A stretch of DNA of 64,000 nucleotides from Tsukamurella asaccharolytica. GTDB taxonomy: Bacteria; Actinomycetota; Actinomycetes; Mycobacteriales; Mycobacteriaceae. The stretch spans positions 102,449-166,448 of the forward strand of contig NZ_VIGW01000007.1 of the NCBI RefSeq assembly GCF_007858435.1. Direction: 5' to 3'. Under the pieces are notes generated by a model that saw only the letters and a program-made list of their open reading frames with translations, did no database searches and was not told the DNA's origin. The position numbers and the translations under genes are program-made. Below, one piece after another: positions 1-64,000 of this stretch; position 1 is the first letter of the stretch; each line of letters starts with the position of its first letter.

Positions 1-11
1 ACGGGGCGAGG

Positions 12-548
12 TCACCCAAGGTCGGGTCTGACCATCCGCGACTCGTGGCACGACCACTCCTCGTCGATCTGCACGGCACCGTCGAGCTCGAACCGGTGCT
101 TGCGATAGAAGGCGAGCGCCCTGGCATTACCCGTCGCCAGCCACAGGTACGCCCCGTGCTCCCCGATCACCTCGTCCATCAGCGCCGCCGCAACGCCGGC
201 GCCGTGATGCTCGGGGAGAACGTTGAGGGACCAGAGCTGCGTCTTCGACGGTGCGCCGACGTCGCGCGCGGGCCCACCCGTCGCGAAACCGATGATCCTC
301 CCCGTCGCCGGGTGCACGGCGCACCGAGTACGGATGCCTTCGGCCTCCTGGCGATCCAGGCCGGCGACGATCCGTCGCCACCGATCCGTCCCGGCCGGCA
401 CGGTGAGGGCGTCGAGCTTCGCTCTGTCCACCAGGCCCGGGTACGTCACCCTCCAGACGTGGACGTGGACCTGCGCCAGCGCGACGGCGTCGCCGTCCTC
501 TGGCCGCCGGATCAGGTATCCGGTTGCCGTGTCTCTGCTCACCGCCAT
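12..548 (-). CDS. GNAT-family N-acetyltransferase
   Basis: A 178-residue protein with the acetyl-CoA-dependent N-acetyltransferase fold. After an N-terminal helix (AVALAQVHVHVWRVTYPGLV) comes a beta-strand/turn in which LNVLPEHHGAGVAAALMDEV matches the GNAT motif A acetyl-CoA pyrophosphate loop (Q/R-x-x-G-x-G/A). The C-terminal GNARALAFYRKHRFELDGAV is motif B. I start at the ATG at 548 because TACTGT lies 7 nt upstream, suggesting a leaderless message; an in-frame GTG at 575 is possible. The substrate cannot be read from the sequence. It stands alone, with tRNA-Pro about 150 bp upstream on the other strand. Confidence 0.85.
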   Translation of the reverse strand: MAVSRDTATGYLIRRPEDGDAVALAQVHVHVWRVTYPGLVDRAKLDALTVPAGTDRWRRIVAGLDRQEAEGIRTRCAVHPATGRIIGFATGGPARDVGAPSKTQLWSLNVLPEHHGAGVAAALMDEVIGEHGAYLWLATGNARALAFYRKHRFELDGAVQIDEEWSCHESRMVRPDLG

Positions 549-703
549 GCCGTGAACAGTAGTTCCGACTCCCACCGTGCTGCCCGCCCCGAGGCGATGG
601 TGGCCGCCGGCCGAGCCTGACGGGAGCCGGAGGGCTCACCTCGACGCGGGCGCGGTTCGCATCCTCGCCACGGGTACTCTTTACCTGGTCGCACACGCGA
701 TCA

Positions 704-777
704 CGGGATGTGGCGCAGCTTGGTAGCGCATTCGCTTTGGGAGCGAAGGGTCGCAGGTTCGAATCCTGTCATCCCGA
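704..777 (+). tRNA. tRNA-Pro (anticodon TGG)
   Basis: Full cloverleaf: acceptor stem CGGGATG (704-710) pairs with CATCCCG (770-776), with discriminator A777. The D arm contains AGCTTGGTAGCGC. The anticodon stem TTCGC/GCGAA encloses the loop TTTGGGA with anticodon TGG at 738-740. The T arm is GCAGG-TTCGAAT-CCTGT. No CCA is encoded (the next bases are CTG), so CCA must be added after transcription. Confidence 0.97.
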
Positions 778-874
778 CTGAGTCTGCACGGTGAAGCACG
801 GACGCTCCATCCCGAGACCGGGACGACTAACGGAATCCACCGGATCCCAATGGACGCAACGGTTCCGAGAGCGA

Positions 875-1213
875 CTAGGCGGCGTGTGATGGTGGCGCGT
901 CGAGGTCGTCGCAGAAGTAGAACGCCGCGCGGGGGAAGGTCGGAGATTCGGGCGGTGGCAACTGCTCCGACAACAGCCGGGACAGCGTCACCGAGTGATG
1001 AAACGGAAGGTCCGCAGGATCCGGCAAGGTGACGCTTCCGCCGGTCACGGGATGCCACGTGTCGTCGCCGACAGCGCGGCAGCGCATGCTCGCGCGCCCC
1101 GAGCGGTCACACTCGGTGACCACTTCGACGACACCGCTGACGCGGACGCCGTCCTCAGTGGGTAGCGATCTCTCGGTGTCGACGGTGGCGGTGAGTCGAT
1201 GCAGAGCTCTCAT
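875..1213 (-). CDS. hypothetical protein, 112 aa
   Basis: Not recognised. The start is supported by a ribosome-binding site, GAGGAAAG, about 6 nt before the ATG at 1213. The product is soluble and mixed beta-rich: the first 35 residues (RLTATVDTERSLPTEDGVRV) alternate hydrophobic and charged residues like a beta-sheet. The C-terminus has a proline-rich stretch (LPPPESPTFP) and an aromatic-acidic patch (FYFCDDLD). There is no signal peptide or membrane segment. It lies 140 bp downstream of hsp20 on the same strand and could be read through from it. Confidence 0.6.
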   Translation of the reverse strand: MRALHRLTATVDTERSLPTEDGVRVSGVVEVVTECDRSGRASMRCRAVGDDTWHPVTGGSVTLPDPADLPFHHSVTLSRLLSEQLPPPESPTFPRAAFYFCDDLDAPPSHAA

Positions 1214-1353
1214 GATTGGCTTTCCTCATGAACCCAAGGGCCGGCCTCAGGTGGGGTCGAGCTCGGGACCCCGACCAGCCCGTCACGGGCCCCGAGCAGA
1301 ACGTGGCGGCGCGGACCAGCGCAATGGCGCGTGGTCCGCACCGCCGTTCCTGT

Positions 1354-1845
1354 CTATTCGACGACCGCGCGCCCTGGTTCCCCGGTCACGCCCCCGGGCT
1401 CAACGGCGAGTTGCTCGCACGGCGACTCATCGGCTCCGTGCTCGACGACGATCTGGCGCGGCTTGGCCCGTTCAGCGATCGGGATGGTCACCGTAAGGAC
1501 GCCGTTGTCGTAGCGCGCTGCGATGCCCGCGGTGTCGATGCTCTCGCCAAGAGTGAGCTGCCGACGGTAGACGCCGGAGAACCGCTCACTGGTCAGCCAT
1601 CGAACGCCGGCATCAGACATCGTGGTCCGACGGCCGGTCAGGGTGAGGACGCCGTTCTCGACGTTCACCTCAATCGAACCGGGGTCCGCGCCCGGCAGAT
1701 CGGCAGTGAGGACGTAGTGATCATCCACCTGGTAGAGATCCATCGGCATGAACCGCGGCGACCGCGCCGATCCCGTTTGTCGACCGGCGGCGAGAAGCCC
1801 CTGAGCCAGGTCGTCGAAGTCAGAAAAAGGATCAAACCGAAGCAC
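1354..1845 (-). CDS. Hsp20/alpha-crystallin family small heat-shock protein
   Basis: A 163-residue ATP-independent chaperone that holds unfolding proteins. The N-terminal arm starts LRFDPFSDFDDLAQG, as in mycobacterial Hsp18-type proteins. The alpha-crystallin domain spans about residues 40-135 (DLYQVDDHYVLTADLPGADP, then IEVNVENGVLTLTGRR). The conserved A-x-x-x-n-G-V-L motif is ARYDNGVLTVTIP near residue 128, followed by a short tail. The GTG at 1845 is chosen because GGGAGGTG sits about 7 nt upstream and gives the usual N-terminus; longer upstream frames would read through the control region. A CIRCE element lies 74 bp upstream, so HrcA repression and heat induction are expected. Confidence 0.9.
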   Translation of the reverse strand: MLRFDPFSDFDDLAQGLLAAGRQTGSARSPRFMPMDLYQVDDHYVLTADLPGADPGSIEVNVENGVLTLTGRRTTMSDAGVRWLTSERFSGVYRRQLTLGESIDTAGIAARYDNGVLTVTIPIAERAKPRQIVVEHGADESPCEQLAVEPGGVTGEPGRAVVE

Positions 1846-1918
1846 AGCAAACACCTCCCGTAGTACCAGGCTGCCCGCCACCCTGACGGGCAACTCAATC
1901 AACTGTGCACTTCCATAT

Positions 1919-1945
1919 TTAGCACTCTCCGACCCCGAGTGCTAG
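1919..1945. promoter_or_regulatory. CIRCE element (HrcA operator) upstream of hsp20
   Basis: TTAGCACTC, nine bases, then GAGTGCTAG. This is the classic CIRCE inverted repeat (TTAGCACTC-N9-GAGTGCTAA) with one mismatch in the last base. It lies upstream of hsp20 on the minus strand, where TAAATA at its hsp20-proximal edge could be the -10. A second palindrome, TGATC-TG-GATCA (inside TGTGATCTGGATCATA, 1954-1969), lies just beyond and resembles half of a CRP-type site; its role is uncertain. Confidence 0.9.
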
Positions 1946-1996
1946 AAGAACTATGTGATCTGGATCATATTGTGACGGGGTTTTGGAGTGCTGCAC

Positions 1997-3181
1997 TCAC
2001 TGGTCGCGCGGGCGCCGAGGCTGCAGGAGTCCGCGAACGGCGATCCCCGCGACCAGCGCCCAGAAGGCGGCGCCGACGCCCGCCACCGTCGTCCCCGAGG
2101 CTGCGACGATGAACGTCACCGCGGCGGGGACGCGGGCGGATTCGTCCGCCATCGCGCCGGCGCACGCGGCGGCGAAAGCACCGACGAGGGCAACGCCCGC
2201 GACGGCCTGGATCACCCCCTCGGGCGCGGCCAGCACCACGGCGGTCAGGCCCGTGCTCAGCACGCCCAGAACGAGATTCGCGGCACCCGACGAGACTCCG
2301 GCGATCCATCGCCGAGAGGTGTCCTCCCCCGCATCGGGTCCCGCGGCGAGCGCCGCGCTGATCGCGGCGAGGTTGATCGCGTGCCCGCCGAAGGGTGCAC
2401 CGACGACGCTGCCGACGCCCGTCATCGCGAGCGAGGGCCGCCACGGCACCGAGTACCCGTAGCTCGCGAGCACCGCGACCCCGGGGATGTTCTGCGAGGC
2501 CATCGTCACGATGTACAGCGGCAGCACCACCCCGGTGAGCGCCTGCAGGGTGATCGACGGGGTGGTCCACTCGACGTGCGGGACCAGCTCCGCCGCCGCG
2601 GGGACGGCGTCGTCGCGCACGAGGGCCACCGCGATCACGGCGAGCGCCGTCACGAAGGCCAGCGGCACCGCCCACCGCGGGCGGAGCTTGAGCAGCACCA
2701 GCCACACCACCAGCACGGGTGCCACCGCCCACGGATGCTTCCCGAGCGCCGTGACCGGCGCGATGCACAGCGGCAGCAGCACACCGGCGAGCATGGCCTG
2801 GGCGATCGGGGTCGGGATCTTCTGCACCCAGCGCGCGAGGGTCGGCCAGAGTCCGGTGAGCACGAACAGCACGCCGCACACGACGAACGCGCCGACGGCG
2901 GCGGGCCAGCCGCCCGCGACGGCGCCGGTCGTGGCGAGCAGCGCCGCGCCGGGCGTCGACCAGGCGCTGATGATCGGCATCCGGTACCGCCACGACAGCA
3001 GCGCGGACGCCGCACCCATCGTGACCGTGACGGCCAGGAGGCCCGACGCCGCCTGCCCCGGGCTCGCGCCCATCGCCCGCAACCCGGCGAGCACGACCGC
3101 GAAGGCGGAGGTGTACCCCACCAGGGCGGTGACGACGCCGGCGCCGACCGGAACCATCGTTCCGTTCTCAGAACGTTCCAT
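1997..3181 (-). CDS. benE: BenE-family benzoate/H+ symporter-like transporter
   Basis: An integral membrane protein of about 394 residues with 11-12 predicted helices. Family marks are VTALVGYTSAFAVVLAGLRA near the N-terminus, WRYRMPIISAWSTPGAALLA (the substrate-region signature of BenE), and AFGGHAINLAAISAALAAGP in the middle. BenE proteins import benzoate with protons, but family members vary in substrate and no benzoate-degradation genes are visible nearby. Start: ATG at 3181; the ATG at 3157 (MVPVGAG) is an alternative and would leave the whole operator untranslated. It is divergent from the XRE-cupin gene across only 22 bp, so the regulator probably controls both. Confidence 0.85.
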   Translation of the reverse strand: MERSENGTMVPVGAGVVTALVGYTSAFAVVLAGLRAMGASPGQAASGLLAVTVTMGAASALLSWRYRMPIISAWSTPGAALLATTGAVAGGWPAAVGAFVVCGVLFVLTGLWPTLARWVQKIPTPIAQAMLAGVLLPLCIAPVTALGKHPWAVAPVLVVWLVLLKLRPRWAVPLAFVTALAVIAVALVRDDAVPAAAELVPHVEWTTPSITLQALTGVVLPLYIVTMASQNIPGVAVLASYGYSVPWRPSLAMTGVGSVVGAPFGGHAINLAAISAALAAGPDAGEDTSRRWIAGVSSGAANLVLGVLSTGLTAVVLAAPEGVIQAVAGVALVGAFAAACAGAMADESARVPAAVTFIVAASGTTVAGVGAAFWALVAGIAVRGLLQPRRPRDQ

Positions 3182-3191
3182 GAACAGAACG
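3163..3191. promoter_or_regulatory. operator array between benE and its XRE-cupin regulator
   Basis: CGTTCT-C-AGAACG (3163-3175) is a perfect inverted repeat. GTTC-CAT-GAAC (3175-3185) follows directly, then another AGAACG half-site (3186-3191). The half-sites recur about every 10-11 bp, one helical turn. The array abuts the regulator's -10-like TAGCAT (3192-3197) and covers the start of benE, so one bound protein could block both directions. Confidence 0.6.
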
Positions 3192-3203
3192 TAGCATGGG
3201 GCC

Positions 3204-3716
3204 ATGCCCTCCCCTGACATCGGCGCCCGACTCCGCGAGCTGCGCAGCGAGCGCGGACTCAGCCTGTCCGAGCTCGCCCGCCGCGCCGGCGTGGGCAAGG
3301 GCTCGCTCTCGGAGATCGAGGCGGGCGGGCGCAACCCGACGGTCGAGACGCTCTACGCGCTCTGCGGGCCGCTCGACGTGCCGCTCACGGCCCTGGTCGG
3401 CGAGTCTCCGGGCGCACACAGCGTGGCCGACGGGGGCATGCGCACCGTCCTCCTGTCCGTCCGCCACCTACCGCACGTCACAGTCGAGGTCTTCCGGCTC
3501 GAGTTCCCCGCCGGTTCCGATCACGTCTCCCCCGGGCACGGCCCGGCCGTCCGGGAGCACCTCACGGTGGTCGACGGTGCCCTGACTGTCGGCCCAGTAG
3601 GGGCCGAATCGACGGTGCACCAGGGTGATACACGCTCGTGGACCAGCGATGGCCCGCACCGGTTCGCCACCGTCGGCGGCGCCGAAGCGGTCGTGGTGAT
3701 CACCACCCCGCGCTAG
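3204..3716 (+). CDS. XRE-family transcriptional regulator with C-terminal cupin domain
   Basis: A 170-residue regulator. The HTH is at residues 6-60 (IGARLRELRSERGLSLSELA, then GVGKGSLSEIEAGGRNPTVE), typical Xre/HTH_3. A small cupin follows at about 95-168 (PGHGPAVREHLTVVDGALTV), likely an effector pocket. TAGCAT ends exactly 6 nt before the ATG, suggesting a leaderless mRNA. It is divergent from benE and flanked by a GTTC/GAAC half-site array, so local and auto-repression are likely. Its TAG stop shares the tetranucleotide CTAG with the stop of the convergent lipoprotein gene. Confidence 0.88.
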   Translation: MPSPDIGARLRELRSERGLSLSELARRAGVGKGSLSEIEAGGRNPTVETLYALCGPLDVPLTALVGESPGAHSVADGGMRTVLLSVRHLPHVTVEVFRLEFPAGSDHVSPGHGPAVREHLTVVDGALTVGPVGAESTVHQGDTRSWTSDGPHRFATVGGAEAVVVITTPR

Positions 3717-4306
3717 AAGGTCTCCGCGCCCCGCGAGCTGACCACCATGCCGTGCCCGGTCGTGCGGTTCGTGAACGCGGTGCCGTACTCGTTGGCGACG
3801 ATGAACCAGCCGCGCGCCGTGTACGTCGCGTAATCGAGCGTCACCGGGTCGATCGCGCCGAGGTTGCCCAGCACGTAGGAGAGCTCGCCGTCCCTGGTGA
3901 CGTTGACGCCGTTGGCCTCGTCACCGGACTCCGTCCGGGGGCGGGGCTGGTCGAAGACGAGTTGGCAGCCCGCGCTGATCTCACTGATCTGGCACCGGGC
4001 CCGGCCACTCCGGGTCTGGATGAAGGTGAAGCCGTTCCCGTTGTCGGGCAGGGCGATCGCCGTGGCCGCCGCACCGGACGCCGGTGCGCTACTGGACGCC
4101 GGTGCCGTCGTCGTCGCGGTGCTCGTCGTGGTCGCGGTGCTCGTCGTGGTCACCGGCGCGGGCGTGGCGGGCGCGGGAGTCGCGATACCCGGGCCGGCGC
4201 CGCCGCGGATCACCGTGACGCCGGCGCCGTTCCCCGACACCGTGGCCGAGCATCCCGCGAGGAGCGCGCAGCCACACACCACCGCCGGCACGTACCGTGC
4301 GCGCAT
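3713..4306 (-). CDS. putative lipoprotein, 197 aa
   Basis: Secreted lipid-anchored protein of unknown function. The signal peptide RYVPAVVCGCALLAGC ends in lipobox LLAGC, then SATVSGNG. A low-complexity Thr/Pro/Ala/Ser linker (residues about 35-75, TPAPATPAPVTTTSTATTTS) follows, as in many mycobacterial cell-wall lipoproteins. The globular C-terminal half has two cysteines (RARCQISEISAGCQLVF) that could form a disulphide. The start at 4306 is fixed by GGAGG 5 nt upstream. It is convergent with the XRE-cupin gene, sharing CTAG as both stop codons. Confidence 0.8.
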   Translation of the reverse strand: MRARYVPAVVCGCALLAGCSATVSGNGAGVTVIRGGAGPGIATPAPATPAPVTTTSTATTTSTATTTAPASSSAPASGAAATAIALPDNGNGFTFIQTRSGRARCQISEISAGCQLVFDQPRPRTESGDEANGVNVTRDGELSYVLGNLGAIDPVTLDYATYTARGWFIVANEYGTAFTNRTTGHGMVVSSRGAETF

Positions 4307-4433
4307 CCGGGCCTCCGCTTCGTCGTCACTTCTGCCACAACAGTAGACTTCAATCCCTCTCGACGCACGCATGGTCGCTCCCCGGGCGCGAGCCCCACCG
4401 CACCGTCCTCGTGGCGGCGGACCGTCGCGAGGT

Positions 4434-5201
4434 TCACCGCAGCAACCCCAGCAGCGGCCGTCCGTCGGGTCCGACGTGCACGTGCACCCGCGCGCCGAAA
4501 TGCTCGCCGATGAGGTCCGCAGTGAGGACCTCCCGCGGAGCGCCGGCAGCGGCGACCCGCCCGTCGGCCAGGAGCACCAGACGATCCGCGTACTGCCCCG
4601 CCAGGGTGAGGTCGTGGATCGTGGTTACCACCGTGAGACCGTCGGCGCGGCGCAGCTCGTCGATCAGGTCCATGACCTGCTGCTGGTGCCCGATATCGAG
4701 GGCCGTCGTCGGCTCGTCGAGCAGGAGGAGCGGCGCCTGCTGGGCCAGAGCCCGGGCGAGCACCGCACGTTGTCGCTCGCCGCCGGACAAGTGCGTGATG
4801 TCGCGCGCGGCGAACTCCTCGAGCCCCAGGCGGCCGAGCACGTCCCGCACGATCCGGCGGTCCGTGCCGCTCTCGCGACCGAGGTACGGGATGTAGGGCG
4901 ACCGGCCGAGCAGCGCGTACTCGAAGACCGTCATCCCCTCCGGCAGGAGCGGCGACTGCGGCGCGTAGGCCATCGACCGTGCGCGCTCGCGGGGCGAGCG
5001 CCGCCGCGGGTCGGCACCGTCGATCGCGATCGCTCCCCCGCTCCGCACCAGTCCCAGGACGGCCCGCAGCAGCGTCGACTTCCCGGCTCCGTTCGGCCCG
5101 ACGATCGCCGTCCAGGTGCCCGACGGTGCCGCCAGCGTCACGTTGTGCAGCACCCGCCGGCCGTCGAGCGACACCTCCACACCGGAGAGCTCCACCCTCA
5201 T
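4434..5201 (-). CDS. FecE/HmuV-type ABC transporter ATP-binding protein
   Basis: A 255-residue cytoplasmic ATPase for metal-chelate import. Walker A is GPNGAGKST (about residue 35), the signature LSGGERQRA (about 137), Walker B LLLLDEPTTALD (about 158), and the H-loop is in VVTTIHDLT. It overlaps the permease stop by 4 bp (ATGA), so it is the last gene of a translationally coupled binding protein-permease-ATPase operon. The family handles Fe(III)-siderophores, haem or cobalamin; nothing in the sequence separates these. Confidence 0.92.
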   Translation of the reverse strand: MRVELSGVEVSLDGRRVLHNVTLAAPSGTWTAIVGPNGAGKSTLLRAVLGLVRSGGAIAIDGADPRRRSPRERARSMAYAPQSPLLPEGMTVFEYALLGRSPYIPYLGRESGTDRRIVRDVLGRLGLEEFAARDITHLSGGERQRAVLARALAQQAPLLLLDEPTTALDIGHQQQVMDLIDELRRADGLTVVTTIHDLTLAGQYADRLVLLADGRVAAAGAPREVLTADLIGEHFGARVHVHVGPDGRPLLGLLR

Positions 5202-6262
5202 ACGCCGCCCCGGCCGCGCATCGATCGCAACACGAGAACGAAGAAGGGCCCGCCCACGAACGCCGTGACCACGCCGAGCGGCAGCTCGCCCGGCGCGACG
5301 GCGGTGCGGGCGAGCACGTCGGCGAGCACCAGGAAAGCGGCGCCCGCCAGCAGGGACAGCGGCAGTACCGCGCGATACGACACCCCGGCCAGCCGCCGCA
5401 CCACGTGCGGCACCACGATGCCCACGAACCCGATGAGCCCGCCGACCGCGACCGCGACGGCGGTGGCCAGCGACGCCGCGGCCAACACCAGGATCCGGAC
5501 CCGGCGGGCGGAGACGCCGAGCGCCGTGGCCTCTTCGTCACCGACGCCGAGAACGTCGAGCAATCGGCCGTGCAGCAGGAGCACCACCACCGAGACCGCG
5601 GCGTAGGGCAGCACCGTCCACAACCGCGGACCATCGGCGGCCGCGACACCGCCCAACACCCACGAGTAGATCCGCTGCAGTTCCTGCGCGTCGCGCTGCA
5701 TGAGGAAGGTCTGCACGGCGCCGAGGAACGCCGAGACCGCCACGCCCGCGAGGAGCAGCGTGGCCGTGCCGTGTCCGCCGGCGACGCTGCCGAGCCCGTA
5801 CGCCAGCGCGACACCCGCGAGCGCGCCGACGAACGCGGCGACCGGCACCGTCGCCGCGGCGTCGCCCGGGAGCAGCACGATGGTCGCGGTCGCGCCGACT
5901 CCGGCGCCCGCGGCGGCGCCGAGGAGGTACGGGTCGGCCAGCGGATTGCGGAACACGCCCTGGTAGCCCGCGCCGGCGACCGCGAGCAGGCCGCCCACCA
6001 GCGCGGCGGCCAGCACCCGGGGTAGCCGGATCTGCAGCAGCACGTTCACCTGCAGCGGCGTGAGCCCCGAATCGACGTGGATGCCCGGCAGTCGATCGAG
6101 CAGCTCCAGCAGTATCGCGCGCCCGGGGAGGTCGGCCGCGCCCACCAGCAACCCGGCGGTCATCGCGCCCAGTACAGCGACGACGGCGAGGAGCATCGGC
6201 ACCGGCCGCAGTCCGCTCGCGTGCTGCGCCGGCCGCACCCTCTCGATGACGGGGGCGCTCAC
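5198..6262 (-). CDS. FecCD-family ABC transporter permease
   Basis: A 354-residue permease with about 10 helices. Family marks include GAGYQGVFRNPLADPYLLGA (the conserved A/G-x-x-x-Q-x-x-x-x-N-P-L-A-x-P motif of FecCD/BtuC proteins), GLIGFVGIVVPHVVRRL (the loop that docks on the ATPase) and a C-terminal GELPLGVVTAFVGGPFFVLV. The GTG at 6262 overlaps the binding-protein stop (GTGA), giving coupled translation; a single FecCD gene implies a homodimeric channel. No upstream cobalamin riboswitch is visible. Confidence 0.9.
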   Translation of the reverse strand: MSAPVIERVRPAQHASGLRPVPMLLAVVAVLGAMTAGLLVGAADLPGRAILLELLDRLPGIHVDSGLTPLQVNVLLQIRLPRVLAAALVGGLLAVAGAGYQGVFRNPLADPYLLGAAAGAGVGATATIVLLPGDAAATVPVAAFVGALAGVALAYGLGSVAGGHGTATLLLAGVAVSAFLGAVQTFLMQRDAQELQRIYSWVLGGVAAADGPRLWTVLPYAAVSVVVLLLHGRLLDVLGVGDEEATALGVSARRVRILVLAAASLATAVAVAVGGLIGFVGIVVPHVVRRLAGVSYRAVLPLSLLAGAAFLVLADVLARTAVAPGELPLGVVTAFVGGPFFVLVLRSMRGRGGV

Positions 6263-7188
6263 CCGCCCGCCGGCACCTTCTGCGCCGCCACGGCGACGGC
6301 GGCACCGACCGCGCGGTAGAAGTCCGGGAGCCGGGGGCCCCAGCGCGACGTGACATCGGCGGGCAACTCGACGACGGTGCCGTCCCGGACGGCCCGGAGA
6401 TCGCGCCACCCCGGGCGTTCGGCCACCACGCCCGCACTCTGGCCGCAGCACTGCGCATCCGCGAGGAAGACGAGCGCGGGATCCGCCTGCAGCAGGGCCT
6501 CGCGGGAGAGCTGGGGGTACCCGGATCCCGACCGATCCGCGGCGTCGGCGACGTTCTGCAAACCGAAGGCGCCGTACACCGTGCCGATGAACGTCGAGGA
6601 CGTCACCGTGAACAGCTGCGGATCGAGCTCGTGGAAGTAGGTGAGCGGCACAGCGGGACGCGGGGTGGTGCGGACGACCTCGTCGATCGCGGATCGCATC
6701 CGGTCGACGACCACCTTCGCCTGGTCCGCCCGCCCCGTGGCGGTGCCGAGGTCGGTGATCTGGCCGTAGACCTCGTCGAGGTTCTTCGCCGCGGGTTCCA
6801 CGAGCACCGGGATCCGCACCTTCTGCAGGGCCGCGACGATGCCGCCCTGATCGTTCGAGACGATCACCAGATCCGGTGCGTAGCCGATGATCGCCTCGGC
6901 GTTCGGCGTGAAGCCCGACAACGCGGTCCGCGGCGCCTGCGCCGGGTACGTCGACTGGTCGTCGACGGCGACCACCTGCCCTCCGGCGCCGATCGCGAAG
7001 AGGGTCTCCGTGTGCGTGGGCGCGAGCGAGACGATCCGCTGCGGCGCCGCGGGGATCGTGACCGCGCCGTTCGCGGCGTCGATGGTGACCGTTCTCCCCT
7101 GGGGTTCCGCCTGCTGGGCCGCACCGCAGCCCGCGGCGAGCAGGGCGATCGTCAGCAGTGCGAGCGGTCCTCGGATCCGGGCGCGCAT
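6259..7188 (-). CDS. ABC transporter substrate-binding lipoprotein (FecB/BtuF type)
   Basis: A 309-residue periplasmic metal-receptor-type binding protein. Lipoprotein signal with box LLAAGC (about residues 15-20). N-terminal lobe RIVSLAPTHTETLFAIGAGG and GFTPNAEAIIGYAPDLVIVS are classic for the helical-backbone metal receptor fold. The C-terminal lobe has YPQLSREALLQADPALVFLA. The start at 7188 follows GGAGGAGGAACG. First gene of the three-gene ABC operon; divergent from the peptidase E-like gene across 54 bp. Confidence 0.9.
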   Translation of the reverse strand: MRARIRGPLALLTIALLAAGCGAAQQAEPQGRTVTIDAANGAVTIPAAPQRIVSLAPTHTETLFAIGAGGQVVAVDDQSTYPAQAPRTALSGFTPNAEAIIGYAPDLVIVSNDQGGIVAALQKVRIPVLVEPAAKNLDEVYGQITDLGTATGRADQAKVVVDRMRSAIDEVVRTTPRPAVPLTYFHELDPQLFTVTSSTFIGTVYGAFGLQNVADAADRSGSGYPQLSREALLQADPALVFLADAQCCGQSAGVVAERPGWRDLRAVRDGTVVELPADVTSRWGPRLPDFYRAVGAAVAVAAQKVPAGG

Positions 7189-7242
7189 CGTTCCTCCTCC
7201 GGTTCGTCGGCTCAGTCTCCCAGAGTGGGTATCGTCGCGATC

Positions 7243-7881
7243 GTGAACCTGCTGCTGCTCTCGCTCAACGCCGGAGCCCTCCCCGGCTTCCTCCGCCGGC
7301 ACACCGGCCGGGATCCGGGCGCGCTACGGCTCGGCTACATCGACGATGCCGCAGCACCGCACGCCGACCAGCCGTTCGCCTCGTTCGAGTGGAACCAGCT
7401 CACCGATCTCGGCTTCCGGCTGACCCGGATGACCCTCGCGACGTACACGGCCGCGGGCGATTTCGATTCCGACCTGAACACCGTCGACGCCGTCTACGTC
7501 GCCGGCGGCCACACCTTCGTCCTTCTCGGCGCCCTGCAGGGCAACGGCACCGGCGAGGTGCTCAAGACCCGGGTCCGTGCGGGCCTCCCCTACATCGGGC
7601 TCAGCGCCGGCTCCGTGGTGGCCGGGCCGAACGTCGAGCCGGTCGCGCCGCTCGACGATCCCGCCGACGCCCCCGGTGTCACCGACTACACCGGGCTGGG
7701 CCTGGTCGACACCGTCGTCGTCCCGCACGCCGACGGCGCCCTCCCGCCCTATCCACGGGCGCTGATCGACGACGTGGTCCGCACCTACGGCGACCGGTTT
7801 CCACTGACGCGCGTCAACGACGATCAGGCGCTCCTCGTGGAGAACGGCGTCTCGACGCTGATCCCCTCGACCATCAGCTGA
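7243..7881 (+). CDS. peptidase E-like serine hydrolase (S51 family)
   Basis: A 212-residue class I glutamine-amidotransferase-like protein related to alpha-aspartyl dipeptidase. The nucleophile is in YIGLSAGSVVAG (Ser121, elbow with the family's S-A-G), with a candidate catalytic His162 in VVVPHADG. The N-terminal half has the VDAVYVAGGHTFVLL strand-turn of S51 proteins. The start is the GTG at 7243, where TATCGT ends 7 nt upstream (leaderless); an in-frame GTG at 7225 is a weaker choice. It may cleave Asp-X dipeptides or be a divergent S51 hydrolase. Confidence 0.78.
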   Translation: MNLLLLSLNAGALPGFLRRHTGRDPGALRLGYIDDAAAPHADQPFASFEWNQLTDLGFRLTRMTLATYTAAGDFDSDLNTVDAVYVAGGHTFVLLGALQGNGTGEVLKTRVRAGLPYIGLSAGSVVAGPNVEPVAPLDDPADAPGVTDYTGLGLVDTVVVPHADGALPPYPRALIDDVVRTYGDRFPLTRVNDDQALLVENGVSTLIPSTIS

Positions 7882-7890
7882 CCGCTGCCG

Positions 7891-8949
7891 TCACTTCTCC
7901 GGTGTGATCGCGTACGGCTTCACGGCCTCGTTGAATCGATCGTCGAAGAAGTCGGCGATGGTGACCTTGCCCTGGAGCTGTCCGGCTGCGTCGAAGGCAT
8001 CCGCGAGTTCCTGCTCCGAAGCCACGACCGCATCGGTGATCTCGATCGCCGGACGCAGACTCCGGTCCTGCGCGGCGCGCGCCGCCCGCGGGTCGATCTT
8101 GATGGCCTCGCCGTACCGGGCGGCCCACTCCACGGGGTTCTGCTTCGCCCATTGGCTCGCCTTGGCGATGCGCACCACCAGCTCCCGGAGCGCGGTGTTC
8201 CGCCGCGCATCGGCGAGCGCTTCGTTCGAGGCGATGCCGAAGCCGAAGCCGTTGACCACTCCCTCGCCGGTGGCGATCGTCTTCACCGTCGGATCGAGTT
8301 GGATCAGCGCGGTGTAGGGGTCCCAGATCGCCCAGGCATCGACGGAGCCGTTCACGAAGGCGGACTGGGCGTCCGCGGGCTGCAGGAAGACGGGTTCCAC
8401 GTCCTGCCCCAGCTTCAGCCCGGCCTTCTCGAGCTGCCGGAGCAGGTTCCCGTGCGCCGAGCTCCCCTTGGCCACGGCGACCTTCTTGCCGCGGAGGTCG
8501 GCGACCGACGCGGGCGCGTTCGCGCCGCGGGCCACGATGACGTCACCGCTGGCCGGATTCGTGTAGGCGGACACGAAGCGCACCTTCGCGTTCGATGCCG
8601 CCCCGAAGATCGGCGGGGTGTTCCCCGTGACGGCGAAGTCGATCTTCCCGGCCGTCGCGGCCTCGACCTGCGGAGGCCCGGACGTGAACGTGGAGAACTC
8701 GATCTTGAACGGGAGGTCCGTGAGCTGTCCCGCGGCGGTCAACAGGGATTCGGTGCCGCCCCTCTGGTCGCCCACCTTCAGCGTCAGATCCTTGATCTCC
8801 GCCAGGTCGACGGTGCCGCTGCTCACCTTCTGGTTCGACTCGTCGCGGCTCACGCACGCGCCCAGGGAACCGGTGAGCATGACGATCGTCGCGATGCTCG
8901 CCACGACGGAACGAATCCGGCGACGCCGGGATCCGGGAGTGCTGTTCAT
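7891..8949 (-). CDS. ssuA: sulfonate/taurine-type ABC substrate-binding lipoprotein
   Basis: A 352-residue binding protein of the SsuA/TauA/NMT1 family. Arg-rich signal peptide with lipobox SLGAC. The mature protein has GGTESLLTAAGQL, PPQVEAATAGKIDFAVTGNT and AVAKGSSAHGNLLRQLEKAG, the hinge and ligand-region motifs of aliphatic-sulfonate receptors, and NGSVDAWAIWDPYTALIQLD of the second lobe. It is the last gene of an ssuC-ssuB-ssuA-ordered operon. No SsuD or TauD oxygenase is adjacent, so the exact substrate is unproven. Confidence 0.88.
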   Translation of the reverse strand: MNSTPGSRRRRIRSVVASIATIVMLTGSLGACVSRDESNQKVSSGTVDLAEIKDLTLKVGDQRGGTESLLTAAGQLTDLPFKIEFSTFTSGPPQVEAATAGKIDFAVTGNTPPIFGAASNAKVRFVSAYTNPASGDVIVARGANAPASVADLRGKKVAVAKGSSAHGNLLRQLEKAGLKLGQDVEPVFLQPADAQSAFVNGSVDAWAIWDPYTALIQLDPTVKTIATGEGVVNGFGFGIASNEALADARRNTALRELVVRIAKASQWAKQNPVEWAARYGEAIKIDPRAARAAQDRSLRPAIEITDAVVASEQELADAFDAAGQLQGKVTIADFFDDRFNEAVKPYAITPEK

Positions 8950-9004
8950 CACGGGGCCTTCCGTTGGTGGCCGGAGATCCGACCCGAGTAGAGGGAGTGC
9001 GCGG

Positions 9005-9757
9005 TCATTGCTCGCCCAGGGCGGCCAGGAGCCGGGTGCGGTGCTCGATCAGGGCACCATCCCTGGCACGTTGCCTCGGGTTCTCCACCACGATCTCGGT
9101 AGTGATCGTGCCGTCGGCGAGAACCACCACGCGGTCGGCCAGCGCCAGCGCCTCGTCCACGTCGTGGGTCACGACCACCACCCCGAATCCGTGCCGCTGC
9201 CACAGCGTTATCAGGAGGTCGTGCATGCTCGCGCGGGTCAGCGCGTCGAGCGCCCCGAAGGGCTCGTCGAGGAGCAGCAGCTCCGGCTCCGCGACCAGCG
9301 CGCGAGCCAGGGAGACGCGCTGCGCCTGTCCGCCCGACAACTGCGCCGGCCAGGCATCCCGCTTGTCGGCGAGGCCGACCTCGGCGAGGGTCTCGTCCGC
9401 ACTCGCCAGCACACGCGACTTCCGTAGCCGAGCGCGGGTCAGCCCGAAGGCGACGTTCTCCCGCACCGTCCGCCACGGAAACAGCCGGGGCTCCTGAAAG
9501 GCGACGGCGGGGGCTCCCGCGGTCCGGACGGTGCCCGACGACGGCTCCGTGAGTCCGGCGAAGAGTCGCAGGAGAGTCGACTTACCGCATCCGCTGCGCC
9601 CGATGATCGCCACTACTTCACCGGCGCCGACGCGCAGGTGGGTCCCGCGGAGGACGACGTTATCGCCGTACGCGACGGTGACGTCGACGACCTCGGCGGC
9701 GGGCGCCGCGTCCTCCGAGGTCCGCACCTCCGCGCGCGCCTTCTCTGCTGTAGTCAT
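9005..9757 (-). CDS. ssuB: sulfonate/nitrate-type ABC transporter ATP-binding protein
   Basis: A 250-residue ATPase. Walker A GRSGCGKST (about residue 54), Q-loop VAFQEPRLFPW (the E-P-R-L form typical of SsuB/TauB), signature LSGGQAQRVSLARAL, Walker B LLLLDEPFGALD, and H-loop VVVTHDVDEAL. It sits 9 bp after the permease gene and 55 bp before the binding-protein gene, all on the minus strand. Confidence 0.92.
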   Translation of the reverse strand: MTTAEKARAEVRTSEDAAPAAEVVDVTVAYGDNVVLRGTHLRVGAGEVVAIIGRSGCGKSTLLRLFAGLTEPSSGTVRTAGAPAVAFQEPRLFPWRTVRENVAFGLTRARLRKSRVLASADETLAEVGLADKRDAWPAQLSGGQAQRVSLARALVAEPELLLLDEPFGALDALTRASMHDLLITLWQRHGFGVVVVTHDVDEALALADRVVVLADGTITTEIVVENPRQRARDGALIEHRTRLLAALGEQ

Positions 9758-9766
9758 GGTCGACTC

Positions 9767-10600
9767 CTAACGGGCCTGATAGCGGGTGGTGTAGCGCTCG
9801 AGGGCGCGGACGATCGCATCCGTGACGATCCCCAGCACCGCGTAGACGATGAGTCCGAAGAAGACGACGTCGGTGCGCAGGAACTCACGAGCGTTGTTGA
9901 TCAGGTAGCCGAGCCCCGAGGTCGCGGCGATCTGCTCGGCGACGATCAGGCTCAGCCAGGCGATCGCGAAGGACTGGCGGAGACCGACCAGTATCTGCGG
10001 CGTCGCCCCGGGGATGATCAGTTCCTTGATCGTCTGGATCCGGCTGAATCCGAGCACTGAGGCGTTCTCGACCAGCTTCGGATCGATCTGCCGAATCGCG
10101 GCGGAGGTGTTGAGATACAACGGGAACACGGCGCCGAGCGTGACCAACAGGATCTTCGGCGACTCCCCGATCCCGAACCACAGGATGAACAGCGGGATCA
10201 GACCGAACAGCGGCAGGGCCCGAATCGCCTGCATGTTGGGGTCGATCACCGCATCCGCGATCCTGCTCAGTCCCACCACGAGCCCGAGGCCGACTCCGAT
10301 GACGATGCCGAGCGTGAGACCGACGGCGACCCGCTGCGCAGAGGCGACGATCGCATCCCCCAGCTCACCGCTGGTCACCGTCCCCCACCCGGCTTCGGCG
10401 ATGAGCGACGGCGCGGGCAGTTTGTCCTGGGGGATCAACCCGAGCGCGCTCCCCACCTGCCACAGGATCAGGACGGCGAACGGGGAGGCGATCCGCACCG
10501 CGGTCAGCGCCCGCCGCCTCCGCTCCGCACGGCGCACGCCTGTCGGCGGGATCCGAGGGCCTGCCACGCCGTGGTCGCGCGTCGTCGACGATCTGCTCAT
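9767..10600 (-). CDS. ssuC: sulfonate/nitrate-type ABC transporter permease
   Basis: A 277-residue permease with about six helices. Start at the ATG at 10600 (MSRSSTTRDHG). The BPD_transp_1 core has the EAA loop near SVLGFSRIQTIKELIIPGAT, followed by LVGLRQSFAIAWLSLIVAEQ, the usual SsuC/TauC sequence. First gene of the ssuCBA-like operon; the 107-bp gap to the divergent phosphodiesterase must hold its promoter, but no clear operator is visible. Confidence 0.9.
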   Translation of the reverse strand: MSRSSTTRDHGVAGPRIPPTGVRRAERRRRALTAVRIASPFAVLILWQVGSALGLIPQDKLPAPSLIAEAGWGTVTSGELGDAIVASAQRVAVGLTLGIVIGVGLGLVVGLSRIADAVIDPNMQAIRALPLFGLIPLFILWFGIGESPKILLVTLGAVFPLYLNTSAAIRQIDPKLVENASVLGFSRIQTIKELIIPGATPQILVGLRQSFAIAWLSLIVAEQIAATSGLGYLINNAREFLRTDVVFFGLIVYAVLGIVTDAIVRALERYTTRYQAR

Positions 10601-10707
10601 AAGGCCACAATCCTGGCGTCGGACTGCGCCCGACGGAATCATTGTGCGCAGGGTGACGGGAACCCGTCGTCGGCGATGCGGCACCCGATGAGCGCTACGA
10701 TCGACGG

Positions 10708-11838
10708 ATGACCGGGACGCTCTCCGATGTCTTGCCCTCGGTCTGCACCGCCTTCGGGATCGAGGGAGAGAATCCGCTGGGCCTCACGGTCGAGCGCGAC
10801 GTGGTCCTGCTGCTCATCGACGGACTCGGTGCGGAACTCCTTCGCCGCCACGCTGCCGACGCGCCGACGCTCGCGGCCCACGTGCGGTCGACGCTCACCG
10901 CGGGTTTCCCCGCGACGACGGCCAGCAGCCTGTCGAGCCTCGCCCTGGGCGCACCATGCGCGGCGCACGGCATCGTCGGCTACAGCTTCGGGGTGCCCGA
11001 CGAACACGGCCGGCGCCTGTTCAACGCGCTCCGATGGACCATCGACGGGGCCAGCGGGCCCGACGCCCGGCAATCGCACCCGCCGCGGGAACTGCAGCGC
11101 CGGCGCAGCCGCCTCGAAGACCTCGCGGACGCGGGCGCCGAGATCCACTACGTGGTGCCCGCGTACCAGGAGACGTCGGGCCTGACCCGGGCCTCGTTCC
11201 GCGCCGCCGGCGTCCTGCACCCCGCATCGGACCTCGATGCTGTGCGCGAGGGCGTGCTCGCCGTCGCCCGGCACGACTCCGCGACCCGACGGTTCGCCTA
11301 CGCCTACACGGGCCTGCTGGACGCGGCCGGGCACGTGCACGGCCCCGGCTCGCAGGAGTGGCTGGGCGTGCTGCGCGCCGTCGACGCGATGTTCGCGGAT
11401 CTGCTGGCGGACCTACCCGACACCTGCACCGTGCTCACGACCGGCGACCACGGGATGATCCAGGCCGAATCCCTGGTGAACCTCGACGTGGTGCCCGCGC
11501 TGCACCGCGGCGTCCGGATCATCGGCGGCGAGGCGCGGGTGCGGCACGTCTACCTCGCGCGCGGGCACCGCGTCGACGATGTCCTGGCGCGGTGGTCGGA
11601 GACGCTCGGCACGCACGCCCACGTCGTGAGCCGGGAGCAGGCGCTCGACGAACACTGGTTCGGCCCCACACCTCCGAACCCGGTCGTCGCGCATCGCATC
11701 GGCCACGTGCTCGCGGTCGCTCGGGGCGGCTCGGTGCTCGTGACGCCGAGCCAGGAACCGATGGAGTCGCGGATGCTCGGCCATCACGGAGCGTGGACCG
11801 TCGACGAGCAGGCGGTCCCGCTCATCACCGCCGGCTGA
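10708..11838 (+). CDS. alkaline-phosphatase-superfamily phosphodiesterase / nucleotide pyrophosphatase
   Basis: A 376-residue enzyme of the type I phosphodiesterase superfamily with two metal ions. The ligands appear in order: LLIDGLG (Asp), AGFPATTASSL (the nucleophilic Thr in the P-A-T-T loop), LLDAAGHVHGPGS (Asp/His), TTGDHGMI (Asp-His) and a late GHHGAW His. No signal peptide, so it is probably cytosolic, unlike many NPPs. TACGAT ends 6 nt before the ATG (leaderless). Substrate unknown. Confidence 0.85.
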   Translation: MTGTLSDVLPSVCTAFGIEGENPLGLTVERDVVLLLIDGLGAELLRRHAADAPTLAAHVRSTLTAGFPATTASSLSSLALGAPCAAHGIVGYSFGVPDEHGRRLFNALRWTIDGASGPDARQSHPPRELQRRRSRLEDLADAGAEIHYVVPAYQETSGLTRASFRAAGVLHPASDLDAVREGVLAVARHDSATRRFAYAYTGLLDAAGHVHGPGSQEWLGVLRAVDAMFADLLADLPDTCTVLTTGDHGMIQAESLVNLDVVPALHRGVRIIGGEARVRHVYLARGHRVDDVLARWSETLGTHAHVVSREQALDEHWFGPTPPNPVVAHRIGHVLAVARGGSVLVTPSQEPMESRMLGHHGAWTVDEQAVPLITAG

Positions 11839-11971
11839 CTCCCGGCGCCGCGGCCGGACACGGCCGAGTGCGTGCCTTGTCCGATTTTTGCAGCGGTGCC
11901 GCGTAGGATATCGAACGAACACGACGACAGCCCGGGGTGAAGACGCTCAGCCCTTGCCCGATTCCAGGGTG

Positions 11972-13147
11972 GTGCCCACGATCGAAAAGACGAAGACGCC
12001 GCAGGCGGCCGAGCCCGACACGGCGCGGGCGAAGCCGACACGCGAGCACACCGCCGACCTCACCCGCGTCCTGCTGTTCGTCGGCGTCGTCATCGCGCAC
12101 TGCGTCACCACGATCAACTACACCCCGGACGTGATCCGGCAGACCGGGCTGGTCTCCGCGGCACTGCACCTCACGCGGTACGGCTTCGTCGCGGTCACGC
12201 TGTTCGTCCTGGTCCTGAGCATGCGCGGGCGCACGATGACGGCCCGCGAGTTCTGGCGCAAGCGCTTCGGGCTCATCGTCGTCCCGTACCTCGTGTGGAC
12301 GCTCGCGTACTCGATCACCGACCACCTGCTCCTCGAGGACGAACCGTCCCCGTCGCTCGGGAGGTGGCTCGGCGACCTGGTGCGCACCACCTTCACCGGC
12401 GACGCCAAGTACCAGCTGTACTTCCTACTGATCTCGATGCAGATCTACCTGCTCTTCCCCGCGCTGCAGAAGCTCGCGCACCGGTTCGAACGCCACCCGT
12501 GGACGGTGCTGCTCACCGCGGGCGCGATCCAGCTCGGATTCTTCGCGTTCTACCAGTACGCGCCCCGCCCGTCCGGGCAGCCGTGGGACACGCTGTTCAA
12601 CCACATGTGGAAGTTGCTTCCCATGTACGTGCTGTTCGTGGCGATGGGCATGCTGGCGGCGCAGCACTACGAGAAGGTGGGCCCGTGGCTCCGGGCGCAC
12701 GCGCTGCCCCTGGTCGCGGCCTGCCTCGCGGCGGGCGCCTTCAGCCTCGTCTTCTACCTGCGCGATACCGAGCCCGGCGTCGTGTCCGAGGCCGCGACGT
12801 CGGCGTGGAACCCTCTGTACCTCCCCTGGTACGTCGCGGCGACGCTGCTGATCTGGCTGGCCGCGATGGTGTGGGACGAATTGCGAGCCTCGGGCCGGGC
12901 GGTGGGCGAGCGCCTCGTCTCGTACGCGACGGTCCGCGCGTTCGGCGTGTTCGCGGTGCATCCACTCATGTTGGACATTCTCGGCAAGGCCGGCTTCTTC
13001 GAATTGCTGAGCACCTGGTTCCCAGCGTCGGCGCTGCTCCGCACCGCGACGCTGGTGGTGGTCGTTTTCGCCATGTCGCTGCTCTTCGTGGACCTCGTGC
13101 TGCGCACCCCGGTCAGTAGGTGGATCGTGGCCCGCGACCGCGCCTGA
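11972..13147 (+). CDS. acyltransferase-3 family membrane protein
   Basis: Integral membrane O-acyltransferase-like protein of about 391 residues with about 10 helices. The first helix carries VGVVIAHCVTTINY, where the His fits the conserved family histidine, and TAREFWRKRFGLIVVPYLVW is the family's conserved R-K-R-x-x-x-x-x-x-P-Y segment. Such enzymes acylate sugars, lipids or peptidoglycan at the membrane. The start is uncertain: GTG at 11972 or 11969, or TTG at 11888, all without a strong RBS. It is convergent with the membrane protein at 13160, leaving 12 bp. Confidence 0.8.
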   Translation: MPTIEKTKTPQAAEPDTARAKPTREHTADLTRVLLFVGVVIAHCVTTINYTPDVIRQTGLVSAALHLTRYGFVAVTLFVLVLSMRGRTMTAREFWRKRFGLIVVPYLVWTLAYSITDHLLLEDEPSPSLGRWLGDLVRTTFTGDAKYQLYFLLISMQIYLLFPALQKLAHRFERHPWTVLLTAGAIQLGFFAFYQYAPRPSGQPWDTLFNHMWKLLPMYVLFVAMGMLAAQHYEKVGPWLRAHALPLVAACLAAGAFSLVFYLRDTEPGVVSEAATSAWNPLYLPWYVAATLLIWLAAMVWDELRASGRAVGERLVSYATVRAFGVFAVHPLMLDILGKAGFFELLSTWFPASALLRTATLVVVVFAMSLLFVDLVLRTPVSRWIVARDRA

Positions 13148-13159
13148 GCTGCTCCCGCG

Positions 13160-14428
13160 TCATTGCCAGGTCGACGGTGCCGGCTGCGGCTTCTGCAGCC
13201 AGAGCGTGTCCGTGGGGACCCCCGGGGCACCGGTCTGCCAGCGACGGATCGCCTCGCCGCGGAGCACCTGGTCGAAGTGCTCGTTGCGCATCCGCTGGTC
13301 CACGTAGAGCAGCGTCTGCACGCCGGCGAGGAAGGGCACCGTCAGGACCTGGCCGATCGCGGCGCCGACGCCGATGATGGCGAGCCCCGCCACCGTCGTG
13401 CCCGCGAGGTTGTCGATTCCGTCGGCACCGGCGACGAACAAGCTGCCGACGCCGAACGGGATGGCGGCGCTGGACGAGACGACACCGGTCATGAGGTGGG
13501 TGAGCAGCAGGATGCCGAGGACGCGCCAGAAGCCCTGCTTCTGCAGCTTGTAGCCGCGTTTGAGCGCGGCAACCGGGCCGACCCGCTCGAGGACGACGGC
13601 TGGGTAGGCCAGCGATACCGTCGGCAGGAGCGCCAGGCACCCGATCAGCAGGACCACGATCAGCACGAATGCGACCAGGACGGCGAGGATGGGGCCGGCA
13701 TCGCCTACCGCCACCGCGATGGTGACGACGAGGCCGACGACCAGGGCCGCGGGCACGAGGAAGATGAGGAACTGCAGCAGACTCAGGCCGATCAGCGGCA
13801 GGAGCCGGGGGCCGATCGCCCGCACCGCCTCGCTCACACCGGTCCGCTCACCCATCACCGCCCGCGCGACCGCGACCGTCAGGACGCCGGCGAGGAACAG
13901 CGTGGCGATACCCTCGAGGAATCCGACGCCGTAGCTGACCCCCGTTCCGTCGCCGAGATAGACGAGGAACTCGCCGAACTCGCCGTACGGATCCACGGGG
14001 ACGCGCGTCGCCGGGACCTGTGCGAGGAAACTGATGAGCTGTGCGATCACCACGGAGACCGCGGTCAGTCCGACCATGACGCCGGGATTGGTCCGGATCG
14101 CGGCAATGGCCCCGGAGTAGATGGTGCCCAAGTCGAGCGGGCGCAGCGGGACGATCCCGACCTTCACGTCCGGCGCGGGCGCACCCCACCCGGGCTGCCC
14201 GTACCCCGGCTGTGTATACCCCGGCTGCGGGTAGCTCGCGTAGCCCGGCTGTGCGTGGCCGGACGGCTGCGCCCACGGGTCGCCGGTGGGGTACTGCGGC
14301 AGCCCGGAGGGCTGCTGCCCGTACTGGGGATCCCCCTCCTGCGGGCCGCCGTACGCGGGACCCGCCCACTGGCCCTCAGGGCCGTGGTTCGGCTGATCGC
14401 CGGTCCCGTCGGAGCTCACAACACTCAT
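13160..14428 (-). CDS. membrane protein with Gly/Tyr/Pro-rich N-terminus (GPDPase membrane-domain-like)
   Basis: A 422-residue protein. Residues 1-110 are disordered, with irregular repeats of the form QPGY (YPQPGYTQPGYGQPGWGAP). Then about six membrane helices resemble the membrane domain found on some glycerophosphodiester phosphodiesterases and on stand-alone actinobacterial proteins (GTIYSGAIAAIRTNPGVMVG; later GYKLQKQGFWRVLGILLLTH). There is no catalytic phosphodiesterase domain. The C-terminus RWQTGAPGVP is polar. Function unknown; start at the ATG at 14428, with the GTG at 14419 possible. Confidence 0.75.
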   Translation of the reverse strand: MSVVSSDGTGDQPNHGPEGQWAGPAYGGPQEGDPQYGQQPSGLPQYPTGDPWAQPSGHAQPGYASYPQPGYTQPGYGQPGWGAPAPDVKVGIVPLRPLDLGTIYSGAIAAIRTNPGVMVGLTAVSVVIAQLISFLAQVPATRVPVDPYGEFGEFLVYLGDGTGVSYGVGFLEGIATLFLAGVLTVAVARAVMGERTGVSEAVRAIGPRLLPLIGLSLLQFLIFLVPAALVVGLVVTIAVAVGDAGPILAVLVAFVLIVVLLIGCLALLPTVSLAYPAVVLERVGPVAALKRGYKLQKQGFWRVLGILLLTHLMTGVVSSSAAIPFGVGSLFVAGADGIDNLAGTTVAGLAIIGVGAAIGQVLTVPFLAGVQTLLYVDQRMRNEHFDQVLRGEAIRRWQTGAPGVPTDTLWLQKPQPAPSTWQ

Positions 14429-14609
14429 CCTGCATCGCGCATGCAGTCTTATCAAATGCACGTCGACGTTTGTCCGCAGGGTGAGATCCGACCTCGTTCG
14501 CGACGAGCGAGTGTTCCGAGCGGCGCGACGGAACGGGCCATCGGCCGGGCAGGATTCCGCGCCCGGCGCCGCATGCCGTAACATGTCTCGGGCGCCGCAT
14601 GTGGCGCAC

Positions 14610-14680
14610 GCGGGCGTAGCTCAATGGTAGAGCCCTAGTCTTCCAAACTAGCTACGCGGGTTCGATTCCCGTCGCCCGCT
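14610..14680 (+). tRNA. tRNA-Gly (anticodon TCC)
   Basis: Acceptor stem GCGGGCG (14610-14616) pairs with CGCCCGC (14673-14679), with discriminator T. The D arm is AGCTCAATGGTAGAGC. The anticodon stem CTAGT/ACTAG encloses the loop CTTCCAA, anticodon TCC at 14642-14644. The T arm is GCGGG-TTCGATT-CCCGT. No CCA is encoded. Confidence 0.97.
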
Positions 14681-14688
14681 CTCGCAGG

Positions 14689-14724
14689 TCAGGGTCGGTC
14701 TTCTTCCAAGGAGACCGGCCCTGA
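14689..14724 (+). terminator. hairpin terminator after tRNA-Gly
   Basis: TCAGGGTCGGTCT (14689-14701) pairs with AGACCGGCCCTGA (14712-14724): 13 pairs including one G-U wobble, around a 10-nt loop. It starts 8 nt after the tRNA and is followed by only a short T run (TTCG). Confidence 0.75.
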
Positions 14725-14891
14725 TTCGTACATCCTCCCAGGCGCCGCCGGCCTTGAGACGCTCCCCGGCTTGCGCGGCCCGATGCATCTTCAGGGCGTC
14801 CACCACCGTCGCCGGCATGATCCTGTCGCGTCCACGCGGCGATAGTGCCGCACCTCAATTCGGGCACGCGACCCTCGAAGTCGGTTGCCAA

Positions 14892-15050
14892 TTACCTCCG
14901 CGGCGGAACAACCTGACGATCCTGCGGCCCGGAGCCCCGACCGTTCTGCCCTCGCCGTGCAATCGCCACCACGACGACCACCACGGCGACGATCAGCGCA
15001 AGCATGCCGAGAATCATGATCCACGCCCAAGGCGAGTGAGTGATACCCAT
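14892..15050 (-). CDS. small single-pass membrane protein, 52 aa
   Basis: Short but well supported. ATG at 15050 is preceded by AAGGTGG at 4-5 nt. The protein has a short polar lead (GITHSPWAW), one strongly hydrophobic helix at about residues 11-30 (IMILGMLALIVAVVVVVVAI), then a basic, Gln/Pro-rich tail (RRGQNGRGSG to VVPPRR) and a TAA stop at 14892-14894. The positive tail predicts N-out, C-in topology. Function unknown. Small membrane proteins of this type are common in actinobacteria and are often missed by gene callers. Confidence 0.65.
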   Translation of the reverse strand: MGITHSPWAWIMILGMLALIVAVVVVVVAIARRGQNGRGSGPQDRQVVPPRR

Positions 15051-15202
15051 GGAGCCACCTTCGCACGACCGCGATGTGGTCGTAGTCCTTTCCGCGCGTA
15101 GCTGCTGTTCAACGAATCGAAATCGCCGAGAACCGACCCGAAGGCAGCGGCAGAGACTTCGGCGTTGACCTGCGGGGCCGGCGAGTTACATAGGGTCTTC
15201 TC

Positions 15203-16003
15203 ATGACCGAAGCACTCCTGATCGAGCGTGACGGCCCCGTCGTCACCTGGACCCTGAACGACCCCGCCGCGCGGAACCCCGTCTCCGACGAGACGATGAT
15301 CGAGGCCATCGAGCGCGCGGTGAACGAGGTGAACCACGACGACGAGGTGCGGGTGGCGATCCTCACGGGCGCCGGGTCGGCGTTCAGCTCGGGCGGCAAC
15401 GTCAAACACATGCGCGACAAGGAGGGCATGTTCGGCGGTACCGCCGCGCAGCAGCGGCAGGGCTACCGGCACGGTATCCAGCGCATCCCACGCGCGCTGT
15501 ACCACTGCGAGGTCCCGACGGTGGCGGCGGTGAACGGCCCGGCGATCGGCGCAGGATGCGACCTTGCCATGATGTGCGACCTGCGGGTCGCGTCCACGAA
15601 GGCGGTCTTCGCCGAGAGCTTCGTCAAGGTAGGGCTCATCCCGGGGGACGGCGGCGCGTGGCTGCTGCCGCGGATCGTCGGGATGGCCCGGGCGACGGAG
15701 ATGGCGCTCACGGGCGAGGCCGTCGACGCGGCGACCGCCCTCGACTGGGGCATGGTGTCCAGTGTCGTCGAGCCCGATGAACTGCTCGTCGCGGCCCGCG
15801 CGCTCGCGGACCGCGTGGCGGCGAATCCCCCACAGGCGCTGCGAATGACGAAGCGCCTGTTGCGGGAGGGCCAGCACCAGAGTCTCGAGGCGCTGCTCGA
15901 ACTCTCCGCCGCGATGCAGACCATCGCGCACTCCACGGCCGATCATCACGAGGCGGTCGCCGCGATGCTCGACAAGCGCCCGCCCCGGTTCACGGGGAAC
16001 TGA
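15203..16003 (+). CDS. crotonase/enoyl-CoA hydratase family protein
   Basis: A 266-residue acyl-CoA enzyme with the oxyanion-hole motifs GSAFSSGGNVKHM and NGPAIGAGCDLAMMCDLRVA. The two glutamates of classical hydratases are not conserved: the first is Asp (GAGCDLA) and the second position reads AESFVKVGLIPGDGG, as in isomerase-like members related to PaaG. It may therefore be an isomerase or epoxide-acting crotonase rather than a true hydratase. TAGGGT ends 6 nt before the ATG (leaderless). It lies 51 bp before the KstR-boxed flavoprotein gene. Confidence 0.85.
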   Translation: MTEALLIERDGPVVTWTLNDPAARNPVSDETMIEAIERAVNEVNHDDEVRVAILTGAGSAFSSGGNVKHMRDKEGMFGGTAAQQRQGYRHGIQRIPRALYHCEVPTVAAVNGPAIGAGCDLAMMCDLRVASTKAVFAESFVKVGLIPGDGGAWLLPRIVGMARATEMALTGEAVDAATALDWGMVSSVVEPDELLVAARALADRVAANPPQALRMTKRLLREGQHQSLEALLELSAAMQTIAHSTADHHEAVAAMLDKRPPRFTGN

Positions 16004-16031
16004 TCCCCCGCGGAACGCCGCCCGAGCCCGA

Positions 16032-16047
16032 TAGAACACGTTATAGT
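16032..16047 (+). promoter_or_regulatory. KstR-type operator overlapping a leaderless promoter
   Basis: TAGAACACGTTATA (16032-16045) is an exact match to the 14-bp mycobacterial KstR consensus TnnAACnnGTTnnA. It overlaps TATAGT (16042-16047), a -10-like hexamer that ends 7 nt before the ATG at 16055. A TetR-type repressor bound here would block the promoter, and release by a steroid CoA ester would derepress the flavoprotein gene. Confidence 0.65.
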
Positions 16048-16054
16048 TCGGCGC

Positions 16055-17674
16055 ATGATGCAGGAGTGGGACGCGACGGCCGACGTGGTAGTGGTCGGCT
16101 ACGGCGGCGCGGGGGTAGCAGCCGCACTGGCCGCCCGTGAGTCCGGCGCCGAGGTGCTCGCACTCGACCGTTACCTCGGCGGCGGCGCGACGAACCTCTC
16201 CGGCGGGATCGTCTACGCGGGCGGTAGAACCCGGATTCAGCGCGCCGCCGGCGTCGAGGACGACGTCGAGAACATGTTCTCCTATCTGCGCCTCGAGGTG
16301 GGCGACGCCGTGTCGGAGGAGACGCTGCGACAGTTCTGCGAGCAGTCCCCCGCCATGGTCGACTGGCTGATGGACCACGGCGTGCCGTTCGACCCGTCAC
16401 TCTGCCCGTTCAAGACGTCCTACCCCACCGACGATTACTACCTGTACTTCTCGGGCAGCGAGAACTCCGGCGGCTTTCGCGACGGTGCGGCACCTCGCCA
16501 GCGGGGCCACCGCGCCCACGGGCCGGGCGTCTCAGGCAAGAAGCTGTACGGCCCGCTCGCGGCGTCGGCGGCCGCCCGCGGCATCCGTGTGCGCACCGGC
16601 ACGAGGGCGACCGGGCTCGTTGTGGAGGACGGCCGGGTCGTGGGCGTCGAGGCGGTCACGATCGAGCACGCGCCGGCCGCCGTCCGCCGACGGTTCGCCG
16701 TGCTCACCCGGATCTCGGCGAAGCCGGGTGTCTACCACCAGGGCCTGCGCGCGACGATGCAGCGGCTCCTGGACCGGATCGAGCGTCGCCACGGCCGGCC
16801 GATCCGGATCCGCGCCCGCTCGGGCGTCGTCCTGAGTACCGGCGGCTTCATCGCCAACGGCGCGATGGTGCGCGAGCACGCACCGGGCTACCCCTGGGAG
16901 GAGGGCCTCCCGCTGGGCACCGCGGGCGACGACGGCAGCGGCATCGCACTGGGCCGCTCGGTGGGCGGCGCGACGGACCGGATGGACTCGCTGTCGAACT
17001 GGCGGTTCATCGCCCCGCCCAGCGCCTACCTCGGCGCGCTCGCGGTCGACGCGGACGGGCGGCGGATGGTCGACGAGTCCCGCTACGGCGCCGCGCTGGG
17101 CGCCGCCATCGCCGAGGCGCCCGGGCACCGCGCCTGGCTGCTGGTCGACGCCGACCTCGCGGCGCGGGCCCGCGGGCAGCTGGGCGAGCAGACGGTGTGG
17201 TTCCAGCGGCTCCAGCTCGAGCGGCTGCTCCGCATCGGCAGCGTCTCCGCACCCACCGTCGAGGAGGCCGCGCGGCGCGCCGGCGTCGACCCCTCCGGGC
17301 TGCGGCAGACCGTCGATGCGCACAACGACGCGATCGCGCAGGGCCGGCCGGATCCGCTCGGCAAGCCCGACGACCTGCGCACGCCCGCCCTGAAGGCACC
17401 GTTCACCCTGCTCGACATCTCGTTCACGAACCGGATGACCTATCCCATGCCGATGCTCACCCTGGGCGGCCTCGTCGTCGACGAGCGTTCCGGCGCGGTG
17501 CGCACCGGGGCGGGCGAGGTGGTCGCCGGGCTGTTCGCCGCCGGCCGCACCGCCGTCGGTATCTGCTCGAACTCGTACGTCAGCGGACTCTCCCTCGCCG
17601 ACTGCATCTTCTCCGGCCGGCGCGCCGGATCGCACGCAGCCGTGGCGCAGTCCAGCGTGCGCGACGAGGCCTAG
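16055..17674 (+). CDS. FAD-binding dehydrogenase, 3-ketosteroid dehydrogenase/fumarate reductase family
   Basis: A 539-residue FAD_binding_2 flavoprotein. The Rossmann dinucleotide motif VVVVGYGGAGVAAALAARES sits at the N-terminus, followed by GGGATNLSGG (FAD pyrophosphate region). The mid-protein has VVLSTGGFIANGAMVREHAPG and SGIALGRSVGGATDRMDSLS, and the C-terminal FAD loop is GRTAVGICSNSYVSGLSLAD. It resembles KstD-like and Rv0785-like proteins, but the C-terminal loop differs from canonical 3-ketosteroid-delta1-dehydrogenase, so the exact steroid or enoate substrate is open. A KstR-type box overlaps its promoter. Its TAG shares CTAG with the convergent XRE-cupin gene. Confidence 0.85.
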   Translation: MMQEWDATADVVVVGYGGAGVAAALAARESGAEVLALDRYLGGGATNLSGGIVYAGGRTRIQRAAGVEDDVENMFSYLRLEVGDAVSEETLRQFCEQSPAMVDWLMDHGVPFDPSLCPFKTSYPTDDYYLYFSGSENSGGFRDGAAPRQRGHRAHGPGVSGKKLYGPLAASAAARGIRVRTGTRATGLVVEDGRVVGVEAVTIEHAPAAVRRRFAVLTRISAKPGVYHQGLRATMQRLLDRIERRHGRPIRIRARSGVVLSTGGFIANGAMVREHAPGYPWEEGLPLGTAGDDGSGIALGRSVGGATDRMDSLSNWRFIAPPSAYLGALAVDADGRRMVDESRYGAALGAAIAEAPGHRAWLLVDADLAARARGQLGEQTVWFQRLQLERLLRIGSVSAPTVEEAARRAGVDPSGLRQTVDAHNDAIAQGRPDPLGKPDDLRTPALKAPFTLLDISFTNRMTYPMPMLTLGGLVVDERSGAVRTGAGEVVAGLFAAGRTAVGICSNSYVSGLSLADCIFSGRRAGSHAAVAQSSVRDEA

Positions 17675-18270
17675 CGACGCTCCCCGGCGGGCAGGGCCGG
17701 GGCCATCACCCAGAGAACCCGGGCACCGTCCGGTCCGGCCGCGAAGACGTGGGGCCGTACCGGGTCGAAGGTCATGGCGTCGCCGACGCCCAGCTCGACG
17801 CTCGGCTGCGGAGGGAAGGCGAGACGCAGCGTGCCGTGCTGCACCAGCACGAACGACACCTCCGCGGGCAGAGCGTAGGCATCGTCGCCGCTGCCTCCGC
17901 CCGGCGCGATGTGGCTGAGCAGCACCTGGACCCGCCGCTCCCCCGACGGCGTGAGCAGGAACTCGGAGAGACCCTCGCCGCCGAACCGGACCGACGGGTA
18001 GGCGTCTGCGCGGACGACCGAGCTCGCCGCGCCACCGTTGAAGAGGGAACCGACGGGCACGTCCAGCGCGTCGCACCAGCTCACCAACACCGCCATCGAC
18101 GGTGCCGCCAGGCCCCGCTCCACCTTCGAGAGATAGCCCTTGGTGACGCCGATGCGCTCAGCGACGTCCGCGAGCGTCAGGCGTCGAGCACTGCGCGCCG
18201 CCTTCAGCGCCGCTCCGACCTGATCCGGCACAGGCAGGTCCGCTCCCACTCCCGATGCAGCTACATCCAA
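17671..18270 (-). CDS. XRE-cupin transcriptional regulator of the arginine/amine operon
   Basis: A 199-residue regulator. The HTH is at about residues 17-70 (VGAALKAARSARRLTLADVA, GVTKGYLSKVERGLAAPSMA) and the cupin at about 115-190 (LPAEVSFVLVQHGTLRLAFP, then MTFDPVRPHVFAAGPDGARV), the architecture of PuuR-like amine-responsive regulators. The best start is TTG at 18270, downstream of GAAAGGA; the GTG at 18252 is an alternative. It is divergent from the ureohydrolase operon. A 7-3-7 palindrome lies just upstream of its start, so autoregulation and operon control are likely. Confidence 0.85.
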   Translation of the reverse strand: MDVAASGVGADLPVPDQVGAALKAARSARRLTLADVAERIGVTKGYLSKVERGLAAPSMAVLVSWCDALDVPVGSLFNGGAASSVVRADAYPSVRFGGEGLSEFLLTPSGERRVQVLLSHIAPGGGSGDDAYALPAEVSFVLVQHGTLRLAFPPQPSVELGVGDAMTFDPVRPHVFAAGPDGARVLWVMAPALPAGERR

Positions 18271-18275
18271 CAGAT

Positions 18276-18326
18276 GTTTCCTTTCAGGAAACTCAAGTTG
18301 ACAAGTCGGTCGATGTCCCACACTAT
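18276..18326 (+). promoter_or_regulatory. divergent operator and sigma-A-type promoter of the ureohydrolase operon
   Basis: GTTTCCT-TTC-AGGAAAC (18276-18292) is a perfect 7-bp inverted repeat with a 3-nt spacer. Next comes TTGACA (18298-18303), 17 bp, then CACTAT (18321-18326): a full-consensus -35 with a weak -10. The ureohydrolase start is 44 nt further, with GAGAGG about 8 nt before it, so this message has a leader. The operator touches the -35 and also the regulator's own start. Confidence 0.65.
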
Positions 18327-18369
18327 GTGATCCGCCCCACAGACGCAGCTCCTGCGAGAGGATCCCTTC

Positions 18370-19350
18370 GTGTCCGACGAAATCCAGCGCCCCGCTCAGC
18401 CTCGCGGCCCGGTGGATGCGAGCCTCGTGCCCCGCTACTGCGGGCCGGCGACCTTCGCCCGCCTGCCCCGCCTCGACGAGGTCGACGGCGCCGCCGTCGC
18501 GGTCCTCGGGATCCCCTTCGACACCGGGGTCAGCTACCGTCCCGGCGCGCGGTTCGGGCCCGGCCACATCCGGGCGTCGTCGAAGCTGCTGCGCCCCTAC
18601 AACCCCGCCCTCGACGTCTCGCCGTTCGCCGTGCACCAGGTCGCCGATGCGGGCGACCTCGCGGTCAACCCGTTCGACATCGAGGAGGCGCTCGGCACCG
18701 TGCAGGCTGAGGTGTCCCGACTGCGTTCGAGCGGGTCGAAGGTGCTCACCCTCGGCGGCGATCACACGCTCGCGCTGCCCATCCTGCGCGCCGTCGCCGC
18801 CGATCGCGGTCCCGTCGCCGTGCTGCACTTCGACGCGCACCTCGACACCTGGGACACCTACTTCGGCGCCCCGTACACGCACGGCACCCCGTTCCGGCGG
18901 GCCAGCGAGGAAGGGCTGATCGACCTCGAGCGCTCGATGCACATCGGCATCCGCGGCCCGCTCTACGGCGAGCAGGATCTCGCCGCCGACGGCGTGCTCG
19001 GCTTCCAGGTGATCCGGTCCGACGACTACGAGAACGACGGGCTCGCGAGCGTGATCGAGCGCATGCGCCGTCGCCTCGCCGGGCCCGACGGTGCCGGCGG
19101 CCCCGTCTACGTCTCCGTCGACATCGACGTACTCGACCCGGCCCACGCGCCCGGCACCGGCACCCCCGAGGCCGGCGGCATGACCAGCCGCGAGCTCCTC
19201 AACACCATCCGCGCCCTGGTCGGCACGGACGTGGTGGGCGCCGACGTCGTCGAGGTCGCACCGCCCTACGACCACGCCGAGCTGACCGGCATCGCGGCGG
19301 CCCACGTGGCCTACGAGTTGCTCTCGGTGCTCGCGGTGAACGCCCGGTGA
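18370..19350 (+). CDS. ureohydrolase (agmatinase family; guanidinobutyrase proposed)
   Basis: A 326-residue Mn2+-dependent guanidino hydrolase releasing urea. Metal and catalytic motifs: [28 protein letters not shown], then [20 protein letters not shown]. Generic annotation would be agmatinase. The next three genes (permease, amidase and 2-monooxygenase of the DavA/DavB type) suggest instead 4-guanidinobutyrate to GABA plus urea. Start GTG at 18370 with GAGAGG 8 nt upstream. The stop overlaps the permease start (GTGA). Family is certain; substrate is inference. Confidence 0.9.
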
Positions 19351-20786
19351 GCGGCACGTTCAGCGAGCGCCTGCTCGCCCGCAAGCCCGTCGACCGCATC
19401 CTGGCGGACAGCGCCGCCCCGCACGATGGGCCGCAGCTCAAGCGGTCGATGGGTCTCGGGCATCTCACCGCGCTGTCGATCGGCGCCTCCCTCGGCACCG
19501 GCATCTTCGTCATCCTGGGCGAGGCGACGCCGGACGCCGGGCCCGCGGTGATCGTCGCGTTCATCCTCGCAGCGGTGACCGCGCTGTTCTCCGCGCTCTC
19601 GTACGCGGAGATGGCGGGCACCATCCCCGTCTCGGGCAGCTCCTACTCCTACGCCTACGCCACGATCGGTGAGCTCTTCGCGTGGGTCTGCGGATGGTGC
19701 CTGCTGCTCGAATACGGCGTCTCCGTGGCGGCGGTCGCCGTCGGGTGGGGGCAGTACATCAACGAGCTGCTGCGCACCCTGTTCGACGTCGAGTTGCCGA
19801 CCGCGATCACCGCGCCGCCGGGCGACGGCGGCGTCGTCAACATCCCCGCGATGGTGATCGTCGCGCTCGCCTGCCTGGTGCTGGTGGGCGGGGCCACGGA
19901 GAGCGCGCGGCTCAACACCGCGATGGTGATCCTCAAGGTCTTCGTGCTGGTCTTCTTCTGCGTCATCGCGTTCACTGCGTTCGACGCGGGCAACCTCGAG
20001 CCCTTCATGCCCTTCGGCATCGGCGGGGTCACCGCCGCGGCCGCGATGGTGTTCTTCTCCTACATCGGTTTCGACGCCGCCTCCACGGCGGGCAACGAGG
20101 CGAAGAACCCCACCCGCGATCTGCCGCGCGCGATCATCCTCTCGCTCGGCATCATCACTGTGCTCTACTGTCTCGTCGCGCTCGCCGCAGTGGGCGCGAT
20201 GCCCTGGCAGGAGTTCGGCGGCACCGAGGCCTCGCTCGCGAAGGTCCTGACCGACGTCACGCAGAGCACCTGGCCGTCCGTGGTCCTGTCGATCGGCGCG
20301 GTCATCGCGATCGCCAGCGTGGTGCTCGCCGTCCTGTACGGCCAGACCCGCATCCTGTACACGATGGGGAGCGACGGCCTCGTGCCTCGCGTCTTCGCCA
20401 AGGTCAACCCGCGCACGTTCGTCCCGGTCCGCAACATCCTCATCGTCGGCACTCTGGTTGCGCTGCTCGCGGGTCTCGTCCCGCTCGGCGAGCTGGCGAA
20501 CGCCACCTCGATCGGCTCGCTGTTCGCGTTCGCGCTGGTCAACATCGGCGTGATCGTGCTCCGCTACACACGTCCCGAACTGCCCCGCACGTTCAAGACC
20601 CCGCTGTTCCCGCTCGTCCCCGTCCTCGGCGTCGTGTTCTGCGTCCTGCTGATGTTCCAGATGAAGGCGCCCACGTGGATCGCCTTCGGGCTGTGGACCC
20701 TCGTCGGCCTCGCCGTGTACTTCGCCTACGGCTACCGGAACTCGCGGCTCCGCGGCGAGAAGGACCTCCCGAAGGCGGCGCTATGA
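19347..20786 (+). CDS. APC-family amino acid permease (cationic amino acid transporter-like)
   Basis: A 479-residue permease with 12 or more helices. The N-terminal signature [20 protein letters not shown] is the unwound substrate-binding helix 1 of APC transporters; later [20 protein letters not shown] and [20 protein letters not shown] resemble CAT-type cationic amino-acid carriers. The GTG start overlaps the ureohydrolase stop, and its TGA overlaps the amidase ATG, so the genes are translationally coupled. Arginine import is the most economical role given its partners. Confidence 0.88.
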
Positions 20787-21574
20787 CGGTCACCGTCGGG
20801 ATGTACCAGGGGCCGGCGGGACTCGGTCCGACGCCGGACGTCGCGCGGAACCTGGCGGCGATCGACGACGCCGCCGCCCGCGCCGCGGCCGAGGGCGCGC
20901 GGGTGCTGGTCACGCCCGAGTTGTCGGTCACCGGGTACGACATCGGCGCGGCCGCGACGGAACTCGCCCGCCCGCGCGGCGGGGAGTACCACGAGGCGAT
21001 CGCCGGCATCGCGCGCCGCAACGGCGTGACCGTCGTGGCCGGGTACCCGGAGCGAGACGGGGGCCGGGTCTTCAACGCCGCCACCGTGATCGCGCCCGAC
21101 GGGGCCGAGCTCGCGCACTACCGCAAGTCCCACCTGTTCGGCGACCTCGACCGCGTCGTCTTCACCCCGGGCGGCGAGCTGCCCGTGACCTTCCCCCTCG
21201 GAGACCTGACCTGCGGACTGCTCATCTGCTACGACGTGGAGTTCCCCGAGGCCGTCCGCGCCCACGCGGACGCCGGCACCGACCTGCTCCTGATCCCGAC
21301 CGGCCTCATGGAGCCCTTCGGCCGGATAGCCGAGCTGGTCGTGCCGGTGCGGGCCTTCGAGAGCCAGCTGTACATCGCCTACACCAACCACTGCGGCCGC
21401 GAGACCTCGCTCGAGTACTGCGGCCTGAGCACCGCGGCCGCGCCCGACGGCGAGGTCGTGGCCCGCGCCGGGCGCGCGGAGGAGCTACTCACCTTCACCG
21501 CCGACCCCGAGGCGCTGCGGGAGGCCCGCATCGCCAACACCTACCTGCGCGACCGGCGCACCGACCTGTACTGA
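20783..21574 (+). CDS. nitrilase-superfamily amidohydrolase (DavA-like omega-amidase)
   Basis: A 263-residue carbon-nitrogen hydrolase with Glu46 (VTPELSVTGYDIG), Lys115 (HYRKSHLFGDLDR) and Cys149 (LLICYDVEFPEAVRA). In layout and many residues it resembles Pseudomonas DavA, 5-aminovaleramide amidohydrolase (GYNIG, YRKTHLFGELDR and LLICYDIEFPE in my recollection). It should hydrolyse the amide made by the next gene's monooxygenase; with arginine as substrate this would be 4-guanidinobutyramide to 4-guanidinobutyrate plus ammonia. N-carbamoylputrescine amidase is the generic alternative. The start overlaps the permease stop. Confidence 0.85.
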   Translation: MTVTVGMYQGPAGLGPTPDVARNLAAIDDAAARAAAEGARVLVTPELSVTGYDIGAAATELARPRGGEYHEAIAGIARRNGVTVVAGYPERDGGRVFNAATVIAPDGAELAHYRKSHLFGDLDRVVFTPGGELPVTFPLGDLTCGLLICYDVEFPEAVRAHADAGTDLLLIPTGLMEPFGRIAELVVPVRAFESQLYIAYTNHCGRETSLEYCGLSTAAAPDGEVVARAGRAEELLTFTADPEALREARIANTYLRDRRTDLY

Positions 21575-21597
21575 GCCCCGCCACCCCAGGAGCCCGC

Positions 21598-23298
21598 ATG
21601 ACACAACCCGCCATGCCCGCCCACGGCCCGTCCGGATCGGATGCGCCCCTGACCATGTTCGGCCCGGACTTCCCGTTCGCCTACGACGACTGGGTCACCC
21701 ACCCCGACGGCCTCGGCAGCGTCCCCGAGGCCGCGCTCGGCACCGAGGTCGCCGTGATCGGCGCGGGCCTCGCCGGACTCACCACCGCGTACGAGCTGGC
21801 CCGGATCGGGCTGAAACCCGTGGTGTACGAGGCCGACCGGATCGGCGGGCGGATGCGCAGCGAACGTTTCGAGGGCTACGACGACGACCTCGTCGCGGAA
21901 ATGGGCGCCATGCGATTCCCGCCCTCGTCGACGACCCTGCAGCACTACCTGGACCTCGCGGGGCTGCGCACCGAGCCCTTCCCCAACCCCCTCGCCGAGG
22001 CGACGCCCAGCACCGTCATCGACCTCAAGGGCCGCAGCCACTACGCCCGCACCGCCGCCGACCTTCCGCCCGAGTTCGCCGAGGTCGCCCGCGCGTGGGA
22101 CGCCAGCCTCGCCGATTACGCCGATGCCGCTGAGCTGCAGGACGCGATCCGCGCCCGCGATGCGGGGCGCATCCGGGCCGTGTGGTCGAAGCTCGTCGAG
22201 GAGCTCGATGACCAGACCTTCTACGGCTTCCTCACCGCATCGAAGCACTTCCGCTCCTTCGCGCACCGGGAACTGTTCGGACAGGTCGGATTCGGCACCG
22301 GCGGCTGGGACACCGACTACCCCAACTCGATGCTCGAGATCCTGCGCGTGACCTGCACCGCCGCGGACGACGAGCACCGCAGCATCGTCGGGGGCGCGGA
22401 CCTGCTGCCGAAGCACCTGTGGGAGAGCCCGTTCGACGGTGCGCGGTCGGTGCGCGAGCTCAACGGCGGCACGCACCGGCCCGCGGTCACCGCGATCCGG
22501 CGCACGGCGGGCCCGGGCGGTGCGCCGCGGTACACGCTCGTCGATGCCGGCGGCGAGACCCGCACGTACCCGGCGGCGATCTTCACCGGGCAGGCATGGA
22601 TGCTGCTCAACACCATCGACTGCGACGACGACCTGCTGCCGATCGACCACTGGACCGCGATCGAGCGCACCCACTACATGGGCAGCTCGAAGGTGTTCGC
22701 GCTGGTCGATCGTCCCTTCTGGCGCGATGTCGATCCCGCGACGGGGCGCGACACGATGTCGATGACCCTGACCGACCGGATGAGCCGCGGCACCTACCTT
22801 CTCGACCACGGCCCCGACCGTCCCGGCGTCATCTGCCTGTCCTACACCTGGTCCGACGACTCCCTCAAAGTGCTGCCGCTGGACGTGAACGCACGGCTCG
22901 ACCTCATGCTCAAGTCGCTCGGCGGGGTCTACCCCGGCGTCGACATCCGCAGCCACATCATCGCCACGCCCAAGACCGTCTCCTGGGAGACGGAGCGGTA
23001 CTTCATGGGCGCCTTCAAGGCGAACCTGCCGGGGCACTACCGGTACCAGGAGCGGCTGTACACGCACTTCATGCAGGAGTCGTTCGACCCGCGGCACCGC
23101 GGCTTCTTTCTGGCCGGGGACGACATCTCATGGACCGCGGGGTGGGCCGAGGGCGCGCTGCAGACCGCGCTCAACGCCGTCTGGGGCGTCGTGCACCACC
23201 TCGGCGGACGCGCACCGTCGACCAATCCCGGACCGGGCGACGTCTTCGCCGACATCGCCCCGGTCCGGCTCGGCGACGAGCGCGGTACGCGCGCCTGA
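21598..23298 (+). CDS. flavin amino-acid 2-monooxygenase (DavB/arginine 2-monooxygenase type)
   Basis: A 566-residue FAD enzyme of the amine-oxidase superfamily. N-terminal TMFGPDFPFAYDDWVTHPDG leads to the dinucleotide motif GAGLAG (55-60) and YEADRIGGRMRSE. Later marks are VGFGTGGWDTDYPNSMLEIL, SMTLTDRMSRGTYLLDHG, MGAFKANLPGHYRYQERLY and GDDISWTAGWAEGALQTALN. These match lysine 2-monooxygenase DavB segment by segment as I recall it, more closely than ordinary monoamine oxidases. It decarboxylates and oxygenates a basic amino acid to the shorter amide. The ureohydrolase partner points to arginine over lysine. It starts 23 bp after the amidase gene, with CAGGAG upstream. Confidence 0.85.
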   Translation: MTQPAMPAHGPSGSDAPLTMFGPDFPFAYDDWVTHPDGLGSVPEAALGTEVAVIGAGLAGLTTAYELARIGLKPVVYEADRIGGRMRSERFEGYDDDLVAEMGAMRFPPSSTTLQHYLDLAGLRTEPFPNPLAEATPSTVIDLKGRSHYARTAADLPPEFAEVARAWDASLADYADAAELQDAIRARDAGRIRAVWSKLVEELDDQTFYGFLTASKHFRSFAHRELFGQVGFGTGGWDTDYPNSMLEILRVTCTAADDEHRSIVGGADLLPKHLWESPFDGARSVRELNGGTHRPAVTAIRRTAGPGGAPRYTLVDAGGETRTYPAAIFTGQAWMLLNTIDCDDDLLPIDHWTAIERTHYMGSSKVFALVDRPFWRDVDPATGRDTMSMTLTDRMSRGTYLLDHGPDRPGVICLSYTWSDDSLKVLPLDVNARLDLMLKSLGGVYPGVDIRSHIIATPKTVSWETERYFMGAFKANLPGHYRYQERLYTHFMQESFDPRHRGFFLAGDDISWTAGWAEGALQTALNAVWGVVHHLGGRAPSTNPGPGDVFADIAPVRLGDERGTRA

Positions 23299-23300
23299 CG

Positions 23301-24797
23301 TCAGTGGCGGCGCAGCGCCGTCACCAGGCCCCCGTCCCCGGGGATCATGGTGACGTTGCGGTGCCGCGGCTGCTCCGCGGGAGCGTCGGTCAGCGCGAGA
23401 TCGACGCGCAGCAGGATCTGCGTCACCACCGCGCGCAGCTCCGCCATCGCCAGCCCCGCGCCGAGGCAGCGGCGGGTGCCACCCCCGAAGGGCATCAGCT
23501 TCTGCGGCGAGGGCTTGACGCCGAGGAAGCGCTCGGGATCGAAGGCGTACGGCCGCGGGTACAGCTCCTCCCGGTGGTGCAGCAGCAGGATCGAGACCAG
23601 CGCGATCACGCCGCGGTCCACCATGTAGGGCCCGAACTGCCAGTCGGACAGCAGCTCCCGCGCGACCACCGGCACCACCGGACGGCTGCGCATCGACTCG
23701 TTGATGAGCGCCTCGACGTACGCCTCGTCGCCGGCGCGAGCGGCCTCGACGGAGCGGCGGTACGCCTCGGGGGTGCGGGTGAGCCGCTCGAAGGTCCACG
23801 CGACCGAGTTCGATGTCGTCTCGTGGCCGGCGAGCACCAGGGTCAGGAGCTCGTCGCGGATCTCACTGTCGGCCAGGGGCGCACCGTCGTCCCCGCGGGC
23901 CGCCATGAGCACCGTGAGGATGTCGGAGCGGCCCGCCCCGTCGGGCCCGTCGGCGCCCTCGCGGCGACGCTCGGCGATCACCGAATAGATCGCCGCGTCC
24001 AGGGGCCGGAGCACCAGCTTCAGGATTCCGCGCGGCTCGGGGCTGCGCGCGTTCACCAGCTGCACGACGGTCGCGAGCGGGTGCGTCGAGAGCCGCAGTA
24101 GGCGGATCATCGACGTGCGGACCGCACGTTCGGCGCGGGTCGCGCCGGTTTCGTCGTCGATGCCGAACACCGCCGACATGATCACGTCGAGCGTGATCTG
24201 CTGCCCGATGTCCGCCAGCGCCACCGCCTCTCCCGTTCGCCACTCGTCGATGCGGCGCTCCGTCGCGGCGTCGATGCGCTGCTGGTAGTCGGTGACCGCG
24301 CGCCCGTGGAACTGCGGCAGCAGGAGTCGGCGCTGCTGCTTGTGCCGCGGCCCGACCGCGGTGAGCACCGAATCAGGTCCGACGATGGGCCGCAGGGGCG
24401 AGAAGCGGGTGGCCGACGGCGCATCGTCGGGGCGCGTCATCAGCGAGGCGACGTGCGCCGGGTTGGACACCAGCACCACCTGCCCCGGCCCACCCGCGAA
24501 CTCCGACCGGAAGACGTCGCCGTAGCGCTCCGCCGCGCGGAAGGTCACGTCGCCCTCGCGCAGCGTGTACGACAGCGAAGCCCGCAGCGGCCCCATCGGG
24601 AGGGACGGCGCCGCACGCAGAGCGGCGGCCCCCGCGGCGTCGACGGGCCCGGCCTCGTCGCCTGTACCGCCGTGGACGCCCGGCCGCACGGATTCGCGCA
24701 GGTGCCACGCGGGCTCGGGGATCGACAGGGTGCGCGCGACGGTTCCGCCGATCCCCGTGCCGATCCCGGTGCGGACGGCTCGTGCCATCGTGGTCAT
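23301..24797 (-). CDS. cytochrome P450
   Basis: A 498-residue haem-thiolate monooxygenase. The I-helix oxygen-binding motif is VLAGHETTSNSVAWTFERL, the K-helix ExxR is NESMRSRP, and the haem loop PFGGGTRRCLGAGLAMAELR contains the Cys ligand. The N-terminus lacks a membrane anchor, so it is a soluble bacterial P450 needing a separate ferredoxin/reductase, none of which is adjacent. Start ATG 24797 with GAGGAGGAC 4-5 nt upstream (another ATG at 24812 precedes this RBS). Convergent with the monooxygenase gene, 2 bp apart. Substrate unknown. Confidence 0.92.
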   Translation of the reverse strand: MTTMARAVRTGIGTGIGGTVARTLSIPEPAWHLRESVRPGVHGGTGDEAGPVDAAGAAALRAAPSLPMGPLRASLSYTLREGDVTFRAAERYGDVFRSEFAGGPGQVVLVSNPAHVASLMTRPDDAPSATRFSPLRPIVGPDSVLTAVGPRHKQQRRLLLPQFHGRAVTDYQQRIDAATERRIDEWRTGEAVALADIGQQITLDVIMSAVFGIDDETGATRAERAVRTSMIRLLRLSTHPLATVVQLVNARSPEPRGILKLVLRPLDAAIYSVIAERRREGADGPDGAGRSDILTVLMAARGDDGAPLADSEIRDELLTLVLAGHETTSNSVAWTFERLTRTPEAYRRSVEAARAGDEAYVEALINESMRSRPVVPVVARELLSDWQFGPYMVDRGVIALVSILLLHHREELYPRPYAFDPERFLGVKPSPQKLMPFGGGTRRCLGAGLAMAELRAVVTQILLRVDLALTDAPAEQPRHRNVTMIPGDGGLVTALRRH

Positions 24798-24857
24798 ATC
24801 GTCCTCCTCCATCGATTGTGCACGCCGGACGTGGCGCGCGGGGTGCCGTCGCGATCG

Positions 24858-25010
24858 TCAGGGCACGACGGTGCCCAGGGGGCCGCTCCGGCGGTCGCGG
24901 GCGGCCGTCGCGCGGTGGATGTCGCGCGCGCCGAAATCGAGGCCGTCGCGGTCGTGGGTGAGCGCGGCGATCGCGACGGCGAACGCGGCGACGACGAGAA
25001 CGGTGATCAT
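24858..25010 (-). CDS. small membrane-anchored protein, 50 aa
   Basis: ATG at 25010 preceded by the purine-rich GAGAAGGAGAAGG. Residues 1-17 form a hydrophobic segment (MITVLVVAAFAVAIAAL), then a charged Arg/Asp-rich tail (THDRDGLDFGARDIHRATAA) ending LGTVVP. TGA stop at 24858-24860. It reads into the P450 gene on the same strand, 60 bp before it, so the two may be co-transcribed. Function unknown. Confidence 0.55.
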   Translation of the reverse strand: MITVLVVAAFAVAIAALTHDRDGLDFGARDIHRATAARDRRSGPLGTVVP

Positions 25011-25180
25011 GGCCTTCTCCTTCTCCCGTGCCCGGTGTGTTCCGGGTGAATTCGACGCTACGAGAGCGATCGTCGCTGGTCAGCGTGCCCAGGATGGAAG
25101 TCCGTTCCACCCTGGGACGGGCGCGCGGCTCCGCCCCAGGGTGGGCGACCGGGCCGCGACGCGCGACTACGATGCAAGCC

Positions 25181-25860
25181 ATGCGCTGGCTGCGGTGGTT
25201 CGAGGCGCGGTACGCGCGCGCGTTCGCCGCCATCGGCTACGAGTACCCGCCGTACTACATGGTGATCACCGAAACAGCGCTGGTCGCCCTGATCGTCGCG
25301 GCGGTCCTGCCCCGCGTCGTGGCGGGCCCGGACGGCGTGCAGTGGGCGATCCTGGCGGGCGCGGCGGCGCTGTCACTGGCCCACACCCTCTCGACGCTCC
25401 TGCGCACGGACCACCTGTCGCTCGCCGCCCACTCGATCTCCACTCTGATCTCAGCCGCGCTGTTCTGGTCGGTGCCGACGACGTTCGACGTCGTTCCCCT
25501 GATCCTGGTCCTCGCGATCACCCAGGTCGCGGCCGTCACCCCGATCCGTTCGGCGGCCCTGCACCTGCTCGCGTACGAGGCCTTGGTCGTCACCGCCGGA
25601 TCACTCGGCGCGATCGATCAGGCCTGGCTGATCGCTCTCACCGTCGCCTTCGGCGCGGCCGTCGGCCAGCTCATGCAGAATCAGCTCCTGCTGTTGCGGG
25701 CCGAGCGCCGCGCGCAGGCCTCCCGGACCGCGCTCGAGCGCGCCGCCGTCGCCGGCGAAGTCCACGACGTGGTCGCACACTCACCTGGCTCGTGGACGCG
25801 GCCTTTCCGGCCGGGACCGGCTCCGGCGCAACCGGATCGATCGAAGGGGAACGCCCGTGA
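25181..25860 (+). pseudogene. two-component sensor histidine kinase, internal deletion with frameshift
   Basis: The 5' part (25181 to about 25780) encodes several membrane helices (VITETALVALIVAAVLPRVV to LIALTVAFGAAVGQLMQNQL) and the start of a HisKA_3 phosphoacceptor domain, AGEVHDVVAHS, with the catalytic His. The frame then becomes nonsense. The other frame shows only the extreme C-terminus of a kinase, TLTWLVDAAFPAGTG, ending at a TGA that overlaps the response-regulator GTG (GTGA). The rest of HisKA_3 and the HATPase_c domain are absent from the DNA. Deletion junction about 25775-25785. Start ATG 25181, with TACGAT ending 7 nt upstream (leaderless). Confidence 0.8.
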
Positions 25861-26519
25861 CCGAACGACCGATCCGCCTGCTGCTGGTGGACGACCAGGA
25901 CCTGGTGCGCCTCGGGCTGCGCCGGATCCTGCGCCGCCGCGACGGCTTCGAGGTCGTCGGCGAGTGCGCCGACGGCGACGAGGTGAGCGCGGCCGTCGCC
26001 GAGTCCGCGCCGGACGTGGTGCTGATGGACCTGCGGATGAAGCGGGTCAGCGGGATGGCGGCCACCCGGCGGCTCACCGCGTCCGCCGACGCGCCGCCGG
26101 TGCTCGTACTCACCACCTTCCGCGACGACGACCTGCTCTCCGAGGCGCTACGGGCGGGCGCCTCCGGCTTCGTCCTCAAGGACTCGCCCGCGGAGGAGCT
26201 GATCCGCGCTGTGCGCCTCGTCGCCGCCGGGGAGGCCGTGCTCGATCCCGCCGTCACCGGCCGGGTGCTCGAGACCTATCGCAAGGCCGCGCCGGCGGCA
26301 CCGTCGGGCGAGCAGACGCGCCTGACGTCCCGGGAGGTGGACGTGCTCGCCCTCGTGGGACGCGGACTGTCGAACGACGAGATCGCCCGCGAGCTGGTGA
26401 TCTCGATCGTGACCGTGAAGAGCCACATCGGCTCGATCTTCACCAAGCTGGGCGTCCGCAACCGCGCGGAAGCGATCGTCTTCGCGTTCGACAACGGCAT
26501 CGTCCGGCCCGGCGGCTGA
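25857..26519 (+). CDS. NarL/FixJ-family response regulator
   Basis: A 220-residue DNA-binding response regulator. The receiver domain is at residues 5-125: acidic pair in LLLVDDQDLVRLGLR, phospho-acceptor Asp58 in VVLMDLRMKRVSG, Thr in VLVLTTFRDDD, Lys in GFVLKDSPAEELI. The LuxR-type HTH is at about 155-215 (LTSREVDVLALVGRGLSNDE, then VKSHIGSIFTKLGVRNRAEA). Its GTG overlaps the broken kinase's stop, so the pair was once coupled. The regulator itself looks intact and may now be orphaned or served by another phosphodonor. Confidence 0.93.
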   Translation: MTERPIRLLLVDDQDLVRLGLRRILRRRDGFEVVGECADGDEVSAAVAESAPDVVLMDLRMKRVSGMAATRRLTASADAPPVLVLTTFRDDDLLSEALRAGASGFVLKDSPAEELIRAVRLVAAGEAVLDPAVTGRVLETYRKAAPAAPSGEQTRLTSREVDVLALVGRGLSNDEIARELVISIVTVKSHIGSIFTKLGVRNRAEAIVFAFDNGIVRPGG

Positions 26520-26542
26520 CTCGGCGGCGCCCACCCCTGGCG

Positions 26543-26602
26543 ATTGAACACTGTTCATGGCGGCGAAACCGCAGGTCGCACCGAACAGAAACAGTGTTCA
26601 AT
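26543..26602. repeat. 13-bp perfect inverted repeat between convergent genes
   Basis: ATTGAACACTGTT (26543-26555) and its exact reverse complement AACAGTGTTCAAT (26590-26602) flank 34 nt. The left copy extends into TGAACA-C-TGTTCA, a 13-bp palindrome like a TetR-family operator. The element fills the 98-bp gap between the response regulator and a crotonase that end facing each other, is AT-richer than its surroundings, and may act as a bidirectional terminator instead. Confidence 0.6.
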
Positions 26603-26617
26603 TCCGAGGGGCGGGCG

Positions 26618-27409
26618 CTACTGGCGCTCGATGAAGACCGGCTTCTCCTTGTTGGCCGCAGCGGTGCGGGCGATCGCGTGGTTCTTGCCACGGATCAGGC
26701 CGAGCTGCAGCGCCTGCTCGACGGGGAAGGACAGGCGCGAGCCGCTGTACCAGGTGTTCTCGAACAGCGCCTTCGAGGCGGCGACCGCGTCGGGCGAGCG
26801 CTCCTTGAGCTTCTCCACCAGCTCCAGCGCGTCCTTCATCGGGTCGGCGGAGACGCCGGTGACGATGCCCCAGCCCAGCGCCTGCTTCGCGGTGAACATC
26901 TCGCCGGTCATCGTGAGGCGCTTCGCGATGTCGATGGTCGTGAGCTGGGCGATGGACGCGGAGATCGACATATCGGGGATGAGACCCCACTTGGCCTCGA
27001 GGATGGAGAAGTCCGCCTCCGACGAGGCGAAACGGAAGTCCGCGCCCAGCGCGATCTGCAGCCCGCCGCCGTAACAGTGGCCGTGCACCACGGCGATGAC
27101 CGGCGCGGGGACACTGCGCCACGCCCAGCCCGCGGCCTGGAAGTTGTTGGCCGCCGAGATGCGCCTTGGAACGAAGTTCATGAGCAGCCGGCGCTGCTCC
27201 TTGCCCGCCGAGGCGAAATCGAGGCCAGAGCTGAACGAGCTGCCCTCGCCCGAGAGGATCACGGCGCGCAGCGAGCGGTCGTTCTTCGCGCGGTCCGCGG
27301 CCTTCGCCAGGTCGTCGATCATGTCCAGGGTCAGCCCATTGTGCTTCTCCGGGCGATTGATCCGCACGTGGGCGACCTCGTCGCGCACCTCGTATTCGAT
27401 GTTCGACAT
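26618..27409 (-). CDS. crotonase/enoyl-CoA hydratase family protein
   Basis: A 263-residue enzyme. Oxyanion-hole segments are GEGSSFSSGLDFAS and HGHCYGGGLQIALGADFRFA, and the helix with a conserved Glu is SILEAKWGLIPDMSISASI, so unlike the crotonase at 15.2 kb one catalytic-type glutamate is retained. C-terminal AASKALFENTWYSG and EQALQLGLIRGKN complete the fold. The ATG at 27409 follows GAGGAGAAGCGG. It could act on fatty or branched acyl-CoA; no neighbour defines a pathway. Confidence 0.85.
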   Translation of the reverse strand: MSNIEYEVRDEVAHVRINRPEKHNGLTLDMIDDLAKAADRAKNDRSLRAVILSGEGSSFSSGLDFASAGKEQRRLLMNFVPRRISAANNFQAAGWAWRSVPAPVIAVVHGHCYGGGLQIALGADFRFASSEADFSILEAKWGLIPDMSISASIAQLTTIDIAKRLTMTGEMFTAKQALGWGIVTGVSADPMKDALELVEKLKERSPDAVAASKALFENTWYSGSRLSFPVEQALQLGLIRGKNHAIARTAAANKEKPVFIERQ

Positions 27410-27509
27410 CCGCTTCTCCTCGTTTCGGTCGCCGTCGGCCGTCGTCTGCAACCCTAGCGGCCGCGTCGGACCCCGTTGGGGAAGGCACGGCTGAAGTACA
27501 GTGGCGCTC

Positions 27510-28085
27510 ATGGCGGTCACGTTGCACATCACGGGGGAACCCGAGTCGGACGCGGTGCTCTCGGAGCACCCGTTCGCGCTGCTCGCGGGCATGCTTCTCG
27601 ACCAGCAGTTCCCGATGGAGCGCGCCTTCGCCGGTCCGTGGAAGGTCCTCGACAGGTTCGGCAGTATCGACCCGCGCGACATCGCCGTCGCCGATCCGGC
27701 CCGGTTCGAGGAATTGTGCACCACGCCGCCCGCGATCCACCGGTACGGGCGGGCCATGGCCGCGCGCCTGCAGGCGCTCGCGCAGATCGTCGTCGACGAG
27801 TACGACGGGCAGGCCGAGCGGATCTGGACGGAGGCCGCCTCGGGCGCGGATCTGGTGAAGCGCATCGAGGCCCTGCCCGGCTTCGGCGCGCAGAAGGCGA
27901 AGATCTTCGCGGCGCTCGTCGGCAAGCAGCTCGGCGTGAAGCCGCGCGGCTGGACGACGGCGGTCGGCGACTACGGCAAGGCCGGCTACCGCTCCGTCGC
28001 GGACGTCGTCGACGGCGAGTCCCTGCAGAAGGTGCGCGCCTATAAGAAGGAGATGAAGGCGGCGGGGAAGAAGGCGGGAGCATGA
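27510..28085 (+). CDS. HhH-GPD-type base-excision DNA repair family protein
   Basis: A 191-residue protein similar to an actinobacterial family of HhH-GPD proteins. Helix-turn-helix segments LAGMLLDQQFPMERAFAGPW and the helix-hairpin-helix IEALPGFGAQKAKIFAALVG (about residue 118) bind DNA backbone in DNA glycosylases. There is no iron-sulfur cluster motif, and I see no clear catalytic Lys/Asp pair, so activity is uncertain. The start is ATG 27510 (TACAGT ends 7 nt before it) rather than GTG 27501, which lies inside that hexamer. The 3' end overlaps the next gene by 4 bp. Confidence 0.8.
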   Translation: MAVTLHITGEPESDAVLSEHPFALLAGMLLDQQFPMERAFAGPWKVLDRFGSIDPRDIAVADPARFEELCTTPPAIHRYGRAMAARLQALAQIVVDEYDGQAERIWTEAASGADLVKRIEALPGFGAQKAKIFAALVGKQLGVKPRGWTTAVGDYGKAGYRSVADVVDGESLQKVRAYKKEMKAAGKKAGA

Positions 28086-28750
28086 GCGGACCGGGTCCGT
28101 ACGGCGGCCATAACCCGAATGAGCCCGGGCAGGCGTACTCGCAGGCGATCCCGCTGCCCCCTCCACCGCGCGGTCCCGTCGCGCCGGGCCCCGTCCCCGG
28201 CGGCGCTCCCCCGCCGCCGCACAAGCCCAACTCGGGCCGCAACCTGATCCTCGCCCTCGTCGCGGTCGCGTCCGTGGTCGCCCTGGTCGCCGCGATCGTC
28301 GTGGCGGCGCTCCTCAGCGACTCCAACGGCGCTGAGCCGGGCACCGACGCCGCGTCGGGGACCTCTGGCGCGGGCGCCGTCTTCCGCGTCAACGACTGCC
28401 TCTACGACGTGCCCGAGGCGCCGAAAGTGGGCAACTGCGACGACGGCGGCTCGCCGTACAAGGTGACGCAGGTGATGCCCGCCGGCGAGAAGTGCCGCGC
28501 CGAGCAGACCTCGATCGCGCGGGGCCGCTGGTACTGCCTGACGCCCAACCTCAACGTGAACTACTGCTACACCGCTCCCGTTCCGGGGACCTGGATCAGG
28601 GCCGCCGGGCAGTGCGGCGCGCCCGGCACGATCACCGTGGTCTCGGTGGTGGGCGGCCTCAAGGACTCCGGCCGCTGCTCCGGCGAGTGGGATCGCAGCT
28701 ACTTCTTCGACGACCCCGTCTACACGATCTGCGCGAAGTCGTACACCTAG
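28082..28750 (+). CDS. membrane-anchored secreted protein (LppU-like)
   Basis: A 222-residue protein. Proline/glycine-rich cytosolic N-terminus (residues 1-55, PLPPPPRGPVAPGPVPGG), one membrane helix at about 57-80 (LILALVAVASVVALVAAIVV), then an extracytoplasmic domain with eight cysteines in patterns such as VNDCLYDVPEAPKVGNCDDG, suggesting paired disulphides. It resembles the C-terminal domain of LppU-type actinobacterial proteins, with moderate confidence. The ATG overlaps the HhH-GPD stop, so the two are co-translated despite different compartments. Confidence 0.7.
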   Translation: MSGPGPYGGHNPNEPGQAYSQAIPLPPPPRGPVAPGPVPGGAPPPPHKPNSGRNLILALVAVASVVALVAAIVVAALLSDSNGAEPGTDAASGTSGAGAVFRVNDCLYDVPEAPKVGNCDDGGSPYKVTQVMPAGEKCRAEQTSIARGRWYCLTPNLNVNYCYTAPVPGTWIRAAGQCGAPGTITVVSVVGGLKDSGRCSGEWDRSYFFDDPVYTICAKSYT

Positions 28751-28814
28751 GCGCGCCGCCCGTCGGCGTACCGGCCGGAACAGGGCGGTACGGGCGTTGA
28801 ACTAGGCTGGTCGC

Positions 28815-29729
28815 GTGCCCGTCACCATGCCACACGACCTCCCCGCCCGGGCCGTCCTGGCCGCGGAGCAGGTCTTCGTCATGTCCGACGACCGCGCGGG
28901 CCATCAGGACATCCGCCCCATGCGGATCGCCATCCTGAACCTGATGCCGATGAAGGTCACCACCGAGACGCAGCTGCTACGCCTGCTCAGTAACAGCCCG
29001 CTGCAGATCGAGCTGACCCTCCTGCGCATGGCCAGCCACGTCTCGAGGACCACGGCGTCCGAGCACCTCGACTCGTTCTACTCCACCTTCGACGACGTCG
29101 CCGACCAGCATTTCGACGGCCTCATCATCACCGGGGCGCCGGTCGAGCGGCTCGACTTCGACGACGTCGACTACTGGCCGGAGATGACCCGGATCCTCGA
29201 CTGGACGCGCACCCACGTGCAGTCGACCCTGCACGTCTGCTGGGGCGCCCAGGCCGCGCTGTACCACCACTACGGCGTCGGCAAGTACGAACTGCCCCAG
29301 AAGCTCTCCGGCGTCTACTCCCACCACCTCACCGAGGCGCGCTCACCGGTCGTCACCGGCTTCGACGATGAGTTCCTCGCGCCCCACTCGCGGCACACCG
29401 ACGTCCTCGCGGCCGATGTCGAGGCCACCGGCCACGTCGACGTGCTCGCCGTCAGCGAGGAGGCCGGCGTCTACCTCGCGGCCAGCCGGGACGGTCGGCA
29501 GGTCTACGTGACGGGCCACCCGGAGTACGACGCGGACACGCTCGCCCGCGAGTACGCACGGGACAGCGAGCAGGGCCTTCCGGTCGCGCCGCCCGCCCAC
29601 TACTTCCCGGGCGACGACCCCGCCGCGCCCCCGCGCAACCGGTGGCGCGGCCACGGGAACCTCCTGTACAGCAACTGGCTGAACTACTGCGTCTACCAGG
29701 AGACGCCCTTCGCGCCCGACGGCCCGTAG
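28815..29729 (+). CDS. metA: homoserine O-acyltransferase MetA (acetyl-CoA type predicted)
   Basis: A 304-residue enzyme for the first committed step of methionine synthesis. Family numbering is preserved exactly: Cys142 nucleophile in VCWGAQAALYHHYG, His235 and Glu237 in VTGHPEYD. Residue 111 in TGAPVERLDFDDVDYW is Glu. Glu111 goes with acetyl-CoA use (Bacillus type) and Gly111 with succinyl-CoA (E. coli type), so O-acetylhomoserine is predicted despite the family name. GTG start: TAGGCT ends 6 nt upstream (leaderless). A weak hairpin (CGTACCG/CGGTACG, 28767-28792) may end the previous gene. No SAM riboswitch is visible in the 64-bp gap. Confidence 0.93.
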   Translation: MPVTMPHDLPARAVLAAEQVFVMSDDRAGHQDIRPMRIAILNLMPMKVTTETQLLRLLSNSPLQIELTLLRMASHVSRTTASEHLDSFYSTFDDVADQHFDGLIITGAPVERLDFDDVDYWPEMTRILDWTRTHVQSTLHVCWGAQAALYHHYGVGKYELPQKLSGVYSHHLTEARSPVVTGFDDEFLAPHSRHTDVLAADVEATGHVDVLAVSEEAGVYLAASRDGRQVYVTGHPEYDADTLAREYARDSEQGLPVAPPAHYFPGDDPAAPPRNRWRGHGNLLYSNWLNYCVYQETPFAPDGP

Positions 29730-29733
29730 GCGG

Positions 29734-30504
29734 TCAGCCCTGCGCGGGGCCGTCGTCCGTCGGCTCGCCGGCGGCCGGCTCGGCCGCCGCTTCGGTCACC
29801 TCCGCCTCGACGACCGGCACGACGATGACCGCCGGAGGCTGCACCGCGGGCGCCACGACCGCGGGGGTGACCGACGGCGCCCCCGCGGCTCGCGCCGGAC
29901 GGGGCTGCCGCGGCTGCGCGGCCTTGGCCACCTCGCTCGCGGTGCGCAGCGCGAACTTCGGCAGGCTCGAGAGCAAATCGGTGACCGGCTCGGCGACGGT
30001 GTTCGCGGCGCCGACCACGGTCTCGATGTCGCCCAGGCGCTGTCCCATCGCCGCGATCGTCGGCGTGAGCTTGTTCATCGCCTCGGTCACCTCCGCGAGC
30101 TTCTGCACAACACCGTCCTCCGCGGTGAAGGCGTCGACGATGCCGCCCTCCCGGGTCGCGCGGTCGAGCGGCCCGTCGGGGCGGATCACACGGTCGACGG
30201 GCGCGCCGTCGTCGAACAGGTCGGCCACCCGGTCCGCGGCGCCACCGGGTCCGACGACGCGGTGGATGGCACCGTCCTCGCTGAGTAGGTCGGAGACGCG
30301 GTGCACGATGTACGGCACGCGTTGCGCGGCGGTGATCAGGTTCTCGTGACGGGTGTCGCCGGCGGACTCGGGGTCGAGCTTGTCCGCGGCCATCGAGACG
30401 ACGTCGCGCGCGAGCCCGACCGAGGTCTCGGCGGCGGCGAGCCCCAGGCCCGCCGCGGCCAGCCCGACGCGGGCGGGGGCGAGCAGTACTTTCGGAAACT
30501 CCAT
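29734..30504 (-). CDS. hypothetical protein with DRV-type repeats, 256 aa
   Basis: Not recognised as an enzyme. N-terminal amphipathic/hydrophobic helix (VLLAPARVGLAAAGLGLAAA). The middle (residues about 70-130) repeats a 14-15-residue unit around D/H-R-V: AIHRVVGPGG, AADRVADLFDDGA, PVDRVIRPDGPLDRATREGG. Then a coiled-coil-like stretch LAEVTEAMNKLTPTIAAMGQ and an Ala/Pro/Val-rich tail. Similar Ala-rich proteins occur beside envelope genes in mycobacteria. Convergent with metA, 4 bp apart. Confidence 0.65.
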   Translation of the reverse strand: MEFPKVLLAPARVGLAAAGLGLAAAETSVGLARDVVSMAADKLDPESAGDTRHENLITAAQRVPYIVHRVSDLLSEDGAIHRVVGPGGAADRVADLFDDGAPVDRVIRPDGPLDRATREGGIVDAFTAEDGVVQKLAEVTEAMNKLTPTIAAMGQRLGDIETVVGAANTVAEPVTDLLSSLPKFALRTASEVAKAAQPRQPRPARAAGAPSVTPAVVAPAVQPPAVIVVPVVEAEVTEAAAEPAAGEPTDDGPAQG

Positions 30505-30557
30505 GGATCCAGCGTAGCGCCGATCCGCGATGGCGGAATCGGGAGATTCCCGGAGGG

Positions 30558-30953
30558 TCAGGTACCGGGCGTGGGGCTCACGACGTAGGTCACGTCACCG
30601 TCGTTCGACGAGATGCCGACGGTGAATCCGTGGCCGCGGTAGACGGCCCCGATCCGGCCGGCGTCGAGCGGGACGCCCGGCGCGACGGGGACCAGTCCGG
30701 CGGCGAGCAGGGCGCGGGCGGCCGCCACGGTGTCGCGTCCCTCGACGGTGACCCGCCACAGGGCGTGCCCGACCTCGATCGTCTCCGCCCTACGGATCTC
30801 CCCGACGACCGGCACCTGCTGCGCCGGGAAGCCCGGGGGCAGGGCGACGGGGCCCGCGGTGGGACCACCGCATCCGACGACGAGCAGCCCGCAGAGTCCG
30901 GAGGCGACGAGGGCGGCGCCGGTGCCGGCGCCGCCCTCGTTCGTTCGATCCAT
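30558..30953 (-). CDS. putative small lipoprotein, 131 aa
   Basis: Signal peptide TGAALVASGLCGLLVVGC with lipobox LVVGC, then GGPTAGPVALPPG. The mature domain of about 100 residues alternates strands and helix (ETIEVGHALWRVTVEGRDTV, AAARALLAAGLVPVAPG) and resembles a small alpha/beta sandwich. Starts 5 bp after the DUF3618 gene stop. The initial ATG (30953) has no obvious RBS, so it may depend on translation of the gene before it. Function unknown. Confidence 0.65.
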   Translation of the reverse strand: MDRTNEGGAGTGAALVASGLCGLLVVGCGGPTAGPVALPPGFPAQQVPVVGEIRRAETIEVGHALWRVTVEGRDTVAAARALLAAGLVPVAPGVPLDAGRIGAVYRGHGFTVGISSNDGDVTYVVSPTPGT

Positions 30954-30958
30954 GTGCG

Positions 30959-31234
30959 TCAGAGCGAGATCTTGCCCTCGGCGATCGCGCGGATGAGCTG
31001 CTTCTCGCGACGGGCCCGCTTGAAACGCGATCCGATGACGAGCGCGGCGAGCACGGCGACACCGGCCGCGGCGGCCAGCACCGGCGGCTTGGTCACCGTG
31101 GCGACCACCGACTGCTGCGCCTGCTCGGCGAGCTTGCGCGGGTCCGCGCGCTCCCCCAGCTGGTCCAGCGTCGCCGCCAGCTGCTCCCGGGCGCGCTCGA
31201 TATCGCGCTCGATGCTCTCGGTGTCACGTGCCAC
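30959..31234 (-). CDS. DUF3618 domain protein
   Basis: A 91-residue protein. Residues 1-45 match DUF3618, with the family's start DTESIERDIERAREQLAATL and DQLGERADPRKLAEQ. One membrane helix at about 52-68 (VLAAAAGVAVLAALVIG) and a basic tail (SRFKRARREKQLIRAIAEGK) follow. The acidic/basic heptad pattern of the N-terminus suggests a coiled coil. GTG start with GGAGG about 9 nt upstream. These proteins accompany membrane-stress or phage-shock-like genes in actinobacteria; the role is not established. Confidence 0.85.
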   Translation of the reverse strand: MARDTESIERDIERAREQLAATLDQLGERADPRKLAEQAQQSVVATVTKPPVLAAAAGVAVLAALVIGSRFKRARREKQLIRAIAEGKISL

Positions 31235-31251
31235 TTCGCTCTACCTCCGGG

Positions 31252-32247
31252 TCAGCCGGCCTGCAAATACTTCTCCGACTCTAGACCAGCGGCCGCCGCC
31301 GCACCCCGCTGCGGGGCCCGGGCGTCGCGATCCGCCTCCGCCGGGAGGGCGAAGGTCGCCTGGACCTGCAGCCATTGCGCCAGGAGCTGACAGCCCGTGA
31401 GCTCGTAGTCCTCGTGTCGCAGCCGCGCGAGCGGCTCCGTCGCGTACGCGGTGTGCCGGTCACCGCGCCGGTTGAAGTCGCGGCCCCGGTACCGCACTCG
31501 CGGCAGGTAGCCGAGGATCTCCCGACCGGCGGTGCGCAGCCGGTCCACGTCGCGCCGCCACTGCCGGGAGCCGAACGCGGTGCGGGTGGCGTTCTGGAAG
31601 CGGTGCCCGAGGTACTCCCTCGCGGCGCGCGGCGCCCACGTCGCGAGGTCGCGGAGCGCCAGGTAGGCGGTGGCGTCCGCGATGTCGCGGACGAACGAGT
31701 CGACGCTCGCGTTGCAGATCACGTCCTGCGGGTGCGAGATCCACTGCAGCGGAACCTCGTCGGGCGCCGCCGGGCCGTCGCCCGCGACGCCGGAGCCGCA
31801 CAGGGAGGGATCGCTGCCGCGCGGGCGCTCGGGGTCGGAGATCAGGCCGGCGGCGAGCACGTTCGGAGCGCGCACGGGCCCGTCGGCCATGGCGCCCAGC
31901 ACGCGGCGGATCACGGTGCAGCCCTGCGAGTACCCGATGAGCACGACGGGGCCGCCGGCGTCGGCGATCGCGGCGAGCAGGCGCTCCACGCCGATCGACA
32001 CGGACTCCGCGAAGGAGATACCGTCCCGCGCGGGGACCGGGCCGTACGAGGCCGGGTAGCCGACCCACTGGGAGTCGAATCGATCGTCGAGCTCGGCCAC
32101 GACGTGACTGAGCATGCCTGTCACCTCGGTGCGGGGATCGTCGATCCAGGATTCGCCCGTGCCACCGACGGCGAGCACGGTGATCCTGGCCCGGCCGGCG
32201 TCCGCCGACCGCCGGGCCGCCCTGCTGTGCACCGTCAGCGTGGTCAT
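31252..32247 (-). CDS. alpha/beta hydrolase of PE-PPE/cutinase-like (LysB-like) type
   Basis: A 331-residue serine hydrolase. The N-terminal strand-loop ITVLAVGGTGESWIDDP, the nucleophile elbow VVLIGYSQGCTVIRRVL (Ser in G-Y-S-Q-G), and ISHPQDVICNASVDSFVRDI (a candidate Asp) followed by the second half resemble PE-PPE-domain hydrolases and mycobacteriophage LysB esterases that cut mycolyl-arabinogalactan. No signal peptide is visible, which fits a LysB-like or cytosolic lipid esterase more than a secreted cutinase. Start ATG 32247 without a strong RBS. Co-directional with DUF3618, 17 bp apart. Confidence 0.7.
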   Translation of the reverse strand: MTTLTVHSRAARRSADAGRARITVLAVGGTGESWIDDPRTEVTGMLSHVVAELDDRFDSQWVGYPASYGPVPARDGISFAESVSIGVERLLAAIADAGGPVVLIGYSQGCTVIRRVLGAMADGPVRAPNVLAAGLISDPERPRGSDPSLCGSGVAGDGPAAPDEVPLQWISHPQDVICNASVDSFVRDIADATAYLALRDLATWAPRAAREYLGHRFQNATRTAFGSRQWRRDVDRLRTAGREILGYLPRVRYRGRDFNRRGDRHTAYATEPLARLRHEDYELTGCQLLAQWLQVQATFALPAEADRDARAPQRGAAAAAGLESEKYLQAG

Positions 32248-32329
32248 GGGGCAACCCTTGCGCCCGTGCATGAGGAAGAGCTGAAATCCATGTTAAAAAA
32301 CCGATGATGTGTCCGAGCTAACAGCGGCC

Positions 32330-33130
32330 TCAGCTCTGGCAGGTGGGGCACCAGTACAGGTTCCGCGCCTCCATGACCTCGCTCCGCACGGGCGTGCCGC
32401 ACACGCGGCACGGGTCGCCGGTACGTCGGTAGACGTAGGTCCGGGGCCGGTCCTCGGCGTACGACGGTGCGCCGTGGTCGTGCTCGGGCCGCACGACGTG
32501 CATGCGCCCGCGCTCGACGCCGATCGGCATGAGCGCGACCAGATCCGCCCAGATCCCGTCGAAATCGGTTCGGGCGAGGTCGCGGCCCTCGCGGTGCGGG
32601 TCGATGCCGGCGCGGAAGAGCACCTCGGCACGGTAGACGTTGCCGACGCCCGCCATGACCGCCTGGTCCATGAGCAGCGCCCCCACGGGCCGCCGCGACC
32701 GCGCGATGCGCCGCCACGCGTCGTCCGGGTCGGAGTCGGGTCGCAGCGGATCGGGGCCGAGGCGGGCGAGCACCCCGTCGACCTCCTCCTCGGTGACGAG
32801 CTCGCACGCGGTCGGCCCCCGCAGGTCGGTGCCGCCGCGTGGCCCGACGATGCGCATACGCACCTGCCCGACCGGCGGGGGCGCACCGTCGGACACCTCG
32901 AAGTCCGTGAACGCCCCGTACAGCCCCAGGTGGACGTGGACGATCGCGCCACCCTCGTAGCGGTGCCAGAGGTGCTTTCCCCAGGAGTCTGCGCGCTCGA
33001 AGACGCGGCCGTCGAGCCGCTTCGCCTCCGGCGCGAATCGCCCCTGCGGACTGGAGACGCGGACGCCCTCGCCCGCGAACAGTGCGTCGTGGGCGAGGGC
33101 GAGCCGGTGGAGTGTGTGCCCCTCAGGCAC
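32330..33130 (-). CDS. nei2: Fpg/Nei family DNA glycosylase-AP lyase (Nei2 type)
   Basis: A 266-residue base-excision enzyme. The initiator Met must be removed to expose Pro2-Glu3 (PEGHTLHRLA), the catalytic N-terminus of the family. AFAGEGVRV is not the usual Fpg loop, and GALLMDQAVMAGVGNVYRAE contains the H2TH segment. The zinc finger at the end is CRVCG with CPTC. Orthologous in place to Rv2464c. GTG start at 33130 fixed by the required PEG N-terminus. It is 46 bp from rpiB on the same strand. Confidence 0.93.
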   Translation of the reverse strand: MPEGHTLHRLALAHDALFAGEGVRVSSPQGRFAPEAKRLDGRVFERADSWGKHLWHRYEGGAIVHVHLGLYGAFTDFEVSDGAPPPVGQVRMRIVGPRGGTDLRGPTACELVTEEEVDGVLARLGPDPLRPDSDPDDAWRRIARSRRPVGALLMDQAVMAGVGNVYRAEVLFRAGIDPHREGRDLARTDFDGIWADLVALMPIGVERGRMHVVRPEHDHGAPSYAEDRPRTYVYRRTGDPCRVCGTPVRSEVMEARNLYWCPTCQS

Positions 33131-33176
33131 TGACGCCTCCGGCGTGGTCGGGCATCGTCGGTGGCGTCCGGGACCG

Positions 33177-33659
33177 TCAGGCCTCGGGGGCGCCCGGCAC
33201 GGCCGGGGCGACGCCCGTGCGCTCGTACTCGGCGAGGATGTCGATGCGGCGCTGGTGGCGCGGCTCCTCGGACCAGGGCTGCGCGAGGAAGGCGTCGACG
33301 ATCGCGAGCGCCTCCTCCTTGGTGTGCATGCGGCCACCCAGACCGATGAGCTGGGCGTTGTTGTGTTCCCGGGCAAGCTTGGCGGTCTCGACGCTCCACG
33401 CGAGGGCGCAGCGGGCGCCGGGCACCTTGTTGGCGGCGATCTGCTCGCCGTTGCCGCTGCCGCCCAGCACGATGCCGAGGCTGCCCGGATCGGCCACCAC
33501 GCGGGTCGCGGCGTCGATGCAGAAAGCGGGGTAGTCGTCGAGGGCGTCGTAGGTGTGGGCGCCGCAGTCGACGACCTCGTGGCCCGCCGCCGTCAGGTGT
33601 TCGATGATCTGGGACTTCAGTTCGAATCCGGCGTGATCGCCGCCGAGGTAAACGCGCAT
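33177..33659 (-). CDS. rpiB: ribose-5-phosphate isomerase B
   Basis: A 160-residue RpiB-family enzyme converting ribulose-5-phosphate and ribose-5-phosphate in the pentose-phosphate pathway. Family marks: MRVYLGGDHAGFELKSQII, HEVVDCGAHTYD, LGIVLGGSGNGEQIAANKV (phosphate loop), and VETAKLAREHNNAQLIGLGG. The actinobacterial form uses a Glu-type base rather than the E. coli Cys; here SGNGEQ supplies the Glu. Start ATG 33659. Upstream of nei2, as in M. tuberculosis (Rv2465c-Rv2464c). Confidence 0.95.
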   Translation of the reverse strand: MRVYLGGDHAGFELKSQIIEHLTAAGHEVVDCGAHTYDALDDYPAFCIDAATRVVADPGSLGIVLGGSGNGEQIAANKVPGARCALAWSVETAKLAREHNNAQLIGLGGRMHTKEEALAIVDAFLAQPWSEEPRHQRRIDILAEYERTGVAPAVPGAPEA

Positions 33660-33721
33660 GAGCACAAGTCTGACACGCGTCGCGCGAGCATCCGAAGGCG
33701 GCACAGCCTACATTCGATGGC

Positions 33722-35239
33722 ATGGATGACAGCACCGAGCAGACACCGGGCCGGGAGCCGCGGGGCGACTCCTCTCCCACTGAGTCCGCCCGCAGCGGGG
33801 CCTTCAGCTCCGAGCCGGACGAATCGACGTTGCCGAGCACCGGATTCTTCCCCGTGGTGCAGCCCGATGAGCCGGCCGCGACCTCCGCTGCCCCCTCCGA
33901 CGCGTCGACCTCCGCCTTCCCCTCCACCGACTTCCCGACCGACCAGTACCGGGCGGGGGGTCAGGCACTGCCCGAACTCGGCGCGCACGACCCGTCGGTC
34001 ACTGCGGGCCTGGGCGCGCCCGTCGCGCAGTCCGGCGGTCCGGTGTCCGGCCCGGGATACGTCCCGGGTGGCGCCGTCCCCGGCGGGCACTTCCCCCCGG
34101 GCGGTCCCTTCGCGCCGGCGCCGCAGGCCCCGGCCTACGCCGGTGCGCCGCGGCGGCACCCGTGGGAGATCCCGCTGTTGGTGATCGTGATCCTGGTGAC
34201 CATCCTGATCTACGGCGGGGCGCTGGTGCTCGCCGCGATCGGCGTGGTCAACGAGTACCTGCTGCTGGCACTGGTGGTGCCGATCCTGCTGTGGTTCGGC
34301 CGAGGCCTGACGTGGGCCGCGCCCCGGGTCCAGGGCGTGCAGATGACGCCCACCCAGTTCCCCGAGGGTTACCGGATGGTGCGCGAGGCCGCGGCCCGGT
34401 ACGGCATGCGCGAGGTTCCCGACGCCTTCGTGGTGATCGGCAACGGCCAGATCAACGCCTTCGCCTCGGGCCACGGCTTCCGCCGCTTCGTGGTGGTCTA
34501 CAGCGACCTGTTCGAGATCGGTGGCGAGGCCCGCGATCCCGACGCGCTGGCGTACATCATCGGCCACGAGGTCGGGCACATCGCGGCCGGGCACGTCTCG
34601 TACTGGCGGCAGGTCGGCTCGTTCGCCATGTCCTACCTGCCGGTGATCGGCGCCGCGCTCTCCCGCTCGCAGGAGTACACCGCCGACAACTACGGCTACT
34701 TCAACCAGCCCTCGGGCTCCCCCGGGGGCATGGGCGTACTCGGCGCGGGCAAGTACCTCGGCAAGCAGGTCGACTTCAATCAGCTCGCCGATCGCGCGTC
34801 CACCGACAAGGGCTTCTTCACCTGGCTGGTGAACCTCACCGCGTCGCACCCGGTGCTCACCTGGCGCGCCGCGGCGCTGCGCAACCGCACCAAGGCCGGC
34901 TCGCTGTGGTTCGCGCCGAGCGGCCCGGTGCGCGGCATCGGCGGCGGCGCGGTCGTGCCCGCCGGCCCGGTGCCCACGTACACCAAGCAGGAGGTGCTGG
35001 CCCCCGCTCCCGGCCAGGCGCCGCCGGCCCCCGTCGCGTCCGGGCACCTGCACCACGTCCCGACGGCCCAGAGCCAGCCTGCTCAGGGCCAGCCCGCGCG
35101 GAACCAGCCCTACCCGGAGGGCGGGTACTTCGCCCAGTGGCAGCAGTCGCAGGGCCACGCCGCGGCGCAGCCCGAGCAGGGCTCGGACGACAAGCCGGGC
35201 CAGCCCGGCACCCGACAGAACGGGCCGTCCGGCTCCTGA
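33722..35239 (+). CDS. M48-family membrane metallopeptidase (HtpX-like)
   Basis: A 505-residue zinc peptidase. Residues 1-155 are disordered and Pro/Gly/Ser-rich; two membrane helices follow at about 158-205 (LLVIVILVTILIYGGALVLA, LLLALVVPILLWFG). The zinc motif is H282-E-V-G-H286 in YIIGHEVGHIAAGH, with a likely third ligand Glu in SQEYTADNYGYF. The C-terminal 100 residues are Pro/Gln-rich. TACATT ends 7 nt before the ATG (leaderless). It is inserted between rpiB and the DsbA gene, a place where I recall no M. tuberculosis gene. Probably a membrane-quality-control protease. Confidence 0.88.
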   Translation: MDDSTEQTPGREPRGDSSPTESARSGAFSSEPDESTLPSTGFFPVVQPDEPAATSAAPSDASTSAFPSTDFPTDQYRAGGQALPELGAHDPSVTAGLGAPVAQSGGPVSGPGYVPGGAVPGGHFPPGGPFAPAPQAPAYAGAPRRHPWEIPLLVIVILVTILIYGGALVLAAIGVVNEYLLLALVVPILLWFGRGLTWAAPRVQGVQMTPTQFPEGYRMVREAAARYGMREVPDAFVVIGNGQINAFASGHGFRRFVVVYSDLFEIGGEARDPDALAYIIGHEVGHIAAGHVSYWRQVGSFAMSYLPVIGAALSRSQEYTADNYGYFNQPSGSPGGMGVLGAGKYLGKQVDFNQLADRASTDKGFFTWLVNLTASHPVLTWRAAALRNRTKAGSLWFAPSGPVRGIGGGAVVPAGPVPTYTKQEVLAPAPGQAPPAPVASGHLHHVPTAQSQPAQGQPARNQPYPEGGYFAQWQQSQGHAAAQPEQGSDDKPGQPGTRQNGPSGS

Positions 35240-35256
35240 CCCGCTACGACGACGAC

Positions 35257-35284
35257 GAGCCCGCGTTCAGTCGAACGCGGGCTC
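35257..35284 (+). terminator. perfect 12-bp hairpin after the M48 gene
   Basis: GAGCCCGCGTTC (35257-35268), tetraloop AGTC, then GAACGCGGGCTC (35273-35284). It begins 17 bp after the M48 stop and is followed by TTCG, a G/C-rich actinobacterial intrinsic-type terminator. The right arm and loop are the first copy of a duplicated dsbA 3' end (see the repeat at 35262-35379). Confidence 0.8.
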
Positions 35285-35379
35285 TTCGTGGCGGGTGCGC
35301 TTAGCTCGACGAATGGGGCACGCGTTCAGTCGAACGCGGGCTCTTCGTGGCGGGTGCGCTTGAGCTCGAAGAAATGCGG
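35262..35379. repeat. tandem duplication of a gene 3' end (2 x about 59 bp)
   Basis: The 41 bases beginning CGCGTTCAGTCGAACGCGGG occur identically at 35262-35302 and 35321-35361; the flanking bases to 35320 and 35379 are also similar but diverged, with small indels. The second copy is the true 3' end of the DsbA-like gene (its stop is at 35326-35328). The first copy is a relic lying downstream of that stop. Confidence 0.85.
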
Positions 35380-35955
35380 GTAGCTCGCGAGTAGGACGGC
35401 CCCGTCCCACACGCGGCCGGCATCGTCGCCGCGCGGGATGCGGGAGAGAACGGGCCCGAAGAAGGCCGTGCCGTTGACGTGGATGGTCGGCGTGCCCACG
35501 TCGTCGCCCACCTTGTCCATGCCCGCGTGGTGGCTCGCGCGCAGGGCCTCGTCGAAGTCGGTGCTGTCCGCGGCGGCGGCGAGGTCCGACTCGAGCCCGG
35601 TCTCGGCGAGCGACTCGGCGATCACCGCGGTGAGGTCCTTGTTCTGCTCGTTATGAATCCGGGTGCCCATCGCGGTGTAGAGCTTCGGCAGCACCTCGTC
35701 GCCGTGGCGCTGGGCGGCGGCGATGAGTACGCGCACGGGACCCCACGCCGTCTTCATCAGCTCCTGGTAGATCTCCGGCAGGTCGTCGCGGCCCTCGTTG
35801 AGAACGGCCAGGCTCATCACGTGGAACTGCACGTCGATGTCGCGCACCTTCTCGACCTCGAGGATCCAGCGCGAGGTGATCCAACACCACGGACACAGCG
35901 GGTCGAACCAGAACTCGACACGATCCTTGGCGGTGGACGGGGCGGTATCGGTCAC
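35326..35955 (-). CDS. DsbA-family mycothiol-linked oxidoreductase (mycoredoxin-2/Rv2466c type)
   Basis: A 209-residue cytosolic thioredoxin-fold reductase. Active site Cys21-Pro-Trp-Cys24 in [20 protein letters not shown]; helical insertion domain in the middle ([20 protein letters not shown]); the cis-Pro region is [17 protein letters not shown]. It matches M. tuberculosis Rv2466c in place and in sequence pattern; that enzyme uses mycothiol and activates certain prodrugs. The GTG at 35955 is chosen because AGGAG lies 6 nt upstream. Divergent from pepN, with the 172-bp gap holding both promoters. Confidence 0.92.
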
Positions 35956-36127
35956 TTCGACTCCTGCTCGTGGGACGGTCTCTTCACGATGATCCTGCTC
36001 CCCCGTGCAACGCCGCGCACGCCGATCTGCTTCCCGCGCGGACACGCGGGGACGGCGGGTGGCATTGTGGGACGGGTCGAACCGTGCGTCGGGCCCCGTG
36101 TCCGCCGAGTCCAGAAGGAGCGTCCCC

Positions 36128-38698
<2,571 letters not shown>

Positions 38699-38709
38699 CG
38701 CGCAGCCGA

Positions 38710-38745
38710 CCGCGGCCCCGGGATCCGTCGGTCCCGGGGCCGCGG
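38710..38745. terminator. bidirectional terminator between pepN and the NTF2-like gene
   Basis: CCGCGGCCCCGGGA (38710-38723), 8-nt loop, TCCCGGGGCCGCGG (38732-38745): a perfect 14-bp G/C stem centred between two genes that end facing each other. Confidence 0.85.
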
Positions 38746-38756
38746 CGTACGGCGGG

Positions 38757-39218
38757 TCAGCTGATGAACGGGTGGCCGCTGACGGTCCTGCCGGGATCGT
38801 CCTGGATGACGTCCCAGTGCTCGACGATCTTGCCGTTGGCGACGCGGTAGATGTCGACGACCGCCCGCACCGTGCCGTCGTAGACCGACTTCGCGTAGAC
38901 CACCACGATGTCGCCGTCCGCGACGATGCGCACGATCGAGGTGCTGTACTTCGGGTCCTTCACGACGGGGCCGAGCGCCTCGATCACGGCGTCGCGGCCG
39001 TCGGCGATCTCGGGGCTGTGCTGGATGTAGTGATCGCCGATGTAGCGCTGCGCGGCGCCCGCGATGTCGCGCTTGACGAAGCCCTCGGTGTAGAACGCCG
39101 TCACGACCTCCCGGGGGGTCGACGGGGCCGCGCTCGCCCGGGCCGCGGCGCCCATGACCAGGGCACCTGCCGTGAACACCGCGGCGGCGGCGTTACGGAT
39201 CGTGCGGTTGAGGTTCAT
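38757..39218 (-). CDS. secreted SnoaL/NTF2-like protein
   Basis: A 153-residue protein. Sec signal peptide RTIRNAAAAVFTAGALVMGA ending AARASAA-PST. The mature part has the NTF2-like cone fold: VVTAFYTEGFVKRDIAGAAQ, then RYIGDHYIQHSPEIADGRDA, then VVDIYRVANGKIVEHWDVIQ, as in predicted SnoaL-like exported proteins. There is no obvious catalytic set. Start ATG 39218 (MNLNR); ATG 39233 is possible. Divergent from ychJ; convergent with pepN across the terminator. Confidence 0.8.
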   Translation of the reverse strand: MNLNRTIRNAAAAVFTAGALVMGAAARASAAPSTPREVVTAFYTEGFVKRDIAGAAQRYIGDHYIQHSPEIADGRDAVIEALGPVVKDPKYSTSIVRIVADGDIVVVYAKSVYDGTVRAVVDIYRVANGKIVEHWDVIQDDPGRTVSGHPFIS

Positions 39219-39315
39219 ACCGTGTCCCGTCATCAACGCGTCGACAACTCTTCTTCGATCGCAACACGATGTGGCGCCGTGCACAACGTGATCCCGGTCG
39301 CCGTACGCTGCACGG

Positions 39316-39642
39316 GTGGACGCACACCACAATCCCGACACCGCCGAGGCGCTGATGCGGTCCCGGTTCGCCGCGTTCCGCGACGGCGACGTGGCCTGGT
39401 TGCTCGCCTCCTGGCATCCCACCACCCGGCCGGCCGAGCTCACCCTCGACGAGGCGGTGCGCTGGCGCGGCCTGCAGATCGTTGACACCGTCGACGGGGC
39501 CGCGGTGGACGACTCCGGCATCGTCGAGTTCCGGGCGACCTACGTAGCCGACGGCGTGCACGGGGTGCTGCACGAGCGCTCCCGCTTCGTCCGCGAGGAC
39601 GGGCGGTGGTTCTACGTCGACGGGGACTTCCCGGCCCAGTAG
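39316..39642 (+). CDS. YchJ-family protein (NTF2-like middle domain only)
   Basis: A 108-residue protein matching the central domain of YchJ/UPF0225 proteins: AEALMRSRFAAFRDGDVAWL, SWHPTTRPAELTLDEAVRW, FRATYVADGVHGVLHERSRF, REDGRWFYVDGD. Full-length YchJ has SEC-C zinc motifs at both ends; here none is present, so this is a short form. TACGCT ends 6 nt before the GTG (leaderless). Function unknown; the fold is like that of the neighbouring secreted NTF2 protein but without a signal. Confidence 0.8.
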   Translation: MDAHHNPDTAEALMRSRFAAFRDGDVAWLLASWHPTTRPAELTLDEAVRWRGLQIVDTVDGAAVDDSGIVEFRATYVADGVHGVLHERSRFVREDGRWFYVDGDFPAQ

Positions 39643-39684
39643 TCCGGCCCCTTCCTTCAAGAGCGCGCCACCGGAATCCAACAC

Positions 39685-39710
39685 TTAGGTAATCTTGCTA
39701 TAATATGGCG
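39685..39710 (+). promoter_or_regulatory. extended -10 promoter of the MHS transporter, leaderless start
   Basis: TGC-TATAAT: a perfect -10 hexamer (39699-39704) with an extended TGN, ending 6 nt before the ATG at 39711. TTAGGTAATCTTGCTATAA (39685-39703) overlaps it and matches the IdeR/DtxR iron-box consensus (TTAGGTTAGGCTAACCTAA) at 12 of 19 positions; the left half is perfect and the right half is weak. The local sequence is AT-rich against a very G/C-rich background. Confidence 0.6.
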
Positions 39711-41225
39711 ATGGCGGACAATCGGATCCGAGCGCAATCAGGAGAGATTCACGTTCCGCAGTGGGGTGCCGAGAACGTCCAGTGGTCCCGACGGCGAGTG
39801 CTGGCGCGGCTGCTTCGCCGCACGCCGCCGCTCACCGAGGAGTCGATCACCGTGATCGACCAACCCATGCTGAAGCGGGCGATCACCGCAGCGGCGCTCG
39901 GCAACATGATGGAGTGGTTCGACTTCGGCGTGTACGGCTACCTCGCCGGCACGCTCGGCAAGGTCTTCTACCCCGATGCCTCACCCACCGCGCAGTTGCT
40001 CGCCACCTTCGGCACCTTCGCTGCCGCCTTCGTCGTGCGGCCCCTCGGCGGCATGTTCTTCGGCCTACTCGGCGACAGGATCGGCCGGCAGAAGGTCCTC
40101 GCAGCCACGATGATCCTCATGTCGATCGGCACCTTCGCGGTGGGCCTGATCCCCTCCTACGCCGCCATCGGCGTGTGGGCTCCGGTTCTTCTGCTGTTCG
40201 CCCGCCTCGTCCAGGGCTTCTCCACGGGGGGCGAGTACGGCGGCGCGACGACGTTCATCGCGGAGTACTCCCCCGATCGCCGCCGCGGCTTCCTCGGAAG
40301 CTGGCTCGATTTCGGCACCTTCATCGGCTACTCACTGGGCTCCGCGATGGTCACGATCCTCAACGCGTCGCTCTCCCAGCAGGACATGCTGGCGTGGGGC
40401 TGGCGCGTTCCCTTCTTCATCGCCGGCCCGATGGGCCTGATCGGCCTCTACCTGCGCCTCAAGCTCGAGGACACGCCCGCCTTCCGGAAGAAGCTCGACG
40501 AGCACGACAGCGCGGTGCACGCCGCTGAATCCGGCAGCCGGGCGATCGCGACGATCGTGAAGAATTTCTGGCGCCCCCTCCTGGTGTGCATCGGACTGGT
40601 GATCCTCTACAACGTGACGAACTACATGATCACCGCGTACCTACCCACCTACTTCACCGAAGTCGTGCATCGCAGTCAGCTCAGTGCCGACATGCTGGTA
40701 CTCCTGTCGATGCTGGTGGTGGTGTCGCTCATCGTCTTCGTCGGCCACCTGAGCGACATCGTGGGCCGCCGTGCGATCTTCGCCGGCGCGGCGATCGCGC
40801 AGATCGTGGTCGCGGTGCCGTGCTTCTGGCTATTCGGCCAGAAATCGCTGTGGGCGCCGATCGTGGGATGCATCGCTTTCGGCGTCCTGCTGGCCTGCTT
40901 CGCGGCTCCCACCGCGTCGACGCTGCCGGCGCTGTTTCCCACCGCCGTGCGGTACGGCGCCCTCGGCATCGGCTTCAATGTGGCGGTGTCCGCGTTCGGC
41001 GGCACCACTCCCCTGGTCACCTCCGCGCTCGTCAGCGCGACCGGCAACGCCGTGGTGCCCGGCCTCTACCTCGTCGCCAGCGGTGTCGTGGGGCTGATCG
41101 CGGTGGTCACGATGCGTGAGACCGCCACCCAGCCCCTCATCGGATCGCCGCCGCAGGTCGACACCCCGGACGAGGCGACGGAGCTGTACGCCGAGGCGCG
41201 CGACCTCGCCGATGCCGAGCGGTGA
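39711..41225 (+). CDS. MFS transporter, metabolite:H+ symporter (MHS/ProP-like) family
   Basis: A 504-residue 12-helix transporter. A polar N-terminus of about 55 residues, then AAALGNMMEWFDFGVYGYLA, the MHS-family signature in helix 1, GDRIGRQKVLAATMIL (MFS motif A), FARLVQGFSTGGEYGGATTF (family signature of ProP/KgtP/citrate carriers) and GHLSDIVGRRAI between helices 8 and 9. Substrates in this family include proline/betaine, 2-oxoglutarate, citrate and shikimate; none can be assigned. ATG 39711 is chosen over ATG 39705 because TATAAT lies immediately before 39705, so the mRNA should begin near 39711. Confidence 0.9.
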   Translation: MADNRIRAQSGEIHVPQWGAENVQWSRRRVLARLLRRTPPLTEESITVIDQPMLKRAITAAALGNMMEWFDFGVYGYLAGTLGKVFYPDASPTAQLLATFGTFAAAFVVRPLGGMFFGLLGDRIGRQKVLAATMILMSIGTFAVGLIPSYAAIGVWAPVLLLFARLVQGFSTGGEYGGATTFIAEYSPDRRRGFLGSWLDFGTFIGYSLGSAMVTILNASLSQQDMLAWGWRVPFFIAGPMGLIGLYLRLKLEDTPAFRKKLDEHDSAVHAAESGSRAIATIVKNFWRPLLVCIGLVILYNVTNYMITAYLPTYFTEVVHRSQLSADMLVLLSMLVVVSLIVFVGHLSDIVGRRAIFAGAAIAQIVVAVPCFWLFGQKSLWAPIVGCIAFGVLLACFAAPTASTLPALFPTAVRYGALGIGFNVAVSAFGGTTPLVTSALVSATGNAVVPGLYLVASGVVGLIAVVTMRETATQPLIGSPPQVDTPDEATELYAEARDLADAER

Positions 41226-41248
41226 CCGGCCGGTGTGCCCAGACGCGT

Positions 41249-41283
41249 GGAAGGCCCACCGGAACGGATCCGGTGGGCCTTCC
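41249..41283. terminator. bidirectional terminator after the MHS transporter
   Basis: GGAAGGCCCACCGGA (41249-41263), 5-nt loop, TCCGGTGGGCCTTCC (41269-41283): a perfect 15-bp stem between the convergent MHS gene and the DUF5130 gene. Confidence 0.88.
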
Positions 41284-41296
41284 GCGGACGGAGCGG

Positions 41297-41788
41297 TTAC
41301 GCCGTGGGCGGCTTCACGGCCGAGGCCATGACCCGCAGGGCGGCGATGATGCCGTCGATCAGGTCGCCGGCCTGGAAGGGCGGGATCGCCGCGGTCACGC
41401 CGAGCTGCGCGACCTTGTCGCCCAGTCGGTCGGCCACGCCGCCACCGGTGAGCACGACGATGTCGCGGGTGTTCGGCGAGACGGCGATGAGCGCGGCGTA
41501 CTCGGGCTCGGGAGCCTGACGGAGCACCGCCTCAGCGCCGGCGTGCGGGTCGTCGCCCAGGTCGCCGATGTACACCGAGAAGCGCGCGTTCGCGTCGCGG
41601 GTCGCGCGGATCAGCGCCTCGTCGAGGCCGATCAGCTCTTCACGGGTGAAGGGCGGGTTGGCCGGGCTGTCGCTCGCCTGGCGGGCCGCCGAGATGCGGC
41701 CGCTCGAGGTGATGGCGGTGCCGACGGGCAGCTCGCCCTGCGGCACGGCGACGGTCTGCGTGTGATCACCACTTGCCACGAGCGGCAC
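41297..41788 (-). CDS. DUF5130 domain protein (Rv2468c ortholog)
   Basis: A 163-residue cytosolic protein with a TPM-like fold: GTAITSSGRISAARQASDSP, EALIRATRDANARFSVYIGD, ALIAVSPNTRDIVVLTGGG, FQAGDLIDGIIAALRVMASA. The family is conserved across mycolic-acid actinobacteria in this position, downstream of the small membrane subunit gene. Function unknown. GTG at 41788 lies within the 3' end of that gene (23-bp overlap); GTG at 41779 (VASGDHTQ) is also possible. Confidence 0.85.
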   Translation of the reverse strand: MPLVASGDHTQTVAVPQGELPVGTAITSSGRISAARQASDSPANPPFTREELIGLDEALIRATRDANARFSVYIGDLGDDPHAGAEAVLRQAPEPEYAALIAVSPNTRDIVVLTGGGVADRLGDKVAQLGVTAAIPPFQAGDLIDGIIAALRVMASAVKPPTA

Positions 41789-42023
41789 CCCCGATCAGGT
41801 TCTCGTTGTCATGGTCGTCGTGGTGCGCGCCGTGCGGGCCCACGGGCGCCTCGTCGACGGCACTGAACAGCATGGGCTCGCGGGTCCACGGCTCACCGAG
41901 CTTGTACTCGCCCGGCTGCTGGTACTTCTCGTTGCGGCCGGTGGCCATCGAGATGACACACAGGACGACGATCACGACCGTCGCCACGATGGTGATCCCG
42001 CCGACGATGTTGAGCAAGCTCAC
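41766..42023 (-). CDS. small membrane protein, candidate cytochrome bcc-aa3 supercomplex subunit (CtaJ-like)
   Basis: An 85-residue single-pass protein: helix at residues 4-25 (LNIVGGITIVATVVIVVLCV), then a cytosolic tail YKLGEPWTREPMLFSAVDEA and a His/Asp cluster GAHHDDHDNEN. In M. smegmatis, small accessory subunits of the respiratory supercomplex (CtaJ and PRSAF1) are encoded beside pepN and the HNH gene, as I recall; this gene occupies that place and has a G-x-P-W-x-x-x-P-x-L motif. The assignment is inference from position. GTG start with AAAGGGG 6 nt upstream; it overlaps DUF5130. Confidence 0.55.
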   Translation of the reverse strand: MSLLNIVGGITIVATVVIVVLCVISMATGRNEKYQQPGEYKLGEPWTREPMLFSAVDEAPVGPHGAHHDDHDNENLIGGAARGKW

Positions 42024-42088
42024 TGTGGGCCCCTTTCCTTCTCTGTCGGACGCCCGACGGCGCTGGTCGGTCTTGCAGACAACTTAGC

Positions 42089-42679
42089 CTATGCCGCATC
42101 GAGGTCGAGATACCGACTCCACATCGGGTCGACCTCCTTCAGCGTGGAGAGCAGTCGCCAGTGCCGCCCCTGCGGCGGACGCGGCTCGGTGCGCAGCGTC
42201 CAGCCGATCTCGGACAGGAGCCGGTCGGCCTTGCGGTGGTTGCAGGAGGCGCAGCACGCGACGCAGTTGTCCCAGCCGTGGCCGCCGCCGCGCGACCGGG
42301 GCAGGACGTGATCGATGGTGTCGGCCTTGCCGCCGCAGTATCCGCAGCGGAACCGGTCGCGATGCATCAGCGCCGCCCGGGTCATGGGCACCTGGGCCCG
42401 GTACGGGACCCGGACATAGTTGCGCAATCGGATGACCGACGGCACAGACAGCGAACGGTCCGCTGAATGAACCAGCGGACCGTTCGGATCGTCGTGGACC
42501 ACATCGGCCCTATCCCTGAGCATGAGGACTATCGCCCTCCGCATCGATATCGCGGTCAGTGGCTCGTAGGTGGCGTTGAGCAGCAGCACCCGGCGCTTGC
42601 CCCACACCGCACCGGAGGAACGGGAGTCGTCGGCGAGCGCCTGTGTCGCGGGGCCACCCGCGGCGTGCGATCGCTTCAT
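42089..42679 (-). CDS. HNH endonuclease family protein (Rv2469c type)
   Basis: A 196-residue protein. N-terminal RVLLLNATYEPLTAISMRRA and ALVL-type segment are constant in this family. The HNH nuclease fold is RFRCGYCGGKADTIDHVLPRS, followed by GHGWDNCVACCASCNHRKAD, with zinc cysteine pairs C-x-x-C twice and the D-H of the catalytic motif. It is a chromosomal family conserved beside glbO in mycobacteria, not a mobile homing enzyme. ATG at 42679 chosen (GAGGAG 5 nt upstream) over GTG 42685. Divergent from glbO; the 264 bp between them hold no gene that I can see. Confidence 0.88.
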   Translation of the reverse strand: MKRSHAAGGPATQALADDSRSSGAVWGKRRVLLLNATYEPLTAISMRRAIVLMLRDRADVVHDDPNGPLVHSADRSLSVPSVIRLRNYVRVPYRAQVPMTRAALMHRDRFRCGYCGGKADTIDHVLPRSRGGGHGWDNCVACCASCNHRKADRLLSEIGWTLRTEPRPPQGRHWRLLSTLKEVDPMWSRYLDLDAA

Positions 42680-42943
42680 CGACACTCCTCACCGTCACGC
42701 GCACCCCGCCAGGAGGCCGGGGTCCCTGTCGCCTCTAGTAGTGCACCACGGACGGCGGCGATCCGCACGGTAATTTCCGCGCAATTCCTGAGGCGAATCG
42801 GCGGATAGCGGGTGAACACGAAGTGACCTCACCGGCCACGAGCCGGTCGTGGGTCCGTCGACCGAGAAGAGCGCGAGGTGCACCGATCCTCGACGGAGGT
42901 GGGATCGGTCGCGGCCCCGACGGCCCGTGCGAGACTGGACGGC

Positions 42944-43348
42944 GTGAGCACGCCGGACCAGCAGAGCTTCTACGACGCCGTCGGCGGCGCGGACACGTTC
43001 GCGGAGTTGATCCACCGCTTCTACCAGGAGGTCGCGCGCGACGAGCTCCTGCGGCCGTTGTATCCGGAGGAGGATCTCGGCCCCGCCGAGACGCGGCTGC
43101 GGATGTTCTTCGAGCAGTACTGGGGCGGGCCGCGCACCTACTCCGAGCAGCGCGGACACCCACGCCTGCGGATGCGGCACGTCCCCTTCCGGATCACCGA
43201 GCTCGAGCGTGACGCCTGGCTGCGGTGCATGGACGTCGCGATCGCGTCGATCGACGACGCGCGGATGAGCCCCGATCGCAAGGCACAGCTCAGGGCCTAC
43301 TGTGAGATGGCCGCACAGATGCTCGTGAACACCCCCATGGGCGCTTGA
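42944..43348 (+). CDS. glbO: group II truncated haemoglobin (trHbO)
   Basis: A 134-residue haem protein of the TrHbII class. Proximal His79 in [11 protein letters not shown], Tyr27 (B10 position, HRFYQEV), Tyr40 (CD1, RPLYPEEDL) and Trp92 (G8, DAWLRCM) form the polar distal cage typical of GlbO, which binds O2 tightly and can scavenge NO or H2O2. [20 protein letters not shown] is the family core. GTG at 42944 gives the usual N-terminus. Directly upstream of aglA, 12 bp apart, as in M. tuberculosis Rv2470-Rv2471. Confidence 0.95.
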
Positions 43349-43360
43349 CACAGGAGTGAG

Positions 43361-44959
43361 ATGACGCCACCCGTCCACACGCCCCACCACACCGAATCCC
43401 CGTGGTGGAAGGGCGCGATCTTCTACCAGGTGTACCCCCGGTCGTTCTCGGACTCGAACGGCGACGGCGTCGGTGACCTGCGCGGCGTGATCGACCGACT
43501 GGGCTATCTGGAGTTGCTCGGCGTCGACGCCCTGTGGCTCTCGCCCGTGATGCGCTCGCCGATGGCCGACCACGGCTACGACGTCTCCGATCCGCGCGAC
43601 ATCGATCCGCTGTTCGGCACGCTCGCCGACATGGACGAGCTGATCGCGGCGGCGCACGCCCACCGGATCCGCGTGACGATGGACCTGGTGCCGAACCACA
43701 CCTCCGATCAGCACCCGTGGTTCCAGGCGGCGCTCGCCGCGGGACCGGGCAGCCCGGAGCGCGATCGGTACGTCTTCCGCGAGGGCCGCGGCCCGAACGG
43801 CGACGAGCCGCCGAACAACTGGCCCAGCATCTTCGGCGGGCCGGCGTGGCACCGCGTCACCGAGGCCGACGGCACGCCCGGGCAGTGGTACCTGCACATC
43901 TTCGCGCCCGAACAGCCCGACCTGAACTGGGAGAACGAGGACGTCTTCCAGGATCTCGCGGCCACGCTGCGGTTCTGGCTCGGCCGCGGCGTCGACGGCT
44001 TCCGCATCGACGTGGCGCACGGCATGGCGAAGCCCGCGGGCCTGCCGGACATGGACCTGGTCACCAACCAGATCATGGACAACGACGAGAACGACCTGCG
44101 GTTCAACGATCCGGGCGTGCACGCGATCCACCGACGCATCCGGCAGGTGATGGACGAGTTCCCCGGCCGCGTGACCGTTGGCGAGATCTGGGTCAAGGAC
44201 AACGACCGGTTCGCCGAGTACATCCGGCCCGACGAGTTGCACCTGGGCTTCAACTTCCGCCTCGCAGAGGCGACGTGGGACGCCCGGGAGATCCGCGAGG
44301 CGATCGACAACTCGCTGATCGCGGTCGAATCGGTGAACGGCATCCCGACGTGGACGCTCTCCAACCACGACGTGCCCCGCGAGGTGACGCGGTTCGGCGG
44401 CGGCGCGCTGGGCACGGCCCGCGCCCGCGCGATGATCCTGGTGGAACTGGCGCTGCCGGGCACCGTCTTCCTCTACAACGGCTCCGAACTGGGCCTGCCG
44501 AACGTCGACCTGCCCGACGAGGTGCTGCAGGACCCGACCTGGGAGCGGTCCGGGCGCACCGAACGCGGCCGGGACGGCTGCCGCGTGCCCCTGCCGTGGC
44601 AGGGCACGCTGCCCCCGTACGGCTTCTCGACGAATCCCGACACCTGGCTCCCCATGCCGGACGACTGGAAGGACCTCACGGCCGAGGCCGAGCTCGAGGA
44701 CCTCGATTCGACGCTGACGCTCTACCGCACGGCCATCGAGCTGCGCCGGATGCGGCCGGAGTTCCGCGGCGACGCGATCGAGTGGTACGGCGCGCCCCGC
44801 CCCGGAGTGCTGGCCTTCCGGCGCACCGACGGCCGCCTGACCTGCGTGCTCAACGCCTCGGACGCACCCGTCGAGCTTCCCGGCGGCGAGGTCTTCCTCG
44901 CCAGCGCGCCGTTGGTCGACGGGCTGCTGCCGCCGAACGCGGCCTGCTGGCTGGCCTGA
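43361..44959 (+). CDS. aglA: alpha-glucosidase, GH13 family
   Basis: A 532-residue cytosolic glycoside hydrolase cleaving alpha-1,4/1,6-glucosides. N-terminal WWKGAIFYQVYPRSFSDSNG, region I MDLVPNHTSDQHPWFQ, nucleophile Asp in GVDGFRIDVAHGMA, acid/base Glu in VTVGEIWVKDN, region IV LSNHDVPREVTRFG. The oligo-1,6-glucosidase/trehalulose-type loop is present, but substrate preference cannot be read. Start ATG 43361 with CAGGAGTGAG. It ends inside a nested hairpin terminator. Confidence 0.94.
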   Translation: MTPPVHTPHHTESPWWKGAIFYQVYPRSFSDSNGDGVGDLRGVIDRLGYLELLGVDALWLSPVMRSPMADHGYDVSDPRDIDPLFGTLADMDELIAAAHAHRIRVTMDLVPNHTSDQHPWFQAALAAGPGSPERDRYVFREGRGPNGDEPPNNWPSIFGGPAWHRVTEADGTPGQWYLHIFAPEQPDLNWENEDVFQDLAATLRFWLGRGVDGFRIDVAHGMAKPAGLPDMDLVTNQIMDNDENDLRFNDPGVHAIHRRIRQVMDEFPGRVTVGEIWVKDNDRFAEYIRPDELHLGFNFRLAEATWDAREIREAIDNSLIAVESVNGIPTWTLSNHDVPREVTRFGGGALGTARARAMILVELALPGTVFLYNGSELGLPNVDLPDEVLQDPTWERSGRTERGRDGCRVPLPWQGTLPPYGFSTNPDTWLPMPDDWKDLTAEAELEDLDSTLTLYRTAIELRRMRPEFRGDAIEWYGAPRPGVLAFRRTDGRLTCVLNASDAPVELPGGEVFLASAPLVDGLLPPNAACWLA

Positions 44960-44997
44960 TGCCTCCGCGCCGCCGGTCGCCGGCGGCGCCTCAGGCC
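44953..44997. terminator. nested hairpin terminator containing both stop codons
   Basis: Outer arms GGCCTGA (44953-44959) and TCAGGCC (44991-44997); inner arms GCGCCGCCGG (44967-44976) and CCGGCGGCGC (44980-44989) around TCG. The outer arms are the stop-codon regions of the convergent aglA and DUF4188 genes. Confidence 0.8.
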
Positions 44998-45476
44998 CCG
45001 ATGCGCTCGCGGGACGTGCGGCCCCGTCGGGCCAGCGGCTGGGCGCCGACGGCGGCGGCGAGACCGATCGGCGCGGACAGGTCCGCGTAGATCGACTCGT
45101 GGGCCCCGGCGGGCACCCGGTAGGTCTCGTGCCAGATGCCGACTGTCGAGCGCCCCTCGGAGTGGGCCATCGTGTAGAACTGCAGCCACGCGGGCCGGTG
45201 CGCGAAATCGGTCGAGTGTGAGTACCGCTCGAGATCTTCGTAACTGCGCCAGTACTGCACGAGGAGCGGTCCGCCCGGGGCGACCGCCGCGAAGCCACCG
45301 AGGTAGCCGAGGGCGCCACCGCGCTTCCGGTCGCGCTCGATCTCGGCCTGCATCCGGCGCAGCGAGCGCCCGACGAACGCCGCCTGCCCCAGCCGCCACG
45401 TGCGCCGCGGCCTCATGCCCAGCAGGAAGACCACCAGGTCACCGTCGTGAGTGTCGGTCTGCAGATCGTGCTTCAT
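44991..45476 (-). CDS. DUF4188 domain protein
   Basis: A 161-residue protein of the monooxygenase-like DUF4188 family (ferredoxin-like fold): DGDLVVFLLGMRPRRTWRLG, GGPLLVQYWRSYEDLERYSH, HRPAWLQFYTMAHSEGRSTV, GIWHETYRVPAGAHESIYAD. Catalysis is not shown for the family; related folds handle hydrophobic substrates. The start has GGGAGAA 4 nt upstream. Divergent from a MerR regulator 83 bp away, a pairing often seen for this family. Confidence 0.85.
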   Translation of the reverse strand: MKHDLQTDTHDGDLVVFLLGMRPRRTWRLGQAAFVGRSLRRMQAEIERDRKRGGALGYLGGFAAVAPGGPLLVQYWRSYEDLERYSHSTDFAHRPAWLQFYTMAHSEGRSTVGIWHETYRVPAGAHESIYADLSAPIGLAAAVGAQPLARRGRTSRERIGA

Positions 45477-45559
45477 CGGTTTCTCCCCTGCCGCGATCGC
45501 CTTGGATAGTGCTGCTACCCATATTGGAGAGTGAAGCTATCCCGTGTCAAGATCGAGGG

Positions 45560-46216
45560 ATGAAATTGTCGGAACTCTCCACGGAGACCGGCGTGAGCAC
45601 CGCTTCGCTCAAGTTCTACCTGCGGGAGTCGCTGCTCGCACCCGGCGAGCCGGTCACCAGGACCCAGTCCGAGTACGGGACCGCGCACGTCGAGCGGGTG
45701 CGGCTCATCCGTGCCCTCGTCGAATCCGGTGGCCTCTCGCTCGCGCAGGTCCGCCGCGTCATCGACGCCCTCGACAGCCCGACGGTGCCGCGCCACGCAT
45801 TGCTCGGAGTCGCGCAGGAGGCGCTGATGGACGCCGAACGGTTCGACGAGGACCCTGAGTGGACAGCGCTGGCGATTGCCTTCGTGCAGCAGCGCGGCTG
45901 GCGGATCGAGGACGGCGACATCCTGTTGCCTCAGCTCGGCGCGCAGCTCAAAGCGCTCGCCGAGACGTGCGATGTGGGCGGCCGCGACACCCTGGAGCGC
46001 TGGGCCGACGCCGCGGAGATCGTGGCGGCCTCCGACCTCGACACCCTCACCGAGGACGACGCCCAGGCGCTGCGCACCGCGATCGTCGGCACGGTCCTCT
46101 CGGACAAGGTGCTGCAGACGCTGCGCCGGCTCGCGCAGCAGAACCGGACCGCCCACCTCTACGAGGCGGCCCTCCGTGCAGACGACGCCCCGGGCCGGGG
46201 CGCCTCAGACCAGTAG
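45560..46216 (+). CDS. MerR-family transcriptional regulator
   Basis: A 218-residue regulator. The HTH_17/MerR domain is at residues 1-68: MKLSELSTETGVSTASLKFY, LRESLLAPGEPVTRTQSEYG, ERVRLIRALVESGGLSLAQV. The remaining 150 residues are an effector domain with no Cys-rich metal site, so the signal is probably organic. The GGATAG/CTATCC arms (45504-45509 and 45537-45542) in the intergenic region are a possible operator. Its 3' end overlaps the convergent Rv2474c-like gene by 12 bp. Confidence 0.85.
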   Translation: MKLSELSTETGVSTASLKFYLRESLLAPGEPVTRTQSEYGTAHVERVRLIRALVESGGLSLAQVRRVIDALDSPTVPRHALLGVAQEALMDAERFDEDPEWTALAIAFVQQRGWRIEDGDILLPQLGAQLKALAETCDVGGRDTLERWADAAEIVAASDLDTLTEDDAQALRTAIVGTVLSDKVLQTLRRLAQQNRTAHLYEAALRADDAPGRGASDQ

Positions 46217-46849
46217 GCCCGGCCCCGCCTCGCGCCGTTGGTACAACGAGCCGAAGCGCGCGTCCATCCGCACCCACGTCGCGGACGCCGAGACCCGGAC
46301 CGGCTCGTCGGCGCCGTCCGAGGCGAACCCCATGGCCTCCAACGCGAACGCACTGCGCAGGCTGATCCGCACCGTCGTCCCGCCGGCACTGACGCTGACC
46401 ACCTCGGAGTCCAGCAGGGAGGCCGGCGGGCCCGCCGGGCCGCCTGCCTCGCGCCCCAGCTCGACGCCGCGCGCCGCGACCGCGCGCAGGGCCCGGGCCG
46501 GCACGTCGTCCACGTGCGCGAAGCCCGTCGCGGGGGGCAGCGCGCCGCGCCACGCGGAGTCCAGGGCGAAGCCCACGTCCACGTAGCCCCCCTCGTCCGA
46601 CGGTGCCGCGCGGAGCGAGTCGAGCACCGTCGCGGCGCTGCACACCAGCGATTCCGGCGCGACGGTCCCCGTCAGCACCCTCGCCGCGAGCACCCCGAAG
46701 CCCGTCCTCCCCCAGACCTCGACGTGCTGCTCGTCGCGCCGGCGCACGCGGATCACCGCCGAATCGTCGGTGCGGAGCAGACGGGTGACGAAGGCTGCGA
46801 GGTTCGAGCGCGGTCCCCCGCCCGCCACCGTCAGCCGTCGATCGCTCAC
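46205..46849 (-). CDS. conserved hypothetical protein (Rv2474c position)
   Basis: A 214-residue cytosolic protein. Segments include GGGPRSNLAAFVTRLLRTDD, VIRVRRRDEQHVEVWGRTGF, VLAARVLTGTVAPESLVCSA and AFALEAMGFASDGADEPVRV. It occupies the Rv2474c place between the thioesterase gene and aglA and is similar in layout, with no known function. The GTG at 46849 overlaps the thioesterase stop (GTGA), so the two are translationally coupled and probably act together. Confidence 0.75.
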   Translation of the reverse strand: MSDRRLTVAGGGPRSNLAAFVTRLLRTDDSAVIRVRRRDEQHVEVWGRTGFGVLAARVLTGTVAPESLVCSAATVLDSLRAAPSDEGGYVDVGFALDSAWRGALPPATGFAHVDDVPARALRAVAARGVELGREAGGPAGPPASLLDSEVVSVSAGGTTVRISLRSAFALEAMGFASDGADEPVRVSASATWVRMDARFGSLYQRREAGPGLLV

Positions 46850-47322
46850 CGCGCGAACGACATCAGGTAGTCGCGCTGCTCTCCCGACAGCCGTCGCACC
46901 CGCTGTGCCGCCACGTCGAACGCGGCGAGCCGCACCTGCGCGACCACCGCGGGCGCGGTGTCGAGCGCCGCCCCGACGGGCCGGACCTCGTGGTGCACAA
47001 CGAAGTCCGCTGCCCGAACCGCGGACGTCCACAGCGTGATCTGCAGCGGCGAATCCTGGTGCCGCAGTTGCCCGCGGTACTCGACCTCGAGCCGCGCCAA
47101 CAGCAGCCCGTCGAGCAGGTCGCGCGTGGGCGCGTCGGGCGCGAAGAGCAGCGGGATCCGGGCCTCCTCCAGCAGCGTCACCATGCGCGCGTTGTTGATG
47201 TGCTGGTAGACGTCCATATCGGACCAGCGCACGTCCACCGGCACCGTCAGGCTCGCGGTCCCGTCGTCGGCGACGGTGCGCACACCCGTGACACCCGCCG
47301 CGGTGAAGCTGTATTCGGTCAC
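46846..47322 (-). CDS. acyl-CoA thioesterase, hotdog fold (Rv2475c type)
   Basis: A 158-residue 4HBT-family protein. The hotdog motif VRWSDMDVYQHINNARMVTL, with D-x-D-x-x-x-H-x-N-N, is the active-site helix. EARIPLLFAPDAP, LLLARLEVEYRGQLRHQDSP and FVVHHEVRPVG give the following strands. Hydrolyses acyl-CoA esters; chain length unknown. GTG start at 47322. It lies 28 bp after gdh on the same strand, as in M. tuberculosis Rv2476c-Rv2475c. Confidence 0.88.
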   Translation of the reverse strand: MTEYSFTAAGVTGVRTVADDGTASLTVPVDVRWSDMDVYQHINNARMVTLLEEARIPLLFAPDAPTRDLLDGLLLARLEVEYRGQLRHQDSPLQITLWTSAVRAADFVVHHEVRPVGAALDTAPAVVAQVRLAAFDVAAQRVRRLSGEQRDYLMSFAR

Positions 47323-47350
47323 GGCTCCACGCTAGCGGACCGTCCCGGCG

Positions 47351-50300
47351 CTACCCCACGTGCCGCAGCAGTGACCGCAGCGCCCGGGTGGCCACCGAGA
47401 GCCGCGACTCGTCGTTGGCGATGGGGCTACTGCTCCCGTCGGCGGGATCGAGGATCTCACCGAGCAGCGCGCCGACGCGCTCGAGGCGGCGTGCGTTGTG
47501 CGAGGCCCAGTCGCCGATCTTCTGCTTGGCCGGCTCGGCCGGGTCGGTGAAGTTGAGCACCTCGATCGTGATCCCCCGCAGGGCGCCGTAGAGATCGTCG
47601 CGCAACGCGAGCCGCGCCATCTCGCTCCACCGGTCGCCGCGCGGCAGTTCGGCGACGGCGGCGAGCATCTCGTCGACCCGCAGGCGCTCCATGAGGGCGA
47701 AGTACAGCTGCCCCACCTCGTCGTCCTCGCGCTCGGCGATGTCGGCGATGTCCACCACGTCGAGCAGGCTGAACCGGTACAGCGCGCGGCCGACGGTGTA
47801 CGCCAGCTCCTCCGGAACGCCCGCGGCGATCGCACGCGCGGACAGGGCACAGGCGTGCCGGTCGTAGCGGATGTCCCAGGACCCCATGGCGGCCGACAGC
47901 GCGCCGATCCGGTCGGCATAGCGGTTGACCTCGGCGCCGATCGCGATCGGCTGCGGCCGGTTGGTGAGCATCCACCGGGATCCGCGGTCCAGCACGCGGC
48001 GGCTCTCCGCGAGCAGCGCCGCGGTCTCGCCCGCCGAGACGGGCACCTCCTTGAGTTCCGCCCAGATCCGGGGCAGGTCGAAGACGCGGCTCACAGCGAC
48101 GAACGCACGCACGGCGTCGGCGGCGCCGGAGCCGGTCTCCTCCGCGAGGCGGTAGACGAAGCTGACGCCCGCGTTGTCGACCATCTCGTTGACGGTCTGC
48201 GTCGCTACGATCTCGCGGCGCAGCGGGTGCGCGAAGACGGCGTCGCCCGCACGCTCGCGGAGCCGGTCCGGGAAGTAGTCGGGCAGCCTAGCGACGAGGA
48301 CGTCGTTGTCGGGCAGGTCGCCCGAGAGGACGTCGTCCTTGACGGCGAGCTTGACGTGCGCCATGAGGTTGGACAGCTCCGGCGAGCTGAGTCCCAGCCC
48401 CGCGGCCTGCAGCTTGTCGGTCTCCTTGCGGGTCGGCAGCGCCTCCAGCCTCAGGTCGACGCCGCGGTTGCGCGACAGGTCCGCGAGGATCCGCGCGTGC
48501 ACGTCGATCATCTTCGGGGCGAGCGAGCGCTCGACCGACAGCGCCGTGTTCTGCGAGACGTTGTCGGCGAGCACGAGACGCGAGACGTCGTCCGTCATCG
48601 AGACCAGCAGGTCGTGACGCTCAGCCGCGGGGATCGCTCCCGCGGCGATCTGCCGGTCGAGCAGGATCTTGATGTTGACCTCGTGGTCGGAGCAGTCCAC
48701 GCCGGCCGAGTTGTCCATCGCGTCGGTGTTGATGCGGCCGCCGGCGCGGTCGAACTCGATGCGGCCCAGCGGGGTGACGCCCAGGTTGCCGCCCTCGCCG
48801 ACCACCTTGGCGCGCACCTGCTGCCCGTCGACGCGGATCGCGTCGTTGGCACGGTCGCCCACGTCGAGGTTGGTCTCGGTGGACGCCTTGATGTACGTGC
48901 CGATACCACCGTTCCACAGCAGGTCGACGGGGGCGAGCAGCACCGCGCGCATGAGCTCCGGCGGGGTCAGCTCGGTCACGTCGTCGGCGAGGCCGAGCGC
49001 CGCGCGCACCTGCGGGCTGATCGGCACCGACTTCTGGTCGCGGCTGAAGACGCCGCCGCCCTCGCTGATCTTCGACGTGTCGTAGTCCTTCCACGACGAC
49101 CGCGGCAGGTCGAACAGTCGCTTGCGCTCGGCGAAACCGACGGCCGCGTCGGGGTCGGGGTCGAGGAAGATGTCGCGGTGGTCGAACGCCGCGACCAACC
49201 GGATGTGCTCGGAGAGCAGCATGCCGTTGCCGAAGACGTCGCCGCTCATGTCGCCCACGCCGACCGTCGTGAAGTCCTCGGACTGCGTATCGACGCCCAT
49301 CTCGCGGAAGTGCATCTTGACCGATTCCCAGGCTCCCCGGGCGGTGATGCCCATGCCCTTGTGGTCATAGCCCTCGGAGCCGCCGGAGGCGAAGGCGTCG
49401 CCGAGCCAGAAGCCGTAGCCGGCCGCGACGTCGTTGGCGATGTCGGAGAAGGAGGCGGTGCCCTTGTCCGCGGCGACCACGAGGTACGTGTCGTCGGAGT
49501 CCCGGCGCACCACGCGCTCGGGCGGGAGCACGTCCCCGTCCGGACCGAGGTTGTCGGTCACGTCGAGCAGGCCGGAGATGAACATGCGGTAGCAGGCGAC
49601 CCCCTCGGCGCGCTGCGCGTCGCGGTCCGCGGCGGCGTCTCCCGTGACCGCGGGCGGCTGCTTCACGACGAAGCCGCCCTTGGCGCCGACGGGCACGATG
49701 ACGGCGTTCTTGACCGCCTGGGCCTTGACGAGCCCGAGGATCTCGGTGCGGAAGTCCTCCCGGCGGTCGGACCAGCGCAACCCGCCGCGGGCGACCATCC
49801 CGAACCGCAGGTGCACACCCTCCACCCGGGGCGAGTACACGAAGATCTCGAACCGCGGGCGCGGCTTGGGCGCCTCGGCGATGCGGCCGGGCTCCAGTTT
49901 GATCGAGATCACCGGCTTGTCGGCGTAGAAGTTGGTGCGCACGGCCGCCTGCACGACGTGCAGGTAGGCGCGGAGGATCCGGTCGGCGTCCAGGCTGGTC
50001 ACGGCCGCGAAGGCGGCCTTGAGGTCGGCCTCCGCGGCGTCCGCGGCGTCCGAGTCCGCCGCGATCGGGTCGAAGGTCGCGGTCCACAGCCGGCCCAGCG
50101 CGAGAACCGCGTCACGGTGCTCGAGCAGCACCTGCGCCATGTGGCCCGGGCTGTACGGGAAGCCGCACTGCTTCAGGTACTGGCCGATGGCGCGCAGCAG
50201 CGCGACGGTGCGCCAGTCCAGCCCGAACGCGAAGATCAGCTCGTTGAACCGGTCGACCTCGGCCTCGCCGCGCCAGACGGCGGCGGCGCCCTGGCTCGCG

Positions 50301-51574
50301 AGCTCCCGCAGCCGCGCCAGCTGGGCGGGGAGGTCCGCCTCGGCGACGCCCTCGGCGGCGGTCGCGCGCAGCACCGGCGAGATCCGCAGCCCGAAGTCGT
50401 ACACCGAGCACAGCGCGCCGTCGGGCCGGCGGACGGTGTAGGGCCGCTCGTCGAGCACGTCGACGCCGAGGGACTGCAGGACCGGCAGCACCTGGGAGAG
50501 CGTGACCTGCCCGCCCGTCGTGTACATCGTGAACCCGAGGTTGGCACCGCGGTCGCTGCGCGGGTCGTAGAACACGAGGTCGCTGCCCTGCGCGGGCAGC
50601 GCGGCGATCCGTTTGATGTCGAGGAGCGCGACCTCGGGGCTCTGGTCCTCCTTGTAGTTGGGCGAGATGCCCGGAAGGTACGCGGACACGGTCGCGGTGT
50701 CGGCGCCCGCCGCGGCGGCGGCCGAGAGCACGTCCTCGTCCCAGGTGCGGCTCACATCGCCGAGCCGTGCTCGGATGCGGGCCTCGTCGGCCGCGTGGAA
50801 GACGGGCACGGTGTCGTCGCCACGGGGCAGGAGCACGAACTGGATCCGCGCGATCGCCGACTCGGTGACGCGAGCGGTGAACCGGTCGACGTGCATGCCG
50901 GTCTCGTTCTCGAGCACGTCGATGAGCACGCCCCGCGCCCGCGAGGTGTACCGATCGCGGGGAAGGTAGACGAGGGCGCGGGCGAACCGGGCCAGCTTGT
51001 CGGTGCGCAGGAACAGCGCGAGGTCGTCGTCGCCCAGATCGCGCAAGGCGCCGAAGACCCGGGCGAGCTCGTCCTCGTCGGCGACGACGAGCCGCAGGCG
51101 GGGATAGGTCTGGATGTACTCCATGAGGCGCTGGTTGGCCGGGTCCGACTGGTCTACGCCGATGCGGGCGAGCACGCGCTCGATCTTCGCGCCCACCATG
51201 GGGATGCCGAAGACGTTGTGGTGCAGCCCGAGCACGGTGAGCGCCATCGCGAACAGCTCCACAGGGCCGCCGTCCGCGGGCGCCGCCGCCAGGAGGAAGG
51301 GCGAGCCGGCCGCGTCGCCGACCGGCTGTGCCAGCTCGACCACGGCGATGGCGCCGGGCTCGGGCGTGGGCATCGCGTCGATGACTGCCATCAGCTTCGC
51401 GTCGGGATCGGCGAGAACGCCGGTGCCGGCACCGTCGACCCGGGATCCGAGGATGCGGGCGTTGTCCTCCGACAGCCAGGTCACGAAGTCCGACGGTGAC
51501 CTTCCGGGCGGCTGCGCGGCCACGGTGGACGCGACGCGAGTGAAGACGGACGGATCGATCGCGGACTGCGCCAC
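47351..51574 (-). CDS. gdh: NAD-dependent glutamate dehydrogenase, large (L-180-like) type, short N-terminus
   Basis: A 1407-residue enzyme making 2-oxoglutarate and ammonia from glutamate. Catalytic core marks: FEIFVYSPRVEGVHLRFGMV, RGGLRWSDRREDFRTEILGL, VPVGAKGGFVVKQPP, DKGTASFSDIANDVAAGYGF, GVGDMSGDVFGNGMLLS, GEGGNLGVTPLGRIEFDRAG, DNSAGVDCSDHEVNIKILLD. Start GTG 51574: GGGGGAG lies 7 nt before it. M. tuberculosis Gdh (Rv2476c) has about 1624 residues. This protein appears to begin near its residue 220-230, lacking the N-terminal ACT-like part. Only 186 bp separate it from ettA, so nothing longer fits. Confidence 0.92.
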   Translation of the reverse strand: MAQSAIDPSVFTRVASTVAAQPPGRSPSDFVTWLSEDNARILGSRVDGAGTGVLADPDAKLMAVIDAMPTPEPGAIAVVELAQPVGDAAGSPFLLAAAPADGGPVELFAMALTVLGLHHNVFGIPMVGAKIERVLARIGVDQSDPANQRLMEYIQTYPRLRLVVADEDELARVFGALRDLGDDDLALFLRTDKLARFARALVYLPRDRYTSRARGVLIDVLENETGMHVDRFTARVTESAIARIQFVLLPRGDDTVPVFHAADEARIRARLGDVSRTWDEDVLSAAAAAGADTATVSAYLPGISPNYKEDQSPEVALLDIKRIAALPAQGSDLVFYDPRSDRGANLGFTMYTTGGQVTLSQVLPVLQSLGVDVLDERPYTVRRPDGALCSVYDFGLRISPVLRATAAEGVAEADLPAQLARLRELASQGAAAVWRGEAEVDRFNELIFAFGLDWRTVALLRAIGQYLKQCGFPYSPGHMAQVLLEHRDAVLALGRLWTATFDPIAADSDAADAAEADLKAAFAAVTSLDADRILRAYLHVVQAAVRTNFYADKPVISIKLEPGRIAEAPKPRPRFEIFVYSPRVEGVHLRFGMVARGGLRWSDRREDFRTEILGLVKAQAVKNAVIVPVGAKGGFVVKQPPAVTGDAAADRDAQRAEGVACYRMFISGLLDVTDNLGPDGDVLPPERVVRRDSDDTYLVVAADKGTASFSDIANDVAAGYGFWLGDAFASGGSEGYDHKGMGITARGAWESVKMHFREMGVDTQSEDFTTVGVGDMSGDVFGNGMLLSEHIRLVAAFDHRDIFLDPDPDAAVGFAERKRLFDLPRSSWKDYDTSKISEGGGVFSRDQKSVPISPQVRAALGLADDVTELTPPELMRAVLLAPVDLLWNGGIGTYIKASTETNLDVGDRANDAIRVDGQQVRAKVVGEGGNLGVTPLGRIEFDRAGGRINTDAMDNSAGVDCSDHEVNIKILLDRQIAAGAIPAAERHDLLVSMTDDVSRLVLADNVSQNTALSVERSLAPKMIDVHARILADLSRNRGVDLRLEALPTRKETDKLQAAGLGLSSPELSNLMAHVKLAVKDDVLSGDLPDNDVLVARLPDYFPDRLRERAGDAVFAHPLRREIVATQTVNEMVDNAGVSFVYRLAEETGSGAADAVRAFVAVSRVFDLPRIWAELKEVPVSAGETAALLAESRRVLDRGSRWMLTNRPQPIAIGAEVNRYADRIGALSAAMGSWDIRYDRHACALSARAIAAGVPEELAYTVGRALYRFSLLDVVDIADIAEREDDEVGQLYFALMERLRVDEMLAAVAELPRGDRWSEMARLALRDDLYGALRGITIEVLNFTDPAEPAKQKIGDWASHNARRLERVGALLGEILDPADGSSSPIANDESRLSVATRALRSLLRHVG

Positions 51575-51713
51575 GGGCGTACTCCCCCTATGAGGTCGTG
51601 GCAACGGCACGCCAAATACCGGGTCAGCACGCGGCGCCGTTGCCATGATGTGACGGAGCCTGTTGGCTCCGCGCACCAGACTACGACCGGACCGGGGGTT
51701 ACGGGCGAGTAAT

Positions 51714-51750
51714 GAACGACGCCGCCCCCGGCACGGGGACGGCGTCGTTC
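51714..51750 (-). terminator. terminator between ettA and gdh
   Basis: GAACGACGCCG (51714-51724) and CGGCGTCGTTC (51740-51750) form a perfect 11-bp stem; inside, CCCC-GGCAC-GGGG adds a second stem. It begins 10 bp beyond the ettA stop in the direction of transcription, so gdh probably has its own promoter in the remaining 140 bp. Confidence 0.8.
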
Positions 51751-51760
51751 GCGGTCTTCC

Positions 51761-53434
51761 TCAGTCGCGCGTGAGCTTGCGGTGCGTCACCGCGTGCGGG
51801 CGGGCCGCCTCGGCGCCGAGGCGCTCGATCTTGTTCGCCTCGTAGGCCTCGAAGTTGCCCTCGAACCAGAACCACTGCCCCTCGGAGACGTTGCCCTCCC
51901 ACGCCAGGATGTGCGTGCAGGTCCGGTCGAGGAACCAGCGATCGTGGGAGATCACCACGGCGCAGCCGGGGAACTGCTCGAGCGCGTTCTCCAGGCTGGA
52001 GAGCGTCTCCACGTCCAGGTCGTTGGTCGGCTCGTCGAGGAGGATCAGGTTGCCGCCCTCCTTGAGCGTCAGCGCCAGGTTGAGCCGGTTGCGCTCACCG
52101 CCGGAGAGCACCTCCGCGGGCTTCTGCTGGTCCGGCCCCTTGAAACCGAACGCGCTGACGTAGGCGCGGGCCGGCATCTCGTTCTGGCCGACCGTGATGT
52201 AGTCGAGCCCGTCCGAGACCACCTGGAAGACGGACTTCTTGGGGTCGATGTTGGCGCGGTTCTGATCGACGTAGCTGAGCTTGACCGTCTCGCCCACCTT
52301 GACCTCGCCCGAGTCCGGGCTCTCCAGTCCGACGATGGTCTTGAACAGGGTGGTCTTGCCGACGCCGTTGGGGCCGATCACGCCGACGATGCCGTTGCGC
52401 GGCAGGGTGAAGGACAGGTCCTTGATCAGGACCCGGCCGTCGAAACCCTTGTCGAGGTTCGCGACCTCGACCACGACGTTGCCCAGGCGGGGCGGCGTGG
52501 GGATCTGGATCTCCTCGAAGTCGAGCTTGCGGTGCTTCTCGGCTTCGGCCGCCATCTCGTCGTAGCGCTCCAGGCGCGCCTTGTTCTTGGTCTGCCGGGC
52601 CTTCGCGCCCGAGCGGACCCACGCGAGCTCCTCCTTGAGGCGCTTCTGCAGCTTCTGGTCCTTCTTGCCCTGGACCTCGAGACGCTCGGCCTTCTTCTCC
52701 AGGTAGGTCGAGTAGTTGCCCTCGTAGCCGTGCAGCTTGCCGCGCTCGACCTCGCAGATCCACTGCGCGACGTGATCCAGGAAGTACCGGTCGTGGGTCA
52801 CGGCCAGCACGGCGCCCGGGTAGCTCGCGAGATGCTGCTCGAGCCACAGCACCGACTCGGCATCGAGGTGGTTGGTGGGCTCGTCGAGGAGCAGGAGGTC
52901 GGGCTTGCTCAGCAGCAGCTTGCACAGCGCCACGCGGCGCTTCTCACCACCGGAGAGGTTCTCCACCGAGGAGTCGCCCGGCGGGCAGCGCAGGGCGTCC
53001 ATCGCCTGCTCGATCTGCGAGTCGACGTCCCAGGCGTCGACGGCGTCCAGCTGCTCCTGCAGCTTGCCCATCTCCTCCATGAGCTCGTCGCTGTAGTCGG
53101 TGGCCATGAGCTCCGCGACCTCGTTGTAGCGACGCAGGTTGACCATGGTCTCGCCGAGGCCGTCCTCGACATTCTCCTTGACGGTCTTGGACTCGTCGAG
53201 CTTCGGCTCCTGCATCAAGATGCCGACGGTGGCCTCCGGGTCCAGGAACGCCTCGCCGTTCGACGGCTGATCCAGACCGGCCATGATCTTGAGGATCGAC
53301 GACTTGCCCGCGCCGTTGGGACCGACCACGCCGATCTTCGCGCCCGGGTAGAACGACATCGTCACATCATCGAGAATGACCTTGTCGCCGTGCGCCTTGC
53401 GCACCTTCTTCATCGTGTATATGAACTCAGCCAC
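51761..53434 (-). CDS. ettA: energy-dependent translational throttle protein EttA
   Basis: A 557-residue ABC-F ATPase that binds the ribosomal E site and gates entry into elongation according to ATP/ADP. Two ATPase domains: Walker A GPNGAGKSS (about residue 40) and GPNGVGKTT (about 365), signatures LSGGEKRRVALCKLLL and LSGGERNRLNLALTLK, Walker B LLLLDEPTNHLDAES and LILLDEPTNDLDVET. The arm (EMGKLQEQLDAVDAWDVDSQ) and the linker with KARLERYDEMAAEAEKHRK define EttA. GTG start at 53434 gives the usual N-terminus AEFIYTMKKVRKAHGDKVIL. Ortholog of Rv2477c; last conserved gene before the accessory cluster. Confidence 0.96.
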   Translation of the reverse strand: MAEFIYTMKKVRKAHGDKVILDDVTMSFYPGAKIGVVGPNGAGKSSILKIMAGLDQPSNGEAFLDPEATVGILMQEPKLDESKTVKENVEDGLGETMVNLRRYNEVAELMATDYSDELMEEMGKLQEQLDAVDAWDVDSQIEQAMDALRCPPGDSSVENLSGGEKRRVALCKLLLSKPDLLLLDEPTNHLDAESVLWLEQHLASYPGAVLAVTHDRYFLDHVAQWICEVERGKLHGYEGNYSTYLEKKAERLEVQGKKDQKLQKRLKEELAWVRSGAKARQTKNKARLERYDEMAAEAEKHRKLDFEEIQIPTPPRLGNVVVEVANLDKGFDGRVLIKDLSFTLPRNGIVGVIGPNGVGKTTLFKTIVGLESPDSGEVKVGETVKLSYVDQNRANIDPKKSVFQVVSDGLDYITVGQNEMPARAYVSAFGFKGPDQQKPAEVLSGGERNRLNLALTLKEGGNLILLDEPTNDLDVETLSSLENALEQFPGCAVVISHDRWFLDRTCTHILAWEGNVSEGQWFWFEGNFEAYEANKIERLGAEAARPHAVTHRKLTRD

Positions 53435-53596
53435 AGTCCCTGCCTGCTCTCCCGCGAAGACGACCCACCGGTGTACCGGGGGCAAACGACTCCAGCCTAC
53501 CGACCGGCGTCCGCCGCCGGAGACGGGCCGGGTCCGCGACCCCCGCGGTTCCACTCGTTCGCCAACAGAACGACTGGCGCGTAACAAGCGGGCCTT

Positions 53597-53602
53597 TAGA
53601 AT
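53597..53602 (+). promoter_or_regulatory. candidate -10 of the PKS-NRPS operon
   Basis: TAGAAT lies 70 bp before the PKS ATG in a small AT-rich patch of the 238-bp gap between ettA and the PKS gene. No convincing -35 is visible 17 bp upstream. No binding site of a known regulator is recognisable, and the gap has no gene. Confidence 0.35.
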
Positions 53603-53672
53603 CGAATGAAAGGGTGCGTAAGCGGGTGTCGGGGAGCGACCGTCATATCGTATCCGCCATGGGACAGGGGGA

Positions 53673-56600
53673 ATGGCCGTGAAGGATGGTCACATACAGG
53701 ACCGCGGGCGAGGAGCAGAGCACCGCGAGCCCATCGCCGTCGTCGGGATCGGATGCAGACTGCCCGGCGGAGTGCGCTCGGCCGACGACTTCTGGCAGTT
53801 GCTCGAAGACGGGCGCGACGCCATCGTCGACATCCCCGCCGACCGCTGGAGCACGGACCGGTACTACGAACCCGAGCGGGCGGCCGGCAAGAGTCGTGTG
53901 CGCCGCGGCGGATTCCTCACCGATCCGGTCGACGAGTTCGATCCGGCGTTCTTCGGAATCTCTCCCGTCGAGGCGAACGCGATGGACCCGCAGCAGCGCC
54001 TGCTGCTCGAGGTGGCGTGGGAGTCCTTCGAGGACGCCGGGCTGCGCGCCGAGGCCATCGAGCACACGCGGACCGCGGTCTTCACCGGGGGTTTCACGCT
54101 CGACTACAGCCAAATGCAGTTCGCCACCTCCGCCGCGGAGCCACCCACCGTCGCCGCGCACACCGCGACCGGGGTGGTCATGACGATGCTCTCCAACCGC
54201 ATCTCGCACGCCTTCGACCTGCTCGGACCCAGCATGTCCGTCGACACGGCCTGCTCGTCATCGCTGGTGGCGATCCATCTGGCCTGCCAGGCGCTCTGGA
54301 ACGGCGAGAGTGACCTGGCGATCGCCGGCGGCGTCAACCTTATGCTCAGCCCGAACTTCACCGTCGCCGCGTCGACCGGCGGCTTCCTGTCCCCGACCAG
54401 CACCTCGCGCGCCTTCGACGCGGCCGCCAACGGCTACGTGCGCGGCGAAGGAGCGGCGCTCGTCGTGCTCAAACCCCTCGCGCAGGCCCGCGCCGACGGC
54501 GACCGGATCTACGCGACGGTGCTCGGTACGGCTGTCAGCCAGGACGGCCGTACCAACGGCATCACGGTCCCGAACGGCGACAGCCAGAAACTGGCCATCG
54601 AGGCCGCGCTCGCGAGCGCCGGCATCGCTGCCGGCACCGTCGACTACGTGGAGGCACACGGCACCGGCACCCCCGTCGGTGATCCGATCGAGGCCAACGC
54701 CATCGGTGAGGCCTATCGCGCCGGCCGTCCAGCGGATCGCCCGCTGGTCATCGGTTCGGTCAAGACGAACCTCGGCCATCTCGAGGCCGCGGCGGGCGTC
54801 GTCGGCTTCATCAAGTCCGCACTTGCGCTCGGCCACCGCCGGGTGCCGCGGCACCTGCACCTGGAGACGCTCAACCCGGCCATCGACCTCGATGATTTGC
54901 GGATCCGGATCGCCACTGAGCCCACCGCGCTCCGCTCCGACGGCCCGCTCCGCGCGGGCGTCAACTCGTTCGGCTTCGGCGGCACCAACGCGCACGCGAT
55001 TCTCGAGTCCGCCCCCGTCGACGTGCCCGCCGCGCCCGCTCCGCCCGCAGCCGCCGTGCGCGACGGGATCGCGTCCGTGCTTCCGCTCGCGGCGCGCAGC
55101 GAAGCGGCGCTGGCCGAACTCGCGGGCGCCTACGCCGGACTCGCGGAGTCGGACGGCGCCGCCGCCCTGGCCGGCGCGCTTGCACACCGGCGCAGCGCGC
55201 ACCGTCCGGCACGACTCGCCGTGATCGCCGCGGCCGACGCCGACGCCGCGGAGGCGCTGCGGGCCGCCGCCGACGGCGCCCCGCACCAGTGCCTGCGGTC
55301 CGGCTCGGCGCTCGCCGACGCCCGCCCGCTCGCCTTCGTCTACACCGGGATGGGACCGCAGTGGTGGGCCATGGCCCGCGGCCTCCTGCAGCACAACGCC
55401 GTCTTCCGCGCGGCGATCGACCGCTGCGACGAGGCGATCGCGGCGCTCGTGGGCTGGTCTCTCTCCTCCGAACTCCTTGCCGCGGAGGCGGATTCCCGCA
55501 TGTCCGAGTCCGTGGTGGCGCAGATCGCGAACTTCGGCGTGCAATACGCCTTGACCCGGCTGTGGGAGTCCTTCGGCGTCCGACCGGACCTCATCGTCGG
55601 GCACAGTGCCGGGGAGGTCGCCGCGGCCCTCGAAGCCGGCGCCCTGGAGTTCGAGGACGCGATCACCGTGATCGTGCACCGCGCCCGCATCCAGCACACA
55701 GCGAGTGGAGGCGGCCGCCTGCTCGCCGTCGCACTCGGCGCGACCGCCGCCGCCGAGCTGCCCGAGGTCGTGCGCGGCGAGGTCGAACTGGCCGCGATCA
55801 ACAGCCCCGACTCGGTCGCGCTCGTGGGATCGACCCTCGTCCTCGAGTCGATCGCGGAGCGGCTCGCCGCCGACGGCGTTTTCGCGCGGCTCGTCCCGGG
55901 CGATGTCCCCTACCACAGCCGCGCGATGGATCCGCTCGAAGCCGAGGTCCGCTCGGCGCTCGCCGACCTCGCCCCCGGCGCACCGTCGATCCCGCTCTAC
56001 TCGACGGTGACCGGCGCCCGCGTCCCGGCGGACGGCTCCCAGCCGCACGATGCCGAGTACTGGTGGCGCAACATCCGCCGCCCCGTGCTGTTCGGCGACG
56101 CCACGGACGCGCTGCTGTCCGACGGCGCGACGACCTTCCTCGAGATCGGCCCCACCGCGGTGCTGGGCCGGGCCATCGCGGAGGCCGCCGCCGCGCGCGG
56201 GGACTCGGTGACGACGACCGCGTCGCTGCACCGGGACGGCGAGGACGCCGTGTCGTTCGCCGCGGCGCTCGCCGACCTGTGGGTGCGCGGCGTCGACGTC
56301 GACTTCTCCCCGCTCGCGCTCCGCGCGCCGATGCGGCCCCTGCCTGCCTACCCGTGGCAGACCGGCCAGTACTGGTCCGAGAGCGGCGCCGGCCGGCGGG
56401 AGCGCCTCGCCGAGACCGTCGAGCCCTATCTGGGCGACCGGTCCGACGGTGCCCTGCCCGCGTGGCGGCGGCTGCTGGACGGCACGGCGCCGCGGTCGCT
56501 CGCGGATCACGTGGTGCACGGCGCGACGCTGTTCCCGGGCGCCGGCTATCTCGAGATCGCCGCGGAGGTCGCGCGGGACGAGTACGGGGCCGCGGCCTGC

Positions 56601-59156
56601 ACGCTGCTCGACGTCGCGTTCGAAACCGCTCTCGTGCACGGCGGCGGAGGGACCTACCTCCTCGACACCAGCCTCGACGCCGCTACGGGCCGGATCGCGA
56701 TCCACGGCAAGGTGCCGGGCGCCGGACGCTGGGCGCGACACGCGACCGCCGTCCTGCGGCCCGCGCCGTCCGTGGCGCCTCGCATCGAGCTGGCGCCCAT
56801 CGCGGGCGCGGCGGTCGCCGAAGACACGCTCTACGAGGGTTTCCGGGACGCGGGCTTCGCCTACGGGCCCGCGTACAGCCTCCTGCACGACGTGACCGTC
56901 GGCGACGGTCGCGCGACCGCTCGGATCCGCGCGGTCTCGCCGGAGCCCGTCGCGGAGCGCGCCCCGATCTTGGAGCCGAGCGTGCTCGACGCCGCCTTCC
57001 AGCTGCTGTTGCCGCTGGACTTCGAGCGCGCCGAGGACGCCAAGCTGATCCCCGTCGGCGTCGACCGCGTGGTGATCCACGGGCGGCCCGAGGGCCCCGT
57101 CGTCGCGCGGGCCACGGCCGGGACCTCGCCCGATCCGACCGAGATCCGCGGCGACGTGGTGCTCGCCGGCGAGGACGGGCGCGTCTTCGCCGAGGTGGAG
57201 GGCTTCACGGTCCGGATTCTCGACGACGGCGCCACCGCCCCGCAGCGGGTGGGCACCGACTGGGTGTACGAGCAGGCGTGGGAGCCGCAGCCCGTCACCG
57301 ACGCCGAGCGTGCCTCCGCCGAGGGCACCTGGCTGCTCCTCGCGGACCGCACGGGTCTCGCGGAACGCCTGGCGGGGCGGCTCTCCGCCGCCGGCGGCAC
57401 CCCGGTACTCCTGAGCGCGGGCGCGGGTTCCGACGCCGTCGCGCCCGACGACCGGGCCGCCTTGGCCGCCGCGCTCGACCGGATCATTCCGGATGCGGGG
57501 CTCCGAGGCATCGTCCACCTGTGGTCGCTCGACGCCTCCCCCGACGCGCCGGACCCCCTGCGCTGGGCCGCGCACGACGCCGTTCTCTCGGTGGTGCACC
57601 TCGCGGCCGAGCTGGACCAGCGCGGCCTCGCGGCACCCACCTTCCTCGTCACGGACGGGGCACAGCCCGTCACGGGCATCTCGGAGACGGGCCTCCTGCA
57701 GTCCTCGCTGCCCGGCATCGGCCGGGTCCTGCACCATGAGCTGAGCCGGCTGCAGACCCGCCTCGTAGACCTCGATCCGAGGGACCGGGACGGCAGCGCC
57801 GCGATGCTGCTCGACGAGCTCACTGTGACGAACACCGACGAGGACCAGGTGGCCTTCCGCGACGGCACGCGCCTCGTCGCGCGCCTGTATCCGTCGGCCC
57901 GGTCCGGGGGTCGGATCCCCGCCCGGATGCGTCCCGACGGTGCCTATCTCGTCACCGGCGGTCTCGGCGCGCTCGGCCGGCTCGTGCTGGTCGCGCTCGC
58001 CGAACGCGGCGCCGGCCACCTGATCGTGACCAGCCGGTCGGGCCTCCCGCCGCGGGCGGAGTGGGACGCCCTCACCGACGACGCGCAGCGCGACGCCGTC
58101 GCCGCGGTGCGGGCCGCGGAGGCGTCGGGCGCGTCGGTGCAGGTCGTGGCCGTGGACGTGACGGACGCCCGCGCGCTCACCGAGACCCTCGCGCGGCTGC
58201 ACGCAGCCGGCGTCCCCGCCCTGCGCGGCGTGATCCACTCGGCCGGCGCCGTCGACGACCAGATCCTGGTCCGGATGACGCAGGAGCAGGTCGAGCGGGT
58301 GGTCCGGCCCAAGGTGCTCGGCGGCTGGGCCCTGCACCAGGCGACCGCCGGCGAGCCCCTGGACTTCTTCACCCTGTTCTCCTCGATCTCCGCCGTGATC
58401 CCCTCGCCCGGACAGGGCAACTACGCCGCCGGGAACGCCTTCCTCGACGCGCTCGCCCACTACCGCCGGGCGCAGGGCCTGCCGGCCCTGTCGATCAACT
58501 GGGGCCCGTGGGACGCAGGCATGATCGCCAGCCTGGGACTGCGCGAGCTCTACGGGCAGCGCGGGATCGACCTCATCGACCCGGAGACCGGCATGTCGCT
58601 CCTCGCCGAGCTCCTGGGATCGAGCGAGGTGCAACAGGGCGTGGTCTCCGCGCACTGGCCCACGGTGATCGAGAACTACGCGCTCACCCCGGTCCTCGTG
58701 GCCCACCTGGGCCGCGGGGAGGACGACGGGGACGACGACGGCGAGTCGATCCTCGAACGACTCGGCGCCGCCGCGCCGGCGGATCGGGCGCCCATCGCCA
58801 CCGACGGGGTGCGGCTCACCGTCTCCCGTGTGCTGCGGATGCCCGAGGAGCACATCCCCGACGACGAGCCGCTCGGCCGCCTCGGCGTGGATTCGATGCT
58901 CGCCACCGAACTGCGGATCCGGGTGGAGCAGCAGTTCGGCGCCGCGCCGTCGATCGCCTTCCTCCTCGACGGCGCCTCCGTGGCGACCATCGCCGCCGAA
59001 CTCCTCGCCACGCTCGACATCCCGTCGGGCGACGGCGAACCCGACGCCGAGGTCGAGGACCTCGCCGCGTTGCTCGCGGACCTGGACGACGACGCCGTCG
59101 CCACCCTGCTCGCCCAGTCCGAGACCACCGAACCGAACAGCGGAGGCCCCCGATGA
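53673..59156 (+). CDS. type I polyketide synthase, KS-AT-DH-KR-ACP
   Basis: An 1827-residue single-module PKS. KS 18-445: Cys194 (VDTACSSSLVA), His329 (VEAHGTGTP), His369 (KTNLGHL). AT about 553-870: Ser645 in VGHSAGEVA; the specificity region reads VPYHSRAMD, neither the malonyl HAFH nor the methylmalonyl YASH pattern. DH about 930-1185: His946 in HVVHGATLFP and Asp1106 in DAAFQ, so it looks active. KR about 1422-1612: GGLGALG, LFSSISAVIPSPGQGNYAAG with Ser and Tyr1584, B-type VDD. ACP Ser1741 in LGVDSML. No ER, methyltransferase, loading or thioesterase domain. The predicted result is a two-carbon-extended 2-enoyl chain. AGGGGG precedes the ATG; the stop overlaps the NRPS ATG. Confidence 0.95.
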   Translation: MAVKDGHIQDRGRGAEHREPIAVVGIGCRLPGGVRSADDFWQLLEDGRDAIVDIPADRWSTDRYYEPERAAGKSRVRRGGFLTDPVDEFDPAFFGISPVEANAMDPQQRLLLEVAWESFEDAGLRAEAIEHTRTAVFTGGFTLDYSQMQFATSAAEPPTVAAHTATGVVMTMLSNRISHAFDLLGPSMSVDTACSSSLVAIHLACQALWNGESDLAIAGGVNLMLSPNFTVAASTGGFLSPTSTSRAFDAAANGYVRGEGAALVVLKPLAQARADGDRIYATVLGTAVSQDGRTNGITVPNGDSQKLAIEAALASAGIAAGTVDYVEAHGTGTPVGDPIEANAIGEAYRAGRPADRPLVIGSVKTNLGHLEAAAGVVGFIKSALALGHRRVPRHLHLETLNPAIDLDDLRIRIATEPTALRSDGPLRAGVNSFGFGGTNAHAILESAPVDVPAAPAPPAAAVRDGIASVLPLAARSEAALAELAGAYAGLAESDGAAALAGALAHRRSAHRPARLAVIAAADADAAEALRAAADGAPHQCLRSGSALADARPLAFVYTGMGPQWWAMARGLLQHNAVFRAAIDRCDEAIAALVGWSLSSELLAAEADSRMSESVVAQIANFGVQYALTRLWESFGVRPDLIVGHSAGEVAAALEAGALEFEDAITVIVHRARIQHTASGGGRLLAVALGATAAAELPEVVRGEVELAAINSPDSVALVGSTLVLESIAERLAADGVFARLVPGDVPYHSRAMDPLEAEVRSALADLAPGAPSIPLYSTVTGARVPADGSQPHDAEYWWRNIRRPVLFGDATDALLSDGATTFLEIGPTAVLGRAIAEAAAARGDSVTTTASLHRDGEDAVSFAAALADLWVRGVDVDFSPLALRAPMRPLPAYPWQTGQYWSESGAGRRERLAETVEPYLGDRSDGALPAWRRLLDGTAPRSLADHVVHGATLFPGAGYLEIAAEVARDEYGAAACTLLDVAFETALVHGGGGTYLLDTSLDAATGRIAIHGKVPGAGRWARHATAVLRPAPSVAPRIELAPIAGAAVAEDTLYEGFRDAGFAYGPAYSLLHDVTVGDGRATARIRAVSPEPVAERAPILEPSVLDAAFQLLLPLDFERAEDAKLIPVGVDRVVIHGRPEGPVVARATAGTSPDPTEIRGDVVLAGEDGRVFAEVEGFTVRILDDGATAPQRVGTDWVYEQAWEPQPVTDAERASAEGTWLLLADRTGLAERLAGRLSAAGGTPVLLSAGAGSDAVAPDDRAALAAALDRIIPDAGLRGIVHLWSLDASPDAPDPLRWAAHDAVLSVVHLAAELDQRGLAAPTFLVTDGAQPVTGISETGLLQSSLPGIGRVLHHELSRLQTRLVDLDPRDRDGSAAMLLDELTVTNTDEDQVAFRDGTRLVARLYPSARSGGRIPARMRPDGAYLVTGGLGALGRLVLVALAERGAGHLIVTSRSGLPPRAEWDALTDDAQRDAVAAVRAAEASGASVQVVAVDVTDARALTETLARLHAAGVPALRGVIHSAGAVDDQILVRMTQEQVERVVRPKVLGGWALHQATAGEPLDFFTLFSSISAVIPSPGQGNYAAGNAFLDALAHYRRAQGLPALSINWGPWDAGMIASLGLRELYGQRGIDLIDPETGMSLLAELLGSSEVQQGVVSAHWPTVIENYALTPVLVAHLGRGEDDGDDDGESILERLGAAAPADRAPIATDGVRLTVSRVLRMPEEHIPDDEPLGRLGVDSMLATELRIRVEQQFGAAPSIAFLLDGASVATIAAELLATLDIPSGDGEPDAEVEDLAALLADLDDDAVATLLAQSETTEPNSGGPR

Positions 59157-62100
59157 CCGAGATCGAAGACCGCCTCGCGGCCCTCAGTCCCGCCCAGCGC
59201 CGGGCCCTGCTGGCACGCCTGGGCAAGGGCCCGTCGGCCGGCCCCGCTACACAGCCGATCACGCCGCGAGTGCGCGAGGGCGAGGCCATCAGACTCTCCG
59301 CCACCCAGGAGAACATGTGGTTCCTGGAGCAGTTCCATCCCGGCACGAGCATGCACGTCATGTCCGGCGTCGCGCGGCTGCCGGTCGACGTTCCCCGCGA
59401 GGTCTTCACCGACTGCCTCGCCGAGGTGATCGAGCGGCACTCGGTGCTGCGCACCCGGTTCGGCATCGAGGACGGCGAGCCGGTCGCGCGGATCGCCCCC
59501 GCCGAACGGCCGGAGGTCGCGTTCCTCGACGGGGTAGACGAGGCAACGATGTGGGACCGGTTCCGCGAGGAAGCGCGCACGCCGTTCGACATCGCGCGGG
59601 ATCCCCTGCTGCGGGCGACGCTCGCGCGCAGCACCTCCGGCGGCACGTGGGTGCAGATCACGCTGCACCACATGGTCGCCGACGGCTACTCGACCGGCAT
59701 TCTCTTCGCCGAGCTCGGGCGCCTCGCGACCGGCCGGCTGGTCGGCCGGCTGCAGCGACTCCCGGACGTCCCGTTCCAGTACGCCGACGTGGCGCTGTGG
59801 GAACGCGAGCGAACGGAGGCGGACGCCGACGCCACCGACATCGCCTACTGGACCGAACGGCTGGACGGCGCACCCTCCGCGCTGACCCTGCCGACGGACC
59901 ACCCGCGGCCGTCGCGGCAGAGCTACCGGGGCCGCCGCACTGAGTTCGCCCTCAGCGCGGAGCGGGCGGCGGCGGTCCGCACGTTCAGCGCCGAGCACGG
60001 CGTGACCCCGTTCGTCACGGTGCTCAGCGCGTACGCGACGGTTCTGTCCCGGTGGTCGGCGCAGGACGGCGTCGTGATCGGCGTTCCCGTCGCGCAGCGC
60101 TCCGTACCGGGCACCGAGCAGGTCATCGGCCCGTTCCTCAACACACTCGCCCTCCCGGTGACCTTCGGCGAGGGCGAGACCGTCAAGGGCCTGCTCGCGC
60201 GCGTGAACGCCGAGGTCCGCGAGGGCTTCCGGCACCAGGACGCGCGCTTCGACCGAGTGTTGTCGGCGCTCGACGTCGGTCGCGATCCGGCGCGCCCGCC
60301 GCTCTTCCAGGCCATCCTCAACATGCAGGAGGATCGCAGCGCGCCCGAGATGCAATTGCGGGACCTGGACAACGGCTGCGCCAAGTTCGAGGTGCTCCTG
60401 GGGATCACCACCACCCCCACCACGATGACGGGCACCCTGGACGTCGCGGCCGACCTGTTCGACCAGGCGACGGCCGACGCGCTCATCGACGGCTTCGTCG
60501 CGGTGCTCGACGCGCTGACCGGACCCGATGCGCGGGACGCACAGGAGATCGCGACCCTCCCGCTCTCCACCGCCCCGCTCGCGATCGAACCCCCGGTCGC
60601 GCAGCCGCCGACCACGTCGCTGGAGGCGTACGCCCTCGCCGCGGCGGCCGGTTCCGCCGAACGCACCGCGATCGTCACCGGAACGGAGCGGATCACTTAC
60701 GGCGAGTTGGACGCCCGGGTCGGCCGCCTCGCCGCGCGGATCGCCGAGCGCGTCGACGCGCCGCCGCAGACGCCGGTCGGGCTGCTCCTGCCGCGGTCGG
60801 CGGACGTCATCGTCGCGATGCTGGCAACGCTGCGGGCCGGCTACTCCTTCGTGCCGCTCGACCCCGCGTACCCGGCGGAGCGTCTCGAGTTCATCTGCGC
60901 CGACGCGGGCATCCCGGCCCTCGTCACCACCGCCGAGCATCTCGCCGAGGTGCCGCGACTCGACCTGCCGTGGATCGACGTCGCCGACGCGCCGGCCGGG
61001 CCCGCCCCGGCACCGTCGGGCGACGACCCCGCGACCCGCACGGCGTACCTCCTCTACACCTCCGGTTCCACGGGACGTCCCAAGGGCGTGCGGGTCTCGC
61101 ACCGCAACGTCATCACCTTCCTCGAGGCGATGCGCGCCGAGCCGGGGATGGCACCGTCGGACACCCTGCTGGCCGTCACGAGCCCGTCCTTCGACATCGC
61201 GATCCTCGAGCTGCTGCTCCCGCTCGCCGCCGGGGCTCGCGTCGTCATCGCCGACGGTGACGACGCCCGCGACGGCGACCGGCTCGCGGCGCTGCTCGCC
61301 GAGCACGCGGTGACCGTCATGCAGGCCACCCCCACCACGTGGCACCTGCTGCTCGACGCGGGCTGGTCCGGCACGCGCGGGCTGCGCGCGCTGTGCGGCG
61401 GCGAGGCGATGCCCGCGGTGCTCGCGGGCCGGCTCCTCGCCGGCGCCGACGAGGTGTGGAACATGTACGGCCCCACCGAGACCACGATCTGGTCGACGGT
61501 GCACCGGGTCACCGCCGCCGACGTCGCCGCGGGCGCGATCCCGATCGGGCACCCGATCCGGGGCACCGGAATCGTGGTCGCCGACGCCCACGCCGTGCCC
61601 GTCCCCGACGGCGTCTTCGGTGAGCTCTGCATCATCGGTGACGGCGTGACCCTGGGGTACCACGAACGCCCCGAGCTCACCGCCGAACGATTCGTGGACC
61701 TGGCCGGCCCGACGCCGGTGCGGGCGTACCGCACCGGGGATCTGGTGCGCCGGTTCCGCGACGGTCGGATCGAATTCGGTGGCCGGATGGACACCCAGGT
61801 GAAGGTGCGCGGCTTCCGCGTCGAGCTGGGCGAGATCGAGAGCGCCCTCGAGACCGCACTGCCCGGCGTCCGCGCGATCGCCGCGGTCAATGCCGAGGGG
61901 ACCGCGGTCACGGCCTACCTCGAGTGCGCGGCCGAGGAGCTCGGCGATACGGGCGCCCTGCTCGCGAGCCTGCGGGAGACCCTGCCGCCGTACATGGTCC
62001 CCAGCGCCTTCGCGGTCGTCGACGCCTTCCCGCTCACGCCGAACCGCAAGATCGACCGCAAAGCCCTCGGCGCCCGCGGCGGTGCGCCGGTGGCCCTGGC

Positions 62101-63589
62101 CACCGCGGGCGGCGCCGAGCACATCGCCGCCCGCACCGACCTGGAGCGCGACCTCGCCGCGATCTGGACCGACCTACTGGCCTTGCAGACGGCGCCCGGC
62201 GTCCGCGACGACTTCTTCCTCCTCGGCGGGCACTCGCTGCTCGCGACGAAGCTGGTGTTCCGGGTCCGGGAGAAGCTCGGCCGCGTGGTGCCGCTGCCGG
62301 CGCTGTTCGCGGGCGAGCTCACCATCGAACGGCTCGCGGCGATCCTCGAGCAGGGCGGCGCCGGCTTCGAGAACCCGTTGGTCCTCGCCGACGAGGTCGT
62401 CCTCCCCGACCACATCCGGCCCGCGCCGGGTGCGCCCGTCCGCAGCGCGACCGACCCGCGGCACCTGTTCGTCACGGGCGCGACGGGGTTCGTCGGCGCC
62501 TTCCTCCTCGCAGAGCTGCTGACCACGTCGTCGGCGACCATGCACTGCCTGGTCCGCGCAGGGTCGCCCGCTGAGGGCTTCGACCGGATCCGCGCGACGA
62601 TGCGCGACTACGGGATCTGGGACGATGCCCTCGCCGCCCGGATCGTCGCCGTGCCCGGCGATCTGACGCGTCCGCGGCTGGGCCTCACCGACGCCGCCTG
62701 GGCGGATCTGGCCGCCACCGCAGACGGCATCGTCCACTGCGGCGCCGACGTGAACTTCCTCCGGCCGTACCCGACCCTGAAGTCCGCCAACGTCGACGGC
62801 ACGGTGCAGGTGCTCGCCCTCGCGTGTGACGGGCCCGTCAAGCCCGTGCACTTCGTCTCGACCACCTACGTCTTCTCCCGGTTCTCCTACCCGCAGGACA
62901 CCGTCTTCGCCGAGGACGACCGCCACCCGGTCCAGGACCCGCGGTTCACCTTCGGCTACACCCAGTCCAAGTGGGTCGGCGAGCAACTCGTCTTCGAGGC
63001 GCGCTCGCGGGGCGTCCCGACGTACGTCTACCGCACCGGCCGCGTCGCGGGGCACAGCCGGACCGGCGCGTGCCAGCGGTCGGACTTCCTGTGGCAGACG
63101 ATCCGGCTCGGCGTCGCCCTGGGGGCGGCCCCGACGATGGACATGTCGACCGACATCACGCCCGTCGACTACGTCGTCGGCGCGATCGCCCGCCTTGCCG
63201 GGCAGGACGAGCTCGCGGGACGCACCTTCCACGTCGTCTCCCCCGAGACCGTGGCGATACCGGACCTGGTGCGGTGGATGTCCGACTTCGGTTACGCCGG
63301 TGAGCAGCTGCCGTTCGGACAGTGGTGCGAGCGCGCAGCGGACCTGGCCGAGCGCGAGGGCGATGAGACCGCCGCCGCGCTCGCCCCGTTCCTGTCGGCG
63401 ACGCCGCTGGACAACATGCCCGACGCGACCTTCGACGACGCCAACGTGCGAGAGGGCCTCGCGGGCAGCGGCATCGTCTGCCCACCGATCGACGGCGCGC
63501 TGCTCCGCCGCTACTTCGAGTGGTTCATCGAGTGCGGCTACCTCCCGGCGCCGCCGTCCCTCGACCTCCCTGAGAGTGCGGCCTCATGA
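59153..63589 (+). CDS. nonribosomal peptide synthetase, C-A-PCP-reductase (glycine predicted)
   Basis: A 1478-residue NRPS. C domain 40-450 with LHHMVADGYST. A domain about 484-950: YLLYTSGSTGRPKGVR (A3), NMYGPTETTIW (A5), YRTGDLVRRF (A7), VKVRGFRVELGEIE (A8), LTPNRKIDRK (A10). The specificity residues read D-I-L-Q-C-G-M-I-W-K, two changes from the glycine code DILQLGLIWK. PCP Ser1028 in FLLGGHSLLATKL. Terminal thioester reductase 1100-1478: VTGATGFVGAFLLAEL, then YTQSKWVGEQL (Tyr-x-x-x-Lys). Release should give an aldehyde or alcohol. The ATG overlaps the PKS stop (ATGA), so the ACP hands directly to this C domain. The 3' end overlaps the next ORF. Confidence 0.95.
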   Translation: MTEIEDRLAALSPAQRRALLARLGKGPSAGPATQPITPRVREGEAIRLSATQENMWFLEQFHPGTSMHVMSGVARLPVDVPREVFTDCLAEVIERHSVLRTRFGIEDGEPVARIAPAERPEVAFLDGVDEATMWDRFREEARTPFDIARDPLLRATLARSTSGGTWVQITLHHMVADGYSTGILFAELGRLATGRLVGRLQRLPDVPFQYADVALWERERTEADADATDIAYWTERLDGAPSALTLPTDHPRPSRQSYRGRRTEFALSAERAAAVRTFSAEHGVTPFVTVLSAYATVLSRWSAQDGVVIGVPVAQRSVPGTEQVIGPFLNTLALPVTFGEGETVKGLLARVNAEVREGFRHQDARFDRVLSALDVGRDPARPPLFQAILNMQEDRSAPEMQLRDLDNGCAKFEVLLGITTTPTTMTGTLDVAADLFDQATADALIDGFVAVLDALTGPDARDAQEIATLPLSTAPLAIEPPVAQPPTTSLEAYALAAAAGSAERTAIVTGTERITYGELDARVGRLAARIAERVDAPPQTPVGLLLPRSADVIVAMLATLRAGYSFVPLDPAYPAERLEFICADAGIPALVTTAEHLAEVPRLDLPWIDVADAPAGPAPAPSGDDPATRTAYLLYTSGSTGRPKGVRVSHRNVITFLEAMRAEPGMAPSDTLLAVTSPSFDIAILELLLPLAAGARVVIADGDDARDGDRLAALLAEHAVTVMQATPTTWHLLLDAGWSGTRGLRALCGGEAMPAVLAGRLLAGADEVWNMYGPTETTIWSTVHRVTAADVAAGAIPIGHPIRGTGIVVADAHAVPVPDGVFGELCIIGDGVTLGYHERPELTAERFVDLAGPTPVRAYRTGDLVRRFRDGRIEFGGRMDTQVKVRGFRVELGEIESALETALPGVRAIAAVNAEGTAVTAYLECAAEELGDTGALLASLRETLPPYMVPSAFAVVDAFPLTPNRKIDRKALGARGGAPVALATAGGAEHIAARTDLERDLAAIWTDLLALQTAPGVRDDFFLLGGHSLLATKLVFRVREKLGRVVPLPALFAGELTIERLAAILEQGGAGFENPLVLADEVVLPDHIRPAPGAPVRSATDPRHLFVTGATGFVGAFLLAELLTTSSATMHCLVRAGSPAEGFDRIRATMRDYGIWDDALAARIVAVPGDLTRPRLGLTDAAWADLAATADGIVHCGADVNFLRPYPTLKSANVDGTVQVLALACDGPVKPVHFVSTTYVFSRFSYPQDTVFAEDDRHPVQDPRFTFGYTQSKWVGEQLVFEARSRGVPTYVYRTGRVAGHSRTGACQRSDFLWQTIRLGVALGAAPTMDMSTDITPVDYVVGAIARLAGQDELAGRTFHVVSPETVAIPDLVRWMSDFGYAGEQLPFGQWCERAADLAEREGDETAAALAPFLSATPLDNMPDATFDDANVREGLAGSGIVCPPIDGALLRRYFEWFIECGYLPAPPSLDLPESAAS

Positions 63590-64000
63590 CCGACACCAAC
63601 CCGCGCGGGCCCGTGGAGCGGACGACCAGCACGCTCCGCGAGCGCCGCCGCAGGACTCCCGCGCCGCCCAGCAGTCCGGTCACGCTCCCCGTGCGCACAC
63701 GGGCATCACGCCCGTCGGTCCCCTCCTCGCGCCCGCTGCCCGTGTCGCGCCCGGCGCTCCCCGCGGCCCGCCCGACGCCGTCGGCGTTGCGGGTAGCACC
63801 GCCCGCCGCCCCGCCGCAGCAGGTACGGCCGGTCCCGTCCGCGGCCCCGCAGGTCGCGGCCGGCCCACAGGCCCCGGCCGGCCCGCAGCCCTCGGCCCGC
63901 CCCTCGGCACCGTCTGCACCGACCGCCCGGACCTCGACCCCTCAGGCGCCCCAGCGCCCACCGTCGCCGCCGTCACGACCGGTCGCGCCCGTGCTTCCAC
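63586..64000 (+). CDS. proline-rich ORF coupled to the NRPS, 3' end beyond the window
   Basis: ATG at 63586 overlaps the NRPS TGA, and the frame stays open to the last base (138 codons). The sequence starts TDTNPRGPVERTTSTLRERR and is then Pro/Ala/Ser/Arg-rich (VTLPVRTRASRPSVPSSRPL, APPAAPPQQVRPVPSAAPQV). It is disordered and basic, with no signal peptide or helix seen so far. It is probably the N-terminal linker of a larger protein: a membrane exporter, a second catalytic protein, or a partner of the synthetase. The fixed coupling suggests it belongs to the same pathway. Confidence 0.7.
   Translation, partial: MTDTNPRGPVERTTSTLRERRRRTPAPPSSPVTLPVRTRASRPSVPSSRPLPVSRPALPAARPTPSALRVAPPAAPPQQVRPVPSAAPQVAAGPQAPAGPQPSARPSAPSAPTARTSTPQAPQRPPSPPSRPVAPVLP

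Follow-up and report, generated by a model that had tools for sequence, protein, structure and literature searches.

What does a single polyketide synthase (PKS) module make when it is coupled to a single nonribosomal peptide synthetase (NRPS) module that ends in a reductase? The question is raised by the last part of the window, the 64,000-nucleotide stretch of Tsukamurella asaccharolytica analysed here (contig C74, 102449-166448, of genome G000), the end of which coincides with the end of the contig. The original prediction was that an acyl chain already present is lengthened once by two carbons, condensed with glycine and reductively released, in a pathway without a characterised counterpart. 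We believe that the locus is best explained as a four-gene secondary-metabolite operon, PKS-NRPS-ABC ATPase-permease, and that the first step of this prediction is the one most in need of revision.

Gene order across the end of the contig

Pfam and NCBIfam profiles place the two synthases on the forward strand just where they had been predicted, with a type I PKS of 1827 aa (P0001, 53673..59156) followed by an NRPS of 1478 aa (P0002, 59153..63589), and the proposed domain orders, KS-AT-DH-KR-ACP and C-A-PCP-R, are both recovered. The PKS is a single module without a loading domain, again as proposed, and no TE or ER was found among the Pfam/NCBIfam matches shown for the two proteins. The stop-start overlaps are also as described: ATGA joins the PKS to the NRPS at 59153-59156, and the NRPS to the third gene at 63586-63589.

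The third gene (63586..64000, forward strand) had been taken for a proline-rich ORF. It is indeed chained by overlap, and is proline-rich over 138 residues, until the contig ends, but it is not a separate small gene: it is the start of an ABC-transporter ATPase gene, encoding the N-terminal tail. The last 151 bases of C74 are 93% identical to the end of contig C80, in a register that preserves the reading frame, and on the C80 side the ORF continues into a DrrA-like ABC ATPase (≈454 aa, counted across both contigs), followed by an ABC-2 permease and then by a nitrate-reductase/sulfite-reductase-type gene. Reading beyond 64 kb, a check that had been proposed at the outset, adds in this way an exporter pair to the two synthases. 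An identity of 93% instead of 100% leaves a slight doubt about the join, which is supported by the ATPase-permease order found downstream of the NRPS in all eight loci readable past it. The contigs of two further genomes (G001 and G013) likewise stop ~340-360 bases past the NRPS, and the proline-coding stretch is 81% GC, so this stretch may be hard to assemble.

The tight packing extends to the transporter genes. In at least six of seven relatives the NRPS and ATPase genes share four bases at their stop-start junction (ATG in five, GTG in one), the ATPase and permease genes do so in 7/7, and from those starts the ATPases are 411 to 470 aa long. ABC_tran and ABC2_membrane score above their Pfam cut-offs, and the NCBIfam drrA and drrB models match below theirs.

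A single-module PKS

All five PKS domains, on the forward strand, were located by profile and motif scan: KS (53727..55007; DTACSSS, EAHGTGT, NLGHLE), AT (55335..56297; GHSAG, and VPYH at the HAFH/YASH position), DH (56457..57233; HVVHGATLFP, DAAFQ), KR (57939..58514; GGLGALG, LFSSIS...NYAAGN) and ACP (58809..59000; VDSM). The protein is 75-88% identical across 10/10 genus loci, in pieces in L046. A motif script was run on ten Tsukamurella copies of each enzyme (our own and L037-L045) and on the related locus of a MAG (L050), and some motifs were rechecked in six copies (our own, L041-L044 and L050). The KS, ACP, C, A, PCP and R patterns are present in 11/11 copies. The KR Ser-Tyr spacing pattern, which was too strict, missed all 11, and both motifs are present in 6/6 on recheck; equally over-strict were the HxAGxxDD-type KR pattern, which gave no hit in L042, L043 and L044, and the pattern for the AT arginine, which gave none in L043. 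The DH pattern matched the wrong place in L041, corrected on recheck, and was missed in L050, where His and Pro are kept and Asp replaces Gly.

The AT domain deserves separate mention. Its active-site motif is GHSAG (GHSSG in L040), and alignment places VPYH (VPFH in L050) where DEBS has YASH; L044, in which the HAFH/YASH pattern was missed, also has VPYH on recheck. An aromatic third residue in this motif suggests malonyl as a rule, and we read the domain as malonyl-like on this suggestion; VPYH is neither HAFH nor YASH, which counts against the reading. At the junction of the two synthases, short stretches at the PKS C-terminus and the NRPS N-terminus are conserved in Tsukamurella and similar in L050, and appear to resemble a docking pair.

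A clade that includes iterative synthases

Among the top 12 of 1288 matching records in a tblastn search of the PKS against a plasmid collection, T. tyrosinosolvens comes first at 88%, followed by Streptomyces NBC_01237 (42%), Eleftheria terrae (41%) and Streptomyces NBC_01471 (41%). The last three, the best full-length relatives outside Tsukamurella among those 12 of 1288, are PTM synthases of the order KS-AT-DH-KR-ACP-C-A-PCP-TE, surrounded by a fatty-acid/sterol hydroxylase, FAD oxidoreductases, and an ADH or P450. Such surroundings characterise PTM clusters, according to the accessible part of PMC8399814, and the single-module PKSs of these clusters work iteratively and yield polyenes (PMC8399814 and PMC11724479, in the parts accessible). 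Like our locus, the PTM/PoTeM iPKS-NRPSs (SkoA and IkaA, for example) pass from one KS-AT-DH-KR-ACP module to one C-A-PCP module with no loading module. Unlike the fused C-A(Orn)-PCP-TE of the PTM proteins, the NRPS here is a separate protein with a Gly-like code, an R domain and no TE; the operon also has an ABC exporter, and lacks the FAD oxidoreductases, ADH, sterol desaturase or P450 of PTM clusters.

FastTree trees group Tsukamurella, L050 and PTM with a support of 0.978 for the KS (68 tips, with two PTM KSs, as a frame break interrupts the third) and of 0.872 for the AT (64 tips, three PTM). A class search of 197 genomes with the AT-DH part gave matches at 1e-65 in 25 genomes, our own included, from which seven single-module PKS loci were fetched. 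The combined KS+AT tree (IQ-TREE, 55 tips, 745 columns, LG+F+G4; supports given as aLRT/UFBoot from the unrooted file) includes 8/10 Tsukamurella copies; Pks13 and other loci without a KS-AT pair were dropped. In this tree Tsukamurella is united at 100/100 and joined to L050 at 99.8/100, within a 19-member clade of single-module PKSs (98.6/97) that also holds L181, two KS-AT-DH-ER-KR proteins, three loci of FAD-PKS-ABC type and four PTM synthases. Going outward, Deinococcus joins at 97/99, and Lewinella and one MAG module at 98.3/99, while the five other KS-ATs of our own genome (four on contig C31, one on C74) fall outside the 19-member clade. Inside it, the nodes are weak: Tsukamurella and L050 group with L181 at 89.3/37, and the next node has 25.9/29. 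The sister-group relation to PTM, to which the separate FastTree trees had pointed, was not upheld once further single-module PKSs were added; as to membership of the PTM lineage, the domain order matches and the wider clade is shared, and the Tsukamurella PKS does not lie inside the PTM group. Within the 19-member clade, the PTM type is, to our knowledge, the only one that has been characterised. L181 itself (genome G190) carries a PKS of the same clade and architecture followed, as here, by an overlapping NRPS gene; its NRPS differs from ours in that C, A and PCP domains each occur twice and R is absent, and a thioesterase encoded by a gene of its own and an MFS gene lie close by.

On the strength of the KS+AT tree, with its supported clade that includes iterative PTM synthases, the single extension of the original prediction is no longer favoured. 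Phylogeny favours an iterative PKS and does not prove it, and we put the chances at about one half; as the single-module clade stays supported, the values of the unrooted file leave this estimate unchanged. In the solved-structure list for the KS, a PKS and then the modular PikA1 and CurL rank above MAS, which speaks against iteration.

The chief alternative is that a ready-made fatty acyl chain is extended once to a 2-enoyl chain, joined to glycine and released as an N-(2-enoyl)-glycinal or -glycinol lipid. The single module without a loading domain would suit it, although PTM-type iterative synthases lack a loading module too and the absence fits either reading; the Pks2 and Pks13 profile models match, below their cut-offs, and the host order makes lipid-primed PKS products. 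With the PKS grouping among single-module PKSs that include the iterative PTM synthases, and with neither an acyl-AMP ligase nor a thioesterase annotated in the T. tyrosinosolvens stretch (24 features), we regard this alternative as unlikely.

A glycine-like code and a terminal reductase

The four NRPS domains, likewise on the forward strand and found by profile and motif scan, are C (59288..60529; HHMVADG), A (60641..62050), PCP (62150..62344) and R (62465..63541). Glycine, as originally predicted, is most likely the substrate of the A domain, the code of which, DILQCGMIWK, agrees at 9/10 positions with DILQLGMIWK, reported for four Gly domains in the accessible part of a survey (PMC12283262). 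The sole difference is Cys in place of Leu at position 299, where, in the same part of that survey, Gly-type codes carry Leu/Met, and this speaks against the call. Code positions were set by alignment to LgrA with GrsA numbering, and position 517 was assumed to be the usual Lys of NRKIDR. LgrA is the best solved match of the A domain, and one of its two A domains accepts glycine; it was dropped as a glycine-code reference because the codes of both domains differ from DILQCGMIWK.

Reductive release, also predicted, is supported by the R domain. It scores 324 bits on TIGR01746 (cut-off 213) and retains Thr-Tyr-Lys and the nucleotide motif (GATGFVG, VSTT, YTQSK), as in reductive-release C-A-PCP-R modules of the MxaA and MxcG type; its closest solved relatives are MxaA (E 4e-81) and the R domain of a type I PKS. 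MxaA, the terminal NRPS of myxalamid, has the reductase end domain in common with our NRPS, and a 2015 paper on it reportedly concerns primary alcohols. Myxalamid ends in alaninol, with a chain from a multimodular PKS, in contrast to the glycine and the single PKS module here. Mycobacterial NRPS off-loading reductases are said, in work by Chhabra from 2012, to carry out a [2+2]e- reduction, the terminal R reducing twice; these belong to long peptide synthetases. The accessible part of PMC12783407 has R domains releasing either an aldehyde, by two-electron reduction, or an alcohol, by four-electron reduction.

The C domain is of another lineage than that of PTM: in FastTree trees it clusters with L050 and not with the PTM C domains, and for this reason the NRPS half seems to have a different origin from the PKS half.

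Proposed pathway

Taking as observed the gene order, domain content, motifs, selection, cassette boundaries and single-module clade membership reported here, we infer every step beyond domain recognition as follows. Malonyl-CoA, decarboxylated, or another small starter would prime the PKS, in which KS, AT, DH and KR would act in every round, with no ER, and so build a conjugated polyenoyl chain on the ACP. The chain would be handed to the NRPS, probably via the docking pair, and condensed by the C domain with glycyl-PCP, the glycine being that predicted from the A-domain code. Given its intact motifs and its relation to MxaA, the R domain with NADPH may then release an N-polyenoyl-glycinal after one reduction or, after two, an N-polyenoyl-2-aminoethanol, that is, an N-acylethanolamine, which is what the N-acyl-glycinol of the original prediction is chemically. 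The ABC ATPase/permease pair would export the product. Three phosphopantetheinyl-transferase family matches lie elsewhere in the genome. Taken as a whole, from iterative PKS to export, we consider that this scheme stands an even chance of being right. The biosynthesis of myxochromides also combines an iterative PKS with separate NRPS proteins, for a longer peptide and TE release. Their polyene chains are methyl-ended (PMC10204066, in its accessible part), like the chain proposed here.

A narrower version, which we put forward tentatively and think rather doubtful, would make the operon a dedicated polyenoyl-ethanolamide line: a polyene from malonyl-CoA, glycine, four-electron release and export, giving an anandamide-like lipid without a phospholipid precursor.

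Alternatively, the aldehyde could cyclise after release, for example from N-acyl-aminoacetaldehyde to a 2-alkenyl-oxazole or other small heterocycle, so that neither free aldehyde nor free alcohol accumulates. The chemistry of N-acyl-aminoacetaldehyde allows this, and the intact R motifs are compatible with it; with a cassette of PKS, NRPS, ABC ATPase and permease only, and no cyclising enzyme in it, we hold such an ending to be distinctly unlikely.

Relatives outside the genus

In a family search of 121 genomes (our own and at least six other Tsukamurella included, with no more than four candidates scored in each), matches beyond Tsukamurella are 35-40% identical, and a class search of 246 genomes with the R domain, our own included, gave one further match at 1e-80 (41%). 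A contig scan with two short peptide patterns, a query likely to miss some copies, found, among the best 80 of at least 537 confirmed matches, the MAG at 51%, along with T. conjunctivitidis, T. sputi, T. ocularis and Tsukamurella sp. PLM1. The MAG locus, L050, has a PKS 52% and an NRPS 51% identical to ours, likewise ATGA-coupled, and an A-domain code that differs from DILQCGMIWK only by Val at position 330. Downstream of its NRPS, in place of the ABC pair, the stretch 14509-18652 encodes a quinone-oxidoreductase-like protein, which could act as a trans enoyl reductase, together with an MFS exporter and a free-standing A domain. These additions would be at home in a pathway in which a PKS of few passes takes an unusual starter and the product is modified by enzymes encoded elsewhere; they are absent from the Tsukamurella cassette, for which we consider such a pathway improbable.

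At three loci from as many genomes in another genus of the same family (L178, L179 and L180; g30), an ABC ATPase comes after a KS-AT-DH-KR PKS that belongs to the clade of ours, and no NRPS was found. L178 and L179 are confirmed to have an ABC-2 permease as well, and the PKS of L179 is preceded by a halogenase/lycopene-cyclase-like FAD protein; the three loci possibly represent an undescribed PKS export operon. A common origin of our ABC pair with the FAD-PKS-ABC operon of L179 was considered and is not supported: the ATPase is 43% identical over 202 aa, and the permeases of L178 and L179 have no significant match to the cassette permease. A plasmid of Deinococcus sp. QL22 (L146) encodes consecutively a PPTase, a PKS with an ER-like part, an NRPS with a nitroreductase domain, a thioester-reductase protein and an aminotransferase.

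The view that no characterised pathway has this set of genes holds in the searches made, which gave no characterised match, and in the literature searched we found no paper on the operon, nor on an NRPS route to acyl-glycinals or N-acylethanolamines. Judged from sequence, it is a conserved operon without a characterised counterpart found, an unusual recombination of known parts.

Distribution, flanks and selection

The NRPS occurs in 11 of the 16 Tsukamurella genomes searched, full-length in ten (our own included) and in pieces in G009, and the full-length proteins of the other genomes are 79-91% identical to ours. No NRPS orthologue was found in the other five (G003, G007, G010, G011 and G014; G011 is a draft of 890 contigs). 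PKS and NRPS are present together in 10/10 fetched genus loci, in pieces in L046, and ABC ATPase, permease and the nitrate-reductase gene NasC in 8/10, the other two loci stopping at a contig end.

On the left, ettA (51761..53437, reverse strand) adjoins the PKS in our genome, as originally noted; it is found by tblastn at 96-98% in 6/10 genus stretches and is annotated as ettA in T. tyrosinosolvens NCTC13231. Two of the four stretches without it (L037 and L043) are too short upstream; the others, L044 and L045, lack it over 4.7 and 9.2 kb of upstream DNA, so the place next to the cassette is not always taken by ettA. In three genomes without the NRPS (G014, G003 and G007) ettA adjoins NasC, with ~0.3, 1.6 and 1.6 kb between them, an empty site from which we conclude that PKS-NRPS-ABC-permease behaves as one present-or-absent cassette; in G010, NasC is not in the stretch taken, and in G011 the contig ends.

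The flanks vary in other ways. Between ettA and the PKS, T. tyrosinosolvens has integrase-bearing DNA with a phage capsid gene (L139 4500-14390), and in T. sputi and T. conjunctivitidis the PKS is closely preceded by an integrase ~40% identical to that one (L044 10917-11969; L045 7724-8776). Perhaps the gap is a repeated integration site; no tRNA was found in the three integrase-bearing loci. On the right, the gap between permease and nitrate reductase is 1.9-2.0 kb in L037 and L041 and 0.1-0.3 kb in six other loci measured, and in T. tyrosinosolvens it holds an LLM-class flavin oxidoreductase and a fibronectin-III protein (L139 27160-28856). The product of the right flank gene itself (L013 3586-7491) is a fusion of a molybdopterin nitrate reductase with a flavodoxin/FAD/NAD module. 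The record of T. tyrosinosolvens NCTC13231 carries a plasmid label, yet holds glutamate dehydrogenase, ettA and nirB genes, and its PKS matches in two pieces (L139 15001-20480), of which only the 3' part is annotated.

All four genes are under purifying selection in the five relatives compared, with dN/dS of 0.10-0.23 in 20/20 comparisons (Nei-Gojobori, four genes by five relatives; conserved part only for the ATPase). That the cassette is decaying or silent, as the fragmented PKS and NRPS of Tsukamurella sp. PLM1 (genome rated 83% complete), the two-piece PKS of T. tyrosinosolvens NCTC13231 and the absence of an NRPS orthologue in 5/16 genomes might suggest, is very improbable in view of these dN/dS values and of the motifs kept in the copies scanned.

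Implications

The single-module PKS-NRPS logic of PTM ends in thioesterase release onto ornithine; in our operon, the PKS belongs to the same wider clade, and its partners are a glycine module, a terminal R domain and an ABC exporter. With four genes only, the operon is small enough for direct testing by expression. Human sputum is the source of at least one Tsukamurella strain. If the product is the alcohol, the cassette would give bacteria a route to N-acylethanolamines, which serve as signalling lipids in animals.
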